Source: Prosthecomicrobium sp. N25
GTDB taxonomy: Bacteria > Pseudomonadota > Alphaproteobacteria > Rhizobiales > Ancalomicrobiaceae
Reading direction: 5' to 3'
NCBI RefSeq assembly: GCF_037203705.1
Contig: NZ_JBBCAT010000003.1
Coordinates: 186,001 to 250,000, forward strand
Length of the DNA: 64,000 nucleotides
This document shows, in pieces, positions 1-64,000 of this stretch (position 1 is its first letter; every line of letters starts with the position of its first letter). The notes beneath the pieces were generated by a model. That model was not told the origin of the DNA, searched no databases, and saw nothing but the letters and a program-made list of their open reading frames with translations. The translations under genes and the position numbers were made by a program.

Positions 1-566
1 GTGGTGCAGGGCTTGACCGTCTCCGTCAGGCACCGCTTGCCCGCCGCGAAGGCGACCTGGGTGAAGAAGGAGTGCGGCTCGAACCAGACGAGCTGGCCGC
101 GCAGCGTGGCCGCCGCGTCGGCCGGGGCGGTCCTGAGCTTCTGGACCACGCCGGTCCTCGTCTTCTCGTCGTACCAGCTCTCGTCCCAGGCCCGCTTGCC
201 CTTCACGACCCGGATCTTGCGCGGCACCGACGGACCCTCGAAGTCGACCCGCGAGGCCCACTGCTGCTGCTGCACGTTGGCGACGTAGCGCGTGACCTCG
301 ACCGGCTGGCCGAGCGTGGGCGCCTCCAGGTCCACCATCGTCCCCTTGCCGAGGATCTCGTAGTTGTTGACCTGCCCGATCAGCAGCTGCTGCGACCGGA
401 CGAGCCCCATCGCGGTGCCCGCCTCGCCGAGGATGCGGGGGATGTCCTTGATGGCGACTTGCGAGCCGCACTGCGGACAGGGGCTCTGGGCCCAGGCCGC
501 GGGCGAGACGAGCGCCCCGGCCGCCGAGGCGGCAAGCGCGAATATCAGAGTGTTCATCCTGTTCAT
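1..566 (-). CDS. Secreted protein of unknown function (partial, 3' end off the left edge)
   Basis: I do not recognise this protein. The frame opens at ATG 566 (an in-frame ATG also lies at 557), reads left and leaves the window open, so only about 188 codons of the N-terminal part are seen. Residues 1 to about 25 look like a signal peptide ending near SPAAWAQ, so the protein is probably exported. The mature part begins with CPQCG, a cysteine pair that could form a disulfide or hold a metal; the rest has no motif I can name. An AGGAA lies just before ATG 566. It follows the cytochrome c' gene on the same strand after a 165-base AT-rich gap that holds a possible promoter, so it may be transcribed separately. 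Confidence 0.6.
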   Translation of the reverse strand, partial: MNRMNTLIFALAASAAGALVSPAAWAQSPCPQCGSQVAIKDIPRILGEAGTAMGLVRSQQLLIGQVNNYEILGKGTMVDLEAPTLGQPVEVTRYVANVQQQQWASRVDFEGPSVPRKIRVVKGKRAWDESWYDEKTRTGVVQKLRTAPADAAATLRGQLVWFEPHSFFTQVAFAAGKRCLTETVKPCT

Positions 567-664
567 GGCGTTCCTACCCTATGGCTCGTTCCCACCGGCA
601 TGTCTCGCCGAAGAGACGATCATGTCCGAAGACCCGAACGTTCGCTCTTTAACTGGTATTTTTT

Positions 665-695
665 TATTCTCTACTCACATTTCCACATATGTCAA
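665..695 (-). promoter_or_regulatory. Possible sigma70-type promoter for the secreted-protein gene
   Basis: On the minus strand TTGACA (695-690) is followed by AGAGAATAAAAAA, giving a -10-like AGAGAA at 17 bases or AGAATA at 19 bases. The stretch 640-720 is strikingly AT-rich against the surrounding DNA. It points toward ATG 566, about 100 bases downstream. The -10 match is only fair. Confidence 0.35.
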
Positions 696-731
696 CTCAG
701 CGTCATCTTTATGGGACGAAGAGCTGACTTT

Positions 732-1259
732 TCACTTCTGCGGCACGCTCGGCTGCCCGGTCGACCCCATGAATCCCGCATGGCAGCCGTCGCAGGCCTG
801 GCGGAGGGCGCGCGCCCCCTTCGCCACCCCCGCCTGATCCTTCGCCTGCGAGGCCTCCAGGGCGGCCGCCGACGCCGTCCGGGCGAGGTCGTAGAAGGCG
901 TCGTACCGGGCCCACACCGACGGCAGTGCATTCGTCGCCGTGCCGTCGGGGCCGATCTGGTCCGGCCTGGTCCCGTCCGGGAAGAGGTGCGGGAAGGCCG
1001 CGATCAGCGTGCTGATCAGGTAGGCGCGTTCGGTCAGGTCCTTGAGCGGACCGGTCCCGCCGGCCGCCAGGCCGTCGAGCGCCGTCACCCGCTCCTCGAC
1101 CGCATCCATCAGCAGCTGCCGCGCCTGCACGATGTCGTCCCGGCGCTCCGGTGTGAGCGGCGCCTCGGCGCTCGCACCGGGCGCCACCGCCGTGACGAGG
1201 GCGACGAGTGCGACGACGGCGATCCGGCCCCGCCTCCCTCCCCGATCCGTCCCGAGCAT
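732..1259 (-). CDS. Cytochrome c' (c556)-type periplasmic haem protein
   Basis: A 175-residue protein with an N-terminal signal peptide (hydrophobic stretch about 13-28, cleavage near ASA) and a single haem-binding CDGCH close to the C-terminus. A helical body with one C-terminal CxxCH is the layout of the cytochrome c' family, four-helix-bundle periplasmic haem proteins that bind NO or carry electrons. The ATG at 1259 is preceded by GGAGAAGGGCCG, a clear ribosome site. It sits 59 bases after the DUF6351 gene on the same strand, so the two are probably co-transcribed. Electron partner and ligand cannot be told from sequence. Confidence 0.82.
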   Translation of the reverse strand: MLGTDRGGRRGRIAVVALVALVTAVAPGASAEAPLTPERRDDIVQARQLLMDAVEERVTALDGLAAGGTGPLKDLTERAYLISTLIAAFPHLFPDGTRPDQIGPDGTATNALPSVWARYDAFYDLARTASAAALEASQAKDQAGVAKGARALRQACDGCHAGFMGSTGQPSVPQK

Positions 1260-1318
1260 CGGCCCTTCTCCTGCAAGGGGTGCCGCGGACCGGGAGCCCG
1301 GCCCGCGGCGGACCCGCG

Positions 1319-3529
1319 TCACTGCACCTTGTCGAGGAAGCGGTACTGCCCGTCGGCGCTGAAGAAGGCCCAGGTGCCGCCGGTCTTCACCTGCCCGACG
1401 CCGGGCTTGGTGTAGTCGCAGACGCCGTCCGGGAAGATCTTCCTCAACTGGTCGAGCTGTTCGGCCGACAGCGAGACCTTGTAGTCCTTCGGATCGACCG
1501 GCTTCAGCGCACACTTGAAGACGTCGTCGGTCGCCGGAGCCCCCGCCGCCAGCCGGGCATCGCCGGCGAAGCGGAAGAGAGTGTCGCAGGTCTTCCGGTC
1601 CGTGATCTTCTCGATCTCGCCGACCAGCGCGCCCTGCTTGGTCGGGTAGCAGGCGTCGACGAGCCCTGCCGGCCGGTGCTTGGCCACCTTGCGGGCGAGC
1701 GGCTCGTCCGACTTGTCGTTGACGACCGCGGTCAGCCAGGTGTCGATGGCCGCGAGCCCTTCGCCCGAGACCCGGATCAGCGGCGAGCCGCCGGTGCGCG
1801 TGTCGAGCTGGACCCGTCCGAGGCTGGCCGTGGTCAGCATGACGTGGTTGGCGGCCGACGCCTGGTACTTCTCCAGCCGGGCGCGCATGACCGCGCTGTG
1901 GTAGCCGTCGTGCACGTCCACGCCCGGATCCCCGAGGCCGAGCGGGTCGCCGTCCACGTAGGAGCGGATGTCGACCATCGGCACGGTCGCGAGCGCCCCC
2001 GTGCCGGTCACGCGGCCGGTCTCGTAGGCGCGGCGCAGCGCCTCCGTGTCGCCCGTCATGCGGTCGGCCATGATCTTGCCGTTGATGTCGAGCCCGCCGA
2101 TCCGCTGGTTGATGTCGGCGAACTGCTCGAAACTGATCTTGCCTTCGTTGAAGGGGACGAGCCCGTACTGGACGCCGACGTTGTCGAAGGGATTGCGGGC
2201 GAAGCCCGTCTTCGAATCGCGCCCAAAGATGTTGACCAGGTTGTCCTGATAGGTGCAGCGCACGTTCATCGCCTTGACCTTCGGGTCGCTGGCGATCAGG
2301 TCCTTGACGGTCGCGTCGCAGTTGTCGATCCGCGCGTTCGGGTAGCGCGTGCCGTTGCTGACACAATAGCCCCAGTACTTGCCCGCGAGGGCGCCCATCT
2401 GGTCGCGACTGAACTTGTGCTGCGAGTTCTTGATGGCGTTGGCGATCAGTTCGCAGTCGTAGAGCGGCTGCAGGAAGCTCATCGTGTCCGGGTAGTTGCG
2501 CGCCGGCATGATGCCGTCGAGCAGGCCCGGATAGTTGTTCGCGATCAGGTGCTGCTGCATGGAGCCGCCCGACGCGCCGTGCCCGATGGTGAAGAGCGGC
2601 GGACCGAACTCCTCGATGAAGTGCTCCTTCACCTTGGACATGGTCTCGGCCGACTTCACGTCGTCGTTGTTGGTCCCCATGACGTTGAGCGACCCGGCTG
2701 CCACCGCGTAGCCACGCGTGACGAAGTAGTCGAACAGGCCGCCGCCCAGGTCCTCGATGAAGTACTTGTTGTCCGTGCCGGTCATCATGCCCAGGCCACG
2801 GCCCATGTGGTAGTTGGCCTGGACACCGCCGCCGAAGCTGTAGACGAGCTTGCCGTTCCAGCCCGACGCCTCCGAGGGCGCGCCCGGCGCCGGCAGCGGG
2901 CCGGCCGAGGGATCGTGCAGGATGTTGATCAGGTAGGCCGAGCGGTTGATCACCCCCCGCTCCTGCCGGACGATGAGCGGCACCTCGCGGCCGTCCGTCG
3001 TCTTGGTGGTCCCGACGTCGTTGGGCTTCGGCGACTTCGGGTCGTAGGGCTTCCACTCGCCGCCCTTGGTGCGCAGGAAGTACTCGACCTTGGCGGGCGC
3101 CGCGCAGCTCTCGTCCTTGGCCGGCTCGAGCCCGAAGGTCTCGTTCTCGCAGACGAAGGGCTGCTGCTGCGGACCGGCGAAGAGCGCGCCGTTGACGGGA
3201 TAGTTGGTGAGCGTCAGGCTCGCCTCCCCGGCCGCCGAGGTGGCGGTGAGCTGGTTCGCCCCGTCCTTGAGGTCGCCGACGACCCCGACGAAGCCGCCGC
3301 CCTTGGCGTCCGCCCGGAACGCCGACGAGACGTCGCGGCCGTTGACCGAGACCTTCGGCGCGGCGGCATCGCCGGAGATGCGGACGAGCGCGTCGCCCCC
3401 CGTCACCAGTTCGGGCCGCGAGGAGACGACCTCGACCTTCAGGCCCTTCGTCTGTGCGGCGGCCATGCCGGTGACGGCCGCCGTGAGCACAGCCAGCGAA
3501 GCCGCCAGCGTGATACCTCTTGAGCGCAT
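1319..3529 (-). CDS. DUF6351-type secreted hydrolase-like protein
   Basis: A 736-residue protein with a signal peptide (hydrophobic core to about residue 26, ending GMAAAQ). The segment GHGASGGSMQQHL looks like the nucleophile elbow (G-x-S-G-G) of an alpha/beta-hydrolase, placing it near tannase/feruloyl-esterase-like enzymes; length and overall pattern match what I recall as DUF6351. Paired cysteines in the C-terminal half suggest disulfides and periplasmic or outside location. ATG 3529 is preferred over ATG 3535 because TAGGGAG abuts the first but lies six bases before the second. It lies between a DctM-like permease (upstream) and a cytochrome c', suggesting a small secreted substrate-processing set. 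Substrate unknown; the family name is from memory. Confidence 0.65.
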   Translation of the reverse strand: MRSRGITLAASLAVLTAAVTGMAAAQTKGLKVEVVSSRPELVTGGDALVRISGDAAAPKVSVNGRDVSSAFRADAKGGGFVGVVGDLKDGANQLTATSAAGEASLTLTNYPVNGALFAGPQQQPFVCENETFGLEPAKDESCAAPAKVEYFLRTKGGEWKPYDPKSPKPNDVGTTKTTDGREVPLIVRQERGVINRSAYLINILHDPSAGPLPAPGAPSEASGWNGKLVYSFGGGVQANYHMGRGLGMMTGTDNKYFIEDLGGGLFDYFVTRGYAVAAGSLNVMGTNNDDVKSAETMSKVKEHFIEEFGPPLFTIGHGASGGSMQQHLIANNYPGLLDGIMPARNYPDTMSFLQPLYDCELIANAIKNSQHKFSRDQMGALAGKYWGYCVSNGTRYPNARIDNCDATVKDLIASDPKVKAMNVRCTYQDNLVNIFGRDSKTGFARNPFDNVGVQYGLVPFNEGKISFEQFADINQRIGGLDINGKIMADRMTGDTEALRRAYETGRVTGTGALATVPMVDIRSYVDGDPLGLGDPGVDVHDGYHSAVMRARLEKYQASAANHVMLTTASLGRVQLDTRTGGSPLIRVSGEGLAAIDTWLTAVVNDKSDEPLARKVAKHRPAGLVDACYPTKQGALVGEIEKITDRKTCDTLFRFAGDARLAAGAPATDDVFKCALKPVDPKDYKVSLSAEQLDQLRKIFPDGVCDYTKPGVGQVKTGGTWAFFSADGQYRFLDKVQ

Positions 3530-3596
3530 TTCCATCTCCCTACGAAACCGTTCTTGCCGTCTTGCTTCTTGTTCGAGACCGGGCGACGCCGCCCCG

Positions 3597-4868
3597 TCAG
3601 GTGATGATGCCGGTCAGCTTCGGCGCGAAGAGCAGGACAAGGACCGCCGCGGCTGCCAGCACCGCGAGCGGCGGCCAGGCACGCCGGAAGACCTGCCCGA
3701 CGCTCGAGCCGCCGACCACGTAGCAGGCGAGCGCCGCCGAGATGGCGGTCGGTGCCACGAACTCGGCGAGCGCCGCGATGCCCGAAATCGCCGCGACGTT
3801 GAGGATCATGTCCTGCTTGATGAAGCTGAAGGCCGCCGGAACGCCGATCACGTCGCTCGTCACCATCGCGGTCAGCGCCCCGCCGACGATCGGCATGCCG
3901 AAGAGCAGGCTCGGATAGTTCCACGGCGGCTGCAGCGACATCGTGCCGACCACCACCCAGCCCCGGATGCCCGTCAGGGTCATCACCTGGACCAGCACCC
4001 CGATCGACACCAGCACGGCGGCGAGGAGCAGCGGCGTGCCCGTGAAGGTGGACCCGATCGCCCCGCCGAGCGCGCCCTTCGGCAGCGCCGGCAGCATGAC
4101 GAGACCGCCGATCACCAGCACGAGCGGCGCGGCCGGATCGATGACGCGGGTGCCCGCGAGCCGGACCCCGACCCAGATCAGGATGATCACGGCGAGCGGC
4201 GCGAGCCCCTTCAGCATGTCGCCGTAGCCCGCCGGTCCGGAAAGCGCGGCGGGCCGCGCGCCGGGGCGCTCTTGCCGGGCGAACCACAGGATGCCGGCGA
4301 GCGCGAAGGGCAGCGAGATGGTGAGCAGCGCCGCCGCCACGTTGGTCCACGGCATGTTGGTGCCGTCCGCGACCAGCATGGCCGGCACGTTGATGGGCGG
4401 CGCGATCATGCCGGCCGCCGCCATCACGGCGATGAAGGCCGCGGTCGTCGAATCGTCGAAGCCGACGCGACGCATGGCAGGCACCGCGAAGACGCCCGCC
4501 GACAGCACCGCGACGCCGGCGAGCCCGACGAACATGCCGACCGCGTAGAGCGGCGCCCCGATCATGAAGAGAAGCGGCACCGGGCGGCCGCCGGACAGGC
4601 GCACGAGCCCCTCGGCCGCGGCCTCCGTGGCGCCGCTGAGGCGCATCATGTGGCCGAAGAAGGCGCCGGCGAAGAGCGCCAGCACGAGGTTGATGAAGCC
4701 GAACCCGCCTTCGACGAGATGCCGGAACGGGATCCCGTAGCCGCCGAGGAGCGCGGTCGCCACGGCGGCCGCGATGAAGGCGATCGGCAGCGGCCAGCGC
4801 TGCCAGAGATGCGCCGCCGCGAAGATGGCGACGGCGATCGCCAAGAGTATCCCGGGCTGTAGTTCCAA
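3597..4868 (-). CDS. DctM-like (TRAP large-subunit type) membrane permease
   Basis: A 423-residue, very hydrophobic protein with about 10-12 membrane segments. The architecture (repeated GGxxMxP-like stretches, an AAAGMIAPPINVPAM segment, a C-terminal VLLLFAPKLTGIIT tail) resembles the large membrane subunit of TRAP transporters, which move organic acids with sodium or protons. No small DctQ subunit or DctP binding protein is nearby, so it may work alone. The start is TTG at 4868, supported by GGGGGAGG seven bases upstream. It lies downstream of pgsW on the same strand behind a 226-base gap holding the ACCTGCANNTGCAGGT palindrome. Substrate unknown; a poly-glutamate-related acid is one possibility. 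Confidence 0.7.
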   Translation of the reverse strand: MELQPGILLAIAVAIFAAAHLWQRWPLPIAFIAAAVATALLGGYGIPFRHLVEGGFGFINLVLALFAGAFFGHMMRLSGATEAAAEGLVRLSGGRPVPLLFMIGAPLYAVGMFVGLAGVAVLSAGVFAVPAMRRVGFDDSTTAAFIAVMAAAGMIAPPINVPAMLVADGTNMPWTNVAAALLTISLPFALAGILWFARQERPGARPAALSGPAGYGDMLKGLAPLAVIILIWVGVRLAGTRVIDPAAPLVLVIGGLVMLPALPKGALGGAIGSTFTGTPLLLAAVLVSIGVLVQVMTLTGIRGWVVVGTMSLQPPWNYPSLLFGMPIVGGALTAMVTSDVIGVPAAFSFIKQDMILNVAAISGIAALAEFVAPTAISAALACYVVGGSSVGQVFRRAWPPLAVLAAAAVLVLLFAPKLTGIIT

Positions 4869-5065
4869 CGTCGAGCCTCCCCCAGGCGCACTTTTTCTTC
4901 AAGTTTTCGACGTACGGCGAGCGCGCGCGTAGCGCAGCACCGGCCCTGTGCGACGACGACTTCCCCGTGACTGTTGCTGTCCTTGCGGGCTCCGGGCCCT
5001 TCTCCCTCGAGGCCGGTCCGCATCCGGAACATCGACGAGCTAACGCCCGAGTGAGACCGCCGTGT

Positions 5066-5081
5066 ACCTGCAAATGCAGGT
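5066..5081 (-). promoter_or_regulatory. Palindromic operator candidate, copy 1 (ACCTGCAAATGCAGGT)
   Basis: A perfect 7-base inverted repeat around a 2-base centre, in the 226-base gap upstream of the DctM-like gene. Read on the minus strand it is cACCTGCATTTGCAGGTa. Two further copies lie at 8526-8541 and 10127-10142, oriented the same way relative to the next gene. Confidence 0.6.
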
Positions 5082-5094
5082 GCGACCCGCGATT

Positions 5095-6132
5095 TCACTC
5101 CACCGCGCGGCTTCGCCCGTAGACGGCGGGGTTGCGGCCCGGCACCGGCAGGGGGCGCGGGTCGAACGGGAGACCGGAGTCGAGCGCCATCCGCCGGATG
5201 TTGATGACGTGCAGCACCGGCACGCCGCCGTCCCCGGCGAGCCGCTGCACGAGACCAGGCGCCCCTGCGCTGCAGCCGAGCGGCCGCCGCGAGAGCCCGG
5301 GCGGCAGCTCGAAGGACTGCGGGCAGGTGCCGAGCGCCACGAGCGCGCCGCCCACGTTGACGAGGAGAGCCGGCGCTCGGCCGCCGAGCAGGGTCCGGAT
5401 TCTGTCGGCCAGCCGCTCCGCGAGCGCCGGAAACGGCGGCTCCTCGATGAGCTCCACCCCTTCCCGCGCCGCCGACGCCCTGAGCGCCGCGACCACCTCC
5501 GGCTCCATTCCGTGCGCCACCCCGGCCTCGCCGCCGAAGACCGCGAGCGACGGACGCGTCGCCAGGATCCCCCGTCGCCGCAGGGTGCCGAGCATGTCGA
5601 GCAGCGTGAAGCCAGGGTCCGTGGCGCCGTACATCGAGGCGCTCAGCGAGACGACGACGACCGGGCGGATCCCGATCGCCTCCAGCGCCGCCATGCTGGC
5701 GATGTCCGCCCCCACGAAGGAGCCCGAGAGCACCACCACGGCCGGCGCCCCGCGCGGCAGGCCGAGCCCGTCGACCATGCGCAGGAGCGCGGCGGCGAAG
5801 TCCGGGTTGGTCACGGTCCGCTTGGACGCGAGGTCGCCCATGGTGGTGGTGAGCCCGGTCAACTCCGGCCCGATCAGCCCCGTGCGGTTGGGATCCACCT
5901 CGGGCGGCTGCATCAGGCCGCGCGCGGACTTTTCCGCCGCGATCGCCCGGGTCGCCTCCCGCATCGTCTCGGCCGCGGCGAGCATCTCCGGGAGGCGCGG
6001 ATGCAGCCCGCCGCCCGATACCCGCTCCACCACCTGCCACAGCCCCAGGCAGAGGACCGCGGCGAGGGCCAGCCGGACGCCGCCCCACCGGCCGGCGACC
6101 TGCGGCGCCGGGACGGCGGGCGGCCCGCTCAC
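5095..6132 (-). CDS. pgsW: Poly-gamma-glutamate system protein PgsW
   Basis: A 345-residue protein with an N-terminal membrane anchor (about residues 18-34, after a short cytoplasmic stretch) and a large outer or periplasmic domain rich in G, S and V strands (for example VVVLSGSFVGADI). The pattern fits the poly-gamma-glutamate system family (TIGR04332 as I remember it), whose biochemical role is not settled. The start is GTG 6132, which overlaps the pgsC stop as GTGA, implying translational coupling. Its place directly after pgsB and pgsC is the main support. No PgsA/CapA homologue is in view, so this is an incomplete or alternative poly-gamma-glutamate locus. Confidence 0.72.
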   Translation of the reverse strand: MSGPPAVPAPQVAGRWGGVRLALAAVLCLGLWQVVERVSGGGLHPRLPEMLAAAETMREATRAIAAEKSARGLMQPPEVDPNRTGLIGPELTGLTTTMGDLASKRTVTNPDFAAALLRMVDGLGLPRGAPAVVVLSGSFVGADIASMAALEAIGIRPVVVVSLSASMYGATDPGFTLLDMLGTLRRRGILATRPSLAVFGGEAGVAHGMEPEVVAALRASAAREGVELIEEPPFPALAERLADRIRTLLGGRAPALLVNVGGALVALGTCPQSFELPPGLSRRPLGCSAGAPGLVQRLAGDGGVPVLHVINIRRMALDSGLPFDPRPLPVPGRNPAVYGRSRAVE

Positions 6133-6563
6133 AGGCGCACCGCCAGGACGAGGATGATTCGCGTCGCCGCCGCCGCGATCGCCAGCGCGGCCAGCGTCGG
6201 CAGGATGCCCTGGCGGTCGAACTGGTGCGCCACGAGGCCGGGGACGATGTAGCCGAGGCCCGCCCACTCGATCGGCCCCGGTCCGGCGACCTCGACCAGC
6301 CAGTCCGCCGTCAGCGACAGCGCCAGTCCGGCGAGCACCGTCACCGCGAAGGCTCGCGACCCGAAGAGCACCAGGTGCCTCTGCAGGAGCCGCACCAGGC
6401 CGAAGCACGCGAGGCTCACGAGGAAGAAGCCGAGCAGCGCGGCCGGGCGGTCGAGCAGCAGCGCCACGTAGCCCGGCACGATGATGCCCCCGGCGGTCAG
6501 CCCGATGACTTCCGTAACGAGAAGGCTCACCGGCACCCCGATGACGAGGGCCGCCGTCAGCAT
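6129..6563 (-). CDS. pgsC: Poly-gamma-glutamate biosynthesis membrane protein PgsC/CapC
   Basis: A 144-residue integral membrane protein with four or five hydrophobic segments. The N-terminal TEVIGLTAGGIIVPGYVAL and the later GLGYIVPGLVAHQFDRQG are typical of PgsC/CapC, the small membrane partner of the PgsB ligase. Length is close to the usual 149. ATG 6563 overlaps the end of pgsB by seven bases and its stop overlaps the pgsW GTG by four, so the three genes form one tightly coupled unit. In characterised systems PgsB and PgsC together make the polymer while PgsA is needed for export; that third part is missing here. Confidence 0.85.
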   Translation of the reverse strand: MLTAALVIGVPVSLLVTEVIGLTAGGIIVPGYVALLLDRPAALLGFFLVSLACFGLVRLLQRHLVLFGSRAFAVTVLAGLALSLTADWLVEVAGPGPIEWAGLGYIVPGLVAHQFDRQGILPTLAALAIAAAATRIILVLAVRL

Positions 6564-7732
6564 GCCGGCGGCTCCGGGCCCAGAAGGGCGGCGAGCTCGC
6601 GGCCGAGGCCGGCATAGTTGCCGACCCCCCAGACGGTGGTTCCGGGCGGCACCGCCGCGGCGAGCGCCGCGAGCGCGCGCCGGGGGTCGGGCGGCAGGCC
6701 GACGACGTCCCCGGCCCCGAAGCCGGCCCGCCGCGCCAGCACCGCCGCGAGGCCGTCGCCGGCCACGAAGAGCAGCGGCAGCGGCCGGCGCGCGGCCAGG
6801 AAGCGGACGAAGTGCCGGCTGCGCAGCGGCCGGTCGCGGCGGGCGTTGAGCACCACCACGGGCCGCCCCTCCGGGGGCCGCTCCGCCCAGAGCGCCTCGA
6901 GCGAGACCACGTCGTTGCACGCGAAGGCGTTGGCGAAGCGGATCGTCTTGCCCTCGATCTGTGCCTCCCAGGCGGCGAAGTGCCCGGGATCGGGCAAGGC
7001 GAAGGCCATACCGGCGGCCGCCGCCTCCTCCCCGACCCCGTGGATCCGGCAGGCGGCGAGCGCGAGCGCCCGGTTGGCCGCATCGGGCGCGAGCCCGTCC
7101 GTCTCGACCGTCACCAGCCGCGCCCCGAGCGAAGCCGCACGGGCCCGGAAGCCGTCCGTCGCCGCCTCCCGGGCCGCCACCACGGTCCCGCCCTGCGGGA
7201 TCAGCCAGGCGAGCGCCTCCGCCATCGCGCCGGGCGCCTCGCCGAGCTCCTCGAAATGGTCCGGCCGGGCGTTGGTGACCACGAGCGTCGTGGCCTTGAG
7301 GAGCCGGGCTTCGGACGCCCACAGAAGGTCCGGCCGGATCGCCATGCACTCGACCACGAGCGCGTCAGCGCCCTCCCGCGCCGCCCTTGCGAGAAGCCGC
7401 GCTTGCTCGCGGATCGAGGCCGGTCCCCGCCGCCGGAACGGCTCCTCGCGGCCGTCCGGCGTCAGGAGCCGCGGCTCGGACCCGGTCGCCTTGCCGACGA
7501 CCCGCAGCCCTCCGGCGCGCAGGCCGGCCGCGATCAGCCGGACGGTCGTCGACTTGCCGCGCGTGCCCGCGACGTGGATGACGACGGGAATGCGGGCCCG
7601 GTTCCGCCTGAGGAGGAAGCCGGCGACCGCCAGCCAAAGGGCCGCTGCCAGGAAGCAGAGGACGGCCAGGAGCGCGAGCCGCGGCGCCGGCAGGCGCTCG
7701 GCGAGAACCGGGTCGGTCAGGATCGACAGCAT
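6557..7732 (-). CDS. pgsB: Poly-gamma-glutamate synthase PgsB/CapB (Mur-ligase-like)
   Basis: A 391-residue ATP-dependent amide ligase. Residues about 18-41 form a membrane anchor, followed by the P-loop GTRGKSTT (about 56-63), the position and sequence expected for PgsB/CapB. Further Mur-ligase-like features are NARPDHFEELG and the C-terminal WGVGNYAGLG. The family joins glutamate units by gamma-amide bonds at the membrane together with PgsC. It is followed by pgsC and pgsW with overlaps and preceded, 79 bases away, by a DUF6305-type gene. The ribosome site before ATG 7732 is weak. A role in making a different gamma-linked peptide cannot be excluded. Confidence 0.85.
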   Translation of the reverse strand: MLSILTDPVLAERLPAPRLALLAVLCFLAAALWLAVAGFLLRRNRARIPVVIHVAGTRGKSTTVRLIAAGLRAGGLRVVGKATGSEPRLLTPDGREEPFRRRGPASIREQARLLARAAREGADALVVECMAIRPDLLWASEARLLKATTLVVTNARPDHFEELGEAPGAMAEALAWLIPQGGTVVAAREAATDGFRARAASLGARLVTVETDGLAPDAANRALALAACRIHGVGEEAAAAGMAFALPDPGHFAAWEAQIEGKTIRFANAFACNDVVSLEALWAERPPEGRPVVVLNARRDRPLRSRHFVRFLAARRPLPLLFVAGDGLAAVLARRAGFGAGDVVGLPPDPRRALAALAAAVPPGTTVWGVGNYAGLGRELAALLGPEPPAC

Positions 7733-7811
7733 GCGCCCCGTATGCCCCGCCCGCGCGCGTCCCGTGCCTCGAGAGGGCCGGGCGCCCCTGCCCGCGCCGG
7801 CACCCCGTCCG

Positions 7812-8387
7812 TCAACCGCCGGAGAACAGCTTCTCGAGCGGCTGCTTGAGAGTCGCCGCGCTCTCGATCACGACCATCGGGATGTTGCCGGCCTTCGAAA
7901 TCTTCGTAAAGAGCCCGTCGCCGTCGCTGTCGTTGCGGATGATGAGATAGTTGGCGCGCGGCGCCGCCAGCTCGATCAACTGGTTGGAGAGGGCGTCCCG
8001 GCGATCCTCGCCGCCGATGTGCAGAACGACGACATAGAGGCCCTTGGCCTTCGCCGCGTCCAGCAGGTGGCTGGTCCGGGCGAGCTCGTCGCTGATGCTG
8101 ATGCCCGCGTCGCCGAACCCCTTGAGGCTGGCCCCGACCGCCAGCATGAGGGTCTTGGCCTCGCCGAGCTGGTTCGCCTCGATGTGCGGATCGTACTTGT
8201 ACGGGATCCCGCTGCGCTTCACGGCCAGCTGGACCTGGAAGGCGTCGAGGCTCTGTCCGATGCTGGTCACCAGGGCCGGCGGCTGTGCCTTGTCCTGGGC
8301 GACGGACGGGGCGGCCCACGTCAGGACGGCTCCGCCGACGAGCGCGGCCGCGACGAGGAATTGCCGACGATCAGGCTTCCGGGTCAT
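7812..8387 (-). CDS. DUF6305-type exported protein
   Basis: A 191-residue protein starting MTRKPDRRQFLVAAALVGG, a twin-arginine-like export signal (RRQFL) ending near APSVAQ. The mature part contains LVTSIGQSLDAFQV, VGASLKGFGDAGIS and VVVLHIGGEDRRDALSNQ, which match my memory of DUF6305, a family without known function. GAGGGAACGCAC precedes ATG 8387. It is the first gene of the run DUF6305-pgsB-pgsC-pgsW-DctM and has the second palindrome copy about 140 bases upstream, so it may start the transcript. The domain could bind a small ligand, but no catalytic residue is evident. Confidence 0.68.
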   Translation of the reverse strand: MTRKPDRRQFLVAAALVGGAVLTWAAPSVAQDKAQPPALVTSIGQSLDAFQVQLAVKRSGIPYKYDPHIEANQLGEAKTLMLAVGASLKGFGDAGISISDELARTSHLLDAAKAKGLYVVVLHIGGEDRRDALSNQLIELAAPRANYLIIRNDSDGDGLFTKISKAGNIPMVVIESAATLKQPLEKLFSGG

Positions 8388-8525
8388 GTGCGTTCCCTCG
8401 GGTGCTTCGGTCTCGGCGCGGGGTCCGGTACGGCGGCGGCCAGGGGCGCACGCCCCGGGGCCCGCCGCGGCACCGGACGGATCCGCGGGTCACCCGCATT
8501 GAACGTCGGTTCCCGCCGCCGCAAT

Positions 8526-8541
8526 ACCTGCAAATGGAGGT
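8526..8541 (-). promoter_or_regulatory. Palindromic operator candidate, copy 2 (ACCTGCAAATGGAGGT)
   Basis: Same motif as at 5066 and 10127 with one mismatch in one arm (GGAGGT instead of GCAGGT). On the minus strand it reads cACCTCCATTTGCAGGTatt. It lies in the 189-base gap before the DUF6305/pgsBCW run, about 140 bases from ATG 8387, and outside any coding frame I accept. Confidence 0.55.
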
Positions 8542-8576
8542 GTTCCCCGGCGATTGGGGCCGGCAGGCGGCGCCCC

Positions 8577-9422
8577 CTACATCGGCGCCGCGCGCGAGCC
8601 CGGGGCTTGGCTCCGCCTGAAGGCGGGCAGTGCGGCCGCGATGGCCGCCGCCGCCCCGGCGAGGGCGATCACCCACCAGGCTGACAGCTCGTCGTCGAAG
8701 GTCAGCAGAATCGGCAGGGTCTCGGCCGGCGGCATGTCCTGGTACGCCCACAGCCAGAGGATCTCGAGCCCGAACGCCGCCGCCCCGGCGCCGATCGCCA
8801 AGAGCCCCAGTGCCATCGCGGAGCGGCCCCGTCCCGCCCCCCGCAGCGCCCGCCATGCCATCAGCCAGAGGAACAGACCGGCCGTCCAGTACTGCGCGCC
8901 GAAGACGCCCGGCGAGAGCAGGAAGTGGGCGACCGCCAGCCCGCTCGCCGCATAGTTCAGCCGGTGCAGCCGATGCCAGCGCTCCGCCCCGAGCCGCGCC
9001 ACGGCCGCGTCCGTGGAGGTGAGGCCGAGCGCCAGCAGCAGGGCGAGCGACCCGCTGGCCACCAGGATCGTCGGGCGCCGCATCTGGGCGGCGAGTTCGC
9101 CGGCGTCCCACCGGAACAACATCGCGAAGGCGACCACGTGCAGGAGGGAATAGAGGAGCGCGGAGACGCCCAGGATCCGCCGCGCCTCGATCAGCCGGCC
9201 GAGCCCCAGGATGGCCCGCGCCGGGGAGACCGCTAGCGTCAGCAGGAGCAGCACCGTCGCCCACACGCCCGACCAGTAGGTGAAGCCGATCACCGGGATC
9301 GGCCCGAAGGCCCCGCTCCGCCAGTCGGCCAGCATGAAGGCCGCCGGCACCGCGGCGAGCACGAGCGCCCCCGCCCGGATCGCCGAGAAGGCCCCGCGTC
9401 GGTCGCGCCAGGGTGCCAGCAT
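8577..9422 (-). CDS. YedZ/MsrQ-like ferric-reductase-type haem membrane protein
   Basis: A 281-residue protein with about seven membrane segments. The region RRILGVSALLYSLLHVVAF and later WHRLHRLNYAASGLAVAHFLL carry the paired histidines typical of the ferric-reductase-like/MsrQ haem b domain (H...RR-LG-x(n)-H and H-R-L-x-Y). MsrQ passes electrons across the membrane to a periplasmic reductase; no MsrP-like partner is seen. I place the start at ATG 9422 because AGGGAGATCCCG precedes it; an upstream in-frame ATG at 9467 has no such site. It follows the anchored protein gene closely. A function in metal or haem redox fits the neighbouring metal-uptake operon but is inference. Confidence 0.7.
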   Translation of the reverse strand: MLAPWRDRRGAFSAIRAGALVLAAVPAAFMLADWRSGAFGPIPVIGFTYWSGVWATVLLLLTLAVSPARAILGLGRLIEARRILGVSALLYSLLHVVAFAMLFRWDAGELAAQMRRPTILVASGSLALLLALGLTSTDAAVARLGAERWHRLHRLNYAASGLAVAHFLLSPGVFGAQYWTAGLFLWLMAWRALRGAGRGRSAMALGLLAIGAGAAAFGLEILWLWAYQDMPPAETLPILLTFDDELSAWWVIALAGAAAAIAAALPAFRRSQAPGSRAAPM

Positions 9423-9463
9423 CGGGATCTCCCTCGTGAGACGGCCCCCGGCCGTCCGCGCCG

Positions 9464-10042
9464 TCACGGCGGCGATCCGGCCGGCAGGATGCCGGCGAGG
9501 TTGCCGTCCTGGCCGGGCGGGATCAGATCGTAGAAGCCGGCGAGCCGGATGCGCACCACGGCCGTGCCGCCGGACTGGTTCTGCAGGTACCAGCCGTGGA
9601 TCCCCGTCACGGGCGCCGTGAGGGCGCCGTAGGAGGCGAGACCCGTCTCCTTCCGGTAGTCGATCACGGTCACCGTGGGGGCGCCCGGGCCGGGCTCGGT
9701 CTCCCCGTGGAACTCGGCGTAGAACTCCTCCGGGTCCGCGATCCCGGTCACCTCGAGGGCGTAGACCAGGGTGGCGCCGACCCGCATCCGGACCTTGTAT
9801 TCGAGCTCGTAGCCGTCCGGCCCGGCATCCGGGGACCGGAGGCGGATCTCGACGACGTCGCTCCGGAACGGTTGCGCCTCTGCGGTCGCGCCGGTCCCGG
9901 CCGCAACCTCGCCGGCAGCCGCCGGATCGCCCCCGGCTCCGAGGAAGCCGAGAAGCAGGAGAAGCGTGGCGAAGCCGACCCGACGGCCCCGACGGCGCGC
10001 GGGCGGGAGGATCGGGACGGATCGGCGTGGCGGTCTCGACAT
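9464..10042 (-). CDS. Membrane-anchored periplasmic protein (transmembrane anchor protein-like)
   Basis: A 192-residue protein with a basic N-terminus (to about 22), one hydrophobic helix (about 23-42) and a beta-rich periplasmic domain. The domain pattern GYELEYKVRMRVGATLVY ... FYAEFHGE ... TGIHGWYLQNQSGG ... VVRIRLAGFYDL resembles proteins annotated simply as transmembrane anchor protein, where HGWyW-N is the conserved core. Function is unknown; such proteins occur near metal transport or efflux genes. It is divergent from the metal-uptake operon, with the third palindrome copy in the shared 236-base upstream region. Confidence 0.55.
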   Translation of the reverse strand: MSRPPRRSVPILPPARRRGRRVGFATLLLLLGFLGAGGDPAAAGEVAAGTGATAEAQPFRSDVVEIRLRSPDAGPDGYELEYKVRMRVGATLVYALEVTGIADPEEFYAEFHGETEPGPGAPTVTVIDYRKETGLASYGALTAPVTGIHGWYLQNQSGGTAVVRIRLAGFYDLIPPGQDGNLAGILPAGSPP

Positions 10043-10126
10043 GATGACCTTGCTCGGACGGTCCGGGCCGCGGCGCCTCGGCCGGGCCTGGTCGCCGAGA
10101 CTGGCAGAGGAGGAGCCCCTCGCGAC

Positions 10127-10142
10127 ACCTGCACTTGCAGGT
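10127..10142 (+). promoter_or_regulatory. Palindromic operator candidate, copy 3 (ACCTGCACTTGCAGGT)
   Basis: A perfect 7+2+7 inverted repeat in the divergent region between the anchored-protein gene (minus) and the metal-uptake operon (plus). Read on the plus strand it is cACCTGCACTTGCAGGTa, the same extended form as copies 1 and 2 read on the minus strand, so all three face the downstream gene. No MerR-style TTGAC precedes the left arm, so it is not an obvious MerR/CueR promoter. Confidence 0.6.
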
Positions 10143-10278
10143 ATCGGCGGTCGGTCCGGTCGCTAAGCTGCCCCCTGACGGCGTCGTCCTGCCCGCCCGC
10201 CGGAGCGCCCCGCCGATCCCGGCCGGGCGGTCCGCCCGCCTGGGCCGGACGACCCGATCCGCTCCGGGAGAGGGACCG

Positions 10279-10641
10279 ATGCGGCGAAGGGGACTGTCGA
10301 GGCGCTGCCAGCCGCGGGCGGGACGAGCCGTGGCGCTGGCCTTGACCGGCGCGGCCTGGACGGGCCTGGCGGTCCTGCCCGCCCTCGCGCACGCGCCCCT
10401 CCTCAGCTGCTACGACAACGACGACGGCACGGTGACCTGCGAGGCCGGCTACAGCGACGGCGCCTCCTCGGCCGGCCAGGTGGTGCAGGTCCGCGAGGCG
10501 AACAGCCGGCTGATCGTCGAATCCGTCTTCGACGCCTCCGGCAGCTACACCTTCAAGAAGCCGGCCGTGCCCTTCATGGTCGAGTTCATCGGCGATCCGT
10601 CGCATCGCGCCGCCTTCGACGGAGAGGATCTGAAGAAATGA
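10279..10641 (+). CDS. Small periplasmic NikL-like protein
   Basis: A 120-residue protein with a signal peptide (hydrophobic about 17-36, cleavage near ALAHA). The mature part CYDNDDGTVTCEAGYSDGASSAGQ ... SGSYTFKKPAVPFMVEF has the look of the small carboxypeptidase-regulatory-like (NikL-type) domain that accompanies nickel/cobalt uptake systems and exposes an N-terminal His after cleavage (HAPLLS), a possible metal ligand. GGGAGAGGGACCG precedes ATG 10279. It is the first gene of an operon running to 15.6 kb and lies behind the third palindrome copy. The family assignment is from pattern memory. Confidence 0.55.
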   Translation: MRRRGLSRRCQPRAGRAVALALTGAAWTGLAVLPALAHAPLLSCYDNDDGTVTCEAGYSDGASSAGQVVQVREANSRLIVESVFDASGSYTFKKPAVPFMVEFIGDPSHRAAFDGEDLKK

Positions 10642-10694
10642 GGGACCGGACCGCGACCCGAGGAAGCGCGGCCGAAAGGACGGGAGGGGACGTC

Positions 10695-11528
10695 ATGGGA
10701 CGATGGAAGGGGGTCGTTCTCGCCGCCGCGCTGGGGCTTGCCGGAGCGGCGCCGGCCTCCGCGCATTTCCTCATGCTCCATGTCGACAGCGCCGCGCGCA
10801 TGCCCGGCGGCTCCGTGGACCTGGTGCTCGCCTTCGCGCACCCGTTCCCGGGCGCACCGATGATGACGCTGGACAAGCCGGCGGCCTTCTACATGCTCCG
10901 CCAGCGCGGGGCCGCCGCCAAGGAGGAGAAGATCGACCTCCTCAAGTACCTGGAGCCGACGGAGTTCGTGGGCACCGACGAGAAGCCGGCCGCCGCCTTC
11001 AAGGCGACGCTGCCGAAGACCGAGACGCGCTCCATGGGCGACTATGTCCTCGTCGTCGAGCCGCAGCCCTACTACGAGGCGACCGAGGACAAGTACATCC
11101 AGCAGTTCACCAAGACGGTCGTCAACGTCGGCGGCGTGCCGGGCAACTGGGACAAGCCGCTGAAGCTGCCGGCCGAGATCCGCCCGCTCGACAAGCCCTA
11201 TGCGGTCTGGACCGGCGGCGTGTTCCGGGGCGTGGTGCTCGCCAACGGCAACCCGGTCCCCTTCGCGGAGATCGAAGTCCAGTACCTGAACCGCGACGTC
11301 GACGCCGCGGGCCGGGGTTGGGCGGGCGACCCGAAGGTCAGGATCCCGCACCCCGCCTTCGAGACCGTCAGTCTCCGCTCCGACGCGAGCGGCACCTTCA
11401 CGGTCGGGATCACGCGGGCCGGCTGGTGGGGCATCGCGGCCCTGGCGGTCGGACCGACCACCACCCACAAGGGCAAGAAGCTGTCGCAGGACGCCGTCCT
11501 GTGGATCCAGGCCGCGGACGTGAAGTGA
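10695..11528 (+). CDS. DUF4198 (NikK-like) periplasmic protein
   Basis: A 277-residue secreted protein: signal peptide to about ASAHF, so a His again lies at the mature N-terminus (AHFLMLHVD), then a two-domain beta structure with LAFAHPFPGAPMM and a C-terminal SDASGTFTVGITRAGWWGIAAL typical of DUF4198. DUF4198/NikK proteins are periplasmic accessories of metal uptake and are thought to bind or hand over nickel or cobalt. GGGAGGGGACGTC precedes ATG 10695. It is one base from the next gene, so co-transcription with the ABC transporter below is clear; the metal is not. Confidence 0.75.
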   Translation: MGRWKGVVLAAALGLAGAAPASAHFLMLHVDSAARMPGGSVDLVLAFAHPFPGAPMMTLDKPAAFYMLRQRGAAAKEEKIDLLKYLEPTEFVGTDEKPAAAFKATLPKTETRSMGDYVLVVEPQPYYEATEDKYIQQFTKTVVNVGGVPGNWDKPLKLPAEIRPLDKPYAVWTGGVFRGVVLANGNPVPFAEIEVQYLNRDVDAAGRGWAGDPKVRIPHPAFETVSLRSDASGTFTVGITRAGWWGIAALAVGPTTTHKGKKLSQDAVLWIQAADVK

Positions 11529-11529
11529 C

Positions 11530-12147
11530 ATGGCGACCACCTTCGCCCCGAATGCCCGCCGCGCCGACAGGCTGGAGACCGTCCTGGTCGCGGTCGCCCT
11601 GGTGCTCTCGGTCGCGGCGACCGCGGCCTTCGCATGGGTGGCCGGAACGGGCGGCGACCGGCACCAGCCGCTGCTCGGCTGGCAGGTGAGTGCGCTGACG
11701 GGCCTCGGCCCCGACGACCAGGCCATCCATTCGGCGCTCTCCGTCGCCGCCGAGGAGATCGGATCGCTCAACTACGACTTCGGCGACTGGGCGAAGCCCG
11801 AGGAACTCGACAAGCTGCAGATCCCGCCCTTCACCAAGGACGAGTTCTGGGAGGAGCACGGCCGGGTCGTCTGGACCCAGCTCGACGCCGCCGACTTCAA
11901 CCGAGGCGGCGACACGAGCTATCTCGGCAGGGGCGGCACGGCGGCAGGCCAGTCGGCCTACCTCCTCGTCTTCCGCCACCGCCACATCGGCGCCGCCTAC
12001 ACCAACCAGACCGAGATCTGGGTCCATGCCGAGGCCGGGATCGGCGTGCCGGAGTCCGTCCGGGCGGAGGCGCTGGCCAAGGGCGGCTGGCGCCAGGTCG
12101 TCGCCTACAGCGGCGCCGACGAGGCGCAGCACCAGAAGGGCCACTGA
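11530..12147 (+). CDS. DUF6162-type membrane-anchored protein of the metal-uptake operon
   Basis: A 205-residue protein with one N-terminal membrane segment (about 18-41) and a periplasmic domain containing DFGDWAKPEELDKLQIPPF, RVVWTQLD and VFRHRHIGAAYTNQTEIWVH; the C-terminus is His-rich (EAQHQKGH). It fits what I remember as DUF6162, found in loci for Zn/Mn-type ABC importers. Histidine clusters suggest metal contact. It starts one base after the DUF4198 stop and ends three bases before the binding-protein gene, so it is part of the same transcript. Function unproven. Confidence 0.55.
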   Translation: MATTFAPNARRADRLETVLVAVALVLSVAATAAFAWVAGTGGDRHQPLLGWQVSALTGLGPDDQAIHSALSVAAEEIGSLNYDFGDWAKPEELDKLQIPPFTKDEFWEEHGRVVWTQLDAADFNRGGDTSYLGRGGTAAGQSAYLLVFRHRHIGAAYTNQTEIWVHAEAGIGVPESVRAEALAKGGWRQVVAYSGADEAQHQKGH

Positions 12148-12150
12148 GCG

Positions 12151-13068
12151 ATGCCGTCCCTCTCCCGCCGCGATATGATCCGCCTCGCGATCCTCGCCGC
12201 CGCCGGTATGCCCGCGCCCGCCCACGCCGAGCCTCGCCGCCTCAAGATCGGCATCACGCTCCACCCCTACTATTCCTTCGTGGCGAACGTGGTGGGCGAC
12301 GGAGCCGACATCGTCCCGATCGTCCCCGCCGAGGCCAACCCGCACGGCTACCAGCCGCAGCCGGAGGACATCAAGCGCACCATGTCGCTCGACGTCCTGG
12401 TCGTGAACGGCATCGGCCACGACGAATGGGTCTTCAAGATCGTCGAGGCGGCCGGGCGCAAGGACAGCCTGCCGCTCGTCTGGGCGAATGCCTCCGTGGC
12501 CCTCATCCCGATCGGCGGCGATACCGGGCCCGAGAAGGTGGTCAACCCGCACACCTTCATCTCCACCACCGCGGCGATCCAGCAGGTCTACGAGATCGCC
12601 CGCCGCCTCGGCGAGATCGACACCGGCGCGGCGGCCCGCTACCGGTCGGCCGCGCGCGACTACGCGGCCAGGATCCGCAAGCTCAGGGCCGACTTCATGC
12701 AGCGCGCGGCGGGCCTCTCCAAGGCCGGCTTCCGCGCCGCGACCATGCACGCCGGCTACGACTACCTCTTCCAGGAACTCGGCCTCAGGATCGCTGCAGT
12801 GGTCGAGCCGCGCCACGGCGTCAACCCGACCGCCCGCCAGTTCGCCCAGACCCTCGCCGACATCCGCGCGGCGGACGTCAACGTGCTGTTCGCCGAAAAA
12901 TACTTCGGCGAGAGCGCCCTGGCCGAGACCGTCCAGCGCGAGACCGGCGTGAAGGTCTTCACCCTGTCCCACATCACCGACGGCCCCTTCACGGCCGACA
13001 AGTTCGAGGTCGAGATGGCGGAGAACCTCGCCACGGTCGAGCGCGCGATCCGGGCGGTGGCGTCGTGA
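12151..13068 (+). CDS. Metal ABC transporter periplasmic binding protein (ZnuA family, first copy)
   Basis: A 305-residue SBP_bac_9-type protein. The start SRRDMIRLAIL is twin-arginine-like and is followed by cleavage near AHAEP. Expected metal-site segments are kept: ITLHPYYSF, EANPHGYQPQPEDI, VNPHTFIS and MHAGYDYLFQELG carry candidate His ligands. It would capture Zn, Mn or a similar ion in the periplasm and pass it to the ABC permease encoded downstream. Its stop overlaps the GTG of the ATPase gene. A second, more divergent binding-protein gene closes the operon. Confidence 0.85.
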   Translation: MPSLSRRDMIRLAILAAAGMPAPAHAEPRRLKIGITLHPYYSFVANVVGDGADIVPIVPAEANPHGYQPQPEDIKRTMSLDVLVVNGIGHDEWVFKIVEAAGRKDSLPLVWANASVALIPIGGDTGPEKVVNPHTFISTTAAIQQVYEIARRLGEIDTGAAARYRSAARDYAARIRKLRADFMQRAAGLSKAGFRAATMHAGYDYLFQELGLRIAAVVEPRHGVNPTARQFAQTLADIRAADVNVLFAEKYFGESALAETVQRETGVKVFTLSHITDGPFTADKFEVEMAENLATVERAIRAVAS

Positions 13069-13751
13069 GCCGCGGCCCGGCGGTCATGATCCGCGACCTG
13101 ACGGTCCGGCTGGGGGGGCTCGAACAGCTTGCCGGCGTGTCCCTCTCGGTCGCGCCCGGCACGGTCCACTGCATCGTCGGCCCGAACGGCGGCGGCAAGA
13201 CCACGCTGGTGCGCGCGATCCTCGGCCAGGTCCCCTACACGGGCACCATCGCCTTCGACGGATCGTCCGAATTCACCATCGGCTACGCGCCCCAATCCCT
13301 GGACCTCGACCGCTCGCTGCCGCTGACGGTGAGCGACGTCATGGCCCTGATGAACCAGCGGAGGCCGGCCTTCCTGGGTCGCTCCGGCCGGCTGCGCGCC
13401 GCCCAGGATGCCGCCCTCGCCCGGCTCGGCCTCGCCGGCAAGGAGCGCCAGCTCTTCGGCTTCCTGTCCGGCGGCGAGCGTCAGCGGCTCCTCTTCGCCC
13501 AGGCGCTCGTGCCCGCGCCCGACCTCCTCGTCATGGACGAGCCGACCTCGAACATGGACGACGCCGGCGCCCGGCTGGTCGAAGCCATCGTGGCGGATCT
13601 GCGCCAGCAGGGCACGACGGTCGTCTGGGTCGACCACGATTGGGAGCAGGTGCGCCGCATCGCCGACACCGTGACCCACATCCGCGGCCGCGTCGTCGCG
13701 ACGGGACCGGCCGCACGCGTCCTCGGCACCCTCGCGGGAGAAGTCGCATGA
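13065..13751 (+). CDS. Metal ABC transporter ATP-binding protein
   Basis: A 228-residue ABC ATPase with Walker A GPNGGGKTT, a Q-loop region (YAPQS), signature LSGGERQ, Walker B LLVMDEP and switch histidine VDHDW. It would drive import through the neighbouring ABC-3 permease. The start is GTG 13065, overlapping the binding-protein stop as GTGA; an in-frame ATG at 13086 would still leave the fold intact. The stop overlaps the permease ATG by four bases. A compact ATPase of this length and context is typical of Zn/Mn uptake systems. Confidence 0.88.
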   Translation: MSRGPAVMIRDLTVRLGGLEQLAGVSLSVAPGTVHCIVGPNGGGKTTLVRAILGQVPYTGTIAFDGSSEFTIGYAPQSLDLDRSLPLTVSDVMALMNQRRPAFLGRSGRLRAAQDAALARLGLAGKERQLFGFLSGGERQRLLFAQALVPAPDLLVMDEPTSNMDDAGARLVEAIVADLRQQGTTVVWVDHDWEQVRRIADTVTHIRGRVVATGPAARVLGTLAGEVA

Positions 13752-14659
13752 CCCCGGCCTACGATGCGCTCCGGGCCGGCCTCGAGGCCCTCGCCAAGCT
13801 CGGGATCCTGCCGAACGCGGTCTTCCTCCAATTCGTCGCCAACGCGATCCTGGCCGCCCTGGTCATCGGCCCCCTGCTCGGCGTCCTCGGCACCATGGTG
13901 GTGGTCAAGCGCATGGCCTTCTTCAGCCAGGCCATCGGCAACGCCGCGCTGACCGGCGTGAGCATCGGCGTTCTGATCGGCGAATCAAATACTTCGCCCT
14001 ACATCTCCATGTTCTCGTTTTGCATCATGTTCGGGCTCGTGCTCCGCTACACCCAGACCCGCACCAGCCTGACGAGCGACGTCCTGATCGGGGTGTTCCT
14101 GTCCATCTCGCTGGCGGTCGGGGCCTCGCTGCTCCTCTTCGTTTCGGCACGCATGAACACGCATGTCCTCGAGAACATCATGTTCGGCTCAATCCTGACG
14201 GTGAACTACGCGGACCTGAACATCCTCCTGGCGGTCGCCCTCGTCACGGTCCTGCTCGGGGCTCCGGCCTACAACGGCATGCTGCTGGCGAGCTTCAGCC
14301 CGAGCCTCGCGGAGGTGCGCGGGACCTGGGTGAGAACCCTCGAGTACGGCTTCGTGCTCCTCATCACCATCGTGACGGTCGCCTGCGTGAAGATCGTCGG
14401 CGCCATCCTGGTCGAGGCCCTGCTGATCGTTCCCGCCGCGGCCGCGCGCAACATCAGCCGCTCGCTCGCCGGCTTCGTGGGATGGTCGGTGCTCTTCTCC
14501 ACCTCCGCCTGCCTGATCGGCATCGTGGCCCCCATGCAGTACAACATCCCGGTGCCCTCCGGCGGCGCCATCATCCTGGTCGCGGCCGCCTTCTTCCTGG
14601 TGACGGCGGTCCTCCGGAACTCGCTCGGCCTCTACCGCGGCGCGAGGGTCTCGGGATGA
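13748..14659 (+). CDS. Metal ABC transporter permease (ABC-3 family)
   Basis: A 303-residue protein with eight or more hydrophobic segments, including VVVKRMAFFSQAIGNAALTGVS and the C-terminal VKIVGAILVEALLIVPAAAARN, both typical of ABC-3 Zn/Mn/Fe permeases (the second is the ATPase-contact and gating region). It overlaps the ATPase gene upstream and the second binding-protein gene downstream by four bases each. A TCAAATACTTC stretch near 13985 uses more AT than its surroundings, but the frame is intact. Confidence 0.88.
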   Translation: MTPAYDALRAGLEALAKLGILPNAVFLQFVANAILAALVIGPLLGVLGTMVVVKRMAFFSQAIGNAALTGVSIGVLIGESNTSPYISMFSFCIMFGLVLRYTQTRTSLTSDVLIGVFLSISLAVGASLLLFVSARMNTHVLENIMFGSILTVNYADLNILLAVALVTVLLGAPAYNGMLLASFSPSLAEVRGTWVRTLEYGFVLLITIVTVACVKIVGAILVEALLIVPAAAARNISRSLAGFVGWSVLFSTSACLIGIVAPMQYNIPVPSGGAIILVAAAFFLVTAVLRNSLGLYRGARVSG

Positions 14660-15597
14660 GCCCGCGCCGCGCGACGCTCGGGGTCGCGCTCCTCGCCGCC
14701 CTGCTCCTCCCCGGCACGGCGCGCGCGGGCGAGACCGTGCTCGCCGGCATCAGGCCGATCCAGGGCGTCGCCGCCGCGCTCGCCGCCGGCACGGGCCTCA
14801 CCGTCGAGCCGGCCGCCGAACCGCTGCCCGGCATGGCGCGCCTGGCCCGGACGCTTGCCCGCCCCGACCCGGCGCGCGACCGCCGCCTGGCGGCCGCCGC
14901 CGCCGTGGTGACGGTGGACTCCGTATGGCCCGAGGACCCTCTCTACCGCGAGGCACGGGCGCGCAACATCCGGGTGGTGCGGATCGATGCCGCGCGCGCG
15001 CTGGACGGCCCGGGCCTCAGCGTCGCCGTGGTCGCCCGCCCGTCGTCCAGCATGCCCTGGCGGCGCGATCCGCCGGCGGCCGGACCGGCCCCGCAGGTCT
15101 GGTTCAGCCTCGCCAATTGCATCCGCATGGCCGAGATCGTGGCCGGCGACATGAGGCGGCTCGCCCCGGCCGACGCCGCCGCCATCGAGGCGAACCGCGC
15201 CGCCTTCGTCCAGCGTCTCCAGGCCCTCAAGGCCGAGTACGAAGCCCGCTTCGCCGCCCTGCCGGACCCCCGCGTCCTCGCCCTCACGGACCGCTTCGTC
15301 TACCTGACCAACGAGTTCGGCCTCGACGTCGAGGGCTACCTGCTGGAGGACGACGTCCGCTGGACGAAGGCGGATCTCGACGGCCTTGCGGCCTTCCTGA
15401 AGGAGCGCGACCTGCGGGTCGTCCTGCATCACTGGGAGCCGGCCGCGCCGATCCGCCAGGCCATCGCGGCCGGCGGTGCCCGCCTCGTCGTTCTCGACGA
15501 TCTCGAGGCCGCCCCGCCGGCGGCGTCCGCGGCCGGCGACCTGGAGCGCGTCCTCCGGAGCAACCTCGACCGCCTCGCGGCCGCCCTGGGGAACTGA
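14656..15597 (+). CDS. Divergent ZnuA-like binding protein (second copy) with altered metal ligands
   Basis: A 313-residue secreted protein (signal peptide to about TARAG) with the ZnuA-type layout: N-terminal lobe, a long connecting helix near DAAAIEANRAAFVQRLQALKAE, and a C-terminal lobe ending in a leucine/alanine helix. The site where family members have P-H-V-W reads PQVWFSLAN, and no early H-x-Y motif is seen, so canonical His ligands are lost, while LHHWEP offers new ones. It may bind another ion, a metal chelate, or act as a chaperone to the first binding protein. ATG 14656 overlaps the permease stop. Last gene of the operon. Confidence 0.65.
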   Translation: MSPRRATLGVALLAALLLPGTARAGETVLAGIRPIQGVAAALAAGTGLTVEPAAEPLPGMARLARTLARPDPARDRRLAAAAAVVTVDSVWPEDPLYREARARNIRVVRIDAARALDGPGLSVAVVARPSSSMPWRRDPPAAGPAPQVWFSLANCIRMAEIVAGDMRRLAPADAAAIEANRAAFVQRLQALKAEYEARFAALPDPRVLALTDRFVYLTNEFGLDVEGYLLEDDVRWTKADLDGLAAFLKERDLRVVLHHWEPAAPIRQAIAAGGARLVVLDDLEAAPPAASAAGDLERVLRSNLDRLAAALGN

Positions 15598-15735
15598 CCG
15601 CCCTCACGCCTCCGCCCATCGTCCTGAAGACGGGCCTCCCGCTCGTGGCTCCGGTGCCGGCAGAGATGCTGCGCGGCGCGGGCGCCGTTCGGGGTCGGGA
15701 CGCGGCCGAGGACCCGAGGCATGGACGTCCACCTC

Positions 15736-16653
15736 TCAAGGGTTTCCGGCGGCGCGGGCGGCCTGCAGCGCGCCTGGGCGCCGGCGCAGGCTGCGGCGGG
15801 CCCAGATCCACACGCCGGTGCCGAGCAGGCCCGTCAGGGCGACGGAGGTGATCACGTTGAGCCCGCCGCTCCAGACACCGGCGCCGTTCCCCTCGTGGAT
15901 GAGGCGCGGCCAGTTGCGCGGCAGCCGCACCAGCCCGCTGCTCGTCACCGCGTAGGCGGCGAGCTCCCCGCCCTCCCAGACGCGCGCCATCATGACCGGG
16001 CCGCGGCGGCGGATCGAGTTGAGGGTCGAGAGGTCATGGTCGGCCGCCACCATCCGGAGCGCCTGGACGAGCGGCACGGGCCCGCCTCCCGCCGGCGCGA
16101 GCGGCGCCGAGAGCGTGATCCCGAAGGCGAGCGCCAGGCCGGTCAGCGGGCTGAGGACGACCAGCGGCAGCAGGAACCAGGCGGTGCCCTTGTGCCAGCC
16201 CGGCACCGTGTTGCGCAGGCGCGGCAGCCCCATCAGCACGCCGAGCGTGACGATCACCAGCATCGCGATGGTCGAGGCCGTGACCAGCCAGCCGAGGTCG
16301 CCGATCAGCCGCTCGTGCAGGCCGCGCGCCGTATTGAAGACGCCCGCCCAGGTCCCGCCGGCGCGCGGCGCCCCGGTCGAAAGATCGAAGCTCCGCCCCG
16401 GACCGCCCGGCCCGCCGCCGATCGTCAGGGTGCCGTCCTGCGGCGCGATGGAGAGGCCGCCCGCCTTGCCCTCCGGATCCGCCTTGGCGAGCAGCGCCTC
16501 GACCGCCGGCAGCGTGAGCGACCCCGGCTTCACCGCCGAGACCTGCGCGATCGGCTCGAAGGAGAGCACCAGGCCGGTCAGGATGACGGCGAGGAGAGGC
16601 AGCGCGAAGGTGAGCGAGATCCAGCGGTGCAGTCTGAGAAACACGGGTTTCAT
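15736..16653 (-). CDS. PepSY-associated membrane protein
   Basis: A 305-residue inner-membrane protein with four hydrophobic segments: about 12-34, 128-150, 165-190 and 265-285. The N-terminal LRLHRWISLTFALPLLAVILTGLVLSF and GLHERLIGDLGW are the hallmark of PepSY-TM (iron-regulated membrane) proteins, with histidines that may bind haem or metal. The start is ATG 16653 because TTGGAGACATCG precedes it; longer in-frame starts lack one. It is divergent from a two-component system with 302 bases between, so the response regulator probably controls it. Such proteins are linked with siderophore reduction or redox control; the exact task is unknown. Confidence 0.75.
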   Translation of the reverse strand: MKPVFLRLHRWISLTFALPLLAVILTGLVLSFEPIAQVSAVKPGSLTLPAVEALLAKADPEGKAGGLSIAPQDGTLTIGGGPGGPGRSFDLSTGAPRAGGTWAGVFNTARGLHERLIGDLGWLVTASTIAMLVIVTLGVLMGLPRLRNTVPGWHKGTAWFLLPLVVLSPLTGLALAFGITLSAPLAPAGGGPVPLVQALRMVAADHDLSTLNSIRRRGPVMMARVWEGGELAAYAVTSSGLVRLPRNWPRLIHEGNGAGVWSGGLNVITSVALTGLLGTGVWIWARRSLRRRPGALQAARAAGNP

Positions 16654-16955
16654 CGATGTCTCCAAGGTCGGCCTCCCGGCACGGGACCGGAGCGTGTCCT
16701 TGCGGGGGCTCGTCCGGGCCGGTCCGCCCTGCGGCCGGGACGTCATGCCCCAGACCTATCCCCCGCCGCCCCTCGGCTCAACGCTGCCGCCGCGATCTTT
16801 TGTATCGGCCTGTCACCGACCGGCGGAGGGGCGCCGCACCCGATACATCTCGTTACAATTGATGACCGCGCCGAGGCTTTCCCGTCCCGCGTCCCGATCC
16901 GACAATCCCCGGCGGATCGGTCGGGAGGAGCGGCGGCGCGTCCCCGGAGGCATCG
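16654..16955. promoter_or_regulatory. Divergent control region between the PepSY gene and the two-component system
   Basis: This 302-base gap holds an 8-base inverted repeat, TGTATCGG (16801-16808) and CCGATACA (16840-16847), and next to it two TACA elements ten bases apart (16844-16847 and 16854-16857), a spacing like the direct repeats bound by OmpR-family regulators. It is a reasonable site for autoregulation by the adjacent response regulator. No further gene is seen. Confidence 0.4.
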
Positions 16956-17678
16956 ATGGAGCGCACCCCCCATGTCCTGGTTGTCGACGACCATCGCGAG
17001 ATCCGCGAGCTCCTCGCCCGCTTCTTCGTGAAGAACGGCCTGCGCGTCAGCGTCGCCGCGGGCGGCGCGGAGATGCGCCAGGTGCTGAGGGCCGGCGCCG
17101 TCGACGTGATCGTGCTCGACATCATGATGCCCGGCGAGGACGGCCTGTCGCTCTGCCGCCAGCTCCGTCAGACGAGCGACGTGCCGATCGTCCTCCTGAC
17201 GGCGGTGGCCGAGGAGACCGACCGCATCGTCGGCCTCGAGCTCGGCGCCGACGACTACGTGACGAAGCCCTTCAGCCCGCGCGAACTCCTCGCCCGCATC
17301 CGCGCGATCCTGAGGCGCACCCAGGCCGCCTCCAAGCCCACCCCGGAGACCGAGCGACGGCAGTACCGCTTCGAGGGCTTCACCCTCGACCCCGCCCGCA
17401 ACGCCCTCTTCGACGCGGCGGGAACGCCCGTCCCGCTCGGCACGGCCGAGTTCCGCCTGCTCCACGCCTTCGTGGCCCGGCCCGGCATGGTGCTGACCCG
17501 CGACCAGCTTCTCGATATCACGGCCGGCCGAAGCGCCCAGGTCTTCGACCGCAGCATCGACAACCTGGTCAGCCGGCTCCGCCGCCGCATCGAGAAGGAC
17601 CCGCAGCATCCCGCCCTGGTGAAGACGGTCTGGGGCGACGGCTACATGTTCGCCGCCCCGGTAGAGGTGCTGGAGTGA
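16956..17678 (+). CDS. OmpR-family response regulator
   Basis: A 240-residue regulator. The receiver domain (about 5-120) has the acidic pair in VVDDH, the phospho-acceptor Asp in VLDIMMPGEDG, the conserved Thr in LLTA and Lys in TKPF. The C-terminal domain (about 138-235) is a winged helix with LLDITAGR, RSIDNLVSRLRRRIEKD and VWGDGYMF. Its stop overlaps the GTG of the sensor kinase gene, so the two are made together. The linked PepSY gene is the likely target. The stimulus is unknown; metal or redox status is a guess from context. Confidence 0.92.
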   Translation: MERTPHVLVVDDHREIRELLARFFVKNGLRVSVAAGGAEMRQVLRAGAVDVIVLDIMMPGEDGLSLCRQLRQTSDVPIVLLTAVAEETDRIVGLELGADDYVTKPFSPRELLARIRAILRRTQAASKPTPETERRQYRFEGFTLDPARNALFDAAGTPVPLGTAEFRLLHAFVARPGMVLTRDQLLDITAGRSAQVFDRSIDNLVSRLRRRIEKDPQHPALVKTVWGDGYMFAAPVEVLE

Positions 17679-19147
17679 CCGCCCGCACCGTCCCGCAGCG
17701 CCTCTGGCCGCGCGGCCTCGCCGGCCGGCTGGTGCTGCTCCTCACCGTCGCCCTCGCGGCCGCCCAGGCGGCCTTCGCGCTCGCCATGTGGGGGCAGCAG
17801 GACGTGCTCGTCGCCGAACTCGCCCGCGGCCAGGCGCTCCGCGAGACGGTCGCCCTCGCCCGGCTCCTCCGCCGCTATCCGCCGGCGGACGGCGAGGCGC
17901 TCGCCGAGGCCTTCGGGTCGCGCCAGTCCTGCGCCCGCCTGACGTCCGGCCCCGCGCCCCCGGGCGAGCCCATGTCGGCCGCCGAAAGCGAACTCGCCCG
18001 CACCCTCGGCGCCATGCTGCACGGGGTCGGCGCCGGCGACCCGCAGGTCTCCATCGAGCCCGTGGGGGCGAGCCGCAACCCCTGCGAGGGCCTCGGCCCC
18101 GTCCGCCGCCGGCCTCCGGGCGATGAGGCGTCCGGCGCCGCACGTCCCCCCGCCGAGCCGCCGGGCGTTCCCGGGCGGGCGCGGGTCGCCGCCGTCGCCC
18201 TGTCGGTGCCGCTCGGCGACGGCCGGGGCCTGACCGTCCGCACCACCGTCGACGTGCCCGCGCGCTGGACCTGGGCCACCTTCCTGTCCTTCGTCCTCTC
18301 TTCGCTCGCCGTGGCCGGGGTAGTGGTCGTCGCCGTCGCGGTGCAGACCCGCTCGCTCCGGACCCTCGCGGACGCCTCCGACAGGCTCGGCCGCGGCGAG
18401 GCCGTCGCGCCGCTGGACCCGCGCGGGCCGCGCGAGGTGCAGGCCGCCATCGAGGCCTTCAACACCATGCAGGCCCGCCTCGGCCAGTTCCTGCAGGACC
18501 GGCTGAGGCTCCTCGCTGGCATCAGCCACGACCTCAGGACCCCGCTGACGACCCTGCGCCTCAAGGCGGAGTTCGTCGAGGACGAGGCGGTCCGCGACGA
18601 CCTCGTGAAGACCATCGAGGAACTGGCCGCCATCTGCGAGGCGACCCTCGCCTTCACGCGCGCCGAGGCCGCCGCCGAGGAGACCCAGACGATCGACATG
18701 GCCAGCCTCCTCGCCGAGGTCGTCGAACCATTCCGCCTCGCCGGCGCGCCGGTGAGCCTCGACGCGCCCGGCCCCGCGCCGCTCGCCTGCCGGCCGGTGG
18801 CGCTGAGGCGGGCGCTGCGCAACCTGGTCGACAATGCCCTGCGCTACGGCAAGACCGCCCGCATCCGCCTGGAGCGCGCGCCCGACGGGGCCGTCTCGGT
18901 CACGGTCGAGGATGACGGCCCGGGCCTGCCGGAGGACCGCATCGAGGACGCCTTCCAGCCCTTCGTGCGCCTCGACGCCTCGCGCAACCCGGAGACCGGC
19001 GGCATCGGCCTCGGCCTCGCCATCGCGCGCAGCATCGTGCGCGCCCATGGCGGCAGCCTGACCCTCGCCAACCGCCCCGCGGGCGGCCTCGCGGCCGTGG
19101 TCCGCCTTCCCTCCCCGTCCGGGGCCGGCGAAGGGCGCGGTTCGTGA
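17675..19147 (+). CDS. Sensor histidine kinase (HAMP, HisKA, HATPase)
   Basis: A 490-residue membrane kinase. Two membrane helices (about 16-36 and 197-222) flank a periplasmic loop of about 160 residues holding two cysteines and many prolines. A HAMP-type linker follows, then the H-box GISHDLRTPLTTLRL, an N-box LRNLVDNALRYG, and G boxes DDGPGLPED and GGIGLGLAIAR. The start is GTG 17675, overlapping the response-regulator stop as GTGA. It would phosphorylate the adjacent regulator. Confidence 0.9.
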   Translation: MTARTVPQRLWPRGLAGRLVLLLTVALAAAQAAFALAMWGQQDVLVAELARGQALRETVALARLLRRYPPADGEALAEAFGSRQSCARLTSGPAPPGEPMSAAESELARTLGAMLHGVGAGDPQVSIEPVGASRNPCEGLGPVRRRPPGDEASGAARPPAEPPGVPGRARVAAVALSVPLGDGRGLTVRTTVDVPARWTWATFLSFVLSSLAVAGVVVVAVAVQTRSLRTLADASDRLGRGEAVAPLDPRGPREVQAAIEAFNTMQARLGQFLQDRLRLLAGISHDLRTPLTTLRLKAEFVEDEAVRDDLVKTIEELAAICEATLAFTRAEAAAEETQTIDMASLLAEVVEPFRLAGAPVSLDAPGPAPLACRPVALRRALRNLVDNALRYGKTARIRLERAPDGAVSVTVEDDGPGLPEDRIEDAFQPFVRLDASRNPETGGIGLGLAIARSIVRAHGGSLTLANRPAGGLAAVVRLPSPSGAGEGRGS

Positions 19148-19169
19148 CCGGGGCCGGACGCGGCGGGAC

Positions 19170-20666
19170 CTACGCCGGCTCTTCGCGCACGATGTCCTCG
19201 GCCGGGATGTCGATCCGGCAGCGCACGCCCATGGGCAGGAACTCGAGTTGGGTCCGCCCGGCCGTCGAATAGCCGAGGCTCCGCGCGATCACCGTTCGGC
19301 CGAAGCCGGAACGGCGGGGCGCCACCACCTCCGGCCCGCCGGTCTCCACCCACTCGATCGCGAAGGCGCCGTCCCCGCCCGACCAGCCGATCTCGCGGAT
19401 TGCGACCCGCCCGTCCGGCCGGGAGAGCGCCCCGTACTTGACCGCGTTGGTGGCCAGTTCGTGGATGATAAGGCCGAGCGCGATGGCGGTCCGCGGCTTC
19501 AGGGACAGCACGATGTCCTCGACCTCGATCCGGGTCGCCCGCTCGTCCGCGTAGGGCGCCAGTTCCGCCCGCAGGATCTCCGGCAGCGACAGGCTGGTCC
19601 AGCCCTTCTGGGCGAGCAGCGTGTGGGTCGCCGCGAGCGCCTCGATGCGCGCCGTGAAGGCCTCCTGGAAGTCGACCAGGTTGTCCTTGCTGGAGGCCGT
19701 GCGCTTGCTGATCGAGACCACGATCGCCAGCGTGTTCTTCACCCGGTGGTCCAGCTCCTGCATGAGGAACTGCTGGTGCTTCTCGGCCGCCTTGCGCTGG
19801 GACAGGTCGAAGAGCGTCAGGACGCATCCCGCGGTCTCGCCGGCCGAGATCCTCAGCGGCGCCGCGCTGACCAGGAAGTCCTTGGGGCCGAGCGCCTCGG
19901 GGGCGAAGACCTCCGACCCTCGGATGGACTCGCCGCCGAGCGCCCGCTCGATGAGGTCGCGCGCCGAACGCACCTCGCCGGACACCCCGAAGGCGAGCGG
20001 GATCGCCTCCTCGAAGGGCCGACCGACGAGATCCGCCCCGAGCGCCTCCGCCGAGGCCGCGTTGGCATGGGTGATCACGCCCGTCCGGTCGCAGACGATG
20101 ACCGCCTCGTTGGCGGAGGACAGGATGGCGAGCGCCGCCCGCTCGGCGCGCTCCGCCCGCTCCGCCCGGACCCGCTCGGTAAGGTCCGAAAACGTGACGG
20201 CGCGGCCCATGATGGTGCCGAGCCGGACGGGCGTCGCCGCGACCTGGTAGACGATCTCCTCCTCGCCGGACCCGAGCGTCACCGGGGCGCTCGCCCGCCC
20301 GTCCGCCGATCCGATCACCACCTCCTCGACGGCCCGCGCCGCGCCGGGCCCGAAGAGGTCCGCGAGACGCCGCCCCTGCAGCGCCGGCAGTGACGCATGG
20401 AGAAGACCGCAGAGCGCGGAGTTGGCGTAGAGGATCCGGCCCGCGCCGTCCGTTGCCGCGGCTCCCGGCACCATGGCCTCCATGAAGTTGCGGTAGGCCT
20501 CGGTGCTGTCGCCGATCATGTAGACGTTGTCTTCGGCCTCGCCGCGGACCACGAGCGCGTCGACCTCGCCCTCCCGGATGGCCCGGAGGGTATCCTCCGC
20601 CTCCTCGAGCCGCCGCCGCAGGTCGGAGACGAGTTCGGCGGCCTCCGCGGCCGCGACGGCGCTCAT
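19170..20666 (-). CDS. HWE/HisKA_2-type histidine kinase with two PAS domains, linked to KaiBC
   Basis: A 498-residue soluble kinase. A short coiled coil (about 10-35) is followed by PAS domains at about 60-165 and 178-295 and a kinase core with [14 protein letters not shown] as phospho-acceptor box, [18 protein letters not shown] as N-box and [10 protein letters not shown], which carries the W-x-E of HWE kinases. The HWE/HisKA_2 class is common in alphaproteobacteria and often acts in light or stress signalling. ATG 20666 overlaps the kaiB stop by four bases, making it the third gene of kaiC-kaiB-kinase. It may be the output kinase of a Kai-type timer, the role SasA plays in cyanobacteria, though it is not SasA. 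Confidence 0.88.
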
Positions 20667-20977
20667 TTGCCTTCGACCCGGAGGTTCACCAGCACCTTCT
20701 CGACGTCGGACAGGTCGCCGATGATCTTGCGGATCGGCACCGGCAGTTCGCGGACGAGCGTCGGGATCGCCACGATCGAGTGCTCGCGGGCGAGCTTCGG
20801 GTTCGTCTTCAGGTCGATGACCTCCACCACATAGTCGCCCGGGAGGTGCTCGGCGCAGATCTTTTCGAGATTCGATATCGCGGCGAGAGACTTGGGCGTC
20901 TGCCCCGCCACATAGAGCACCAGTTTCCGCGGCTTGCCCGCATCCGTTGCCATGTCCACCACCCTGAGAGACTCCAT
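20663..20977 (-). CDS. kaiB: KaiB-domain protein
   Basis: A 104-residue thioredoxin-like protein. [25 protein letters not shown] and the later [28 protein letters not shown] are the KaiB signature, including the IPTL cis-proline strand. KaiB binds the KaiC ring during the dephosphorylation phase in cyanobacterial clocks. ATG 20977 lies two bases after the kaiC stop; an in-frame ATG at 20953 (MATDAGKP) is a possible alternative, and neither has a strong ribosome site, which suggests coupling to kaiC translation. Its stop overlaps the HWE kinase start. Confidence 0.92.
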
Positions 20978-20979
20978 CG

Positions 20980-22653
20980 TCAGCCGCGCCTGCTCGCCCT
21001 TATCTCTTCTTCGTCCTCGACGATCTGCGCGAGATAGGCCTCTTCCTGCCCGAGCATCGAATTCAACTCGATCTCGTCCGCGTCGAGCTCGGCCTGCAGG
21101 GCCTCGATCTGCGCGCGCACCTTGCGCCGCCGCTGCTCGATGAGGCCGAGCGTCTTGGCGGAGAGGGCCCGCCGTTCCGCCTCGGCCCGCCGTTGCCGAT
21201 TCTCCTCGATCCGGCGCGACGTACCCGTCAGCGCCCGCCCGTCGCCGACATACGGCGGCAGGAGCCGGATCCCCTCGTCGCTCATGACGAACTCGCGAAC
21301 CTGGTTGGAATGATCCATGCCGCGGGCCTTGAGAAGGTAGAGTTCGCGGTTGAACTCGCCGTTGAGCTCACGGTTCAGCAGCAGGATCCAGGCGTCCATC
21401 AGCGAGGAGAGGCCCGCCTCCGTGCGGATCAGCGTGTCGCCGCCCTGCATGAGGTTGGTGAAGACGGCCGTGATGCCCCGGGATTTCAGGAAGTCCACGA
21501 TCCGCAGGAGCATGGACTGCACCTCCGTGCGGTCGCCCGACTCCGTGAAGGCCGAAATCGGGTCGAGGACGACGAGCCGGGGCGAGAAGCGGATCACGTC
21601 GCGGAGCACGACGGCGAGGTGCATCTCCAGGCTGTAGAAGGTCGGTCGCGTGGCGACGAACCTGAGGAGGTCCCGCTCCACCCAGGGACGGAGGTCGATC
21701 CCGATCGACCGCATGTTGCGCTCGACCTGCGAGAAGGATTCCTCGAAGGAGAAGTAGAGCGCCCGCTCGCCCCGCCGGCAGGCCGCGTCGACGAAGCTCG
21801 CCGCCAGCGACGACTTGCCCGACCCGGCCACGCCGGACAGGAGCACGCTGGAGCCCCGGTGGAACCCGCCGCCGCGCAGCATCGCGTCGAGGTCCGCGAC
21901 GCCTGTCGAGATCCGCTCGTCGTGGACCTTGTGGTCGAGCCCGGCGGCCGACACCGGCAGCACGCTGAACCCTTCGGTGTCGATGATGAAGGGGTACTCG
22001 TTGGTCCCGTGGCTGGTCCCGCGGTACTTGACGATGCGCAGCCGCCGCGTCGAGATCTGGTTTTCCACCCTATGGTCGAGCAGCACGACGCAATCCGAGA
22101 CGTATTCCTCCAGGCCCTGCCGCGTCAGCGTCCCCTCGCCGCGCTCGCCCGTGATGATCGTCGTCAGGCCGCGGGTCTTCAGCCAGTCGAATAGGCGTCG
22201 GATCTCGGCGCGCAGGATGGCCGGGTTCGAGAAGGCGCTGAACAGGCTCTCGATCGTGTCGAGGACCACGCGCTTCGCCCCGATCGTGTCGATGGCCAGT
22301 TCCAGCCGCAGAAACAGGCCTTCCAGATCGTAGTCGCCGATCTCGGCGAGTTCGGAGGGGTCGACCGCGATGTGCTCGATCAGGACCTTCTCCTCCTCGA
22401 TCAGCCGATCGAGGCCGAAGTCCAGCGAGGCGACATTGTCGACGATGTCGACCGGCCGTTCCTCGAAGCTGACGAAGACACCCGGCTCGTTGAACTCGCG
22501 GGCGCCATGGACCAGGAACGTCGCGGCGAACAGCGTCTTGCCGCAGCCCGCCGAGCCGCAGACCAGAGTGGGGCGGCCGGTCGGCACCCCGCCGAGCGTG
22601 AGTTCGTCGAAGCCGGCGATGCCGGTCCGGGACTTGTGGATACCTGCCGGCAT
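20980..22653 (-). CDS. kaiC: KaiC-type double-domain ATPase/autokinase
   Basis: A 557-residue protein with two RecA-like KaiC domains. Walker A motifs are GSAGCGKT (33-40) and GVAGSGKS (274-281); catalytic glutamate pairs lie at SFEERP (about 64-65) and SFEES (about 304-305). At the position of the cyanobacterial Ser431/Thr432 phosphosites the protein has Ser416-Ser417 (GLSSLMD). After about residue 480 it has a charged, Glu/Arg-rich coiled-coil tail, making it longer than the usual 519. Start ATG 22653 (MPAGIHKSR) fits the family N-terminus; a GGAGGG lies rather far, about 12 bases, upstream. kaiB and an HWE kinase follow; no kaiA is seen. Confidence 0.92.
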
Positions 22654-22828
22654 GCGATGTGATATCCCTCCGGCCCCACGGACGGGGCCATGGCCCCCGG
22701 GGTGGCCGAACGAATTCATTCTCATATATGCGTAGATCTTCGCAATAGCACGCACCCGCACGGTAGCCGCGCGCGGCCCCGCGTGGTCCGGCGGCATCGG
22801 CCGTGCCCGGCCCACGTCATGGAAGGCG

Positions 22829-23641
22829 TCAGGGCCGGGCCGTCGCGACCTGCGCCTGGATCTTGCCGCTGATGGGCCCCGGCCCGAACCGTTCCGCCAA
22901 GCGCCGCGCCGCATGGTCGGTCGCCTCGCCGAGCCGTCCGGGGCCCCGGGTCTCGATCTCGGCGCTGAGCGGCGTGCCCTCGCAATAGGCCCGGGCGACG
23001 TCGCGCGCCTGTGTCGCCTCGCTCGTCTCGGCCCGGGTCTCGATCTCGACGGAGCCGAAGCCCGCCGCCCGCAGGTCAGCGGCGATCCGGTCCCGATCGC
23101 CATAGCCGTGCGGCGTCCGCGCTAGAAAAAGCGGCGGATCGTCGGGGAAGAGTTCGCCGACCGCAGCCGTCACCACATCGGCGAAGACGTTCTCGCCGAT
23201 GCGGTCCCAGACGCTCAGGAGAAAGGTGCCGCCGGGCTTGAGCACCCGCCGCACCTCCCGGTAGGCCGCCGGCCGGTCGGGAAAGAACATGGCGCCGAAC
23301 TGGCAGGCCACCACGTCGAACAGGTCGTCCCCGAAGGGCAGCCCCATCGCATCCGCCGGCCGGAACTCGATGCGCGGATCCTCGGGCTGGCGCGCCCGCG
23401 CCCGGTCGAGCATGGCCGGATTGAGGTCGGTGACCATGTAGCGGGCATCCGGGCCGAGGAGCGGGGCCAGCGCCCGCGGCACGGCTCCGCTGCCGGCGGC
23501 GATCTCCAGGACCGCGCCCGGCTCCAGCGCGGCCACCCGCCGGGCCATGTCGGCCGCGTAGGCCTCGAAGATGAGCGGCACGAGCGCGGCGTCGTAGATC
23601 TCCGGGATCGAACCGGCGAAGACGCGATCCTTGTCCGTCAT
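22829..23641 (-). CDS. Class I SAM-dependent methyltransferase
   Basis: A 270-residue soluble protein with the seven-strand methyltransferase fold: motif I LEIAAGSGAVPRAL (about 45-58), an acidic residue after strand 2 in VTDLNPAML, motif II-like DAMGLPFGDDLFDVV and LKPGGTFLLSVW. The closest group is the UbiE/class I type that acts on small molecules. The substrate cannot be read from sequence. It lies alone between kaiC (175 bases) and an MFS transporter, all on the minus strand, without clear functional links. Confidence 0.8.
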   Translation of the reverse strand: MTDKDRVFAGSIPEIYDAALVPLIFEAYAADMARRVAALEPGAVLEIAAGSGAVPRALAPLLGPDARYMVTDLNPAMLDRARARQPEDPRIEFRPADAMGLPFGDDLFDVVACQFGAMFFPDRPAAYREVRRVLKPGGTFLLSVWDRIGENVFADVVTAAVGELFPDDPPLFLARTPHGYGDRDRIAADLRAAGFGSVEIETRAETSEATQARDVARAYCEGTPLSAEIETRGPGRLGEATDHAARRLAERFGPGPISGKIQAQVATARP

Positions 23642-23737
23642 GGCCTTCTCCCGTCCTGGCCCCCGAACGGCCGACAGCCTAGCACGGGCCGGGCGGGTGC
23701 CACGGTCACGACCGCGCGACAGGGGCGGGGGACGGCC

Positions 23738-24922
23738 TCAGGTCCGCAGGGGCCCGCGCGCCGCCGCCCCGGACCGGGCCGCCGCGAACACCAGTCCGGC
23801 GCCGAGCACGATGCCGGCCGTCACCGTGAAGCCGGCCGGGGTGGCGAGCGAGAAGGCGCGCGTCAGGCCGGTGACCACCACGGGCCCGACCGCGAGCCCG
23901 ACATCGCCCGCCATGCGGAAGAGGCCCATGGTCCGGCCGGTCGCGCCCGCCGCGACGCCCTCGAGCACGACCGCGCCCGCGGCCGGGAGCGCCAGGCCCG
24001 AGGCCGCCATGACGAGGGTCGTGCCGAGCCAGAGCGCCCATTCGGCCGGCACGATGGCCATGAGCAGGAGGCCCGCCAGCGCCGCCAGGGTAGTCGCCAC
24101 GATGGAGGGGGTCGGGCCGAGCCCGTCGACGATGCGCGCGTTGGCCGGGAGCAGCACGAAATTGGCCAGGGTGGCGAGGCCGATCAGGAGTCCGAGCCGG
24201 TCGGGCGACATCGCGTGCTGGCTCGCCGCCACCGCCGGCACCAGCGTCCAGCCCGTGACCGTGCGCGCCAGGAAGGCCGAGAAGCCGATGGCGGCCCCCG
24301 CGACGAGGCCCGCCGTCCACAGCCGCCCGGACGGCGACGCCCCGGCGGACCGGGCGGGCGCACCGCTCTGGACCGGCCGCAGCGGCAGGGTCGGGAGGAC
24401 CAGCGCCGCCAGGATCCCGAGCACGGCCTGGATGGCATAGGGCGAGCGCGGCCCGAGGAGCCCGATGACCAGCCCGCCGATGACCGGCCCGATCGAGAAG
24501 GCGAGCAGGATGGCGGCCTGGAACCAGGTCATGGCCGTGCCGCGGCGCTCGGGGCCGAGCGCCAGCACGAGCCCCGTCATGGCGACCGTCGAGAAGACGG
24601 ACGATCCCGCCCCCTGCAAGAGCGTGGTCGCGACCAGTCCCGGATAGCCGAGCGGCATGACCCCGACCACCGAGCCGGCGACCAGGAGCGCGAGGCCCAG
24701 CGCGCCCGTCGCGCGCAGCCCGGCCCGGTCGGCCAGGATGCCGGCCGGCACCGCGGCCGCCACTCGGGCGATCCCGAAGGCCGAGACCAGCCCCGCGGCG
24801 GCGACCGGCTCCCCGCCGGTGAGGATCGGCAGGGCCGGCACCATCATGCCGAGGCCGAGCATGGAGGCGAAAGTCGCCCCGGCCAGCGGAACCGGGAGGG
24901 GCGCATTCGGGGCGGCTGTCAT
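23738..24922 (-). CDS. MFS efflux-type transporter
   Basis: A 394-residue membrane protein with about 12 helices. GLVSAFGIARVAAAVPAGILADRAGLRATGALG holds the MFS loop 2-3 motif (G-x-x-x-D-R-x-G-x-R), and MTWFQAAILLAFSIGPVIGGLV resembles the drug-export motif of DHA1 antiporters. ATG 24922 is preceded by CGGAG eight bases away. It is divergent from a TetR gene with a palindrome in the short gap, the common layout of a ligand-induced efflux pump. Substrate unknown. Confidence 0.82.
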   Translation of the reverse strand: MTAAPNAPLPVPLAGATFASMLGLGMMVPALPILTGGEPVAAAGLVSAFGIARVAAAVPAGILADRAGLRATGALGLALLVAGSVVGVMPLGYPGLVATTLLQGAGSSVFSTVAMTGLVLALGPERRGTAMTWFQAAILLAFSIGPVIGGLVIGLLGPRSPYAIQAVLGILAALVLPTLPLRPVQSGAPARSAGASPSGRLWTAGLVAGAAIGFSAFLARTVTGWTLVPAVAASQHAMSPDRLGLLIGLATLANFVLLPANARIVDGLGPTPSIVATTLAALAGLLLMAIVPAEWALWLGTTLVMAASGLALPAAGAVVLEGVAAGATGRTMGLFRMAGDVGLAVGPVVVTGLTRAFSLATPAGFTVTAGIVLGAGLVFAAARSGAAARGPLRT

Positions 24923-24955
24923 GATATGACTCCGGGATCCAGGGTTCGAAATAAA

Positions 24956-24970
24956 ACTAGACCGTCCAGT
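24956..24970. promoter_or_regulatory. TetR-type operator candidate between efflux gene and regulator
   Basis: ACTAGACCGTCCAGT is a near-perfect palindrome with the symmetric pattern ACT-n-GAC-n-GTC-n-AGT. It lies in the 48-base gap between the divergent MFS and TetR genes and touches the TetR ATG at 24971, a typical place for TetR autoregulation. Confidence 0.6.
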
Positions 24971-25669
24971 ATGATTACACAAGACCGCATGCGAGACGAC
25001 GACCCAGACTCGCACGCCCTCCTGACGGACTCCGGCAGGAGCCCGGGCTCCGCACAGGCGACGCCCGCCCCGGTCGCATCCGACCGGCGCCGCGGCGAGG
25101 CGAAGCGTCTCGCGATCCTGGCGGCCGCCGAGGCGGTTTTCCTGTCCGACGGCTTCGCCGCGAACCTCGACCGCATCGCCCAGACGGCCGGCGTCTCCAA
25201 ACAGACCATCTACAGCCACTTCGGCAGCAAAGAGGGGCTCTTCCGCGCCATGGGCGAATGGATGAAGCGCCCCATGGCGGACGAGCTCGACCCGGCCCGC
25301 CCGCCCGAGGAGGCGCTCGCCGCCTTCGGCCGCGTCACCCTCGGCCATGTGGTCTCCGAGAAGGCGATCCGCCTGAACCGCCTGCTCATGAGCCAGGCCG
25401 AGCAGTTCCCCGACCTCGCCGTGCTCCACTGCGAACTGGGCCCGAACCGGACCGTGGCGCTCGCCGCGCGCTACATCGAAGGCCTCATGCGGGACGGCCG
25501 TCTCGCCCCCGGCGACCCGATGGCCGCCGCCGAGGACTTCGTCGCGCTCCTCATCGGCAACCTCCGCCACCGCCTCCTTCTCGGCGCCGCCGAACGCCCG
25601 GCCCCCGCCGAGATCGAGGCCCGCGCGGCCCGCGCCGCCCGCCTGTTCCTGCGCACCCACGGTCCCTGA
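24971..25669 (+). CDS. TetR-family repressor
   Basis: A 232-residue regulator with an N-terminal helix-turn-helix: AEAVFLSDGFAANLDRIAQTAGVSKQTIYSHFGSKEGLFRAM is the TetR DNA-binding domain at about 45-85, followed by a helical ligand-binding domain. I chose ATG 24971; an in-frame ATG at 24989 is possible. Neither has a ribosome site and the operator-like palindrome runs right up to 24971, so the message may be leaderless or start downstream. It is divergent from the MFS exporter, its likely target. The inducer is unknown. Confidence 0.85.
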   Translation: MITQDRMRDDDPDSHALLTDSGRSPGSAQATPAPVASDRRRGEAKRLAILAAAEAVFLSDGFAANLDRIAQTAGVSKQTIYSHFGSKEGLFRAMGEWMKRPMADELDPARPPEEALAAFGRVTLGHVVSEKAIRLNRLLMSQAEQFPDLAVLHCELGPNRTVALAARYIEGLMRDGRLAPGDPMAAAEDFVALLIGNLRHRLLLGAAERPAPAEIEARAARAARLFLRTHGP

Positions 25670-26367
25670 CCCGCTCCCCGCGAAGCCTGCCCGCGGGTCA
25701 CGACGCGAGCGGACCCGTCCTCCCGAATCCCTCCCCGGGAACCTCCGCGCCCGGGCCCGCCGTGCAGCGGTACCTGGAGCCGGTCGATTCCCCGACTTCG
25801 CACTTCCGACCACACCGACCCTGATGGACGGCAGGGCCGGGCTGCAAAGAAGTGCTGTCCAGCGGAAGACGAACGCAACAGGATCGGAATGGAATTCCCG
25901 CGCCCTCTTTCGGGTAATTGAAGCACACCCTGCGTTCGACGCGATCGTATGGAGCGGAGACGAAAACATTTGGCCAGGCGACAAGGGTCCTGGGTCTCGG
26001 CATGCGCCACGTCATCGAACTGGATTCAGGATTTGCGATCCACCCGGAGCGGCCTGAAGTTGCATCGAGGTGGAATGACCTAACGTTACTACGAGGAGAG
26101 ATCGAAATAGGGCCGTCACGGTGAGATAGTCATACGTTCACAATTTGGCGCATACTGGGCACGGGGTCCCCAAGCCCTGCGAGAAGCAGCCCGAAATCAT
26201 GCCCGTCCCGAAAGGTCAATCAAGGTTAACAATGCAAAAGCAAACCCCTCCACCATGAGGGGCCGACCAGAATTCCTGTTGCGTAGGTCAATCTTATTTA
26301 ATATAGCTTTAACGGGGTGGGGAGGTCATTCAGGCGCTTCCATAAGATCCAGCAACGGGGTTTGAGA
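25670..26367. other. Long AT-richer intergenic region before the RTX gene
   Basis: About 700 bases without an acceptable gene. The second half is clearly lower in GC than the rest of the window. It contains a perfect 6-base stem hairpin CCCCTC-cacc-at-GAGGGG (26245-26262), a 9-base direct repeat AGGTCAATC (26213-26221 and 26285-26293) and an AT-rich TTATTTAATATAGC (about 26294-26307) that could be a -10 region for the RTX gene. Small frames at 25824-26057 and 25918-26124 look non-coding. Confidence 0.5.
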
Positions 26368-26982
26368 ATGGCGACTTTAACAGGCGGTACCGCCTCAGAG
26401 ACCATCAACGGCACCTCCGGGGCCGACGTCATTTACGCGAACGGCGGTAACGACACGGTTTATGCCGGCGGCGGCGCCGACCTCGTGTACGGCGGCAACG
26501 GCAACGACTACATCGACGGCGGCAACGGGGTCGACACGATCTACGGCGGCGCCGGCAACGATGCCCTCATGGGTCGCGAAGGCCGCGACGTCTTCGCCTT
26601 CAACTTCAAGGTCCTGGGCGGCCAGACCAGCGCCGAGGGCGGCACCACGGCCCCCACGGTCTACGGCTACGGGCAGTTGTACAACCCGACCAACCCGAAC
26701 CTGGCCAACGGCGACGACACGATCCTCGACTTCGACTACCGCTATACCCGCGAAATGAGCGACTATCTTCGCTTCAATGGGATGACGGCGGACCAGTACG
26801 ACCAGTTGGTCGCCTCGGGCCAACTCACCGTGGAGTACGGCCTCTTCACCGCCGGCGACACCAACAAGGACATGAAGATCAACTTCGACGGCGGCTCGAT
26901 CGTGCTGTCGGGCATCGGCGACTGGACCATCACCGGGCTTGCCGATCTCAAAAAGTACATCGTGTTCGACGTTCAGGCCTGA
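26368..26982 (+). CDS. Small RTX-type calcium-binding secreted protein
   Basis: A 204-residue protein without a Sec signal. Residues about 8-75 are a run of glycine/aspartate nonapeptides (GGNGNDYID, GGNGVDTIY, GGAGNDALM, close to GGxGxDxUx), which form calcium-binding beta rolls in proteins secreted by type I systems. The C-terminal part (about 80-204) is beta-rich with DDTILDFDYRYT and ends in hydrophobic YIVFDVQA, a type-I-secretion-like tail. ATG 26368 has only a weak GGGG upstream. No ABC/MFP secretion genes are nearby. It is followed by a strong terminator, so it is a single-gene unit; function (adhesin, matrix or enzyme scaffold) is unknown. Confidence 0.8.
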   Translation: MATLTGGTASETINGTSGADVIYANGGNDTVYAGGGADLVYGGNGNDYIDGGNGVDTIYGGAGNDALMGREGRDVFAFNFKVLGGQTSAEGGTTAPTVYGYGQLYNPTNPNLANGDDTILDFDYRYTREMSDYLRFNGMTADQYDQLVASGQLTVEYGLFTAGDTNKDMKINFDGGSIVLSGIGDWTITGLADLKKYIVFDVQA

Positions 26983-27006
26983 AGCCGTCCGTCCGAGGCA
27001 TCGAAC

Positions 27007-27041
27007 GCCGCCGCGGCCCGCTCGCGGCGGCTTCTTCTTTT
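27007..27041 (+). terminator. Rho-independent terminator after the RTX gene
   Basis: A perfect 9-base stem GCCGCCGCG (27007-27015) and CGCGGCGGC (27023-27031) with a 7-base loop, followed by TTCTTCTTTT. It lies 24 bases after the RTX stop codon. Confidence 0.8.
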
Positions 27042-27081
27042 GGGGATGCCCGTCCCGGCCCGCGCCGCGGGGCAGCTCTCC

Positions 27082-28020
27082 TCAGGCCCAGGCCCCCTGC
27101 CGCACTGCGGCGACCATGCCGGCGATGCCGTCCTCCAGACGCACCTTCGGCGACCAGCCCGGCAAGGGTCGGTCGTGGATATAGGGCCTGACCAGGCTTC
27201 CGGGCGCATAGGTCCGCGCCCCCCACCGGGCGTCGATTCGTCGCCCGGTGACCTCTTCGACCAGTCGGGCGAGTGCGCGCACGCTCATCGGCCGGCCGCC
27301 GCACACCGAATAGGTGGCCGCTGGCGCCGTCCCGGACGTGATCGCCGAGGCCGCAGCGGCCACATAGGCGCTGACCACGTCGTCGACATGCACCGGGTCG
27401 ATCTCCTGCGTCCCCTCCGTCAGGTCGACGGGCCCGCCGGACAGGGCCGCCTCGATGAGCAGGTCGATGATCCGGCGCCGCGGATCGGAAGGGCCGTAGA
27501 CGTCGCAGAGCTCGAGTTGGATCGCCTTCAGCCCGCGGTGATCCGTGTAGGCGCGCATGAGGTCGTGGAAGGCCTGCTTGGACGCCGCGTAGAGGTCGAC
27601 GGGGGCGTAGTCCGCCGTACCCGTGCGATGCTGCCACTGCGTCCCCGTATAGACCAGGGCCTCGCAGCCGGCCGCCAACGACGCCTCGACGACCGCGATC
27701 GCGAATCCGATGTTCGCCTCCACGATCCGCTGCGCGCTCTCCGGTCCGGGCGGGAACGGTCCGGCCGCCGCCACGTGCAGCAGCACCTCCGGACGAAATC
27801 GGGAAATCGCCTCCGCGAGCGCCGCCGGCGTGTCGGCCGACGCCACGGCGAGGCCGGGAAGGCACCCCGTCAGGCGCGCGGGATCGGAGCCCGCCCGCAT
27901 CACGGCGCAGACCGCCAGGCCCGACGCGACCAGACGCGCGGCCAGGCGGCCACCGACATAGCCCGTCGCGCCGGTCATGATCACACGCCGGGGCATGCCC
28001 GGTTCGGCAAGGGGTTGCAT
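27082..28020 (-). CDS. NAD(P)-dependent epimerase/dehydratase (extended SDR)
   Basis: A 312-residue Rossmann protein. The N-terminal MTGATGYVGGRLAARL is the glycine-rich cofactor loop (TGxxGxxG), LLHVAAAGP follows strand 4, and YAASK is the catalytic Tyr-Lys pair, with DVYGPSDPRRRIIDLL typical of sugar-nucleotide epimerases/dehydratases. ATG 28020 is preferred since AGGA lies eight bases upstream; an internal ATG at 27996 lacks one. It stands between the RTX gene (convergent, across a terminator) and a divergent MFS gene. The substrate is probably a nucleotide sugar, but no glycosyl genes are close. Confidence 0.8.
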   Translation of the reverse strand: MQPLAEPGMPRRVIMTGATGYVGGRLAARLVASGLAVCAVMRAGSDPARLTGCLPGLAVASADTPAALAEAISRFRPEVLLHVAAAGPFPPGPESAQRIVEANIGFAIAVVEASLAAGCEALVYTGTQWQHRTGTADYAPVDLYAASKQAFHDLMRAYTDHRGLKAIQLELCDVYGPSDPRRRIIDLLIEAALSGGPVDLTEGTQEIDPVHVDDVVSAYVAAAASAITSGTAPAATYSVCGGRPMSVRALARLVEEVTGRRIDARWGARTYAPGSLVRPYIHDRPLPGWSPKVRLEDGIAGMVAAVRQGAWA

Positions 28021-28270
28021 GAGAAGGTCCTGCTCGTGCCCGGCCGGCAGGCCGGAGTTGGCCCCAGATCGAAGCCTAGATACCCTGCGTCCGGTATTGA
28101 ACTGATGAACGGAATCGTACTCCGCGCGACTGTTGCCCGGCCGGCGCCGCGGTCCATGCAGATCTGGCAACAGATTTGCTTCGTCGACGCCGATGCAGGA
28201 TCGCGTATCATGCATTCCGGGCGCGCCGGTCGGTCCGCTGTCGCCCGAAAGTCGCGTTCCGGACCGGATC

Positions 28271-29728
28271 ATGCCCATGACGGCGCCCGCCGAGGATTTC
28301 GCCCTGCCCCAGCGGTCGCGTCTCGTGTCCGCGACGGTGGCGGTCGCCTTCTTCATCCAGATGCTCGACGGCACCATCATCGCGACCTCGCTTCCGCAGA
28401 TGGCCGAAAGTTTCGGCACCGATGCCGTGGCGATGAGCAGCGGCTTTACGGTCTACATGCTGACCGCGGCCGTGCTGATGCCGCCGGCCGGCTGGCTGGC
28501 CGACCGCTTCGGGGCGCGGCGCGTCTTCCTGGCGGCGCTCGCCGCCTTCACGGCCGCCTCGGTCGCCTGCGGCCTCTCCAACAGTCTCGCCGCATTCCTG
28601 GCCGCCCGGGCGCTCCAGGGCGCCGGCGCCGCGCTGCTGGCCCCGGTCGGCCGGCTGATCGTCCTGCGCAGCGCCGCCAAGCAGGACCTCGTGCATGCGA
28701 TCGCCACGATCACCTGGCCGGCGCTGTTCGCGCCCGTCATCGGCCCGGTGCTCGGCAGTTGGATCACCGTTCACGTCGGCTGGCAGTGGAACTTCTTCGT
28801 CAACCTTCCCCTCGGCCTCGTCGGGATCGGCCTCATCGCCGCCTTCGTCCCGGCGGACCGCCCCGAGCCGGTGGGCCGCTTCGACACGGTCGGCTTCCTC
28901 GCCTCGGCCGGCGGGCTGAGCCTGATGCTCGTCGGCCTCGAACTCTTCGTCGGCCGCCACGGACCGGAGGCCCTCAGCCTCGGGCTGGCGCTGGCCGGCA
29001 CGCTTCTCGGCGCGGCGGCGATCCGGCACCTGCTCCGTACCCCTCAACCGCTTCTGGACCTGTCGGTCTTCCGCGTCGAGACCTTCGCCGTCTCCACGTT
29101 GACGGCCGGCACCTTCTGCCGCCTCGCCATCAACGCCACCCCGTTCCTCCTGCCTCTCCTCTTCCAGGTCGGCTTCGGCGCCGGCGCGGTGGAGGCGGGC
29201 GCCATGGTGTTCGTCTATTTCCTCGGCAACCTCGCCATGAAGAGCGTCACCACCCCGATGCTGCGCTGGTTCGGCTTCCGGACGATCCTGGTCGTCAACG
29301 GGATCCTGTCGGCAATCTCCATCGGCCTCTTCGCCGCCGTCGGAGCCGGCACGCCCCAGTGGCTCGTGGCCCTGCTCCTGTTCGCCGCCGGAGCCACCCG
29401 CTCGCTCCAGTTCACCGCGCTGAACACCCTCGCCTTCGCGGATGTGGAGGGCCCGCGGCGGAGCGCGGCCTCCACCCTCGCCGCCATCCTCCAGCAGCTC
29501 TCGATGCTGATCGGCATCGCCCTGGCGGTCGCCGTCGTGCGCATCGCCGGAATCTTGCGCAGTTCCGAGATCTACGATCCCGCCGCCACCGGGACGGAGA
29601 CCCTCGCGACCCTCGCCGACTTCCGGGCCGCGTTCCTGGTGGTCGCCGCCCTCGGCATCCTGGCCTCCTTGCGCTTCGTCGTAATGCCGCGCCATGCCGG
29701 CGCGGAGGTCTCCGGCCACGGCCGATGA
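28271..29728 (+). CDS. MFS transporter, DHA2 (EmrB-like) family
   Basis: A 485-residue membrane protein with about 14 hydrophobic helices. VAVAFFIQMLDGTIIATSLPQMAESF is the DHA2 motif D1 (LDxTIvnvALP-like), PPAGWLADRFGARRVFL the loop 2-3 motif, and RALQGAGAALLAPVGRLIVLR the motif B/C area. These are proton-coupled drug or metabolite exporters. ATG 28271 is used (a second ATG is at 28277); the ribosome site is weak. No membrane-fusion partner is adjacent. Divergent from the epimerase gene by 250 bases. Confidence 0.85.
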   Translation: MPMTAPAEDFALPQRSRLVSATVAVAFFIQMLDGTIIATSLPQMAESFGTDAVAMSSGFTVYMLTAAVLMPPAGWLADRFGARRVFLAALAAFTAASVACGLSNSLAAFLAARALQGAGAALLAPVGRLIVLRSAAKQDLVHAIATITWPALFAPVIGPVLGSWITVHVGWQWNFFVNLPLGLVGIGLIAAFVPADRPEPVGRFDTVGFLASAGGLSLMLVGLELFVGRHGPEALSLGLALAGTLLGAAAIRHLLRTPQPLLDLSVFRVETFAVSTLTAGTFCRLAINATPFLLPLLFQVGFGAGAVEAGAMVFVYFLGNLAMKSVTTPMLRWFGFRTILVVNGILSAISIGLFAAVGAGTPQWLVALLLFAAGATRSLQFTALNTLAFADVEGPRRSAASTLAAILQQLSMLIGIALAVAVVRIAGILRSSEIYDPAATGTETLATLADFRAAFLVVAALGILASLRFVVMPRHAGAEVSGHGR

Positions 29729-29740
29729 CCGGCGCGCCGG

Positions 29741-30895
29741 CTACCAGTTTGTGAAGGAGCCGTCGCGCCGGAACAGATGCGGGGCCTCCCAGAACCGGAA
29801 GGCGTCGCGCATGAACCGCTCCTCGTCGACCTCGATGCCGAGGCCGGGGCGGTCCGGAACCACGTAGTGCGGCCCCCGCATCTCAACCTGGACGGGGAAG
29901 AACTCGCGGCTGTCGAAGCCGAGATGGGTCTCGGTCGGGGTCGTGCGGCATTCGAGCCAGGAGAAGTTGGCGACCGCCGCCGCCATATGGACGGTCGCGG
30001 CCGTGCAGATCGGCCCGAGCGGGTTGTGCGGCATCAGGTCGACATAGTGCGCCTCGCTCCAGCCCGCGACCTTCATGGCCTCCGTGAAGCCGCCGACATT
30101 GCAGAGGTCGATGCGGTTGAACTGGTGGATGTCCCGCTCGATGTAGGGCAGGAACTGCCACTTCGACGAGAACTCCTCGCCGATCGCGAAGGGCACGTCG
30201 GTCAGCCGCCGGAGCGCCTCGTAGGCCTCCGGCGTCTCGTCGCGGATCGGCTCCTCCAGGAAGTCGAGGGTCGCGGGCGGCATCTTCTGGCAGAAGCTCG
30301 CCGCTTCCGCGACGGAGAGGCGGTGGTGGTAGTCGATGCCCAGCACGACGTCGAGCCCAAGCTCCTCCCGCGCCCGCGTCAGCCACTTCGCGGTCGGCCC
30401 GATCGACTCGCGCGGCTCGAACAGATGCGTGGAATCATGCCCCACCCCCAGGAAGCGGATGCAGGTCCAGCCGTGCTCGATCAGCAGCCGGCATTGGTCG
30501 ATCATCTCCGGGCCGGGCGACGCGGAGGTCGTCGCGAAGGTCGGGATCAGGTCGCGCTGCTTGCCGCCGAGCAGCTGGTAGACCGGGACCCCGAGCGCCT
30601 TGCCCTTGATGTCGTGGAGCGCGATATCGATCGCCGAGATGGCCGCGGTCAGCACCCGGCCGCCCTCGAAATACTGGGAGCGGTACATCTCCTGCCAGAG
30701 CGCGCCGGCCCGCATCGGGTCCCGCCCCTTCAGGAACTGCGCATAGTGCTCGACCGCGCCGGCGACCGCCTTTTCGCGGCCGGACAGGCCGGATTCGCCC
30801 CAGCCGTGGATGCCCTCGTCAGTCTCGACCTTGACGATCAGCTGGTTGCGGGTGCCGACCCAGGCGACGAGGGGACGGATGGCGGTGATCTTCAT
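29741..30895 (-). CDS. Mandelate racemase/muconate lactonizing enzyme family, galactonate dehydratase-like
   Basis: A 384-residue enolase-superfamily enzyme. LGIDYHHRLSVAEA supplies a metal-binding Asp and candidate bases, FLEEP and IGEEF the two further metal-binding Glu residues, and MPHNPLGPICTAATVH resembles the catalytic-His region of D-galactonate dehydratase. It likely dehydrates a sugar acid to a 2-keto-3-deoxy acid. I start at ATG 30895, preceded by GAGAGG; an in-frame GTG at 30913 is less likely. It is the last gene of the minus-strand ABC importer operon, so its substrate is probably what the importer brings in. Exact sugar acid uncertain. Confidence 0.8.
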   Translation of the reverse strand: MKITAIRPLVAWVGTRNQLIVKVETDEGIHGWGESGLSGREKAVAGAVEHYAQFLKGRDPMRAGALWQEMYRSQYFEGGRVLTAAISAIDIALHDIKGKALGVPVYQLLGGKQRDLIPTFATTSASPGPEMIDQCRLLIEHGWTCIRFLGVGHDSTHLFEPRESIGPTAKWLTRAREELGLDVVLGIDYHHRLSVAEAASFCQKMPPATLDFLEEPIRDETPEAYEALRRLTDVPFAIGEEFSSKWQFLPYIERDIHQFNRIDLCNVGGFTEAMKVAGWSEAHYVDLMPHNPLGPICTAATVHMAAAVANFSWLECRTTPTETHLGFDSREFFPVQVEMRGPHYVVPDRPGLGIEVDEERFMRDAFRFWEAPHLFRRDGSFTNW

Positions 30896-30994
30896 GGGGT
30901 CAAGTCCTCTCACCAGTGCCAGAGGGTTCCGTCCTCCAGCCGGGCGACCGGCAGGTGGGCGCGTTGATAGGGAAAGCGGCGTGCGGCCCGGCGC

Positions 30995-32029
30995 TCATGC
31001 GACGCCCCGCAGGCTGAGCCTGTCGGCGTGGTGGCAGGCGACCAGGTGCCCGCCGCCCTTGTCCTCCAGCCGGGGCACGACGGCGGCGCATTCCGCGGTC
31101 GCATAGCGGCAGCGCGGATGGAAGGGGCAGCCCGGCGGCGGCCGCGCCGGGTCGGCGACCTCGCCGGCGAGCCGGATCCGGTTGGCCCCGCGCCGGAGCC
31201 GCGGGTCCGGGACGGGCACCGCCGAGAGCAGCGCCTCGGTGTAGGGGTGCCGCGGCCGGGCGAAGAGATCGCCGGTCGGCGCCTGCTCGACGATCCGCCC
31301 GACATACATGACCGCGACCCGGTCGGAGATGTGCTCGACCACCGACAGGTCGTGGGCGATGAAGAGGTAGGTGAGCCGGAACTCGTCCTGCAGGTCCTGC
31401 AGCAGGTTGAGCGTCTGCGCCTGGACGGACACGTCGAGCGCCGAGACCGCCTCGTCGGCGACCACCAGCCGCGGCGAGAGCGCGAGCGCCCGGGCGATGC
31501 CGATCCGCTGCCGCTCGCCGCCCGAGAAGGCATGGGGGTAGCGCCGCAGGTATTCCGGCCGGAGCCCGACCTTCCTGAGCAGCTCCGCCACCCGGTCCTC
31601 CAGCGCCGCCCCCTTGGCGATGCCGTGGATCTTGAGCGGCTGGCCGACGATCTCCAGCACCGTGAGCCGCGGGTTCAGCGAGGAGTGCGGGTCCTGGAAG
31701 ATCATCCGCACGTCGCGCCGATAGTCCTTGAGCCGCGACCGGGGCAGGCCCGCGATGTCGATGGCGTCGCCGCTGCCGGACCGGTACAGGATCGCCCCCT
31801 CGGTCGGCTCGTAGATGCGCAGCACCGCCCGGCCCGTGGTCGTCTTCCCGCAGCCGGACTCGCCGACGAGGCTCAGGGTCTCCCCCGCCCGCACCTGCAG
31901 GTCGACCCCGTCGACCGCCTTGACCGTCCCGGTCGGCCGCCGGAAGAAGCCGGCCCGGATCGGGAAGTGCACCTTGAGCCCGCGCACGTCGAGGAGCGGC
32001 GGACCCGCCGCGGCGCCGTCAGGCGACAT
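30995..32029 (-). CDS. Oligopeptide/dipeptide-type ABC ATPase (DppF/OppF-like)
   Basis: A 344-residue ATPase: Walker [11 protein letters not shown]-loop [12 protein letters not shown], signature [15 protein letters not shown], Walker B LVVADE and H-loop IAHDLSVV. The C-terminal extension with [14 protein letters not shown] is the oligo_HPY region with four cysteines found in dipeptide/oligosaccharide importers. ATG 32029 has a perfect GAGGAGGGAGGCGTC before it and overlaps the end of the partner ATPase gene by 11 bases. Works with the ATPase and permeases upstream. Confidence 0.9.
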
Positions 32030-33053
32030 GGACGCCTCCCTCCTCGCGCGCCACGTGGTGGCACCGCGCCGCATGCTCCGGCCCGACCGCCGTCAGCCCC
32101 GGATGCGCCTGCCGGCACAGCCCGGGGATGACCACGTCGCAGCGCGTGTTGAACGGGCAGCCGTCCGGCCGCGCGAAGGGATGCGGGACCATGCCCCGGA
32201 TCGACACGAGCCGCCCCCGCAGCCCGTCCGCCCGCCGTCCGCCGAGGCGCGGCACCGAGCCGAGGAGCGCGCGCGTGTAGGGGTGCCGCGGCGCGTGGAA
32301 GAGCGCGTCCACCGGCGCCTGCTCGACCACCTCGCCGAGATACATGACCGCCACGTCGTCGGCGATCTCGGCCACCACCCCGAGGTCGTGGGTGATGAAC
32401 ATCATGGCCATGCCGAACTCGGCCTGCAGGTCGCGCATCAGGTCGAGGATCGTCGCCTGGGTGGTCACGTCGAGCGCCGTCGTCGGCTCGTCCGCGATCA
32501 GGAGCTCCGGCTCGCAGGACAGCGCCAGCGCGATCATGGCCCGCTGCCGCATGCCGCCGGAGAGCTGGAACGGATAGGCCGAGAGCCGGTCCGCCGCGTT
32601 CGGGATGCCGACGCGCTTCAGCATCGCGATCGCCCGAGCCTCCGCTTCCGCCCGCTCGACCGGCTGGTGCAGCAGGATGGTCTCGACGATCTGGTTGCCG
32701 ATCGTGTGGACCGGCGAGAGTGACGTCATCGGCTCCTGGAAGATCATCGCGATCCGGGCGCCCCGGATCGCCCGGATCTCCCGGCCCGCCGGCGGCAGTG
32801 CCGCGATGTCGACCGCGGTCCCGTCCGCCCCGTGCAGGAGGATCTGCCCCGCCACGATCCGGCCCGGACGGTCGACGATCTGCAGCACGGACCGCGCCGT
32901 GATCGACTTGCCGCAGCCGGACTCGCCGAGCACGCAGAGCGTCCGCCCGCGCCGGACCGTCAGATCCACCCCGTCGACCGCCTTCACCAGCCCCTCGGCG
33001 GTGGCGAAGTGGGTCTTGAGGCCCCGGATCTCCAGGAGCGTGTCACCCGCCAT
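32019..33053 (-). CDS. Oligopeptide/dipeptide-type ABC ATPase (DppD/OppD-like)
   Basis: A 344-residue ATPase with Walker [10 protein letters not shown]-loop [13 protein letters not shown], signature [15 protein letters not shown], Walker [14 protein letters not shown]-loop ITHDLGVV, and a C-terminal [15 protein letters not shown] cysteine cluster. I use ATG 33053, preceded by GGTGAGG and lying seven bases after the permease stop; an earlier in-frame ATG at 33071 has no ribosome site. It forms a heterodimer with the adjacent DppF-like ATPase. Confidence 0.9.
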
Positions 33054-33060
33054 CCGGCCC

Positions 33061-34212
33061 TCACCGCGCATAGGGATCGGCCGCGTCGCGCAGGCCGTCG
33101 CCGAGGAAGTTGAGGGCGAGCACCGACAGGACGACCGCCGTCCCGGGCACGAACAGGAGCCAGGGCGCCTGGCTGACCGCCCGGACGTTCTGCGCCTCCT
33201 GCAGCAGCACGCCCCAGGAGACGATCGGCGGCTGGAGCCCGATGCCCAGGAAGGAGAGGGAGGTCTCGGCCAGGATCATCGCCGGGATCGCCAGCGTCAT
33301 GGTGGCGATGATGTGCGACAGGAACGAGGGCACCAGGTGATGGAAGATGATGCCGATCTCGCTCATGCCGTCGAGCCGCGCGGCCGTGACGAAATCCTCG
33401 TTTCGCAGCGACAGGAACTTGCCGCGCACCTCGCGGGCGAGGCTCGTCCAGCCGATCAGCGAGACGATCAGGGTGATGACGAAGTAGGTCCGCAGCGGCG
33501 GCCAGGTCAGCGGCACCGCGGCCGCGAGCCCCATCCAGAGCGGGATCGTGGGGATCGAGCGCAGGAATTCGATCAGCCGCTGGATCAGCGTGTCGGTGAG
33601 ACCGCCGAAATGCCCCGAGATGCCGCCGAGCAGGATGCCGAGGAAGAGGCTGATCCCGACCCCGACGAGCCCGATCGACAGCGAGATCCGCGCGCCGTGG
33701 ATCACACGGCTGAGGATGTCGCGGCCGAGCCGGTCGGCGCCCAGGAGATACATCGGCTGGCTCGTGTCGAGCGGCCCCACGAGCTTGGTCGAGAGCGGGA
33801 CGAGGCCAGCGAGGCGGTAGGGCTCGGAAGGGACCAGGAAGCCGATCTGGATCGGCTTCGTCGGATCCGGCACGAAGGTGCGTCGGACCGCGACCGGATC
33901 GAGCTTCACCGTGAAGCCCTCCACGTGGGGGGCGAAGCGCCAGCCCCCGCTCTCGGTCGCCTGGAACAGGTGGATCGGCTGGCGCGGCGCATAGGTGTAG
34001 CGCGCATTCGACTGGTCCGGCGCGAAGGGCGCCAGGAACTCGGCCGTCAGCGCCACCAGGTAGAGGCAGACGACCACGACGAGGCTCGCCAGCGCCAGCC
34101 GGTGCCGCTTGAACTTCCACCAGAAGAGCCGCCACTGGCCGGCGACCAGCACGGTCTTCTCGGCCGGCAGCTCCGTTGGGTTCGCAGGTTCGGGGGCGTC
34201 GAGCGCAGTCAT
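33061..34212 (-). CDS. ABC transporter permease, DppC/OppC-like
   Basis: A 383-residue inner-membrane protein with about six helices. The N-terminal QWRLFWWKFKRHRLALASL precedes the first helix, and a long periplasmic segment (about 60-165) separates it from the transport core, longer than in ordinary DppC and typical of oligosaccharide-type importers. GADRLGRDILSRVIHGARISL and the EAA-loop region LVPSFLSHIIATM confirm the family. ATG 34212 overlaps the upstream permease stop as ATGA. Confidence 0.88.
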   Translation of the reverse strand: MTALDAPEPANPTELPAEKTVLVAGQWRLFWWKFKRHRLALASLVVVVCLYLVALTAEFLAPFAPDQSNARYTYAPRQPIHLFQATESGGWRFAPHVEGFTVKLDPVAVRRTFVPDPTKPIQIGFLVPSEPYRLAGLVPLSTKLVGPLDTSQPMYLLGADRLGRDILSRVIHGARISLSIGLVGVGISLFLGILLGGISGHFGGLTDTLIQRLIEFLRSIPTIPLWMGLAAAVPLTWPPLRTYFVITLIVSLIGWTSLAREVRGKFLSLRNEDFVTAARLDGMSEIGIIFHHLVPSFLSHIIATMTLAIPAMILAETSLSFLGIGLQPPIVSWGVLLQEAQNVRAVSQAPWLLFVPGTAVVLSVLALNFLGDGLRDAADPYAR

Positions 34213-35195
34213 TGGTAGCGGATCCGCGGGTCGACGACGGCGAGGAGGATGTCGGAGAGCAGGGTGCCGATCATGGTCAGGGTCGAGACCATGAGGATCA
34301 GCGAGCCGGCGAGGTACATGTCCTGGCTCATCAGCGCCCTGAGCAGCATCGGCCCGGAGGTCGGCAGGCTGAGCACCACCGACACGATGATCTCGCCGGA
34401 GACCAGCGTCGGCAGGATCCAGCCGAGCGTCGAGATGAGCGGATTGAGGGCGACCCGGACCGGGTATTTGAGGAGCAGCCGGAACTCGCTCATCCCCTTC
34501 GCCCGCGCGGTGACCACATAGGGCTTGTAGAGTTCGTCGAGCAGGTTCGCCCGGAGGATCCGGATCAGCGAGGCGAGCCCGGAGGCGCCCACCACCAGGA
34601 CCGGCAGCCAGACGTGGCCCAGGAGGTCGACGACCTTCGCCCAGCCCCAGGGCTCGTCCACCATGTCGGGCGAGAAGAGCCCGCCGACGCTCTGCCCGAA
34701 CACCGCGACGAGCAGGTACATCAGCACCAGCGCCAACAGGAAGTTCGGGATCGCCAGGCCGGCGAAGCCGATGAAGGTCGCCACGTAGTCGCCGACCGAA
34801 TACTGCCGGACCGCCGAGTAGATGCCGATCGGGATCGCCACGGACCAGATCGCGATCAGCGTCAACCCCGAGATCAGGAAGGTGTAGCCGAGCCGCCCCC
34901 AGATGACCTCGGTGACCGGCTTGCCCAGCTCGAACGAGATGCCGAAGTCCCCGCGCGTCAGGATGCCGGAGATCCACAGCCAGTATTGCACATAGAAGGG
35001 CTGGTCGAGCCCGAACCGTCGCCGCAGGGCATCGAGCGTCCCGGACTCCACCGCCCCGCCCTGTGCCGCCCAGTCCGCCATCAGCGTCGAGAGATAGTCC
35101 CCCGGCGGCAGCTGGATGATGAAGAACGCCACCACCGACACCGCGAAGAGCGTCGGGATCATGTAGAGCAGGCGGCGGAGGATGAAGCTGGTCAC
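34209..35195 (-). CDS. ABC transporter permease, DppB/OppB-like
   Basis: A 328-residue protein with six predicted helices, beginning MTSFILRRLLYMIPTLFAVSVV, the standard DppB start, and carrying VVTARAKGMSEFRLLLKYPVRVALNPLI, the EAA cytoplasmic loop that docks the ATPase. ATG 35195 follows a 199-base gap after the binding-protein gene; the gap contains one copy of a 25-base repeat also found at 41297. It pairs with the DppC-like protein encoded next. Confidence 0.9.
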   Translation of the reverse strand: MTSFILRRLLYMIPTLFAVSVVAFFIIQLPPGDYLSTLMADWAAQGGAVESGTLDALRRRFGLDQPFYVQYWLWISGILTRGDFGISFELGKPVTEVIWGRLGYTFLISGLTLIAIWSVAIPIGIYSAVRQYSVGDYVATFIGFAGLAIPNFLLALVLMYLLVAVFGQSVGGLFSPDMVDEPWGWAKVVDLLGHVWLPVLVVGASGLASLIRILRANLLDELYKPYVVTARAKGMSEFRLLLKYPVRVALNPLISTLGWILPTLVSGEIIVSVVLSLPTSGPMLLRALMSQDMYLAGSLILMVSTLTMIGTLLSDILLAVVDPRIRYQ

Positions 35196-35285
35196 GCGCG
35201 TCTCGTCACTGGAGAAGCCGGAAGGGAACTTCGGGCCCCCTGCATCCGCGAGGACCGCTACCCCCGACCATCAGGCCCGTCCCCC

Positions 35286-35310
35286 CTCCCCCGCATCCCC
35301 GGTCGAAGCG
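35286..35310 (+). repeat. 25-base intergenic repeat, copy A
   Basis: CTCCCCCGCATCCCCGG followed by TCGAAGCG. It matches 41297-41321 at 24 of 25 bases, in the same orientation. Both copies are in non-coding gaps downstream or between ABC-transporter genes, so it is probably a dispersed genomic repeat. Confidence 0.6.
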
Positions 35311-35394
35311 AAGCGGAGAGGCGGGGTCGAGCGCCCTTCACCCTCCGCCTCCTCGCCATCCACGGTCGGAGCAGGAAGACGGCGCCCGCCGCGC

Positions 35395-37347
35395 TCACCG
35401 ATCGAAGTAGAACTGAGTGAGCGTCGGTGCCGGGTGCCAGAGGTTGCCGGTGATCGGCAGGGGCTCGAAGACGTTCTTCACGGAGGTGCCGACGATGCCG
35501 TATTTCGGGTCCGGATGTGTGATCCCGATCGTGTAGAAGTTGTCGGCCGCGGTCTCCAGGAAGGCCTTCATGGCCGTGAGCTGAGCCTCCTTGGTTGAGG
35601 CGCTCTTGACCTTGTCGTAGAGCGCCATGGAGGCCTTGACCTCGGGGGGCGGCTCCTCGCCGGTCTTCGGGTCGGAGTACCATTCCGACCACTTCATGGC
35701 GAAGAAGATGTCCGCCTTCTGGAACGGCATGTAGCAGCGCACGTCCGTGTAGGCCTCGGAGAGCCCGCCGACGCAGTTCCAGATGTAGGCCTCGTGCTCG
35801 TTGGCGTACCACATGGTGTTGAGGCGCGCCCGGTCGACGTTGCGGAGCTGGATGTCGATCCCGACCGCCTTGGCGTATTTCTGGACCTGCAGCATCACGT
35901 CCGGGTAGCTCGATCCGAACACGTCGGCCACCATGAAGACGATCGAGAAGCGCTTGCCGTCCGGCCCGAGCCGGTAGCCCTCTGAATCCTTCTTGTCGAG
36001 CCCGATCTTGTCCAGGATCTCGTTCGATTTCTTGGGATCGTACTCGACATACTGCTTGGAGAGCCGCTCGTTGTAGAGCTCGTGCCCCTTGTGGACCGCC
36101 ACCTGCGAGGGCGTGCCCCGGCCCACATAGATGAGGTCGATGATCTCCTGCCGGTTGATCGCGTGGCTGAGCGCGATCCGGAAGTCCTTGTTCTGGAAGA
36201 CCTTGCGCTTCACCGGGTCGTTGACGTTCAGGTTCAGGAGGATGACCGCGTCGTTCGCCGGCAGGTCCTTGACGTCGAAGAAGCGGTATTTGCCCTGCTT
36301 CTGGTTGTCATAGAGCACCGACTTGAAGGTAGAGTTGTTGATGTGCCGGAACGAGAAGTCGAACTCGCCGGTGGTCGCCTTGAGCAGCATCAGCTGCACG
36401 TCGTCGATCTTCTGCCAGGTAATCCGGTCGATGTAGGGGAGCTGGTTGCCGGCCGTGTCGACCTTCCAGTAGTAGGGGTTGCGCACCACGGCCACGCGGT
36501 CCGTCGGCCCGTACGCGGTGGTCAGCAGCCAGGGATTGAGCGTCGGCAGGTCCAGGTTCTGCCAGAACGCCGGCTGGAAGGTCAGCGACACCTTCGAATT
36601 GAAGAGACTGACCCAGTCCTTCACGGTCTGACTCTCGGCGAGCATCGTCTTGATGCCGGCCTCATTGTACTTGGCATGGAACTGCTTGAGGTAGTGCTTC
36701 GGGTAGATGATCGGGATATGGCCCTGCCCGTAGGCGAGCTGCTGCAGGAACAGCCCGTAGGGCGCCGCGAACTTGAACTGGACCTCGTAGTCGCCGAGCT
36801 TGGTGACGACAACGGGCTTTCCTTCCAGGACGAAGATCGGGTTCTTGGACGGCGTCAGCTCCGGCGAGAGAAACACGTCCTCGTACCAGAACATGATGTC
36901 GTCCGCCGTGAACGGCGTACCGTCCGACCAGCGCATGCCCTTCCTGAGCTTGAACGTGTAGGTGGTCGCGTCCGGGCTCGCCGTGAAGCTCTCGGCGATC
37001 GACGGGACGACCTCGCTCCAGTCCGGCGTCCAGCGCACGATCGTCTCGTTCGCCACCGTCCGGGTGAGGTTGTAGTGGTCGCCGTTGGCCAGGATCGTCG
37101 TCCGCAAGGTACCGCCGTACTTGCCCACCGACTGGACCGGCTTTTCCACGAAGGGCTTCTCGGGCAGGCGCTCGGCGACGGGCGGCAGCTTCTTGTCGGC
37201 GACCGCCTGGTCGAGCATCGGCGCCTGCTTGTACTGGGCGAGCGCCGGCGCGGCGAAGGATGCAGCGGCCGCAAGCGCTGCGGCGGAGGCGAGAAGGCGG
37301 CGCGCGCGGCGCGACGGCGCCGACGCCGGAAGCGTCCCGATGGTCAT
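35395..37347 (-). CDS. ABC transporter substrate-binding protein, family 5 (long form)
   Basis: A 650-residue periplasmic protein, longer than ordinary DppA (about 535), as in oligosaccharide-binding members. The signal peptide runs to about ALAQY after SRRARRLLASAA. Family features include YTFKLRKGMRWSDGTPFTADDIMF and RIALSHAINRQEIIDLIYVG. GGGAGGACATATCC precedes ATG 37347. It is the first gene of the importer operon (binding protein, two permeases, two ATPases, dehydratase) and is divergent from a GntR/FCD regulator across an operator-like region. A sugar-acid or plant oligosaccharide ligand is inferred from the co-operonic dehydratase. Confidence 0.88.
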   Translation of the reverse strand: MTIGTLPASAPSRRARRLLASAAALAAAASFAAPALAQYKQAPMLDQAVADKKLPPVAERLPEKPFVEKPVQSVGKYGGTLRTTILANGDHYNLTRTVANETIVRWTPDWSEVVPSIAESFTASPDATTYTFKLRKGMRWSDGTPFTADDIMFWYEDVFLSPELTPSKNPIFVLEGKPVVVTKLGDYEVQFKFAAPYGLFLQQLAYGQGHIPIIYPKHYLKQFHAKYNEAGIKTMLAESQTVKDWVSLFNSKVSLTFQPAFWQNLDLPTLNPWLLTTAYGPTDRVAVVRNPYYWKVDTAGNQLPYIDRITWQKIDDVQLMLLKATTGEFDFSFRHINNSTFKSVLYDNQKQGKYRFFDVKDLPANDAVILLNLNVNDPVKRKVFQNKDFRIALSHAINRQEIIDLIYVGRGTPSQVAVHKGHELYNERLSKQYVEYDPKKSNEILDKIGLDKKDSEGYRLGPDGKRFSIVFMVADVFGSSYPDVMLQVQKYAKAVGIDIQLRNVDRARLNTMWYANEHEAYIWNCVGGLSEAYTDVRCYMPFQKADIFFAMKWSEWYSDPKTGEEPPPEVKASMALYDKVKSASTKEAQLTAMKAFLETAADNFYTIGITHPDPKYGIVGTSVKNVFEPLPITGNLWHPAPTLTQFYFDR

Positions 37348-37415
37348 GGATATGTCCTCCCGGAGGGGTGCCGGCGGCTTGACGCCGCGCGTTTTTGATG
37401 GAGGAACCATTCCAG

Positions 37416-37448
37416 ATCGTACATTATCTGTCAATTGTGATGTACGAT
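37416..37448. promoter_or_regulatory. GntR/FCD-type operator between the importer operon and its regulator
   Basis: A perfect 9-base inverted repeat ATCGTACAT (37416-37424) and ATGTACGAT (37440-37448) separated by 15 bases. On the minus strand TTGACA (37436-37431) lies between the arms and could be the -35 of the importer promoter, so binding would block it. The sequence is much richer in AT than its flanks. Confidence 0.65.
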
Positions 37449-37503
37449 GGCGCAGAAGTGGCCTGTGGCGCCTGCGGAAAGAAGGCCGGACGGAAAGACG
37501 CGG

Positions 37504-38232
37504 ATGGCGAAATCCAAGGTGACGGTTCCCGATCTCGACGAGGCCGACGGGCTCGGCTCCGGCCGCGTCTATCGGGAGATCCGCGACGGCATCATCGAGG
37601 GGCGCCTGCCGGCCGGCGCGCGCCTGAAGGCGAGCGAACTCGCCGAGCGCTTCGGCACGTCCACCAACCCGGTGCGCGAGGCGCTCCAGCGTCTGCAGGG
37701 CGAGGGCTTCGTGGTGATCAGCCCGAACCGCGGAGCAAGGGTGCGCTCGGTGGACGAGGACTTCGTCCGCAACGTCTACGAGATCATCGCCCTCGTCGAA
37801 CCGTACCTCGTCCGCTGGTTCGCCGAGACCGCCAGCCCCGCCGACATCGCCCGCCTGGCCGCCATCCAGGCCGAAATCGAGGTGGCCGGCTTCGACGACC
37901 AGGAGGCCTACGGTAACCGCGATTCGGCCTTCCACGGGATGACCTACGCGCCGCACTACAACAGCGAGGCTTTGGCGCTCTGGGCGCGCCAGCGCGGCAT
38001 CCTGCGCGCCATCAGCCGCCGCTTCCCCTTCACCGAGCCGCGCCGGCGCGCCATCCTGGCCGAGCACCGCGCCCTCATCGACGCGATCCGGAGCCACGAT
38101 CCCGACGCCGCCGCGCGCGTGGTCGAGGCCCATGTGCGCGGCGCCGGCCTGCACCTGACCGAGCGCTTGCGCGCCGAGCGGCTGTCGCGCCGCGAGACGG
38201 AGCCGGCGCACCGCCTCGGCGCGACCGCCTGA
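37504..38232 (+). CDS. GntR-family regulator with FCD domain
   Basis: A 242-residue regulator. The winged helix (about 18-85) has VYREIRDGIIEGRLPAGARLKASELAERFGTSTNPVREALQRLQGEGFV, the GntR consensus, and the C-terminal all-helical FCD domain has the metal/ligand residues in FHGMTYAPHYN and AEHRALIDAI ... VEAHV. FCD regulators sense small organic acids. I start at ATG 37504 (MAKSKV), with an earlier in-frame ATG at 37447 inside the operator. It is divergent from the importer/dehydratase operon and probably represses it. Confidence 0.9.
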   Translation: MAKSKVTVPDLDEADGLGSGRVYREIRDGIIEGRLPAGARLKASELAERFGTSTNPVREALQRLQGEGFVVISPNRGARVRSVDEDFVRNVYEIIALVEPYLVRWFAETASPADIARLAAIQAEIEVAGFDDQEAYGNRDSAFHGMTYAPHYNSEALALWARQRGILRAISRRFPFTEPRRRAILAEHRALIDAIRSHDPDAAARVVEAHVRGAGLHLTERLRAERLSRRETEPAHRLGATA

Positions 38233-38377
38233 CCGACCCCTGACCCGCCTGTGCCCGATTGTCCACGCACGCCGGGAAGCCGTCCGCTGCCTGCCGATCC
38301 ATCATTCGGGGCATTGAAATTCGCCTGGATTTCGGCAGGCTTGTTCTGTCCTGACCATCGATCGACCCGGAACGGCC

Positions 38378-39025
38378 ATGAGCATCGGCGCCCAGCAGCG
38401 TGAAATCCTCCTGCGCGAGACGATGGCGCGGCTCGCAAGATCTTTGTTCGACCGCGGTTTCACGGTCGGCTCCTCGGGCAACATCAGCGTCGCCCTCGAA
38501 GACGGGCTGCTCATCACTCCGACGAATTCCTGCCTCGGCTTTCTCGACCCGGCGCGCATCTCCAAGATCGACCGCTTCGGCCGCCATGTCGCCGGCGATC
38601 CGCCGTCGAAGGAGATCTTCCTGCACCGCGCCTTCTACGAGACGCGCCCGGGCACCGGCGCCGTCGTGCACCTGCATTCCACCTACGCCACCGCGGTCTC
38701 CTGCCTCTCCGACGTCGACCCGGAGGACTGCATCCCGCCGCTCACCCCCTATGTCGTCATGCGGGTCGGCGCCGTGAAGCTGCTCCCCTATGTCCGGCCG
38801 GGGGACCCGGCGATGGGCGAGATGATCCGGGGCCTCCAGGGCTCGCACGCCTGCGTGCTGCTCGCCAACCACGGCCCGGTGGTCGCCGCCAGGGACCTGG
38901 AGAGCGCCGTCTTCGCCGCCGAGGAACTGGAGGAGACGGCGAGGCTCGTCGTCGTCCTGCGCGGCCAGCCGGTCCGCCGCCTCACCTACGAGCAGGTCCA
39001 GGAACTGAAGCAGGTCTTCGGCTGA
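38378..39025 (+). CDS. otnC: 3-oxo-tetronate 4-phosphate decarboxylase (OtnC), class II aldolase fold
   Basis: A 215-residue class II aldolase/adducin-family enzyme. SSGNISVALEDGLLITPTNSCLGFLDPARISKID and AVVHLHSTYATAVSCLSDVDPED (zinc His pair HLH) with ANHGPVVAA (third His) match OtnC, which decarboxylates 3-oxo-tetronate 4-phosphate in D-erythronate/L-threonate breakdown. The partner kinase OtnK and dehydrogenase are not in view, so the pathway may be completed elsewhere or the substrate may differ. It follows the GntR gene by 145 bases on the same strand; nearby sugar-acid genes fit the role. Confidence 0.82.
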   Translation: MSIGAQQREILLRETMARLARSLFDRGFTVGSSGNISVALEDGLLITPTNSCLGFLDPARISKIDRFGRHVAGDPPSKEIFLHRAFYETRPGTGAVVHLHSTYATAVSCLSDVDPEDCIPPLTPYVVMRVGAVKLLPYVRPGDPAMGEMIRGLQGSHACVLLANHGPVVAARDLESAVFAAEELEETARLVVVLRGQPVRRLTYEQVQELKQVFG

Positions 39026-39036
39026 TCAGGCGCGCC

Positions 39037-39399
39037 TCACCGCGGAGGTTCCGTTCCCTCCAGGACGGCCCGCAGCACCTCGGCATTGTTGTAGACCGCG
39101 TCGCGCTTGCCGAAGAGCAGCGTGACGGTGCCCTCCCGCGCGCGCGACCGGAGCTCGGCGAGCCCGCCCGCGGCGGCCTCCGAAGCGAGCTCGGCGCGGT
39201 AGCGGACCGCGAACTCCGGCCAGCGTCCCTCCGCCTCGCCGAACCAGCGCCGCAAGCCGTCGCTCGGCGCGAGGTCCTTCATCCAGGCGTCGAGCGCGGC
39301 CGCCTCCCGGGTCAGCCCGCGCGGCCAGAGCCGGTCGACCAGCACCCGGTAGCCGTCCGCCGGCTGCGGAGGGTCGTAGACCCGCTTCACCCTGAGCAT
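39037..39399 (-). CDS. DUF488 family protein
   Basis: A 120-residue protein. VKRVYDPPQPADGYRVLVDRLWPRGL, WMKDLAPSDGLRRWFG and TLLFGKRDAVYNNAEVL are the DUF488 (YeaO-like) pattern; the function is unknown. GGGGAAGCGCCG precedes ATG 39399. It is convergent with otnC, eleven bases apart at their ends, and has no evident tie to neighbours. Confidence 0.85.
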   Translation of the reverse strand: MLRVKRVYDPPQPADGYRVLVDRLWPRGLTREAAALDAWMKDLAPSDGLRRWFGEAEGRWPEFAVRYRAELASEAAAGGLAELRSRAREGTVTLLFGKRDAVYNNAEVLRAVLEGTEPPR

Positions 39400-39558
39400 C
39401 GGCGCTTCCCCGGTCCGGCGCCCGCGACGGGCGCTCGCTTTTCCCGCCAGTCTGCCTTCGCGCGCGCGCCTTGTCGACGGCGACGCGGCCGGGGGAATGC
39501 GGGGCGGCAAAAGAAATTGGCCTAGCCCAAGCCGAGACCGCATTGCCTTGGTGGATGC

Positions 39559-39574
39559 ATTGGTATACACCAAT
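39559..39574 (+). promoter_or_regulatory. UTRA-GntR operator candidate (ATTGGTATACACCAAT)
   Basis: Inverted repeat ATTGGT-ATAC-ACCAAT, 40 bases before the binding-protein ATG at 39614. The centre TATACA can serve as a -10 box. The same core, TTGGTATAC-n-CCAA, recurs at 43697-43710, the promoter of the deglycase operon and next to the GntR/UTRA gene. It resembles the TGGTATAGACCA-type sites of NagR/FrlR-like regulators. Confidence 0.7.
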
Positions 39575-39613
39575 TCCGCCGCCCTTCGGTCGCGCTCTCG
39601 TGGAGGCCCTCCA

Positions 39614-41137
39614 ATGATCCTGCTGTCGCGCCGTACCGTCCTCGCCGCCGGGGCCGCCCTGCCCCTGACCCGCGTCCGCGCCTTCGCGGCCGCCCCGTCG
39701 AACGTCCTGCGCTTCGGCCTGTCCAGCTTCCCGCCGAGCCTGCAGCCCTGGGTCCACACCGGCACGGCGGCGCTGACCGTCAAGCTCCTGGTCTTCCGCG
39801 GCCTGACCGGCTTCGGTCCGGACGGCGAGGTCCGCCCCGAACTCGCGGAGAGCTGGGCGACCGAGGGCGCCACCACCTGGGTGTTCAAGCTGCGCAAGGC
39901 CGAGTTCTCCGACGGCCGGCCGGTGACATCCGAGGATGTCAAGTGGACCCTCGAGCAGATCGCCGCCGACGCCTCCACGGCCTTCCTGAAGAACGAATTC
40001 AAGGGCGTCGAGCGGATCGAGACGCCCGACCCGCAGACCGTCCGGATCACCATGCGGCAGCCGACCGTCACGCTGCCGGTCTGGCTCGCCAGCCCCCACG
40101 CCCCGATCATCGCCAAGGGCTCCACCGAGGGCGGTGCCCTCGGCATCGGCGCCGGCCCCTTCGTCATGAAGGGTCAGGAGCGCGGCGTCTCCATCGACGT
40201 GGTCGCCAATGAGAAATACTACAAGCCCGGCATGCCGAAGGTTGGCGCCATCAAGATCATCGCCTACGCGGACGAGAACCTGCGCGTGGCCGCCCTGCAG
40301 GCCGGCGACGTCGACCTGATCGAGTACGTGCCCTGGCAGCACATGGGCGCCATCGAGAAGGACCCGAAGCTGAAGCTCGACGCCGCCGACGGCCCCTTCA
40401 TGGCGCTGAACTTCAACGGCGAGACCGGCCCCTTCAAGGACAAGCGCCTGCGCCAGGCCGTCGCCTACGCGATCCGCCGGGAAGAGATCGTGGACGCCGC
40501 CTTCTTCGGCCGCGGCCGGCCGCTGACCGGGCTGCCGATCCCGCCCACGAGCCCCTACTTCAACGAGGCCGCCTCGAAATACTGGGGCTACGATCCGGAC
40601 AAGGCCAAGAAGCTGATGGCCGAGGCGGGCGTGCCAAAGGGCTTCGCCTGCACGCTCCTGTCGACCGCGCAATACGGCATGCACAAGTCGACCGCCGAGG
40701 TCGTCCAGGCCCATCTCTCCGAGATCGGCATCGACGTGAAGCTGAACCTGCCCGACTGGGCGACCCGCGTGAACCTCGGCAACAAGGGCCAGTACGAGTT
40801 CTGCGTCCAGGGCACGACCGCCGACAATAACGACCCGGACGGCCTCGCCCCGATCCTGAACGGCCAGCTCCCCCCCAGCGTGTCGCGCAGCTACGGCATC
40901 CCGACGCCGGAGATCGACGCCCTCTTCGCCAAGGGCCGCGCCGAGTTCGACATCGCCAAGCGCAAGGCCATCTACGCCGAACTCGAGAAGGTCGCGCTCG
41001 ACGCCGCCTCCCTGGTCGGCCTCGCCTGGCGCTCCCAGGGCTACGGCATGGTCAAGTCCCTGACGGGCTTCAAGAGCCTCCCCGGGGGCACCAACTTCTT
41101 CTCCGGCTACCTGCTCGAACAGGCCTCCCTCGGCTGA
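39614..41137 (+). CDS. ABC transporter substrate-binding protein, family 5 (Tat-type signal)
   Basis: A 507-residue periplasmic protein. The start LSRRTVLAAGAALPL is a twin-arginine signal. Core features: TWVFKLRKAEFSDGRPVTSEDVKWTLEQI and RQAVAYAIRREEIVDAAFFGRG, as in dipeptide-binding proteins. GGAGG lies eight bases before ATG 39614 and a strong terminator follows the stop, so it is a one-gene unit. No permease lies next to it; the permease and ATPase genes at 49.4-53.1 kb lack a binding protein, and both promoters carry the same GntR-type operator, so they very likely form one importer. Confidence 0.88.
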   Translation: MILLSRRTVLAAGAALPLTRVRAFAAAPSNVLRFGLSSFPPSLQPWVHTGTAALTVKLLVFRGLTGFGPDGEVRPELAESWATEGATTWVFKLRKAEFSDGRPVTSEDVKWTLEQIAADASTAFLKNEFKGVERIETPDPQTVRITMRQPTVTLPVWLASPHAPIIAKGSTEGGALGIGAGPFVMKGQERGVSIDVVANEKYYKPGMPKVGAIKIIAYADENLRVAALQAGDVDLIEYVPWQHMGAIEKDPKLKLDAADGPFMALNFNGETGPFKDKRLRQAVAYAIRREEIVDAAFFGRGRPLTGLPIPPTSPYFNEAASKYWGYDPDKAKKLMAEAGVPKGFACTLLSTAQYGMHKSTAEVVQAHLSEIGIDVKLNLPDWATRVNLGNKGQYEFCVQGTTADNNDPDGLAPILNGQLPPSVSRSYGIPTPEIDALFAKGRAEFDIAKRKAIYAELEKVALDAASLVGLAWRSQGYGMVKSLTGFKSLPGGTNFFSGYLLEQASLG

Positions 41138-41162
41138 GCCGCCCCCGATCCGCGAAGCCTCG

Positions 41163-41190
41163 GGCCGCTCCTCCAGGGAGCGGCCTTTTT
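41163..41190 (+). terminator. Rho-independent terminator after the binding-protein gene
   Basis: Stem GGCCGCTC (41163-41170) and GAGCGGCC (41178-41185), with a further C-G pair inside, followed by TTTTT (41186-41190). It lies 26 bases after the stop codon at 41137. Confidence 0.85.
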
Positions 41191-41475
41191 CTTCAGGCCG
41201 GTGTCCCGGGTTCTGACGCGCCTTGTCCGGGGATGCGGGCGGAGACGTGGAGCCGAACTAACAACCCCCTTTAGGGCCGACCCCAAGGCACATCCTCTCC
41301 CCCGCATCCCCGGCCGAAGCGCCGGGGGCCAGCGCATTCTGCAGGGTGAGGGCCGGGCCTCCCGCAATGCCCGCCACGCCCGTCATCCCCGCACCCGCTG
41401 GACCCCGGATCTGCGGCGCATTCCGCGCCTTGCCCGGGATGCGGAGGAACGTCCGGGGATAGAGGGGAGAGGTCG
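41191..41475. repeat. Non-coding gap with dispersed repeat sequence
   Basis: Between the terminator and the FAD oxidoreductase gene. It holds the second copy (41297-41321) of the 25-base repeat found at 35286-35310, followed by GCCGGGGG that can fold back on the preceding CCCCGGC, and a segment of ATCCCGG/CCGGGAT type elements common in high-GC alphaproteobacterial spacers. No gene seen. Confidence 0.5.
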
Positions 41476-42807
41476 CTACGCCGCGCGGCCCACGCCAATG
41501 GTGCGGGCCAGCCTCGGGAAGCGTTCGGGGCGGTAGGGGAGCGGGTCGACGATGGGCTTGGCACCGGTGACGAGGTCGGCGACGAGGTGGCCGGCGCCCG
41601 GGCCGATGCCGAAGCCGTGGCCGGAGAAGCCGCTGGCGATGAGGAGGCCGGGATAGCGCGGCACCCAGCCGATGACCGGGACCGCGTCCGGCATGGCGTC
41701 GACGAGGCCGCCCCAGGCGCCCGCCACCCGGGCCTCCGCGAAGGCCGGGAAGGCGGCCTTCACGTTGGCGAGGCCCTCGTCGAGGAGGCCCTGGGAGGGC
41801 TCGGGATCGAGCGCGCGCACCTGCTCGAAAGGCGTCCGCTCGTCGAGTTGCCAGCGCCGCGCCAGGCTCGCCTCCTCGATGAAGCGGCGGCCGACCCTGA
41901 GCCGCAGCTCGCCACGCTGCTTGACGAGCGAGGGGAAGAAGTCGGCGAAGAGCCGGAAGCTGTCCGGCACCACCTCGGCGACGCTGGCGTTGCGGCGCGC
42001 CACCGAATAGCCGCCGTCGAGCCGCTTGCGGAAGGCGAAGTCGGAGCCCCCGACCGCCAGAGTCGGCGGCCCCTCCAGCGGCTCGGTGCGCAGGACCGAG
42101 CCGAGCAGCTTGAGCTGCGGGAAGTCGATGCCGAGGTTGCCGAGAAACAGGCGCGACCAGGCGCCGCCGGCGAGCACCACCGTCGAGCAGGCGATCGCCC
42201 CCCGCTCGGTCACCACGCCCGAGACCTGGCCGGCCTTGGTCTCCAGCCCGCGGACCGCGCAGTTGGTCAGGATCCGCGCCCCGAACCGGCGCGCCACCTC
42301 GGCCATCGCCGGGACCGCCTTCTGGGGCTCGGCCCGGGCGTCCGCCGGCGTGTAGAGCCCGCCCACGAAACGCCGCCGCACCCCGGGGATCAGGGCCTCG
42401 AGCTGAGCGCCGCGCAGCACCCGCGACTCGATGCCGTAGATCTTGGCATGGTCGAGCCAAGCGACCTGGGCCGCGAGTTCCTTCTCGGTGTCGGCCACGT
42501 AGAGGATGCCGGCGCGCCGGAAGCCGAGCTCCGCATTGGTCAGCTCGCTCATCTTCTCCCAGAGCGTCTGGCTGACGAGCCCGAGCGGAATCTCGCCCGG
42601 ATCGCGCCCCATGACGCGCACCCAACCCCAGTTCCGCCCGGACTGCTCCTGCGCGATGCCGCCCTTCTCGCAGAGCGTCACCTCGACCCCCCGCAACGCC
42701 AGGAACAGCGCCGTGGTCACGCCGATGATGCCGCCGCCGATCACGACGACCTCGGACTTGGCGGGCAGTTCGGCGTCCCCCTCGAAGGGGTCAATGGTGA
42801 TGCGCAT
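41476..42807 (-). CDS. FAD-dependent oxidoreductase (DadA/amine-oxidase-like)
   Basis: A 443-residue flavoprotein. VVVIGGGIIGVTTALFLALRGVEVTLCEKG is the FAD-binding beta-alpha-beta motif (about 20-50), QSGRNWGWVR is typical of DAO-family oxidases, and the C-terminal GFSGHGFGIGPGAGHLVADL closes the FAD site. The family oxidises amines, D-amino acids or secondary amines such as glycated amino acids. GAGGAACACCG precedes ATG 42807. It is downstream of the UTRA-GntR gene by 29 bases, so regulator and enzyme are co-transcribed. An Amadori-type secondary amine is an attractive substrate given the neighbours, but this is not shown by sequence. Confidence 0.82.
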   Translation of the reverse strand: MRITIDPFEGDAELPAKSEVVVIGGGIIGVTTALFLALRGVEVTLCEKGGIAQEQSGRNWGWVRVMGRDPGEIPLGLVSQTLWEKMSELTNAELGFRRAGILYVADTEKELAAQVAWLDHAKIYGIESRVLRGAQLEALIPGVRRRFVGGLYTPADARAEPQKAVPAMAEVARRFGARILTNCAVRGLETKAGQVSGVVTERGAIACSTVVLAGGAWSRLFLGNLGIDFPQLKLLGSVLRTEPLEGPPTLAVGGSDFAFRKRLDGGYSVARRNASVAEVVPDSFRLFADFFPSLVKQRGELRLRVGRRFIEEASLARRWQLDERTPFEQVRALDPEPSQGLLDEGLANVKAAFPAFAEARVAGAWGGLVDAMPDAVPVIGWVPRYPGLLIASGFSGHGFGIGPGAGHLVADLVTGAKPIVDPLPYRPERFPRLARTIGVGRAA

Positions 42808-42836
42808 CGGTGTTCCTCGGCGGATGGAAGGAAGGC

Positions 42837-43580
42837 TCAGCCGGGCGGCGTCGCCCGGAAGACCACATGGGCGGGATGGTTGACGGACTTCATGTACTCG
42901 ACCGGCCGCCCCTCCCCGTCGCGCGCGACGAGGCGCATGACGAGGGTGGGCGAACCAGGCTCCAGGCCGAGGAGCCGGCCCTCCAGGTCGGCCGCCGGCG
43001 CGGCGCTGATCTCCCGCTCGGAGGCCGAGGCCTCGACCCCGTAGCGGCCGCGCAGGAGCCCGTAGAGCGACTGCCCGGCGACCAGGTCCTCCGCCACCAG
43101 GTCGGGAAAGCGCGCCGCCGGCAGGTAGCTGGTCTCGATGCAGAAGGGCATGTCGTTCACGGTCCACAGCCGCCGGCACATGAGGAGCTCCGTCCCGACC
43201 GGCACCTTCAGCCGCTGGGCCGTCGTCTCCTTGGCGCTCGCCATGCCGAAATGCAGGAGCTTGTTGCCGGGCGTCCCGCCCGCGGCGAGCACGATCCGGG
43301 CGATGCCCCCGGCGGGCTGCATGTCGATCGGACGGGCGACCTGCGGCAGCGGCAGGCGCGTGCCGCTCGTCGAGTTGCGCTCCAGAACGCCGCGCTCGAC
43401 CAGCTTGTCGATGGCCTTGCGGACGGTCATGCGGTTGACCCCGAGGGTCTCGGCGAGCGTCCGCTCCGACGGCACCTTGTCGCCGGGTCCGAAATCCGGG
43501 CCGCTGATCAGATCCAGGATGTAGTCCTGGATCTGCACGTAGACCGGCTTTCGGGACCCCTCCTCGTCGCGCTGCAGCAT
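42837..43580 (-). CDS. GntR-family regulator with UTRA domain (HutC/FrlR type)
   Basis: A 247-residue regulator. The winged helix (about 12-75) has GPDFGPGDKVPSERTLAETLGVNRMTVRKAIDKLVERGVLER, and the UTRA ligand domain follows (about 95-240) with LLMCRRLWTVNDMPFCIETSYLP. UTRA regulators sense phosphorylated sugars or similar intermediates. AGGA lies eight bases before ATG 43580. It is divergent from the deglycase operon, and TGGTATA half-sites lie both in that promoter and about 35 bases before its own start (minus strand at 43623-43617), so it probably controls both directions. Confidence 0.9.
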   Translation of the reverse strand: MLQRDEEGSRKPVYVQIQDYILDLISGPDFGPGDKVPSERTLAETLGVNRMTVRKAIDKLVERGVLERNSTSGTRLPLPQVARPIDMQPAGGIARIVLAAGGTPGNKLLHFGMASAKETTAQRLKVPVGTELLMCRRLWTVNDMPFCIETSYLPAARFPDLVAEDLVAGQSLYGLLRGRYGVEASASEREISAAPAADLEGRLLGLEPGSPTLVMRLVARDGEGRPVEYMKSVNHPAHVVFRATPPG

Positions 43581-43683
43581 GACCGGTTTCCTGGCGATTC
43601 TCCGCAAGCTTCGCACTATACCAGCACTTTCCCGGTGCAGTGCCGCACGCATTTCCGGCCTCTTCGGACGGGCTTGACAGCCA

Positions 43684-43711
43684 ATTGGTATAGGTGTTGG
43701 TATACTCCAAT
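43684..43711. promoter_or_regulatory. UTRA-GntR operator candidate before the deglycase operon
   Basis: Contains TTGGTATACTCCAA (43697-43710), matching 39559-39574, and a degenerate upstream copy ATTGGTATAGG (43684-43694). TTGACA at 43674-43679 lies just before it. The region is the divergent promoter of the GntR/UTRA gene and the frlB-like gene. Confidence 0.7.
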
Positions 43712-43741
43712 CACCCGGCCCGATCCAGCGGAAACATCCGA

Positions 43742-44755
43742 ATGTCCATCGCCTACGATGCGCCTGCGACCCTGGCCGGATTCGACCAGACCCGCCGCCA
43801 GCTCGCCGACGCCTACGCCCTCGGCCGATCGCTGGCAGGCGACGTCGACCGCATCCACTTCGTCGCCTGCGGCTCGGCGAACCGCGCCATGCGGGGCCTC
43901 GCATGGTGGATCGAGCATCTCTCTCCGAGCCTGGAGGTGAAACGGTCGTTCCCCGCCGAGTTCATGGCCCAGGACCCGCGGCGTCTCGACGGGCGCACCC
44001 TGGTCTTCCTCGCGTCCAAGTCGGGCAACACGCCCGAGACGGTCGCGGCGGCCGGCTTCCTGAAGGACCGCCCCGCCAAGGTCGTGGCCTTCTCGCAATT
44101 CGCCGACCGCCCGCTCGCCCGCGAGGTCGGGACCACCTTCCTGGTCGGCGACACGGCCGAATCCTTCACCGCCATGGCGATGCTGATGCATGCCCTCGTC
44201 GCAGGTCTGCTCGCCGAACGCGACGGCTGGACCGAGGCCGGGAATCTGATGGCCGGGCTCGACGCCCTGCCGGCGGCCGTCTGCCAGGCCGCCGTGGCCA
44301 ACGACGCCCGGGCGGCGCGCGACGCCGAGGCGTTCCGGGACGACGACCGCATCTACCACGTCGCCTCCGGCCCGGGCTTCACCACCGCTTACGTGTTCGG
44401 CGTCTGCATCCTCATGGAGATGCTCTGGCTCCACAGCTATCCGATCGACGCCGCCGAGTTCTTCCACGGCCCCTTCGAGATCGTGGACAAGCAGACGCCG
44501 CTCGTCCTCCTCATGGGCGAGGACCCGACCCGGCCGATCATGGACCGCGTCGAGCGCTTCTGCGACACCTATGCGGAACGCGTCATGAAATACGACAGCC
44601 GCGTCTACCCGATGCCCGGCGTGCCGGCGTCGGCCCGGCCGATCCTCGCCCCCTACGTGCTGCAGGCGGCGCTGAAGCGCTACGCCGCGCACCTCTCCGT
44701 GCTCCGCGACCAGCCCCTGAGCACGCGCCGCTACATGTGGAAGGTGGCCTACTGA
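43742..44755 (+). CDS. frlB: SIS-domain sugar-phosphate deglycase, FrlB-like
   Basis: A 337-residue protein with two SIS domains. DRIHFVACGSANRAM, FLASKSGNTPETV, MEMLWLHSYPIDAAEFFHGPFEIV and the C-terminal RRYMWKVAY parallel E. coli FrlB, which splits fructoselysine 6-phosphate into lysine and glucose 6-phosphate; the Glu and His in EFFHGPFE fit its catalytic pair. The start at ATG 43742 has GGAAA upstream. The next gene encodes a FrlD-like kinase, so the two-step Amadori pathway (phosphorylate, then deglycate) is present. The amino-acid part of the substrate is not determined. Confidence 0.8.
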   Translation: MSIAYDAPATLAGFDQTRRQLADAYALGRSLAGDVDRIHFVACGSANRAMRGLAWWIEHLSPSLEVKRSFPAEFMAQDPRRLDGRTLVFLASKSGNTPETVAAAGFLKDRPAKVVAFSQFADRPLAREVGTTFLVGDTAESFTAMAMLMHALVAGLLAERDGWTEAGNLMAGLDALPAAVCQAAVANDARAARDAEAFRDDDRIYHVASGPGFTTAYVFGVCILMEMLWLHSYPIDAAEFFHGPFEIVDKQTPLVLLMGEDPTRPIMDRVERFCDTYAERVMKYDSRVYPMPGVPASARPILAPYVLQAALKRYAAHLSVLRDQPLSTRRYMWKVAY

Positions 44756-44765
44756 GCCGGAGCGG

Positions 44766-45635
44766 ATGGTCGTGGCGAAGCCCCTGAAGATCCTCGGCCT
44801 GGGTGACAACACGGTCGACACCTATGTCGACCTCGGCCTGCAGTTCCCGGGCGGCAACGCGGTCAATGTCGCGGTCCTGGCCCGGCGCCTCGGCTGCGAG
44901 ACCGCCTACATGGGCTGCCTCGGCTCGGATTCGACGGCCGCCGTGATCGAGACGGCACTCCGGGACGAGGACGTCGACCTCGCGCGCTGCCGCCGCCGGC
45001 CCGGGCCGAACGCCCGCGTGCTCATCGCACACAACGAGGGCGACCGCCGCTTCGTCCGCTCCTCGCCGGGCGTCCGCGGCGCGTGGGGTGGCTTCGACGC
45101 GGCGGACCTCGCCTATGTCGGCAGCTTCGACCACGTCCACACCAGCATCTACAGCGAGCTCGGCTCGGCCCTGCCGGCGATCGGTCGGGTCGCCCGCAGC
45201 CTCTCCTTCGACTACTCCGAGCGCTGGACCCCGGAGAACCTGGCCGCCACCCTGCCCGATGTGGGCATCGCCTTCCTGTCCTACCCCAAGGTGGCCGAGG
45301 CCGAGTGCCGTCGGCTCGCCGAGGACTGCGCCGCGCGAGGCCCCCGCATCGTCGTCGTGACCCGCGGCCTGGACGGTTCGGTCGCCCTGGTCGACGGCGA
45401 ATGGCACCGGGGCGGCGTCGTGCCGACCGAGGTGGTCGACACGCTGGGCGCCGGCGACGGCTTCATCACCGCCTTCCTCGTTTCGCGGCTCTGCGGCCGC
45501 ACCGTGCCCGAAGCCCTGATGGCCGGCGCCGCCCATGCGGCGTCCGTCTGCCGCTACCGGGGCGCCTTCGGTCACGGCTCCCCCTGGACCTCCGGCGAGC
45601 ATCTGGAACAAGGTGCCGCGAGCATGGGAACCTGA
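44766..45635 (+). CDS. frlD: PfkB-family kinase, fructoselysine 6-kinase (FrlD)-like
   Basis: A 289-residue ribokinase-like kinase. ILGLGDNTVDTYVDLGLQ and FPGGNAVNVAVLARRLG match the FrlD N-terminus (GDNxVDxY and GGNAVNVAV), and VDTLGAGDGFITAFL is the PfkB signature with the catalytic Asp. It would phosphorylate the sugar C6 of an imported glycated amino acid before the FrlB-like deglycase acts. CCGGAGCGG precedes ATG 44766, ten bases after the deglycase stop; the next gene begins three bases after its own stop. Other PfkB substrates are possible, but the pairing with the FrlB-like gene is strong. Confidence 0.8.
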   Translation: MVVAKPLKILGLGDNTVDTYVDLGLQFPGGNAVNVAVLARRLGCETAYMGCLGSDSTAAVIETALRDEDVDLARCRRRPGPNARVLIAHNEGDRRFVRSSPGVRGAWGGFDAADLAYVGSFDHVHTSIYSELGSALPAIGRVARSLSFDYSERWTPENLAATLPDVGIAFLSYPKVAEAECRRLAEDCAARGPRIVVVTRGLDGSVALVDGEWHRGGVVPTEVVDTLGAGDGFITAFLVSRLCGRTVPEALMAGAAHAASVCRYRGAFGHGSPWTSGEHLEQGAASMGT

Positions 45636-45638
45636 GAC

Positions 45639-47690
45639 ATGGCTTGGCGCATCGGCATCGATTCCGGCGGCACTTTCACGGACGTCTGTCTGTTCGACGA
45701 CGCGACCGGCCGCGTCGAGGTCTGGAAGGTGCCCTCCACGCCCGACGACCCGTCCCGCGCCATCGCGCGCGGCACCGAGGAGGGCCTCGCCCGCGTCGGC
45801 GCCGGGGCGGCGGACGTCGTCTATTTCGGCCACGGCACGACCGTCGCCACCAACGCGCTGATCCAGCATCGGGGCGTGAAGACCGGGCTTCTCACCACCG
45901 CCGGCTTCCGCGACCTCATCGAGATCGGCCGCCAGAAGCGGCCCGAGCTCTACGACCTGCAGGCCGACAAGGCCCCGGCGCTCGTCACCCGCGACCTGCG
46001 CATCGAGGTCGGCGAGCGCCTGCGCCATGACGGCTCGGTCATGACGCCCCTCGACGAGGCCGCCGTCCGCGCCGCCGCCCTGACCCTGAAGGCCGCCGGC
46101 GTGAAGGCCGTGGCGATCGGGTTCCTTTACGGCTTCGTCCGCCCCGACCACGAGGTCCGCGCCCGGGCCATCGTCGAGGAGGTCTTCCCCGACGCCTTCG
46201 TGTGCGCCTCCCACGAGGTCGCCCCCGAATTCCGCGAGTACGAGCGGATCTCCACCGCCGTCGTGAACGCCTATCTGGGCCCGGTCATGCACGGCTACAT
46301 CCGCCGGCTCGCCGCCCGCCTCGCCGAGCTCGGAATCGCGGTCGCCCCGCACCTGACCCAGTCCAACGGCGGCGTCATCGGCTTCGACGCGGCCGCGCGC
46401 CTGCCGGTCCGCACCGTCCTCTCCGGTCCCTCCACTGGGGTGGTCGCCGGCCAGGCGCTCGGCGTCATGACGGGTATCCCCGACCTGATCACCTTCGACA
46501 TGGGCGGCACGTCGAGCGACGTCGCGCTCCTGAAGAACGGGGTCGCGGGCCTCGCCAGCGACGCGACCGTGCACGGCTATCCGATCAAGGCGCCGATGCT
46601 CGACATCCACACGGTCGGCGCCGGCGGCGGCTCGATCGCCCACATCGACTCCGGCGGCCTCCTGAAGGTCGGCCCGCGCTCGGCCGGCGCCGACCCCGGC
46701 CCTGTCTGCTACGACCGCGGCAACACCGAGCCGACCGTCACGGACGCCAACGTGGTGCTCCAGACCCTGAACCCGCAGGAACTCCTCGGCGGCCGCATGA
46801 AGATCCGCCAGGATCTCGCTGTGGCCGCGGTGAAGCGCCTCGCCGAACAGCTCGGCATGGACCCGATGGAGACCGCGCAGGGCATCGTCTCGGTGGTCAC
46901 CGCCAACATGGCGAAGGCGATCCGGGTGATCAGCGTCCAGCGCGGCCACGACCCGCGCGACTACACCCTCGTCGCCTTCGGGGGCGCCGGCCCGGTCCAC
47001 GCCGCCCGGCTCGCCCGCGAGCTCGACATGAAGCGCATCCTGGTGCCGAGGAATCCCGGCATCGGCTGCGCCCTCGGCCTGCTGCTGACCGACCTGCGCG
47101 CCAATTTCGCCACCACCCGCCTGATGACCCTCGCCGCGGGCCTCGAGTCCGAGATCGGCGGAATCTTCGAGGGCCTCGCCGCCGAGGCGGGCCACTGGTT
47201 CGACGAGGAGGCCGTGGCGTCGGCCGACCGCCGGCTCCGCCGCACGGTCGACATGCGCTACCGGGGCCAGAACTACGAACTCGCCATCGACGTCCCCGAC
47301 GGCCCGGTTGGCCCCGCCACCCTGGCGGCGCTCGCGGACGGCTTCGCGGCCGCCCACAAGCGCCTCTACGGCTTCGTCGCCGCCGAGGAGGCCGTGCAGC
47401 TCGTCACCTTCCGGGTCGAGGCCATCGGCTTCGTGCCGAAGGCCGAGTTCAAGCCCGAGCCCGACGCCGGCCCGGACGCCTCCGCGGCGAAGATGGGCGA
47501 GCGCGAGGTGTGGTTCCCCGAGGCCCACGGCTTCGTGCGCGTGACCGTGTACGACCGCGAGAAGCTGAAGCCCGGCAACCGCATCGTCGGCCCCGCCATC
47601 GTCGAGCAGATGGACGCCACCACGGTCCTGCTGCCCAACATGACCGCCCATGTCGAGCCCTACCTCAACCTGATCCTGGAGACGCTCTGA
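45639..47690 (+). CDS. hyuA: Hydantoinase/oxoprolinase subunit A (HyuA)
   Basis: A 683-residue ATP-dependent cyclic-amide hydrolase subunit. WRIGIDSGGTFTDVCLFD is the N-terminal actin-like phosphate loop, GHGTTVATNALIQH and ITFDMGGTSSDVAL complete the ATPase fold. Together with subunit B the family opens five-membered lactams such as hydantoins or 5-oxoproline using ATP. It starts three bases after the kinase gene and overlaps hyuB by one base (TGATG). Placing this enzyme in a deglycase operon is unusual. Confidence 0.9.
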   Translation: MAWRIGIDSGGTFTDVCLFDDATGRVEVWKVPSTPDDPSRAIARGTEEGLARVGAGAADVVYFGHGTTVATNALIQHRGVKTGLLTTAGFRDLIEIGRQKRPELYDLQADKAPALVTRDLRIEVGERLRHDGSVMTPLDEAAVRAAALTLKAAGVKAVAIGFLYGFVRPDHEVRARAIVEEVFPDAFVCASHEVAPEFREYERISTAVVNAYLGPVMHGYIRRLAARLAELGIAVAPHLTQSNGGVIGFDAAARLPVRTVLSGPSTGVVAGQALGVMTGIPDLITFDMGGTSSDVALLKNGVAGLASDATVHGYPIKAPMLDIHTVGAGGGSIAHIDSGGLLKVGPRSAGADPGPVCYDRGNTEPTVTDANVVLQTLNPQELLGGRMKIRQDLAVAAVKRLAEQLGMDPMETAQGIVSVVTANMAKAIRVISVQRGHDPRDYTLVAFGGAGPVHAARLARELDMKRILVPRNPGIGCALGLLLTDLRANFATTRLMTLAAGLESEIGGIFEGLAAEAGHWFDEEAVASADRRLRRTVDMRYRGQNYELAIDVPDGPVGPATLAALADGFAAAHKRLYGFVAAEEAVQLVTFRVEAIGFVPKAEFKPEPDAGPDASAAKMGEREVWFPEAHGFVRVTVYDREKLKPGNRIVGPAIVEQMDATTVLLPNMTAHVEPYLNLILETL

Positions 47691-49312
47691 TGCACGCCCC
47701 GCGACCGGAGCCCGTGGCCGTCGACCCGATCACCGTCGAGGTGATCGGCAGCGCCTTCTCGTCGATCACCGAGGAGATGGGCGAGGCGCTGGTCAAGGCC
47801 AGCTACTCCACGAACATCAAGGAGCGGCGCGACTGCTCCACCGCCCTCTTCGACCTGGACGGCACGACCCTCTGCCAGGCCGAGCACATCCCCATGCACC
47901 TCGGCAGCTTCATCGGCATCATCCCGCACATCCTGAAGCGCCATGCGGTCGCCGACATGCGCTCCGGCGACGTCTTCATCGGCAACGACGCCTACGAGGG
48001 CGGCGGCACGCACCTGCCCGACATCGTCCTCGCCGAGCCGATCTTCCACGACGGCGTCATGGTCGCCTGGGCGGTCAACACCGCCCACCACGCCGACTTC
48101 GCCGACCGCGGCCACGCCCACATCTTCCAGGAGGGCATCCGCATCCCGCCGATCCGCCTCTACCGGGCCGGCGAGCTCTTGACCGACGTCCAGGAGCTGA
48201 TCCTGCTGAACTGCCAGGTCCCGCGCGAGCGCCTGTCGGACCTGCGCGCCCAGATGGCCGCGAACCGGATGGGCGTCGAGCGCGTCGGGGCGCTTTGCGA
48301 CAAGTACGGCCGCGACGTCGTGCTCGCCGCCGGCCGCGCCCTGCAGGACTATGCCGAGCGCAAGATGCGCGCCGGCATCGCCGCGATTCCGGACGGCACC
48401 TACCGCTTCGCCGACCGCTTCGACGGCCCGGAGATCGAGGGCGACATTGAGTTCAAGGTCGAGATCACCGTGCGGGGCGACGAGATGCATCTGCATTTCG
48501 ACAGCCCCAGGCAGGTCCGCGCCGGCTTCAACATGGTCTATACCGCGCTGCTCTCGACCGTCTACTACGCGGTCAAGACCGTGGTCGACCCGACCATCCC
48601 GCCGAATTCCGGCCTCGCCCGCCCGCTGACCGTCACGGCGCCCGAAGGCACCGTGCTGAACTGCAAGTCGCCCGCCGCCGTCAACGGCCGCATCGCGCCC
48701 TGCCAGCGCGTCGTCGACCTGATCCACGGCGCCCTCGCCCAGGCGGTTCCCGACCGCGTCATCGCCGCCTGCAACGGCGCCTGCGCGTCGGCCGTCTTCG
48801 TCGGCGAGATGCCCGGCACCGGCGACCTCTGGGTCTACCTGGAGACGATCGGCGGCGGCTCCGGGGCCCGGCCGAACAAGGACGGCCTCGACGGCGTGCA
48901 CGTGCACATGACCAACACCTCGAACCTGCCCGTCGAGGCGCTGGAGGTCGAGTATCCGCTGACCGTCGTGCGCTACGAGCTCGTCGACGGCTCCGGCGGC
49001 CGCGGCCGCCAGCGCGGCGGCATGGGGCTGCGCCGCGTCTACCGCGCCGAGGCGCCCTGCCGGGTCGACATCGACGGCTCGCGATTTCACACGCGGCCCT
49101 GGGGCCTCGCCGGGGGCGAGCCGGGCGCAGGCGGCGCCTTCGAGTTCGGCGAGGGCGTCGGCCCGTTCCGGCGCGGCGAGGGTACGCTGGAGCCGGGCCA
49201 GACGGTCGGCATCGTCACCCCCGGCGCGGGCGGCTACGGCCCCTACGCGGAGCGCGACCCGGCCGCCGTCGAGCGCGACCGCGCCGAGCGCCGCATGCTT
49301 GAAGGAGCGTGA
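47690..49312 (+). CDS. hyuB: Hydantoinase/oxoprolinase subunit B (HyuB)
   Basis: A 540-residue subunit. DPITVEVIGSAFSSITEEMGEALVKASYSTNIKERRDCSTALFD is the standard HyuB N-terminus, GNDAYEGGGTHLPDI and NTAHHADF (His-rich) form the probable metal-binding active site, and the C-terminal DGSGGRGRQRGGMGLRR is conserved. ATG 47690 overlaps the hyuA stop. An 84-base gap leads to the ABC permease genes on the same strand. The lactam substrate is unknown; a lactam released from, or still bound to, a sugar is inferred. Confidence 0.9.
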   Translation: MHAPRPEPVAVDPITVEVIGSAFSSITEEMGEALVKASYSTNIKERRDCSTALFDLDGTTLCQAEHIPMHLGSFIGIIPHILKRHAVADMRSGDVFIGNDAYEGGGTHLPDIVLAEPIFHDGVMVAWAVNTAHHADFADRGHAHIFQEGIRIPPIRLYRAGELLTDVQELILLNCQVPRERLSDLRAQMAANRMGVERVGALCDKYGRDVVLAAGRALQDYAERKMRAGIAAIPDGTYRFADRFDGPEIEGDIEFKVEITVRGDEMHLHFDSPRQVRAGFNMVYTALLSTVYYAVKTVVDPTIPPNSGLARPLTVTAPEGTVLNCKSPAAVNGRIAPCQRVVDLIHGALAQAVPDRVIAACNGACASAVFVGEMPGTGDLWVYLETIGGGSGARPNKDGLDGVHVHMTNTSNLPVEALEVEYPLTVVRYELVDGSGGRGRQRGGMGLRRVYRAEAPCRVDIDGSRFHTRPWGLAGGEPGAGGAFEFGEGVGPFRRGEGTLEPGQTVGIVTPGAGGYGPYAERDPAAVERDRAERRMLEGA

Positions 49313-49396
49313 GCGGATGCCGGGCGTGGCCGCACTGAAGCACCGTCGGCCGCGCCCCGGCCCCGCCGCCGCATCCTCGAGGACGGGAGCCCGCGC

Positions 49397-50344
49397 GTGA
49401 TCTGGCTCGGCAAACGCCTCCTGACGGCGGTCTTCCTGGTCTGGGCTGTGGCGACGCTGGTCTTCCTGGCGATCCACCTCGTGCCCGGCGATCCCGCCGA
49501 ACTTCTGCTTGCCCAGCAGGGCGGCTCGCCGGACCCGAGCGCCGTCGCGGCCCTGAAGGCGCAACTCGGGCTCGACCGGCCCGTGCTGGTCCAATACGCC
49601 GACGCCATGCTGCGGCTCGTCCGCGGCGACCTCGGCGCCTCGCTGCGCGACGGCACGCCCGTCACCGCCCAGATCGCCCTGCGGCTGCCGCGCACCCTGG
49701 AGCTGATCGGCGCCGCCGGGCTGATCGCGGTCCTTCTCGGCATCCCGATCGGCACGCTCGCGGCCGTCAACCGCGACCGCCCCTTCGACCGCATCGTCTC
49801 CGGCTTCGCCGGCCTCACCCTGGCGGTCCCGGTCTTCGTCCTCGGCACGCTCTGCATCATGGTCTTCGCCCAGTGGCTCCGCTGGGTGCCGGCGGGCGGC
49901 TACGTGCCCTTCGCGCAGGACCCGGGCAAGCACCTCCTGCTCCTCTCCATGCCGGCGCTCTGCATCGGCCTCGGTCTCGCCGGCATGGTCACGCGCATGA
50001 CCCGCACGGCGGTCCTCGACGTCATGGCCCGCGACTTCGTCCGCACCGCCCGCGCCAAGGGCCTGCGCGGCACGCCCATCCTGGTCCACCACGTGCTGCG
50101 CAACGCGCTCATTCCGGTCGTCACCGTGCTGGCCCTGAACCTCGGGGGCCTGCTCGGCGGCACCGTGCTGGTGGAGTTCGTCTTCAACTGGCCGGGCCTC
50201 TCCGGCTATCTGGTCAGCGCCGTCGGCGCGCGCGACTATCCCGAGGTGGTCGGCATCATCCTGGTGATCTCGATCCTCTTCGTCCTCCTCAACATCCTGG
50301 TCGACATGGTCTATGTCGCGCTCGACCCGAGGGTGCGCCAATGA
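49397..50344 (+). CDS. ABC transporter permease, DppB-like
   Basis: A 315-residue protein with six helices, beginning MIWLGKRLLTAVFLVWAVATLVF, and carrying the EAA loop VRTARAKGLRGTPILVHHVLRNALIPVV. The start is GTG 49397 with GGGAG upstream. The stop overlaps the start of the permease-ATPase fusion gene. It has no binding protein beside it; the one at 39.6 kb, under the same operator, is the probable partner. Confidence 0.88.
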   Translation: MIWLGKRLLTAVFLVWAVATLVFLAIHLVPGDPAELLLAQQGGSPDPSAVAALKAQLGLDRPVLVQYADAMLRLVRGDLGASLRDGTPVTAQIALRLPRTLELIGAAGLIAVLLGIPIGTLAAVNRDRPFDRIVSGFAGLTLAVPVFVLGTLCIMVFAQWLRWVPAGGYVPFAQDPGKHLLLLSMPALCIGLGLAGMVTRMTRTAVLDVMARDFVRTARAKGLRGTPILVHHVLRNALIPVVTVLALNLGGLLGGTVLVEFVFNWPGLSGYLVSAVGARDYPEVVGIILVISILFVLLNILVDMVYVALDPRVRQ

Positions 50345-52164
50345 GGAGCCGCTTTCCCTGGGTCGCCGCCCTCCTGCTCGTCCTGCTGATCGGCCTCGCC
50401 CTGGCGGCCCCCTACCTGCCGCTCCAGAACCCCGTGCGCATGAGCGTGCCGAAGCGCATGGCCCCGCCGAGCTGGGATTTCCCGCTCGGCAACGACGAGT
50501 TCGGCCGCGACGTCCTCTCCCGCATCGTCTGGGGCGCGCGCGCCTCGCTGCTCGTCGCCTTCGCGTCCGCCGCAATCGCCTCGGTCGTCGGCACCGCCCT
50601 CGGCGTGCTCGGCGGCTACCTGCGGGGCACCACCGAATTCATGGCGCTGCGCTTCGTCGACGTCCTCCTCTGCTTCCCGCCCCTGCTCCTCGCGCTGCTG
50701 GTTGTCACCCTGCTCGGCCCCGGCGTCGGCACGCTCATCCCGGTCCTCGCGCTGGTCTTCATCCCGGGCTTCACGCGCGTCGCCTATGCGGGCGTCCTCT
50801 CCGTCCGCAGCCACGAATATGTCGAGGCCGTGCGCGCCCTCGGCGCCGGTCCGGGGCGGATCATGTGGCGGACGGTGCTGCCCAACATCGGCGGGCCGAT
50901 CCTGGTCCAGTTCAGCCTCGTCACCGCGACCGCCGTCGTGCTGGAATCCGGCCTCTCCTTCCTGGGCCTCGGCGTGGTGCCGCCGGCGCCGTCCTGGGGC
51001 CTGATGATCGGGTCGGCGCGGGCCACCATGACGCAGCAACCGCTCCTGCTGCTCTGGCCCTGCCTCGCGCTGACGCTGACGATCCTGATCATGAACGCGC
51101 TCTGCGACGGCCTGCGCGACCTCTTCGACCCGCATCCCGAGCCCGCCTCGCTCTGGGGCCGCCTGACCGGCCTCCGCCCCGCCACGGACCCGGCGGCGCC
51201 CGCGCCGGCCCTCCTCGACATCCGCGACCTGACCCTCGAGATCCCCGCCGCCGACTACACGATCCGCCCCGTCCGCGACCTGTCGCTGCATGTCGCCCGG
51301 GGCGAGACGCTGGCGATCGTCGGCGAATCCGGGTCCGGCAAGTCGCTGACCGGTCTCGCCGTCATGGGCCTGCTGCCGGCCGTGGTCCGCCCCGCCGCCG
51401 GCTCGATCCGCTTCGACGGCCGCGAACTCCTCGACCTCGACGAGGCCGCCCTCGCCGACCTGCGCGGACGGTCGGTGGCTATGATCTTCCAGGACCCGAT
51501 GTCGAGCCTGAACCCGGTCCACCGGGTCGGCGACCAGATCGCCGAGGCGATCCTGGCCCATGGCCGGCTCGGCCGCGGCGCGGCGATGCGCAAGGCCGTC
51601 GACCTGATGGCGAGCGTCGGCATCCCGGACCCGGAGACACGTGCCCGTGCCTTTCCGCACGAGCTCTCCGGCGGCATGCGCCAGCGCGTCATGATCGCCA
51701 TGGCGATCGCCAACGACCCCGTGCTGCTGATCGCCGACGAGCCCACCACCGCGCTCGACGTCACCATCCAGGCGCAGGTGCTCGAGCTGCTCGCGGACCT
51801 GAAGACGCGCCTCGACTTGGCGATGATCTTCGTCAGCCACAGCCTGCCCGTGGTCGCCTCCATCGCCGACCGGGTCGTCGTCCTCTACGCCGGCGAACTG
51901 GTCGAGGAGGGCCCGACCGCCGCGGTCTTCGCCCGCCCGCGCCACCCCTACACGGCCGCCCTGCTGGCGAGCGCCCCGGACGACAGCGGCCGCGCCCCGA
52001 AGCCGATCGAGGGGACCGTGCCGGCCCCCAACGAGATCCCGCCGGGCTGCGTCTTCGCCCCGCGCTGCGCGCTCCGCGTCGCCGCCTGCGAGGCGAGCCG
52101 GCCCGCCCTGGAGTCCCCGGCCGAGGGCCGGGTGACCCGCTGCCTGCGCTGGAGGGACCTGTGA
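50341..52164 (+). CDS. ABC permease-ATPase fusion (DppC-DppD)
   Basis: A 607-residue fusion. Residues 1 to about 270 are a DppC-type permease (GNDEFGRDVLSRIVWGARASL, EAA loop LGAGPGRIMWRTVLPNIGG), and about 285-607 an OppD-type ATPase with [56 protein letters not shown] and a four-cysteine tail CVFAPRCALRVAAC. No stop or frameshift separates them, and the joining segment GLRPATDPAAPAPALLDI is a natural linker. Such fusions are known but uncommon. ATG 50341 overlaps the DppB stop; the stop overlaps the next ATPase GTG. Confidence 0.9.
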   Translation: MRSRFPWVAALLLVLLIGLALAAPYLPLQNPVRMSVPKRMAPPSWDFPLGNDEFGRDVLSRIVWGARASLLVAFASAAIASVVGTALGVLGGYLRGTTEFMALRFVDVLLCFPPLLLALLVVTLLGPGVGTLIPVLALVFIPGFTRVAYAGVLSVRSHEYVEAVRALGAGPGRIMWRTVLPNIGGPILVQFSLVTATAVVLESGLSFLGLGVVPPAPSWGLMIGSARATMTQQPLLLLWPCLALTLTILIMNALCDGLRDLFDPHPEPASLWGRLTGLRPATDPAAPAPALLDIRDLTLEIPAADYTIRPVRDLSLHVARGETLAIVGESGSGKSLTGLAVMGLLPAVVRPAAGSIRFDGRELLDLDEAALADLRGRSVAMIFQDPMSSLNPVHRVGDQIAEAILAHGRLGRGAAMRKAVDLMASVGIPDPETRARAFPHELSGGMRQRVMIAMAIANDPVLLIADEPTTALDVTIQAQVLELLADLKTRLDLAMIFVSHSLPVVASIADRVVVLYAGELVEEGPTAAVFARPRHPYTAALLASAPDDSGRAPKPIEGTVPAPNEIPPGCVFAPRCALRVAACEASRPALESPAEGRVTRCLRWRDL

Positions 52165-53147
52165 GCGAGCCGCTCGTCCGCGCCGACAAGCTCTCCCGCG
52201 CCTTCCCGGCCCGCGGCGGCCTGCCGCTCTTCGGCAAGCGGCGGTCGATCCGCGCCGTGACCGACGTCGACTTGACCGTCGCCCGCGGCGAGACGGTCGG
52301 CCTCGTCGGCGAGAGCGGGTCCGGCAAGTCGACCATCGGCCGCATGGTGCTCGGTCTGTCACGCCCGACCGCCGGCACGGTCCGGTTCGACGGCATCGAC
52401 GTCGCCGCCGCCGACCCGGCGACCCTGCGGGCGCTGCGCCGGCGCATGCAGCTCGTCTTCCAGGATCCCTATTCGAGCCTCGACCCCCGCCGCCGCATCG
52501 GCGCGCAGATCGCCGACGGCCTCGATATCCACGGTCTCCTGCCGCCGAAGGATCGCCCCGCCCGGGTCGCCGAGCTCCTCGCCGCCGTCGGGCTGCGGCC
52601 GGAGCACGCCGAACGCCACGCCCATGCCTTCTCGGGCGGCCAGAGGCAGCGCATCGGCATCGCCCGCGCGCTCGCCACCAACCCGGACTTCATCGTCGCC
52701 GACGAGCCCGTCTCGGCGCTGGACGTCTCCGTTCAGGCCCAGGTCCTGGCCCTGCTGGAGGACCTGCGCGCCCGCCTCGGCCTCGCCATGCTGTTCATCA
52801 GCCACGACCTGCCGGCCGTCCGCCATCTCTGCGACCGCGTCGTGGTGCTCTACCTCGGGCGGGTGATGGAAGAGGGCCCGACCGCCGAGGTCTTCGGCAA
52901 TCCCCGCCACCCCTACACCCGCGCGCTCCTGTCCGCCGCCCCGTCGCTCGACCCCGCCCGCCGCCGCCGGCGCGACATCCTGATGGGCGAACCGCCGAGC
53001 CCCGCCGACCCGCCGTCCGGTTGCGTCTTCCGCACCCGCTGCCGCTTCGCGACCGCCGACTGCGCCGCCGTCGTGCCCCCGCTCGAGACGGTCGGCCCCG
53101 ACCACCGCGCCGCCTGCATCCGCCTGGACGCCGTCGGCGAAGCCTGA
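52161..53147 (+). CDS. ABC ATPase, DppF/OppF-like
   Basis: A 328-residue ATPase with [56 protein letters not shown] and a CVFRTRCRFATADC cysteine tail. The start is GTG 52161, overlapping the fusion-gene stop as GTGA. It completes the importer: DppB-like permease, DppC-D fusion, and this ATPase. The RidA-like gene follows 19 bases later. Confidence 0.9.
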   Translation: MSEPLVRADKLSRAFPARGGLPLFGKRRSIRAVTDVDLTVARGETVGLVGESGSGKSTIGRMVLGLSRPTAGTVRFDGIDVAAADPATLRALRRRMQLVFQDPYSSLDPRRRIGAQIADGLDIHGLLPPKDRPARVAELLAAVGLRPEHAERHAHAFSGGQRQRIGIARALATNPDFIVADEPVSALDVSVQAQVLALLEDLRARLGLAMLFISHDLPAVRHLCDRVVVLYLGRVMEEGPTAEVFGNPRHPYTRALLSAAPSLDPARRRRRDILMGEPPSPADPPSGCVFRTRCRFATADCAAVVPPLETVGPDHRAACIRLDAVGEA

Positions 53148-53166
53148 ACCCCGAGGAGAAAATCCC

Positions 53167-53592
53167 ATGGCCGAGATCGTCAAGGTCAAGTCGAACAGCA
53201 AGTACGAGGAGCTGATCGGCTATTCGCGCGTCGTCGTCGCCGGCGACACCATCTACGTCTCCAACACCGCTGGCCGCGACTACGGCACCCGCGAGATCGC
53301 CCCGGACGCCGCCGGACAGGCCCGCAAGGCCCTGAAGAACATCGAGGGCGCGCTCGCGTCGGTGGGGGCAGGCTTCAAGGACGTGGTCCGCTTCCGCGGC
53401 TTCGTACCCGATCCGGCCGACATGGAGGCCGTCAACGCGGTCTATGCCGAGGTCTTCAAGGGCATCGACCCGGCCTGCACCTGGACCTGCACGCCCCTCG
53501 CCCACCACGAGATGAAGGTCGAGTTCGAGGTGACGGCCTACCGCCGCCGGGATCCCGCCGCGCCCGAGGAGCGCCGCCGCATCACGCTCTGA
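53167..53592 (+). CDS. RidA/YjgF-family protein lacking the catalytic arginine
   Basis: A 141-residue Rid protein. VVVAGDTIYVSNTAGRDYG and FKDVVRFRGFVPDPADMEAVNAVYAEVF are typical of the family, trimeric proteins of which the RidA type hydrolyses reactive imines/enamines. The segment aligned with E. coli RidA PARSCV reads PACTWT, so the arginine that holds the substrate carboxylate is replaced by Cys, as in Rid subgroups of unknown activity. AGGAGAAAATCCC precedes ATG 53167. It shares the transcript with the importer and a downstream SDR, and may act on an imine made by the pathway's FAD oxidase. Confidence 0.85.
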   Translation: MAEIVKVKSNSKYEELIGYSRVVVAGDTIYVSNTAGRDYGTREIAPDAAGQARKALKNIEGALASVGAGFKDVVRFRGFVPDPADMEAVNAVYAEVFKGIDPACTWTCTPLAHHEMKVEFEVTAYRRRDPAAPEERRRITL

Positions 53593-53606
53593 ACGAGGAG
53601 GCCCGC

Positions 53607-54320
53607 ATGCTCGCTCCACAAGGCCGCGTCGCGCTGATCTCCGGCGCCAACCGGGGGATCGGCAAGGCGATCGCCGAGACCCTCCATGCCGACGGCTGGT
53701 CCGTCAGCCTCGGCGCCCGCGACCTTGGCTCGCTGCGGCGCCTGGCCGAAGGCTGGGACCCGACCCGCGTCCACTGCGCCGTCTATCGCGCGGAAGACTG
53801 GGCGACACACCGCGCCTGGGTGGCCGGGGCGGTCGCCCGCTTCGGCCGCATCGACGCGCTCGTCAACAACGCCGGCACGAACTCCACGGCCCGCATCCCC
53901 GACATCGCCCCGGAGGAGGTCGACCGCGTCTTCGCCGTCAACGTCAAGGGACCGCTCGGACTGACCCAGGCCGCCCTGCCCCACCTCGCCGCGAGCGGCA
54001 CCGGCCGGGTCCTCAACGTCGCCTCGCTGTCCGGCAAGCGCGTCCGCAACGACCACGTCGCCTACGGCATGTCCAAGTTCGCCCTGGTGGCGCTGACCCA
54101 CGCCACCCGCCGCCTCGGCTGGGCCGACGGCATCCGCGCCACGGCCCTCTGCCCGTCCTTCGTCGACACCGACATGGCGGCCGGGATGAACAAGCTGCCG
54201 GCCGCCGAGATGACGAGCCCCGCCGACCTCGCCCGCCTCGCCGCCACCCTCCTGAGCCTCCCCAACACCGCGACCGTCGCCGAACTCCTGGTCAACTGCC
54301 GCCTCGAGGACATGCTCTGA
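53607..54320 (+). CDS. Short-chain dehydrogenase/reductase
   Basis: A 237-residue classical SDR: cofactor loop SGANRGIGKAIAE (about 12-24), NNAGTNS after strand 4, a catalytic Ser in LNVASLSGK and YGMSK as the Tyr-Lys pair. It would oxidise or reduce a carbonyl in the pathway encoded by this operon. AACGAGGAGGCCCGC precedes ATG 53607. It is the last gene of the block; a terminator lies about 160 bases downstream. Substrate unknown. Confidence 0.88.
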   Translation: MLAPQGRVALISGANRGIGKAIAETLHADGWSVSLGARDLGSLRRLAEGWDPTRVHCAVYRAEDWATHRAWVAGAVARFGRIDALVNNAGTNSTARIPDIAPEEVDRVFAVNVKGPLGLTQAALPHLAASGTGRVLNVASLSGKRVRNDHVAYGMSKFALVALTHATRRLGWADGIRATALCPSFVDTDMAAGMNKLPAAEMTSPADLARLAATLLSLPNTATVAELLVNCRLEDML

Positions 54321-54382
54321 CCGGCGGAGGAGTCCCCGTCGGCTGCGACCGACGAATGCACGGCAGAGCCACGCCGGGAAAG

Positions 54383-54429
54383 CCTCCCCACGGGTGTCAT
54401 CCCGGCCATCGCGCCGGGACCCATTGGCC
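54383..54429 (+). repeat. Inverted repeat, left copy (47 bases)
   Basis: Begins CCTCCCCACGGGTGTCATCC and ends CCATTGGCC. The reverse complement of 54605-54651 matches it at 45 of 47 bases. The two copies flank 175 bases containing a terminator hairpin, in the gap between the SDR and the 2H phosphoesterase genes. Confidence 0.8.
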
Positions 54430-54478
54430 GCGCAAGGGGGCGGGACCGTGCGAGACGGATCATACCGGTCCCGCGAAG

Positions 54479-54502
54479 GACCGACCCTTCGGTCTGTCTT
54501 TT
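54479..54502 (+). terminator. Rho-independent terminator between inverted repeats
   Basis: Stem GACCGA (54479-54484), loop CCCT, stem TCGGTC (54489-54494), followed by TGTCTTTT (54495-54502). It would end the plus-strand SDR operon. Confidence 0.7.
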
Positions 54503-54604
54503 GGGGCTTGACCCCACAACCAGTCGGCGAAGATTGAACGCTGGCCATGGATGCCCGGGAAAAGCCAGGCATCACGAAAACTGCGCTCGCAGAAGGGGAT
54601 GAGA

Positions 54605-54651
54605 GGCCAATGGATCCCGGCGCGATGGCCGGGATGACACGCGTGGGGAGG
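54605..54651 (-). repeat. Inverted repeat, right copy (47 bases)
   Basis: Inverted partner of 54383-54429, with two mismatches. Its core GGATCCCGGCGCGATGGCC is itself strongly self-complementary, as in palindromic intergenic repeats. The rest of the 54321-54717 gap shows no gene. Confidence 0.8.
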
Positions 54652-54717
54652 TCGGGAAGCCACTCGCAGCCGTGCCGAACTCAACTCGGCGGCCCGTCCG
54701 CCACCCGACGCCCAGCC

Positions 54718-55278
54718 CTACTCGTCCTCCCCGCCCGCCACCTCGCGCGCCAGCGTCTTGGTGGCGATCACGGCCCAGTCCTCGATCGGGACCCCGGAGG
54801 CGGAGAGCACGACCGCGACCCGGTCGAAGCGGACGTCCATGCCCTCGAGCCAGGTGGACCACTCCGCCCGCGCCTGTTCCTGGTCGTTGGCCGTGGCCGC
54901 CCCGTAGGCGAGGGAGACGTGCGGCAGGAAACCGGAGGGCTCCTCGACACCCCCCGCCTCGTAGGCCCGGGTGCGCAGCGTCCTGAGCGTGTCGGTCGGC
55001 TCGAAGCGGGTATAGAAGGAGCGGAAGAAGTCGGGACCGGCCTCGACGGCGAGCACCGGCTGGACCGGCTGGGCGAGCCCGCGCACGATGCCGTCGAGCT
55101 CGCCGGTCAGCTGCGCCGCTCCGGCGGCCAGGTCCCCGGCCAGCGTCAGGTGCGGCCGGAAGACCGGCGTGCCGAAGCGCTTCGCGAGGTCGCGTACCAT
55201 CTGGATGAGGGCCCGCTCGTCGCGCTCCGACGCGAGGAGCCAGAGGGAGTGGCGGGCGGCAGGATCGGGTCGGGTCAA
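54718..55278 (-). CDS. 2H phosphoesterase (2'-5' RNA ligase-like)
   Basis: A 186-residue protein with the two histidine motifs of the 2H superfamily: FRPHLTLAGD (about 45-54) and LPHVSLAYG (about 128-136), spaced as in the family. These enzymes act on 2',3'-cyclic or 2'-5' phosphodiesters in RNA or nucleotides. There is no ATG; TTG 55278 is used because TGAGG lies eight bases upstream, and it lies eight bases after the LacI stop. It is thus co-transcribed with the regulator. Substrate unknown. Confidence 0.72.
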   Translation of the reverse strand: MTRPDPAARHSLWLLASERDERALIQMVRDLAKRFGTPVFRPHLTLAGDLAAGAAQLTGELDGIVRGLAQPVQPVLAVEAGPDFFRSFYTRFEPTDTLRTLRTRAYEAGGVEEPSGFLPHVSLAYGAATANDQEQARAEWSTWLEGMDVRFDRVAVVLSASGVPIEDWAVIATKTLAREVAGGEDE

Positions 55279-55286
55279 GGGCGGCC

Positions 55287-56309
55287 TCAGCTTGTGGTTC
55301 GGACGACGAGATGCGGCTCGATGCGGATCTGCCGCGGCGGGGCGTCGGGCGCGGCGAGCCGGCGGTCGACGAGGTCGCAGACATGGCCGACCCGGAGCTC
55401 CACCGGGCTGCCGACGCTGGTGAGGCCGATCAGCGGCCAGGACGCCGGCGCAGTGTCGTCGAAGCCGGTGACCGCGATGTCCTCGGGCACCGCGAGCCCC
55501 GCCTCCGCCTTTAGCACGTTGAGGACGCCGATCGCGATCGCATCGTTCCCGCACACGATCGCGTCCGGCAGGACTTCGGAGGCCAGGAGCCGCCGCGCCG
55601 CCTCGGTCCCGCCCGGCACCGTGAAGGGCGTCGTCAGGACGCCGAGCGACTCCACGCCCGCCTCCGCCACCGTCCGCCGGAACGAGTCCCCGCGCTCCCG
55701 GGCGCTGACGAGGTGCTCGGGCCCGGTGATGCAGGCGAGCCGCCGCCGGCCGCGCGCCACCAGGTGCAGGACCGCGAGCCGGATCCCCTCCGCTCCGTCG
55801 GTGAAAACCGCGTCGACCTCCGGCAGGGCGGACCCCGGTCCCGACAGGACCACCGGCCCGTTCCCCATCGCCTGCCGGATGGCGTCCAAGCCGAGGCTGC
55901 CGGCCGCCACGATCGTGCAGGCGACCGGGTATTCCGCCGCCCGCGCCAGGGCCTCCGCCGCGTGCCCGCCCTCTCCGACATGCACGTAGAGGGGCCGCCG
56001 CCCGCGCGCCTGCAGGCCGCTCAGAAGCCGGTCGATGAAGCTCGCGTAGTAGTAGTTGTCGATGAAGCCGGCCACGAAGGCGACCAGTTCCGGCGCGCTG
56101 CCGTTGAGCTGGCGGGCGAGCGCATTGGGGCGGTAGCCGAGCGACGCCGCCGCGGCGATGACGCGGTCCCGGGTCGCCGGCGCCACGCTCGCCCCCGGCG
56201 TGAAGCTCCGCGACACGGCCACGCGCGACACGCCGGCGGCCCGGGCGACGTCCGCCGCCGTCACCCGCCGCGCGACCCGCGCGCTTGCGCCGCCGTCCCC
56301 GTCCGTCAT
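55287..56309 (-). CDS. LacI-family transcriptional regulator
   Basis: A 340-residue regulator with an N-terminal helix-turn-helix (RVTAADVARAAGVSRVAVSRSF, about 14-35) and a periplasmic-binding-protein-like sugar domain (VAFVAGFIDNYYYASF ... VCGNDAIAIGVLN ... AVTGFDDTAPASW). I place the start at ATG 56309 (MTDGDGG), since LacI helix-turn-helices lie near the N-terminus; in-frame ATGs at 56321 and 56372 are possible. It is divergent from a polyamine/iron-type ABC operon, its probable target. ACACGTGT (56361-56368) in the gap is a weak operator candidate. Confidence 0.85.
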   Translation of the reverse strand: MTDGDGGASARVARRVTAADVARAAGVSRVAVSRSFTPGASVAPATRDRVIAAAASLGYRPNALARQLNGSAPELVAFVAGFIDNYYYASFIDRLLSGLQARGRRPLYVHVGEGGHAAEALARAAEYPVACTIVAAGSLGLDAIRQAMGNGPVVLSGPGSALPEVDAVFTDGAEGIRLAVLHLVARGRRRLACITGPEHLVSARERGDSFRRTVAEAGVESLGVLTTPFTVPGGTEAARRLLASEVLPDAIVCGNDAIAIGVLNVLKAEAGLAVPEDIAVTGFDDTAPASWPLIGLTSVGSPVELRVGHVCDLVDRRLAAPDAPPRQIRIEPHLVVRTTS

Positions 56310-56445
56310 GACCGCCCACATCCCGCGGCGCCGGTGCAGAGCCGGAAGGAAGGCTCTTGCACACGTGTTCATACGCCTGTCATACTGAGCCGCCAGCCTG
56401 TTGTGAAGAGGCCTGAAGGTCCGGGGCCGGCGGAGGAGACGACCG

Positions 56446-57534
56446 ATGAGAGGGTCCCGGGTCGCGGTCGAGCGGCTGGAGGTCGGCTATGGCCGCACCA
56501 CCGTGCTCGACGGGATCGACCTCGCGATCGAGCCGGGCACCTTCGTGGCCCTGCTCGGCTCCTCGGGCTGCGGCAAGACCACGCTCCTGCGCTCCATCAG
56601 CGGCTTCATCGCGCCGCGCGCCGGCCGCATCCTGATCGGCGACCGGGACGTGACCGCCGTTCCGCCCGAGCGGCGCGGCCTCGCCATGGTGTTCCAGTCC
56701 TACGCGCTCTGGCCGCACATGTCGGTGGCCGAGAACATCGCCTACGGTCTGAAGCTCCGCCGCTGGCCGCGCGCCGACATCGACCGGCGGGTCGGCGAGA
56801 TGCTGGCGCTCCTGGAGCTCCCCGGCTTCGGGGATCGCAAGGTGACGGCCCTCTCCGGCGGCCAGCGCCAGCGCGTCGCCCTCGGCCGGGCCCTCGCGGT
56901 CGACCCGCCCGTCCTGCTCCTCGACGAGCCCCTGTCCAACCTCGACGCCAAGATCCGCCTCGCCATGCGGCACGAGATCCGGGGCCTGCACGGGCGCATC
57001 GGCTTCACGGCCGTCCACGTCACCCACGACCAGGAGGAGGCGATGGTCATGGCCGACCGGATCGTCATCCTCGACCGTGGCCGCATCGTCCAGGACGGCG
57101 CCCCCGAGGAGGTCTACCGCCGGCCGAACTCCCCCTACGTGGCCGCCTTCCTGGGCGCCGACAACGTCGTCTCCGGCACGGCCCGGCGCGAGGGCGCCGG
57201 CCTGCGCATCGACGTGGCCGGCGGGCCGGGCGCCCACCTCGCCCGCGCGGAGGCGCCGGAGGGTCCCGTCCGCATCCACTTCCGAGGCGACGCGGTCGCG
57301 CTCGGCGGCCCCGGCGAGACGGCCGACGGCATCGCCCTGCCGGGCCGGATCGAGCAGGCGAGCTACCCGGGCGGCCGCTACCGCTACGCCGTCGCCACCC
57401 CCGTCGGCCGCTTCATGGTCGACGACCCCGTCCGGCGCGCCGTGGGCGACGCCGTCACGGTCCAGATTCCGGCGGAGGCGCTGCACGTCTTCGCCGGCGA
57501 GGCAGAAGCCGGTCCCGCGGCACGGGCCGCGTGA
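56446..57534 (+). CDS. ABC ATPase, PotA/FbpC-like
   Basis: A 362-residue ATPase: Walker A GSSGCGKTT, Q-loop VFQSYALWPHMSV, signature LSGGQRQRVALGRAL, Walker B LLLDEPLSNLD, H-loop VTHDQEEAM, and a C-terminal TOBE-type regulatory domain (about 245-355). This type energises polyamine, iron(III) or sugar-phosphate importers. ATG 56446 follows GGAGGAGACGACCG. It is the first gene of ATPase, binding protein, two permeases, divergent from LacI. Confidence 0.88.
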   Translation: MRGSRVAVERLEVGYGRTTVLDGIDLAIEPGTFVALLGSSGCGKTTLLRSISGFIAPRAGRILIGDRDVTAVPPERRGLAMVFQSYALWPHMSVAENIAYGLKLRRWPRADIDRRVGEMLALLELPGFGDRKVTALSGGQRQRVALGRALAVDPPVLLLDEPLSNLDAKIRLAMRHEIRGLHGRIGFTAVHVTHDQEEAMVMADRIVILDRGRIVQDGAPEEVYRRPNSPYVAAFLGADNVVSGTARREGAGLRIDVAGGPGAHLARAEAPEGPVRIHFRGDAVALGGPGETADGIALPGRIEQASYPGGRYRYAVATPVGRFMVDDPVRRAVGDAVTVQIPAEALHVFAGEAEAGPAARAA

Positions 57535-57556
57535 CCCCGAGACGAGGAGAACCCCG

Positions 57557-58705
57557 ATGCTCGATCGCATGAAGTCGGCTCTTGCCGCGGCCGCCGCGGT
57601 CCTGGCCCTCGCCGGGCCGGCCGGCGCCCAGACCACCCTCAACGTCGCCACGGCCGGCGACCAGAACATGGTCGACTACATCAAGGACTATCTCGGGCCC
57701 ATGTTCGAGAAGAGCCACCCGGGCGTGAAGGTCGTCGCCGTCGGCACCGGCCCGGGCGACGGCGGCTCGCAGAAGATCTACGAGAAGCTCTCCGCCCAGC
57801 GCCAGGCGAACGCGCCGGCCTGGGATTTCGACGTGGTCGTCGCCCACCAGAAGATGGCCGGCCAGATGGTCAAGGAGGGCCTGCTCGCCAAGTACCGCGA
57901 CAAGATCCCGACCGGCAACCTGGTCTCCCGCGACACGGCCGAGAATTCGCTCGGCGCCGAGGTCGGCGGCTACGTGATGCCCATGTTCCACTCCCAGACG
58001 GCGCTCGCCTACAACGCCGACATGGTCAAGACCCCGCCGGCCACCTACACCGACCTCGTCGACTGGGTGAAGAAGAACCCCAAGCAGTTCGGCTACAACG
58101 GCATCAAGGGCGGCATGTCCGGGGTCGCCTTCGTGACCGGCTGGGTCTACGCCTTCGGGGGCGATGCCGACAAGCTGATGAAGGGCCCCTACGACGAGAC
58201 CCTGAAGGCCGCCTGGGACAAGAGCCTCGCGGACCTCAAGGAGTTCAACAAGAACGTCGTCATCACCCCCGGCAACGCCGGCACGCTCGACATGCTGAAC
58301 CGCGGCGAGATCGCCATGGGGCCGGTCTGGGTGGACATGTTCTACACCTGGCAGGCCGAGGGCAAGCTGCCGCCCAACATGAAGCTGAAGCTCGTCGCCC
58401 CCGGCATGCCCGGCCAGCCCATGTACTACGCCGTGCCCGCCAAGGCCGCGCAGGCCAAGCTCGCCGAGGAGTTCATTGCGCTGGCCACCAGCCCCGAGGT
58501 CCAGGCCGAGGGCATCGTCAAGCGCTTCAACTGGTACCCCGGCATCGACGCCAAGTACCTCCAGGCCAAGCTCGACCAGGCCGCCTGGCAGAAGCTCTTC
58601 GCCGACATCACGCCCGACGACCTCTCCACCAAGGGCAAGCCCTTCCCGATCGCCCCCTACTTCAACGACATCCTCGAAAGCTACGAGAAGAAGGTGGCCA
58701 ACTGA
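57557..58705 (+). CDS. ABC transporter extracellular binding protein, family 1
   Basis: A 382-residue secreted protein: signal peptide to about AGAQT, then TLNVATAGDQNMVDYIKDYLGPMFEKSHPGVKVVAV, typical of family 1 solute-binding proteins (iron, polyamine, sugar). The C-terminal half has KRFNWYPGIDAKYLQ and IAPYFNDILESYEKKV. GAGGAGAACCCCG precedes ATG 57557. No tyrosine set diagnostic of Fe-binding proteins is clear to me; LacI control suggests a sugar or sugar-like ligand. A hairpin follows the gene. Confidence 0.82.
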   Translation: MLDRMKSALAAAAAVLALAGPAGAQTTLNVATAGDQNMVDYIKDYLGPMFEKSHPGVKVVAVGTGPGDGGSQKIYEKLSAQRQANAPAWDFDVVVAHQKMAGQMVKEGLLAKYRDKIPTGNLVSRDTAENSLGAEVGGYVMPMFHSQTALAYNADMVKTPPATYTDLVDWVKKNPKQFGYNGIKGGMSGVAFVTGWVYAFGGDADKLMKGPYDETLKAAWDKSLADLKEFNKNVVITPGNAGTLDMLNRGEIAMGPVWVDMFYTWQAEGKLPPNMKLKLVAPGMPGQPMYYAVPAKAAQAKLAEEFIALATSPEVQAEGIVKRFNWYPGIDAKYLQAKLDQAAWQKLFADITPDDLSTKGKPFPIAPYFNDILESYEKKVAN

Positions 58706-58713
58706 CCGAGCCT

Positions 58714-58739
58714 GGCCCGGCGGCCGTCGCCGCCGGGCC
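58714..58739 (+). promoter_or_regulatory. Intercistronic hairpin after the binding-protein gene
   Basis: A perfect 11-base stem GGCCCGGCGGC (58714-58724) and GCCGCCGGGCC (58729-58739) with loop CGTC and no T-run. It starts nine bases after the binding-protein stop, before the permease genes; such hairpins often protect the upstream message or weaken read-through, giving more binding protein than permease. Confidence 0.65.
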
Positions 58740-58748
58740 GACACCCCC

Positions 58749-59588
58749 ATGGCCGCCAACCGCCCCACCCTCCTCGGCCTCGCCCTCGTCGCCCCAGCGC
58801 TCGCGATGGTCGGAGCCCTGTTCCTCTATCCGCTCGGCTTCTCCCTCGCGGCGGCCTTCACGGGGCGCGAGGGCGGGCTGTCGCTCGAGCATTTCGCCAA
58901 GGCCTTCGAGCTCTACTCGGGAGACGTGCTCTTCACGCTCTTCATCGTGCTCGCCGCCACCCTGGGCACGGCCGTCATCGCGATCGCGTTCGCCGGCATG
59001 CTGACGCTCGGCGAGACGCCCTGGGTCCTGGCGATCCTCGGCGCGCTCTACCGCTGGCCGCTCTTCATCCCCTTCATCGTCGCGGCCCAGTGCATGCGCA
59101 CCTTCCTGGCCAAGAACGGGCTGATGAACAACAGCCTCGTGGCGCTCGGCGTGATGGAGCCGCTGCAGGCCACGAGCTTCCTCGATTGGCGCGGCATCAT
59201 CATCACCTTCGTGTGGAAGCAGGCGCCCTTCGTCACCCTGCTGCTCGCCGGCGCCATGGCGGCCCTGGACCGCTCCACCATCGAGGCGGCCCGCAACCTG
59301 GGCGCCTCCCGGCTGCGCAGCCTCTTCGACGTGATCCTGCCGCAGGTGGTGCCGAACCTGATGGTCGCCCTGACGCTCTCCTTCGTCACCATGCTGTCGG
59401 TCCTGTCCGTGCCCCTCATGGTCGCCGGCTCGCAGCCCACCATGCTGACCGTCGACATGGCCTTCCGCATCAACTCCTACGGCGACTACGCCACCGCCAA
59501 CGCGCTGGGGGTGATCTCCTACGCCATGACGGCCGTGGCGGCGGTCTTCTACCTGCGCCACAGCGTGCGCAAGGAGGCCGAGGCGTGA
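58749..59588 (+). CDS. ABC transporter permease (family 1 type, first subunit)
   Basis: A 279-residue protein with six helices and the binding-protein-dependent permease loop IEAARNLGASRLRSLFDVILPQVVPNLM (EAA motif). ATG 58749 lies close behind the hairpin and has no clear ribosome site. The stop overlaps the GTG of the second permease gene. Confidence 0.85.
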   Translation: MAANRPTLLGLALVAPALAMVGALFLYPLGFSLAAAFTGREGGLSLEHFAKAFELYSGDVLFTLFIVLAATLGTAVIAIAFAGMLTLGETPWVLAILGALYRWPLFIPFIVAAQCMRTFLAKNGLMNNSLVALGVMEPLQATSFLDWRGIIITFVWKQAPFVTLLLAGAMAALDRSTIEAARNLGASRLRSLFDVILPQVVPNLMVALTLSFVTMLSVLSVPLMVAGSQPTMLTVDMAFRINSYGDYATANALGVISYAMTAVAAVFYLRHSVRKEAEA

Positions 59589-60403
59589 GCGCCCTCGCCC
59601 GCAGCCTCCCGTCGACCCTCCTGAAGGTCCTCGGCCTCGGGCTCCTGGCCTTCGCGATCTTCGGCCCGCTCGCCAACCTCGTCCTCTGGTCCGTCGCGGA
59701 GCGCTGGTATACGCCCTACAAGCTGCCGGTGACCTACGGCTTCCGCTACTGGGAGACCGTGTTCCGGCCGACCGGCGACGCCATGTCGTCGCTCGCGACC
59801 TCGGTGACGATCGCGCTCCTGGTGGTCGGGCTGGCCCTCGCGCTCTCGATCCCGGCGGGCTACGCGCTCGGCCGCCTGAAGCTGCCCGGCCGCACGCTCC
59901 TGATGATCGTCTTCCTGCTGCCGCAGGCCTTCCCGTCCGTGCCGATCTACATCAACGTCGCCCGGATCTTCTACGGCCTCGGCCTGACCGGGACGGTCCC
60001 GGGGGTGGTCGCGGTCCACACCGCCCACGGCCTCGTCTATTCGGTCTGGATCGCCGCCGCCGCCTTCGCGGCCGTCGACCGCGACCTGGAACTCGCCGCC
60101 CGCAACCTGGGGGCCTCGCCCTTGCGCACCTTCGCGACCGTGACGCTGCCCCTCGCCGCCCCGGGCCTGATGGCGAGCGCCGTCTTCGTGTTCCTGGAAT
60201 CCCTCGACGAGTTCACCGGCACCTTCTTCGTCGGCGTGCCGCAGGTGAGCACCCTGCCGCTCCTCCTCTACAGCGCCAGCATGGGCGGCAACTACCAGAT
60301 CGCCTCGATCACGGCCCTGATCCTGCTCGTCCCCTCGGTCCTCTTCATGCTGGTGATCGAGCGCTTCCTGCGCGCCGACGTGCTGAGCCGGATCGGGCGC
60401 TAA
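59585..60403 (+). CDS. ABC transporter permease (family 1 type, second subunit)
   Basis: A 272-residue protein with six helices and EAA loop LELAARNLGASPLRTFATVTLPLAAPGLM. The start is GTG 59585, overlapping the first permease stop as GTGA. It resembles PotC/sugar-type permeases. Its end converges with the minus-strand operon, with ten bases between the stop codons and no terminator visible. Confidence 0.85.
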   Translation: MSALARSLPSTLLKVLGLGLLAFAIFGPLANLVLWSVAERWYTPYKLPVTYGFRYWETVFRPTGDAMSSLATSVTIALLVVGLALALSIPAGYALGRLKLPGRTLLMIVFLLPQAFPSVPIYINVARIFYGLGLTGTVPGVVAVHTAHGLVYSVWIAAAAFAAVDRDLELAARNLGASPLRTFATVTLPLAAPGLMASAVFVFLESLDEFTGTFFVGVPQVSTLPLLLYSASMGGNYQIASITALILLVPSVLFMLVIERFLRADVLSRIGR

Positions 60404-60413
60404 GTGGCGCCCC

Positions 60414-61184
60414 TCACAGCTCCGCGCTGCCGGCCGACAGGTCCGACCTGAGCTGCTCGGCGAGCGCGGCGAGCGCCGTCGAGCCGCGCCGGCGCGGGTG
60501 GGGCAGGTCGATGGCGAGCGACGAACGCACCTCGCCGGGCGAGCCCATCAGCGCCACCACCCGGTCGGAGAGGTAGACCGCCTCGTCGATGTCGTGGGTG
60601 ACGAACAGGACCGTCCGCCCCGTTGCGGCACGGACCTTCAGGAGCTCGTCCTGCAGGCCCTCGCGCGTGATCGCGTCGAGCGCCGAGAAGGGTTCGTCCA
60701 TGAGGAGGACGTCCGGATGCACCGCCATCGCGCGGGCGAGCGAGACGCGCTGGCGCTGCCCGCCGGAGAGCTGGTGCGGCCACCGGTCGGCGAGGTCGGC
60801 GAGGCCGACCAGCCTAAGGGCCGCCTCCGCCCGCTCCCGCCGGACCGCCCGCGGGATCCCGGCATGCTCCAGCCCGAAGCCGACATTGGAGATCACGCGC
60901 CGCCAGGGCAGGAGCCGGGCGTCCTGGAACACCATCGCGACGGGCTGCACGGCGTCGCCCTTGGCGACCGCCTCGGCGCCGCGCACCCGGACGGTTCCGG
61001 CACTCGGCGCGGCGAGCCCGGCGATCACGCGCAGGAGCGTCGACTTGCCGACCCCCGACGGCCCGACGATGGAGACGAACTCGCCGGGCGCGACGTCGAG
61101 GTCGAGCCGGTGCAGCACCTCGGTCTTCCGGCCGCCCTGCTCGAAGGCGAGCGAAAGGCCGCGGATCTCGATCACGCTTTCCAT
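60414..61184 (-). CDS. ABC ATPase, nitrate/sulfonate/taurine (SsuB/TauB) type
   Basis: A 256-residue ATPase with GPSGVGKST, VFQDARLLPWRRV (the PW of the SsuB/TauB group), LSGGQRQRVSLARAM, LLMDEPFSALD and THDIDEAVYL. ATG 61184 overlaps the permease gene by 13 bases. Third gene of binding protein, permease, ATPase on the minus strand. Confidence 0.88.
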   Translation of the reverse strand: MESVIEIRGLSLAFEQGGRKTEVLHRLDLDVAPGEFVSIVGPSGVGKSTLLRVIAGLAAPSAGTVRVRGAEAVAKGDAVQPVAMVFQDARLLPWRRVISNVGFGLEHAGIPRAVRRERAEAALRLVGLADLADRWPHQLSGGQRQRVSLARAMAVHPDVLLMDEPFSALDAITREGLQDELLKVRAATGRTVLFVTHDIDEAVYLSDRVVALMGSPGEVRSSLAIDLPHPRRRGSTALAALAEQLRSDLSAGSAEL

Positions 61185-61921
61185 TGGAGAAGCCGGTTCT
61201 GCAGCCGGACGAAGCCGGCGTCGAAGAGCCCGTAGAGGGCCGCCATGGTCAGCATGTAGACGACCACGATGTCGGTGGCGAGCAGGCTGGAGGCCGCCAT
61301 CATGCGTTGCCCGAGCCCGTGCACGCCGAAGATCTCGGCCGCCACCACCGCCATCCAGGCCTGCCCGAGCGCGGTGCGGATGCCGACCAGGATGCCGGGG
61401 GTCGCCGCCGGGGCGACGATCTTGGCGAGCCGCGCCGGCCCCGAGCGGAACCCGAAGGCCGCCGCGACCTCCAGGAGGTCCCGGTCCACGCTGCGCACCG
61501 CCCCGTGGGTGGCGAAGTAGACGATCCAGAAGACGCCGACGGCAATGATGAAGATCGCCGCCGAGGGCTCCACCCCGAACCACAGGATCGCGAAGGGCAC
61601 CCAGGCGAGGCCCGGGATCGGCCGCAGCACGCGCACAATGCCGGCCGTCGCCTCCTCGACCGGCCGGTACATGCCCGTCAGGAGGCCGAAGCCGATGCCG
61701 AGCCCCGCCCCGACCAGGAGGCCGACGACGTAGTGGGAGAGGCTCGCCGCGACCGCGCCCTGCCAGATCCCGGACTTCAGCTCCTTCAGGAACGCGCCCG
61801 GGATCGCGCTCGGCAACGGCATCAGCCCCGCCGAGGCGAGGCCGAGCCGGGGCACGAGTTCCCAGAGCGCCAGGAACGCGGCGAGGCCGAGGAGCGGCAG
61901 CGCGAGGCTCGATCTCCGCAC
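61172..61921 (-). CDS. ABC permease, nitrate/sulfonate/taurine (SsuC/TauC) type
   Basis: A 249-residue protein with about six helices. PIPGLAWVPFAILWFGVEPSAAIFIIAVGVFWIVYFAT and the EAA loop LEVAAAFGFRSGPARLAKIVAPAATPGIL are typical of SsuC/TauC. The start is GTG 61921, one base after the binding-protein stop (TGACGTG). It pairs with the adjacent ATPase. Confidence 0.88.
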   Translation of the reverse strand: MRRSSLALPLLGLAAFLALWELVPRLGLASAGLMPLPSAIPGAFLKELKSGIWQGAVAASLSHYVVGLLVGAGLGIGFGLLTGMYRPVEEATAGIVRVLRPIPGLAWVPFAILWFGVEPSAAIFIIAVGVFWIVYFATHGAVRSVDRDLLEVAAAFGFRSGPARLAKIVAPAATPGILVGIRTALGQAWMAVVAAEIFGVHGLGQRMMAASSLLATDIVVVYMLTMAALYGLFDAGFVRLQNRLLQWKA

Positions 61922-61922
61922 G

Positions 61923-62936
61923 TCAGCGGCCCGTGGCCTTCTGGTAGAAGCTCGTGTCGAAGAGGCCGTCGAGCGGCACCTCCTTGTCGAGCGTCCCGAT
62001 CGTCACCTGGTACTGCTGCATGAGCCGCGACGGCTCGATGATCACGCGCGGGTCGGCAACGAACTTCGAGGCCGGCGAGGCGACCGCCTTGCGGATGATC
62101 GAGGTCTCGACGATGCCCTTGCCGAGCGCCGCCTCGATGTGCGGCACGGTACGGTCCGGATCCTTGGCGATCAGGTCGATGGCGTCCACCACGGCCTTGA
62201 CCATCTTCTGCACGCCCTCCGGGTTCTTGGCCAGGAAGGCGCCCGAGACTGCCACCACGGTGCCGGGCTGGTTCGGGAACATGTCGCCCCCGAGCGCGAC
62301 CAGCCGTGTCGCGGGATTGCGGGTCGTGATGATGGAGACCGCCGGCTCGCGCACCGTCGCGCCGTCGACCGCGCCGGCGAGCAGCGCCTGCTGGGTCGCG
62401 TCGATGCCCATGGCGACGATCTGCACGTCGCTCTCCTTGGTGCCCCCGACCTTGTAGACCCAGTGCTTGAGCGTCGTGTCCGGAACCGAGCCCGGCGGCT
62501 GGGTGGCGAGCTTTGCCGGCCGCCCCTCCGCCTCGCGGAACTTGGCGAAGGCCTCGGCCGCCTTGGCGCCCCCCTCGAAATACTTCGCGAGCCTGGGGCC
62601 CGCCACGAAGGTCATCTCCTCGATGGCGGTGGCGGCCACGACCTTGACGTCGACCCCCTTGGAACGTGCCACCCCGAGCGGGGCCACGCCCGCCACGTAG
62701 ACGTCGACCGTCCCGGAGGCGAGCGCCTGGATCATGTTCGGACCGGACTCGAAGGGCGTGAAGGTCGGCTTCAGGCCCGCGGCGGCGAGCCAGCCTTCCT
62801 TGTCGGCGATGAAGATCGGCGCGACGCCGAGGATCGGGATGTAGCCGACACGCACGGGCGTCTGCGCGGCCGCCACGGCCGGAAGGAGGAGAGCCGCGAG
62901 GGCGGCGGCGAAACCCAGGATCTTGGACCTGAACAT
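61923..62936 (-). CDS. ABC transporter binding protein, nitrate/sulfonate/taurine (SsuA/TauA) type
   Basis: A 337-residue periplasmic protein with a signal peptide ending near AAAQT, followed by VRVGYIPILGVAPIFIADKEGW, QALASGTVDVYVAGVAPLGVARSKG and ATQPPGSVPDTTLKHW, all typical of the SsuA/TauA/ThiY-like group. First gene of the operon. The adjacent divergent sulfate-binding protein gene hints at a sulfur compound as substrate, but the family also carries nitrate and pyrimidines. Confidence 0.82.
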   Translation of the reverse strand: MFRSKILGFAAALAALLLPAVAAAQTPVRVGYIPILGVAPIFIADKEGWLAAAGLKPTFTPFESGPNMIQALASGTVDVYVAGVAPLGVARSKGVDVKVVAATAIEEMTFVAGPRLAKYFEGGAKAAEAFAKFREAEGRPAKLATQPPGSVPDTTLKHWVYKVGGTKESDVQIVAMGIDATQQALLAGAVDGATVREPAVSIITTRNPATRLVALGGDMFPNQPGTVVAVSGAFLAKNPEGVQKMVKAVVDAIDLIAKDPDRTVPHIEAALGKGIVETSIIRKAVASPASKFVADPRVIIEPSRLMQQYQVTIGTLDKEVPLDGLFDTSFYQKATGR

Positions 62937-63414
62937 GTCAACTCCGGTCGACGAAACGGCAGGGGGGCCGGTGAGGGCCGCCGCACGCCAGGGAAACGGT
63001 CGGGGCGGAGACTAGCCGGTCGGTCAGCCCCGGGACAGGAAAGTCATTCCCGAGGGCCGCCCTGAGGCGGATCGCCTGACGCCATGAACCGCCGGGCGCG
63101 CAATCCCGTTCCCGAGGAGCGCCCGTCCGGGCCGGCGCCTTCCGCGCCGGGACCCTGGCGGGAGCCCCCAGGTCCGGTGCGGTTTCGGCCGGTTCCTCCC
63201 CGCCCCCTTGCCTTTACGGGAGCACGCCCGAAGTCCTGCCTGGGCCAGGCCGCGAGAGCGCACCGGGAGCGGAGCCTTGGCCGGGTCGCGGCAAGCCGGA
63301 CCGCTCCGAATTCGCCTCCGGGGATAAACCATTCCAAAATCACCGCAGCATATGGAATTGACAAATCCGACAAACTCAGTCGACATTAATGGGAGATGAA
63401 CAAGGGAGGTGACC
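62937..63414. promoter_or_regulatory. Divergent control region of two importer operons
   Basis: A 478-base gap. Near the sulfate-binding gene lie a 6-base inverted repeat ATTCCA (63331-63336) and TGGAAT (63353-63358), then TTGACA (63358-63363), a good -35, and an AT-rich CGACATTAAT (63381-63390) as a loose -10. The last 120 bases are much richer in AT than the rest. No gene seen in the gap. Confidence 0.45.
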
Positions 63415-64000
63415 ATGAGCCTTGTGTCGACCGCTTCGATCCGCTTCGCCGCCGACCGCACGCCGGCCCGCCGCCCCGCCTGGCGCAAGGCGCTCGACGC
63501 CGCGCTGGTCGCCCTCGCCTTCGGCACCGTGGCGGGCCTGGCTTTCCAGGCCAAGGCCCAGACGACGCTCCTCAACGTCTCGTACGATCCGACCCGCGAG
63601 TTCTACAAGGAGGCCAACGCGGCCTTCGCGGCGGAATGGAAGGCGAAGACCGGCGAGGTGGTCACGATCCGCGCCTCGCACGGCGGCTCCGGCAAGCAGG
63701 CCCGCTCGGTCATCGACGGCCTCGACGCCGACGTGGTCACCCTGGCGCTCTCCGCCGACATCGACGCCATCGCCCGTGAGGCGAAGCTCCTGCCGCCCGA
63801 CTGGCAGAAGCGCCTTCCCAACAACTCCTCGCCCTACACGTCCACGATCGTCTTCATCGTGCGCAAGGGTAACCCGAAGGGCATCAAGGACTGGGACGAT
63901 CTGGTGAAGCCGGGCATCGGCGTGATCACGCCCAATCCGAAGACCTCCGGCGGCGCCCGCTGGAACTACCTCGCCGCCTGGGCCTACGCGGCCGAGAAGA
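63415..64000 (+). CDS. Sulfate ABC transporter binding protein (partial, 3' end off the right edge)
   Basis: The first 195 codons of a sulfate/thiosulfate-binding protein. After a signal peptide (about 30-48, ending FQAKAQ) come [24 protein letters not shown] and [35 protein letters not shown], which match Sbp/CysP, with the SHGGSGKQ anion-binding loop intact, then [30 protein letters not shown] is a near-perfect ribosome site before ATG 63415. cysT/cysW/cysA genes would be expected to the right. The neighbouring SsuA-type operon supports a sulfur locus. Confidence 0.9.

Follow-up and report, generated by a model that had tools for sequence, protein, structure and literature searches.

Amadori compounds are degraded by the Frl and Fra pathways (frlBONMD of B. 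subtilis, frl of E. coli and fra of Salmonella), which, like the locus described here, have a PfkB kinase, a SIS deglycase and a UTRA-GntR regulator, presumably FrlR in the Frl pathway. To our knowledge these pathways lack HyuAB and use a transporter different from that of the present cluster, and the described kinase/deglycase routes known to us begin with fructosyl amino acids in the open form. Amadori compounds of glutamate and glutamine readily form a lactam, which the described kinase/deglycase enzymes should not attack. The SocABCD system we take to work by oxidation and to have neither FrlBD nor HyuAB. It serves the use of deoxyfructosyl-glutamine, a member of the same class of Amadori compound, by A. 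tumefaciens pAtC58, according to the available part of the source (PMC4231840).

The window, a 64 kb stretch of Prosthecomicrobium sp. N25 DNA, carries intact frlB-, frlD-, hyuA- and hyuB-like genes in one tight operon (43742-49312, forward strand), with gaps of 10 bp between frlB and frlD and 3 bp between frlD and hyuA, and a 1 bp overlap of hyuA and hyuB (Table 1). An oligopeptide-type ABC importer lies downstream of hyuB, followed by RidA and an SDR, while upstream of frlB lie a binding-protein gene and, transcribed divergently, the genes for a UTRA-GntR regulator and an FAD oxidase. All genes named by the sequence-only reading were found uninterrupted, and open reading frames and domain matches bore out both the tight operon with its same-strand importer, RidA and SDR genes and the divergent regulator and oxidase. 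The best NCBIfam match of the solute-binding protein was GsiB (glutathione) at 165 bits, below the cut-off of 594. With a GC content of 71.8% inside the cluster and 70.9% in the remainder of the window, composition gives no sign of recent acquisition.

Table 1. Features of the frlBD-hyuAB cluster, in window coordinates.
Feature	Position	Strand	Evidence
Family-5 solute-binding protein (importer)	39614-41137	+	Pfam SBP_bac_5, 292 bits
FAD amine oxidase (DAO)	41476-42807	-	DAO, 246 bits
UTRA-GntR regulator	42837-43580	-	UTRA, 111 bits; GntR, 65 bits
Probable operator, tandem GGTATA sites	43685-43705		Sequence
FrlB-like SIS deglycase	43742-44755	+	SIS domain; best PDB match 3eua, 202 bits
FrlD-like PfkB kinase	44766-45635	+	PfkB, 110 bits; GAGD motif
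HyuA, ATP-dependent lactamase subunit	45639-47690	+	Three Hydantoinase_A-type domains
HyuB, metal-binding lactamase subunit	47690-49312	+	Hydantoinase_B, 569 bits
OppB-type permease	49397-50344	+	BPD_transp_1, 137 bits
OppC permease-OppD ATPase fusion, one ORF of 607 aa	50341-52164	+	BPD_transp_1, ABC_tran, oligo_HPY
OppF ATPase	about 52161-53147	+	ABC_tran, oligo_HPY; start inferred, GTG at 52161
RidA-like imine deaminase	53167-53592	+	Ribonuc_L-PSP, 75.5 bits
SDR oxidoreductase	53607-54320	+	adh_short, 147 bits

The tandem GGTATA sites between the regulator gene and frlB probably form an operator. GGTATA/TATACC occurs eight times in the window, three of them in this gap, where a further inverted site stands at 43617-43622, and a TGGTATA motif also precedes frlB in Bosea, Terrarubrum and the alphaproteobacterium G378. 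From this central gap the UTRA-GntR protein would govern both directions.

FrlB scored 110 bits against the NCBIfam fructoselysine-6-phosphate deglycase model (curated cut-off 430) and FrlD 179 bits against the fructoselysine 6-kinase model (curated cut-off 247), and both are thus assigned at the level of family and not of equivalog. The best PDB relative of FrlB is named a putative fructose-aminoacid-6-phosphate deglycase and, as in FrlB/FraB enzymes, a single SIS protein of ~340 residues has its catalytic Glu and His 16 residues apart. These residues, E226 and H242, which we take to correspond to E214 and H230 of FraB, were kept in all 41 FrlB rows. FrlD has the PfkB fold, a conserved GAGD motif and a position adjoining frlB, as is characteristic of FrlD kinases. 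Gap columns made the list of conserved columns artefactual over residues 1-27 of FrlB, over residues 2-5 of FrlD and over the FrlD tail from residue 273; therefore we relied only on the GAGD motif and on residues inspected in each row individually.

The ATP-site aspartates of HyuA (D8 and D287, 92 of 92 rows) and the Asp-His-Asp-His metal site of HyuB (D48, H108, D111 and H133, 27 of 27 rows) are those of a two-subunit lactamase, as judged by motif and spacing. The best PDB relatives of HyuA include N-methylhydantoinase and 5-oxoprolinase. The capAB gene neighbourhood is presumably unlike that of this cluster, and against the caprolactamase NCBIfam model HyuA reached 628 bits, short of the cut-off of 1000. 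CapAB and the ATP-dependent 5-oxoprolinases/hydantoinases are likewise two-subunit ATP-dependent lactamases, and the ATP-site and metal-site residues described in the available part of the CapAB report (PMC8453981) have counterparts here.

We favour, with moderate confidence, the view that the cluster serves, as a catabolic operon, to break down a glycated lactam, N-(1-deoxyfructosyl)-pyroglutamate being the likeliest. The glycated lactam would be imported by the family-5 ABC system, and HyuAB with ATP would open the N-substituted 5-oxoproline ring to give fructosyl-glutamate, a step chemically required because the deglycase cannot deglycate a lactam nitrogen. FrlD would then phosphorylate the sugar at C6, and FrlB, predicted to split a 6-phosphofructosyl amino acid, would yield glucose-6-phosphate and glutamate. 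Salmonella fraB mutants are reported to suffer toxicity from the phosphorylated intermediate (PMC4941530, PMC12755824), and a loss of frlB would be expected to have the same effect here. A second, opine-type route may be made up of the FAD oxidase with RidA, and of the SDR; in it the SDR may convert mannityl-glutamate to fructosyl-glutamate and back, the FAD oxidase may cleave the C-N bond and RidA would clear the imine. Which substrate is used, in what order the steps run and what the regulator, oxidase and SDR do are inferences. An amadoriase role for the FAD oxidase was weakened by its nearest PDB relatives, which are L-amino acid deaminases (best match 281 bits), fructosyl amine oxidases scoring ~22-23 bits.

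The sequence-only reading had joined Amadori deglycation to a hydantoinase/oxoprolinase, with fructosyl-pyroglutamate as one candidate substrate; the joining of deglycation to an ATP-dependent lactamase is supported, and that substrate is a sensible one. It had also put forward a hydantoin or an imidazolone, and nothing found favours either over an N-substituted pyroglutamate. Fructosyl-pyroglutamate itself is reported from Moringa leaves and buckwheat honey in the available parts of two studies (PMC9127542, PMC12114437), while the available part of another honey study gives pyroglutamate and other fructosyl amino acids, fructosyl-pyroglutamate not being among them (PMC11395089). The compound seen by mass spectrometry may arise partly by ring closure during extraction.

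The core UTRA-FrlB-FrlD-HyuA-HyuB was also found, with identities given in that order, in Bosea (L049; 70, 67, 62, 82 and 83%), Terrarubrum (L129/L138; 72, 70, 57, 82 and 83%) and G378 (L046; 58, 64, 59, 74 and 76%). The Bosea locus also has the solute-binding protein (77%), FAD oxidase, RidA and SDR, and no match to OppB was seen in it. Terrarubrum has the solute-binding protein (79%), RidA (65%, as in Bosea) and SDR, its HyuAB lying ~10 kb from FrlBD and its FAD oxidase being only 32% identical; G378 also has the FAD oxidase, its contig stopping after HyuB. In G235 a relative of the solute-binding protein (61%) stands near HyuAB, and in Chloroflexota nothing but FrlD, standing at the end of a contig, was seen. 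With shuffled gene order and different transporters, FrlB and FrlD are found near HyuAB in Paenibacillus, Priestia, Bacillus, Halanaerobiales and Agrobacterium (L077, L078, L084, L099, L103 and, in Priestia, L132). The sequence-only reading had staked its proposal on frlBD and hyuAB occurring together elsewhere; they do so in several bacterial groups, and this attempt at refutation failed.

Among 80 HyuA loci sampled, six had FrlB within ~10 kb, against ~0.03 expected by chance on a rough estimate that scatters FrlB at random at the density of 16 matches, outside the window's own, in 150 genomes of ~5 Mb each; the linkage is thus more than chance. Around Paenibacillus, a close HyuA was present in 11 of 296 genomes, the query genome included, and in 12 further loci from 10 genomes an FrlD-like kinase was always present (four of them weak, 187-200 bits), with FrlB within ~8 kb in nine. 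On the HyuA tree, where 12 of 92 rows are linked, the fewest changes were five, and the starred branches require a minimum of four gains or losses of the pairing; none of 500 label shuffles was as low, which shows only that the label clusters. The FrlB tree (41 rows, 20 labelled near HyuAB) gave a minimum of seven changes, starred branches forcing at least three, figures for loose use only since long branches meet; the label omits the second FrlB of G130 (L027), ~5 kb from HyuA.

Within the nearest HyuAB clade frlBD is accessory, most close HyuAB relatives sampled standing without FrlBD: at HyuA identities of 56% or more, one of 29 loci (from the 80, some cut by contig ends) had FrlB. The window's order and family yielded 16 FrlB relatives; of these, two are within 10 kb of HyuAB, both belonging to the genome G130 and neither sharing an operon with HyuAB. 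Apart from the window's own genome, the search of 150 related genomes gave no FrlB more than 36% identical, and the two genomes of the same genus had no match at E 1e-20; thus nothing suggests descent within the genus. In Deinococcus, FrlBD (FrlB 51-54%) stand without HyuAB in the stretches examined, and so FrlBD need not act on the product of a lactam.

The HyuAB pair is 66-70% identical to that of octopine- and agropine-type Ti plasmids and pAoF64/95 (HyuA 66-68%, 67% for the octopine plasmid; HyuB 69-70%), which likewise carry family-5 ABC importers and an FAD oxidase (56-57% on NC_002377, pAoF64/95 and pTiBo542). Related HyuA, HyuB, FAD oxidase and SDR thereby occur together, the SDR on two of three plasmids: it is 52-53% identical to the pAoF64/95 and pTiBo542 SDR that precedes the FAD oxidase and HyuA, and NC_002377 has just an SDR of 35% identity. 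RidA (52-53% on the three plasmids) adjoins a DeoR-type regulator there. We take this region to be moa/aga, degrading agropinic acid, N-mannityl-pyroglutamate, and Lyi, Jafri and Winans in 1999 reportedly had Ti HyuAB acting on agropinic acid. The available parts of other Ti-plasmid papers propose HyuAB for lactam opines, in the case of HyuAB pairs other than this one (PMC6733357, PMC8554961).

These identities favour an alternative in which agropinic acid is the main substrate and the cluster an opine-scavenging system, HyuAB giving mannopinic acid, the SDR oxidising this to fructosyl-glutamate, and FrlD/FrlB finishing; mannopine oxidation likewise yields the Amadori compound DFG, according to the available part of PMC4231840. 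We consider it unlikely, however, as recurrence in Paenibacillus, Priestia and Halanaerobiales would better fit a common Amadori compound than an opine, and no SDR match was seen in these Bacillota loci. It is quite improbable that HyuAB opens another glycated ring (a hydantoin, a hydroimidazolone or a cyclised glycated dipeptide) whose product FrlBD deglycate: the PDB relatives of HyuA and the peptide-type importer would suit it, but among relatives with a proposed role the Ti-plasmid lactam systems are the nearest, albeit with papers that, in their available parts, treat other Ti HyuAB pairs, and transporters vary between clusters, giving no support for a peptide. A hydantoin-only reading was disfavoured after the Ti-plasmid match. 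Least probable are two separate functions under shared control, HyuAB recycling free 5-oxoproline or an N-alkyl pyroglutamate that is not glycated, and FrlBD serving ordinary fructosyl amino acids, for while each is found without the other, the pairing recurs, with its genes rearranged, in HyuA clades far apart and is present in most of the sampled loci around Paenibacillus.

Catabolism of fructosyl-pyroglutamate remains our preferred reading. An initial lactam-opening step would account for the recovery of lactam-form Amadori compounds by bacteria from rotting plants and foods, would assign a function to one HyuAB clade annotated only as hydantoinase/oxoprolinase, and would suggest a way in which opine catabolism arose from the use of natural Amadori compounds. 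More tentatively, HyuAB with FrlBD may make up a pathway, widespread and so far undescribed, for Amadori compounds in the lactam form (fructosyl-pyroglutamate), one assembled on more than one occasion in Pseudomonadota and Bacillota, and perhaps in Chloroflexota, and the environmental source of the Ti agropinic acid module. In contrast to this cluster, the opine-plasmid region gave no FrlB or FrlD match in the 22 kb stretches examined, a 34% FrlB relative lying ~18 kb from HyuA on pAoF64/95. The sequence-only reading knew of no described pathway of this makeup; the cluster is not entirely unprecedented, because the HyuAB, FAD oxidase, SDR, RidA and ABC portion matches the opine-plasmid module, whose substrate we take to be an N-hexityl lactam, and it combines two known modules.

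The sequence-only reading had proposed that a FrlD-like kinase and a FrlB-like deglycase share an operon with HyuA and HyuB, followed by a peptide-type importer, RidA and an SDR, with a UTRA-GntR regulator and an FAD oxidase divergent from them; by domain and open-frame analysis of the window all of these genes were indeed found, each uninterrupted. The frlB-frlD, frlD-hyuA and hyuA-hyuB spacings are 10, 3 and -1 bases, and the importer is a family-5 system that includes a fused permease-ATPase. The closest structure to FrlB is 3eua, which its deposition names a putative fructose-aminoacid-6-phosphate deglycase, FrlD is nearest to the fructoselysine 6-kinase model, and the nearest relatives of HyuA are caprolactamase, N-methylhydantoinase and 5-oxoprolinase; none of the window's proteins reached the curated cut-offs of the FrlB, FrlD or caprolactamase models. 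Of the eight GGTATA-type sites in the 64 kb window, three lie in the 161 bases that separate the UTRA gene from frlB, and TGGTATA motifs also occur upstream of frlB in Bosea, Terrarubrum and the alphaproteobacterium G378. The second ABC set adjoins a mandelate-racemase-like gene, an FCD-type GntR and a 3-oxo-tetronate-4-phosphate decarboxylase homologue (319.7 bits against a cut-off of 250), and together they probably form a separate sugar-acid system.

Coordinates of the cluster and of other features
Feature	Coordinates	Strand	Remarks
Proposed Amadori-lactam cluster	39614-54320		
OppC permease + OppD ATPase	50341-52164		single open frame, 607 aa
Second family-5/oligopeptide ABC set and neighbouring genes	29741-38211 (-), 37447-39025 (+)	ABC set: minus	
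KaiB-domain protein	20663-20977		adjoins the kinase below
HWE-type PAS histidine kinase	19170-20666		
RTX calcium-binding repeat protein	26317-26982		short
Gamma-glutamyltransferase gene	4856-6451 (Terrarubrum locus L129)		near the Terrarubrum cluster

Recurrence of the pairing was assessed with both proteins, HyuA being the better probe. Outside the window's own genome, FrlB relatives in 150 related genomes were at most 36% identical, and at 2 of 16 such loci HyuAB was no more than 10 kb away; the two belong to a single genome (G130; L026 and L027), with FrlB in neither case in one operon with HyuAB. HyuA matches at E 1e-220 or better were obtained in 4 of 385 genomes of the class, the window's own included, with at most three candidates scored per genome. 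One of the other three, G378, shares the divergent arrangement, with the FAD oxidase and UTRA genes in one direction and FrlB-FrlD-HyuA-HyuB in the other, its contig stopping after HyuB; in the sequence read around HyuA in the remaining two, neither FrlB nor FrlD was matched.

A wider scan of genome contigs sampled at least 80 HyuA loci, and 6 of the 80 had FrlB no more than about 10 kb away (L049, which is from Bosea, L077, L078, L084, L099 and L103), presence of a neighbour in any locus depending on contig extent and flank size. A rough estimate for FrlB scattered at random gives about 0.03 such loci. At L075, FrlD stands at the contig end. The Bosea locus additionally carries a binding protein, FAD oxidase, RidA and SDR, with no OppB match seen there. 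A plasmid search also yielded pairings in Priestia and in Terrarubrum (FrlB 70%, HyuA 82% to the window's), the latter with FrlBD, then a binding protein, RidA and SDR, then HyuAB about 10 kb downstream. Around Paenibacillus, close HyuA occurred in 11 of 296 genomes, the query genome counted, and 12 of 12 further loci (10 genomes) had a FrlD-like kinase, four at only 187-200 bits, with FrlB within about 8 kb in nine; independence does not hold for all of these loci, whose HyuA identity to the query runs from 98% down to 47%. A single HyuA clade unites four Bacillota loci (L080-L083), two of which come from MAGs of goat gut; they had no FrlB match, some of them being short. On two Deinococcus plasmids a close FrlB (51-54%) is accompanied by a PfkB kinase, a GntR and an ABC binding protein, with no HyuAB within the stretch; this is likely an ordinary Amadori operon. 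Among the literature matches listed, no paper pairing FrlB with a hydantoinase was found, absence from print being unproved; the one listed match with terms of both kinds, PMC12189886, concerns glutathione in eye disease.

On a 92-row HyuA tree, built by a quick method with likelihood support only, 12 rows are labelled as linked to FrlBD, a label taking in L075 with FrlD only and L026 with FrlB nearby in another operon. These rows require at least five changes, gains and losses not being separable, and starred branches force at least four. None of 500 shuffles was as low, which shows clustering of the label only. Because gene order varies from clade to clade and the transporters change among clusters (Opp-type, sugar-type, TRAP, MFS), these comparisons fit a functional tie between FrlBD and HyuAB, and not one inherited block. 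An alternative route, oxidative or mannityl-linked, is the probable role of the FAD oxidase and SDR. Among the sampled loci, the oxidase was present at 45% identity or more in 13 of the 29 with HyuA at least 56% identical to the window's, FrlB in one of those 13; Terrarubrum retains FrlBD, and the best match to the oxidase in the sequence read there was only 32% identical.

Mannityl-glutamate has agropinic acid as its lactam, and the Amadori counterpart of agropinic acid is fructosyl-pyroglutamate. The latter is reported from Moringa leaves and buckwheat honey (PMC9127542, PMC12114437), and its name, in one of six spellings, appears in 36 papers. HyuAB would open its ring before deglycation, since the lactam nitrogen should be unable to join the deglycase chemistry, and the product would be fructosyl-glutamate. 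Compounds of this type are usual substrates of FrlD and FrlB, and the two enzymes would then process it. All 41 FrlB rows keep a Glu and, 16 positions further on, a His, which is the spacing of FraB. The ATP-site aspartates D8 and D287 are kept in all 92 HyuA rows and the metal site Asp-His-Asp-His (D48, H108, D111, H133) in 27 of 27 HyuB rows; they agree by motif and near-equal spacing with residues of CapAB that mutation showed to matter (PMC8453981).

Among the closest known systems are the opine plasmids NC_002377 (octopine-type), pTiBo542 and pAoF64/95, whose HyuA is 66-68% identical to the window's and is adjoined by relatives of HyuB (69-70%) and the FAD oxidase (about 56%). We take this stretch to be the mannopinic/agropinic acid region, on which Lyi, Jafri and Winans reportedly worked (1999). 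Independently, other Ti-plasmid HyuAB pairs have been suggested to open succinamopine lactams (PMC6733357) and the rideopine lactam (PMC8554961). RidA (52-53% to the window's) lies inside the opine stretch, an SDR (52-53%) stands before the oxidase in pAoF64/95 and pTiBo542, whereas the best SDR of NC_002377 reaches only 35%, and pAoF64/95 carries a FrlB relative (34%) about 18 kb from its HyuA.
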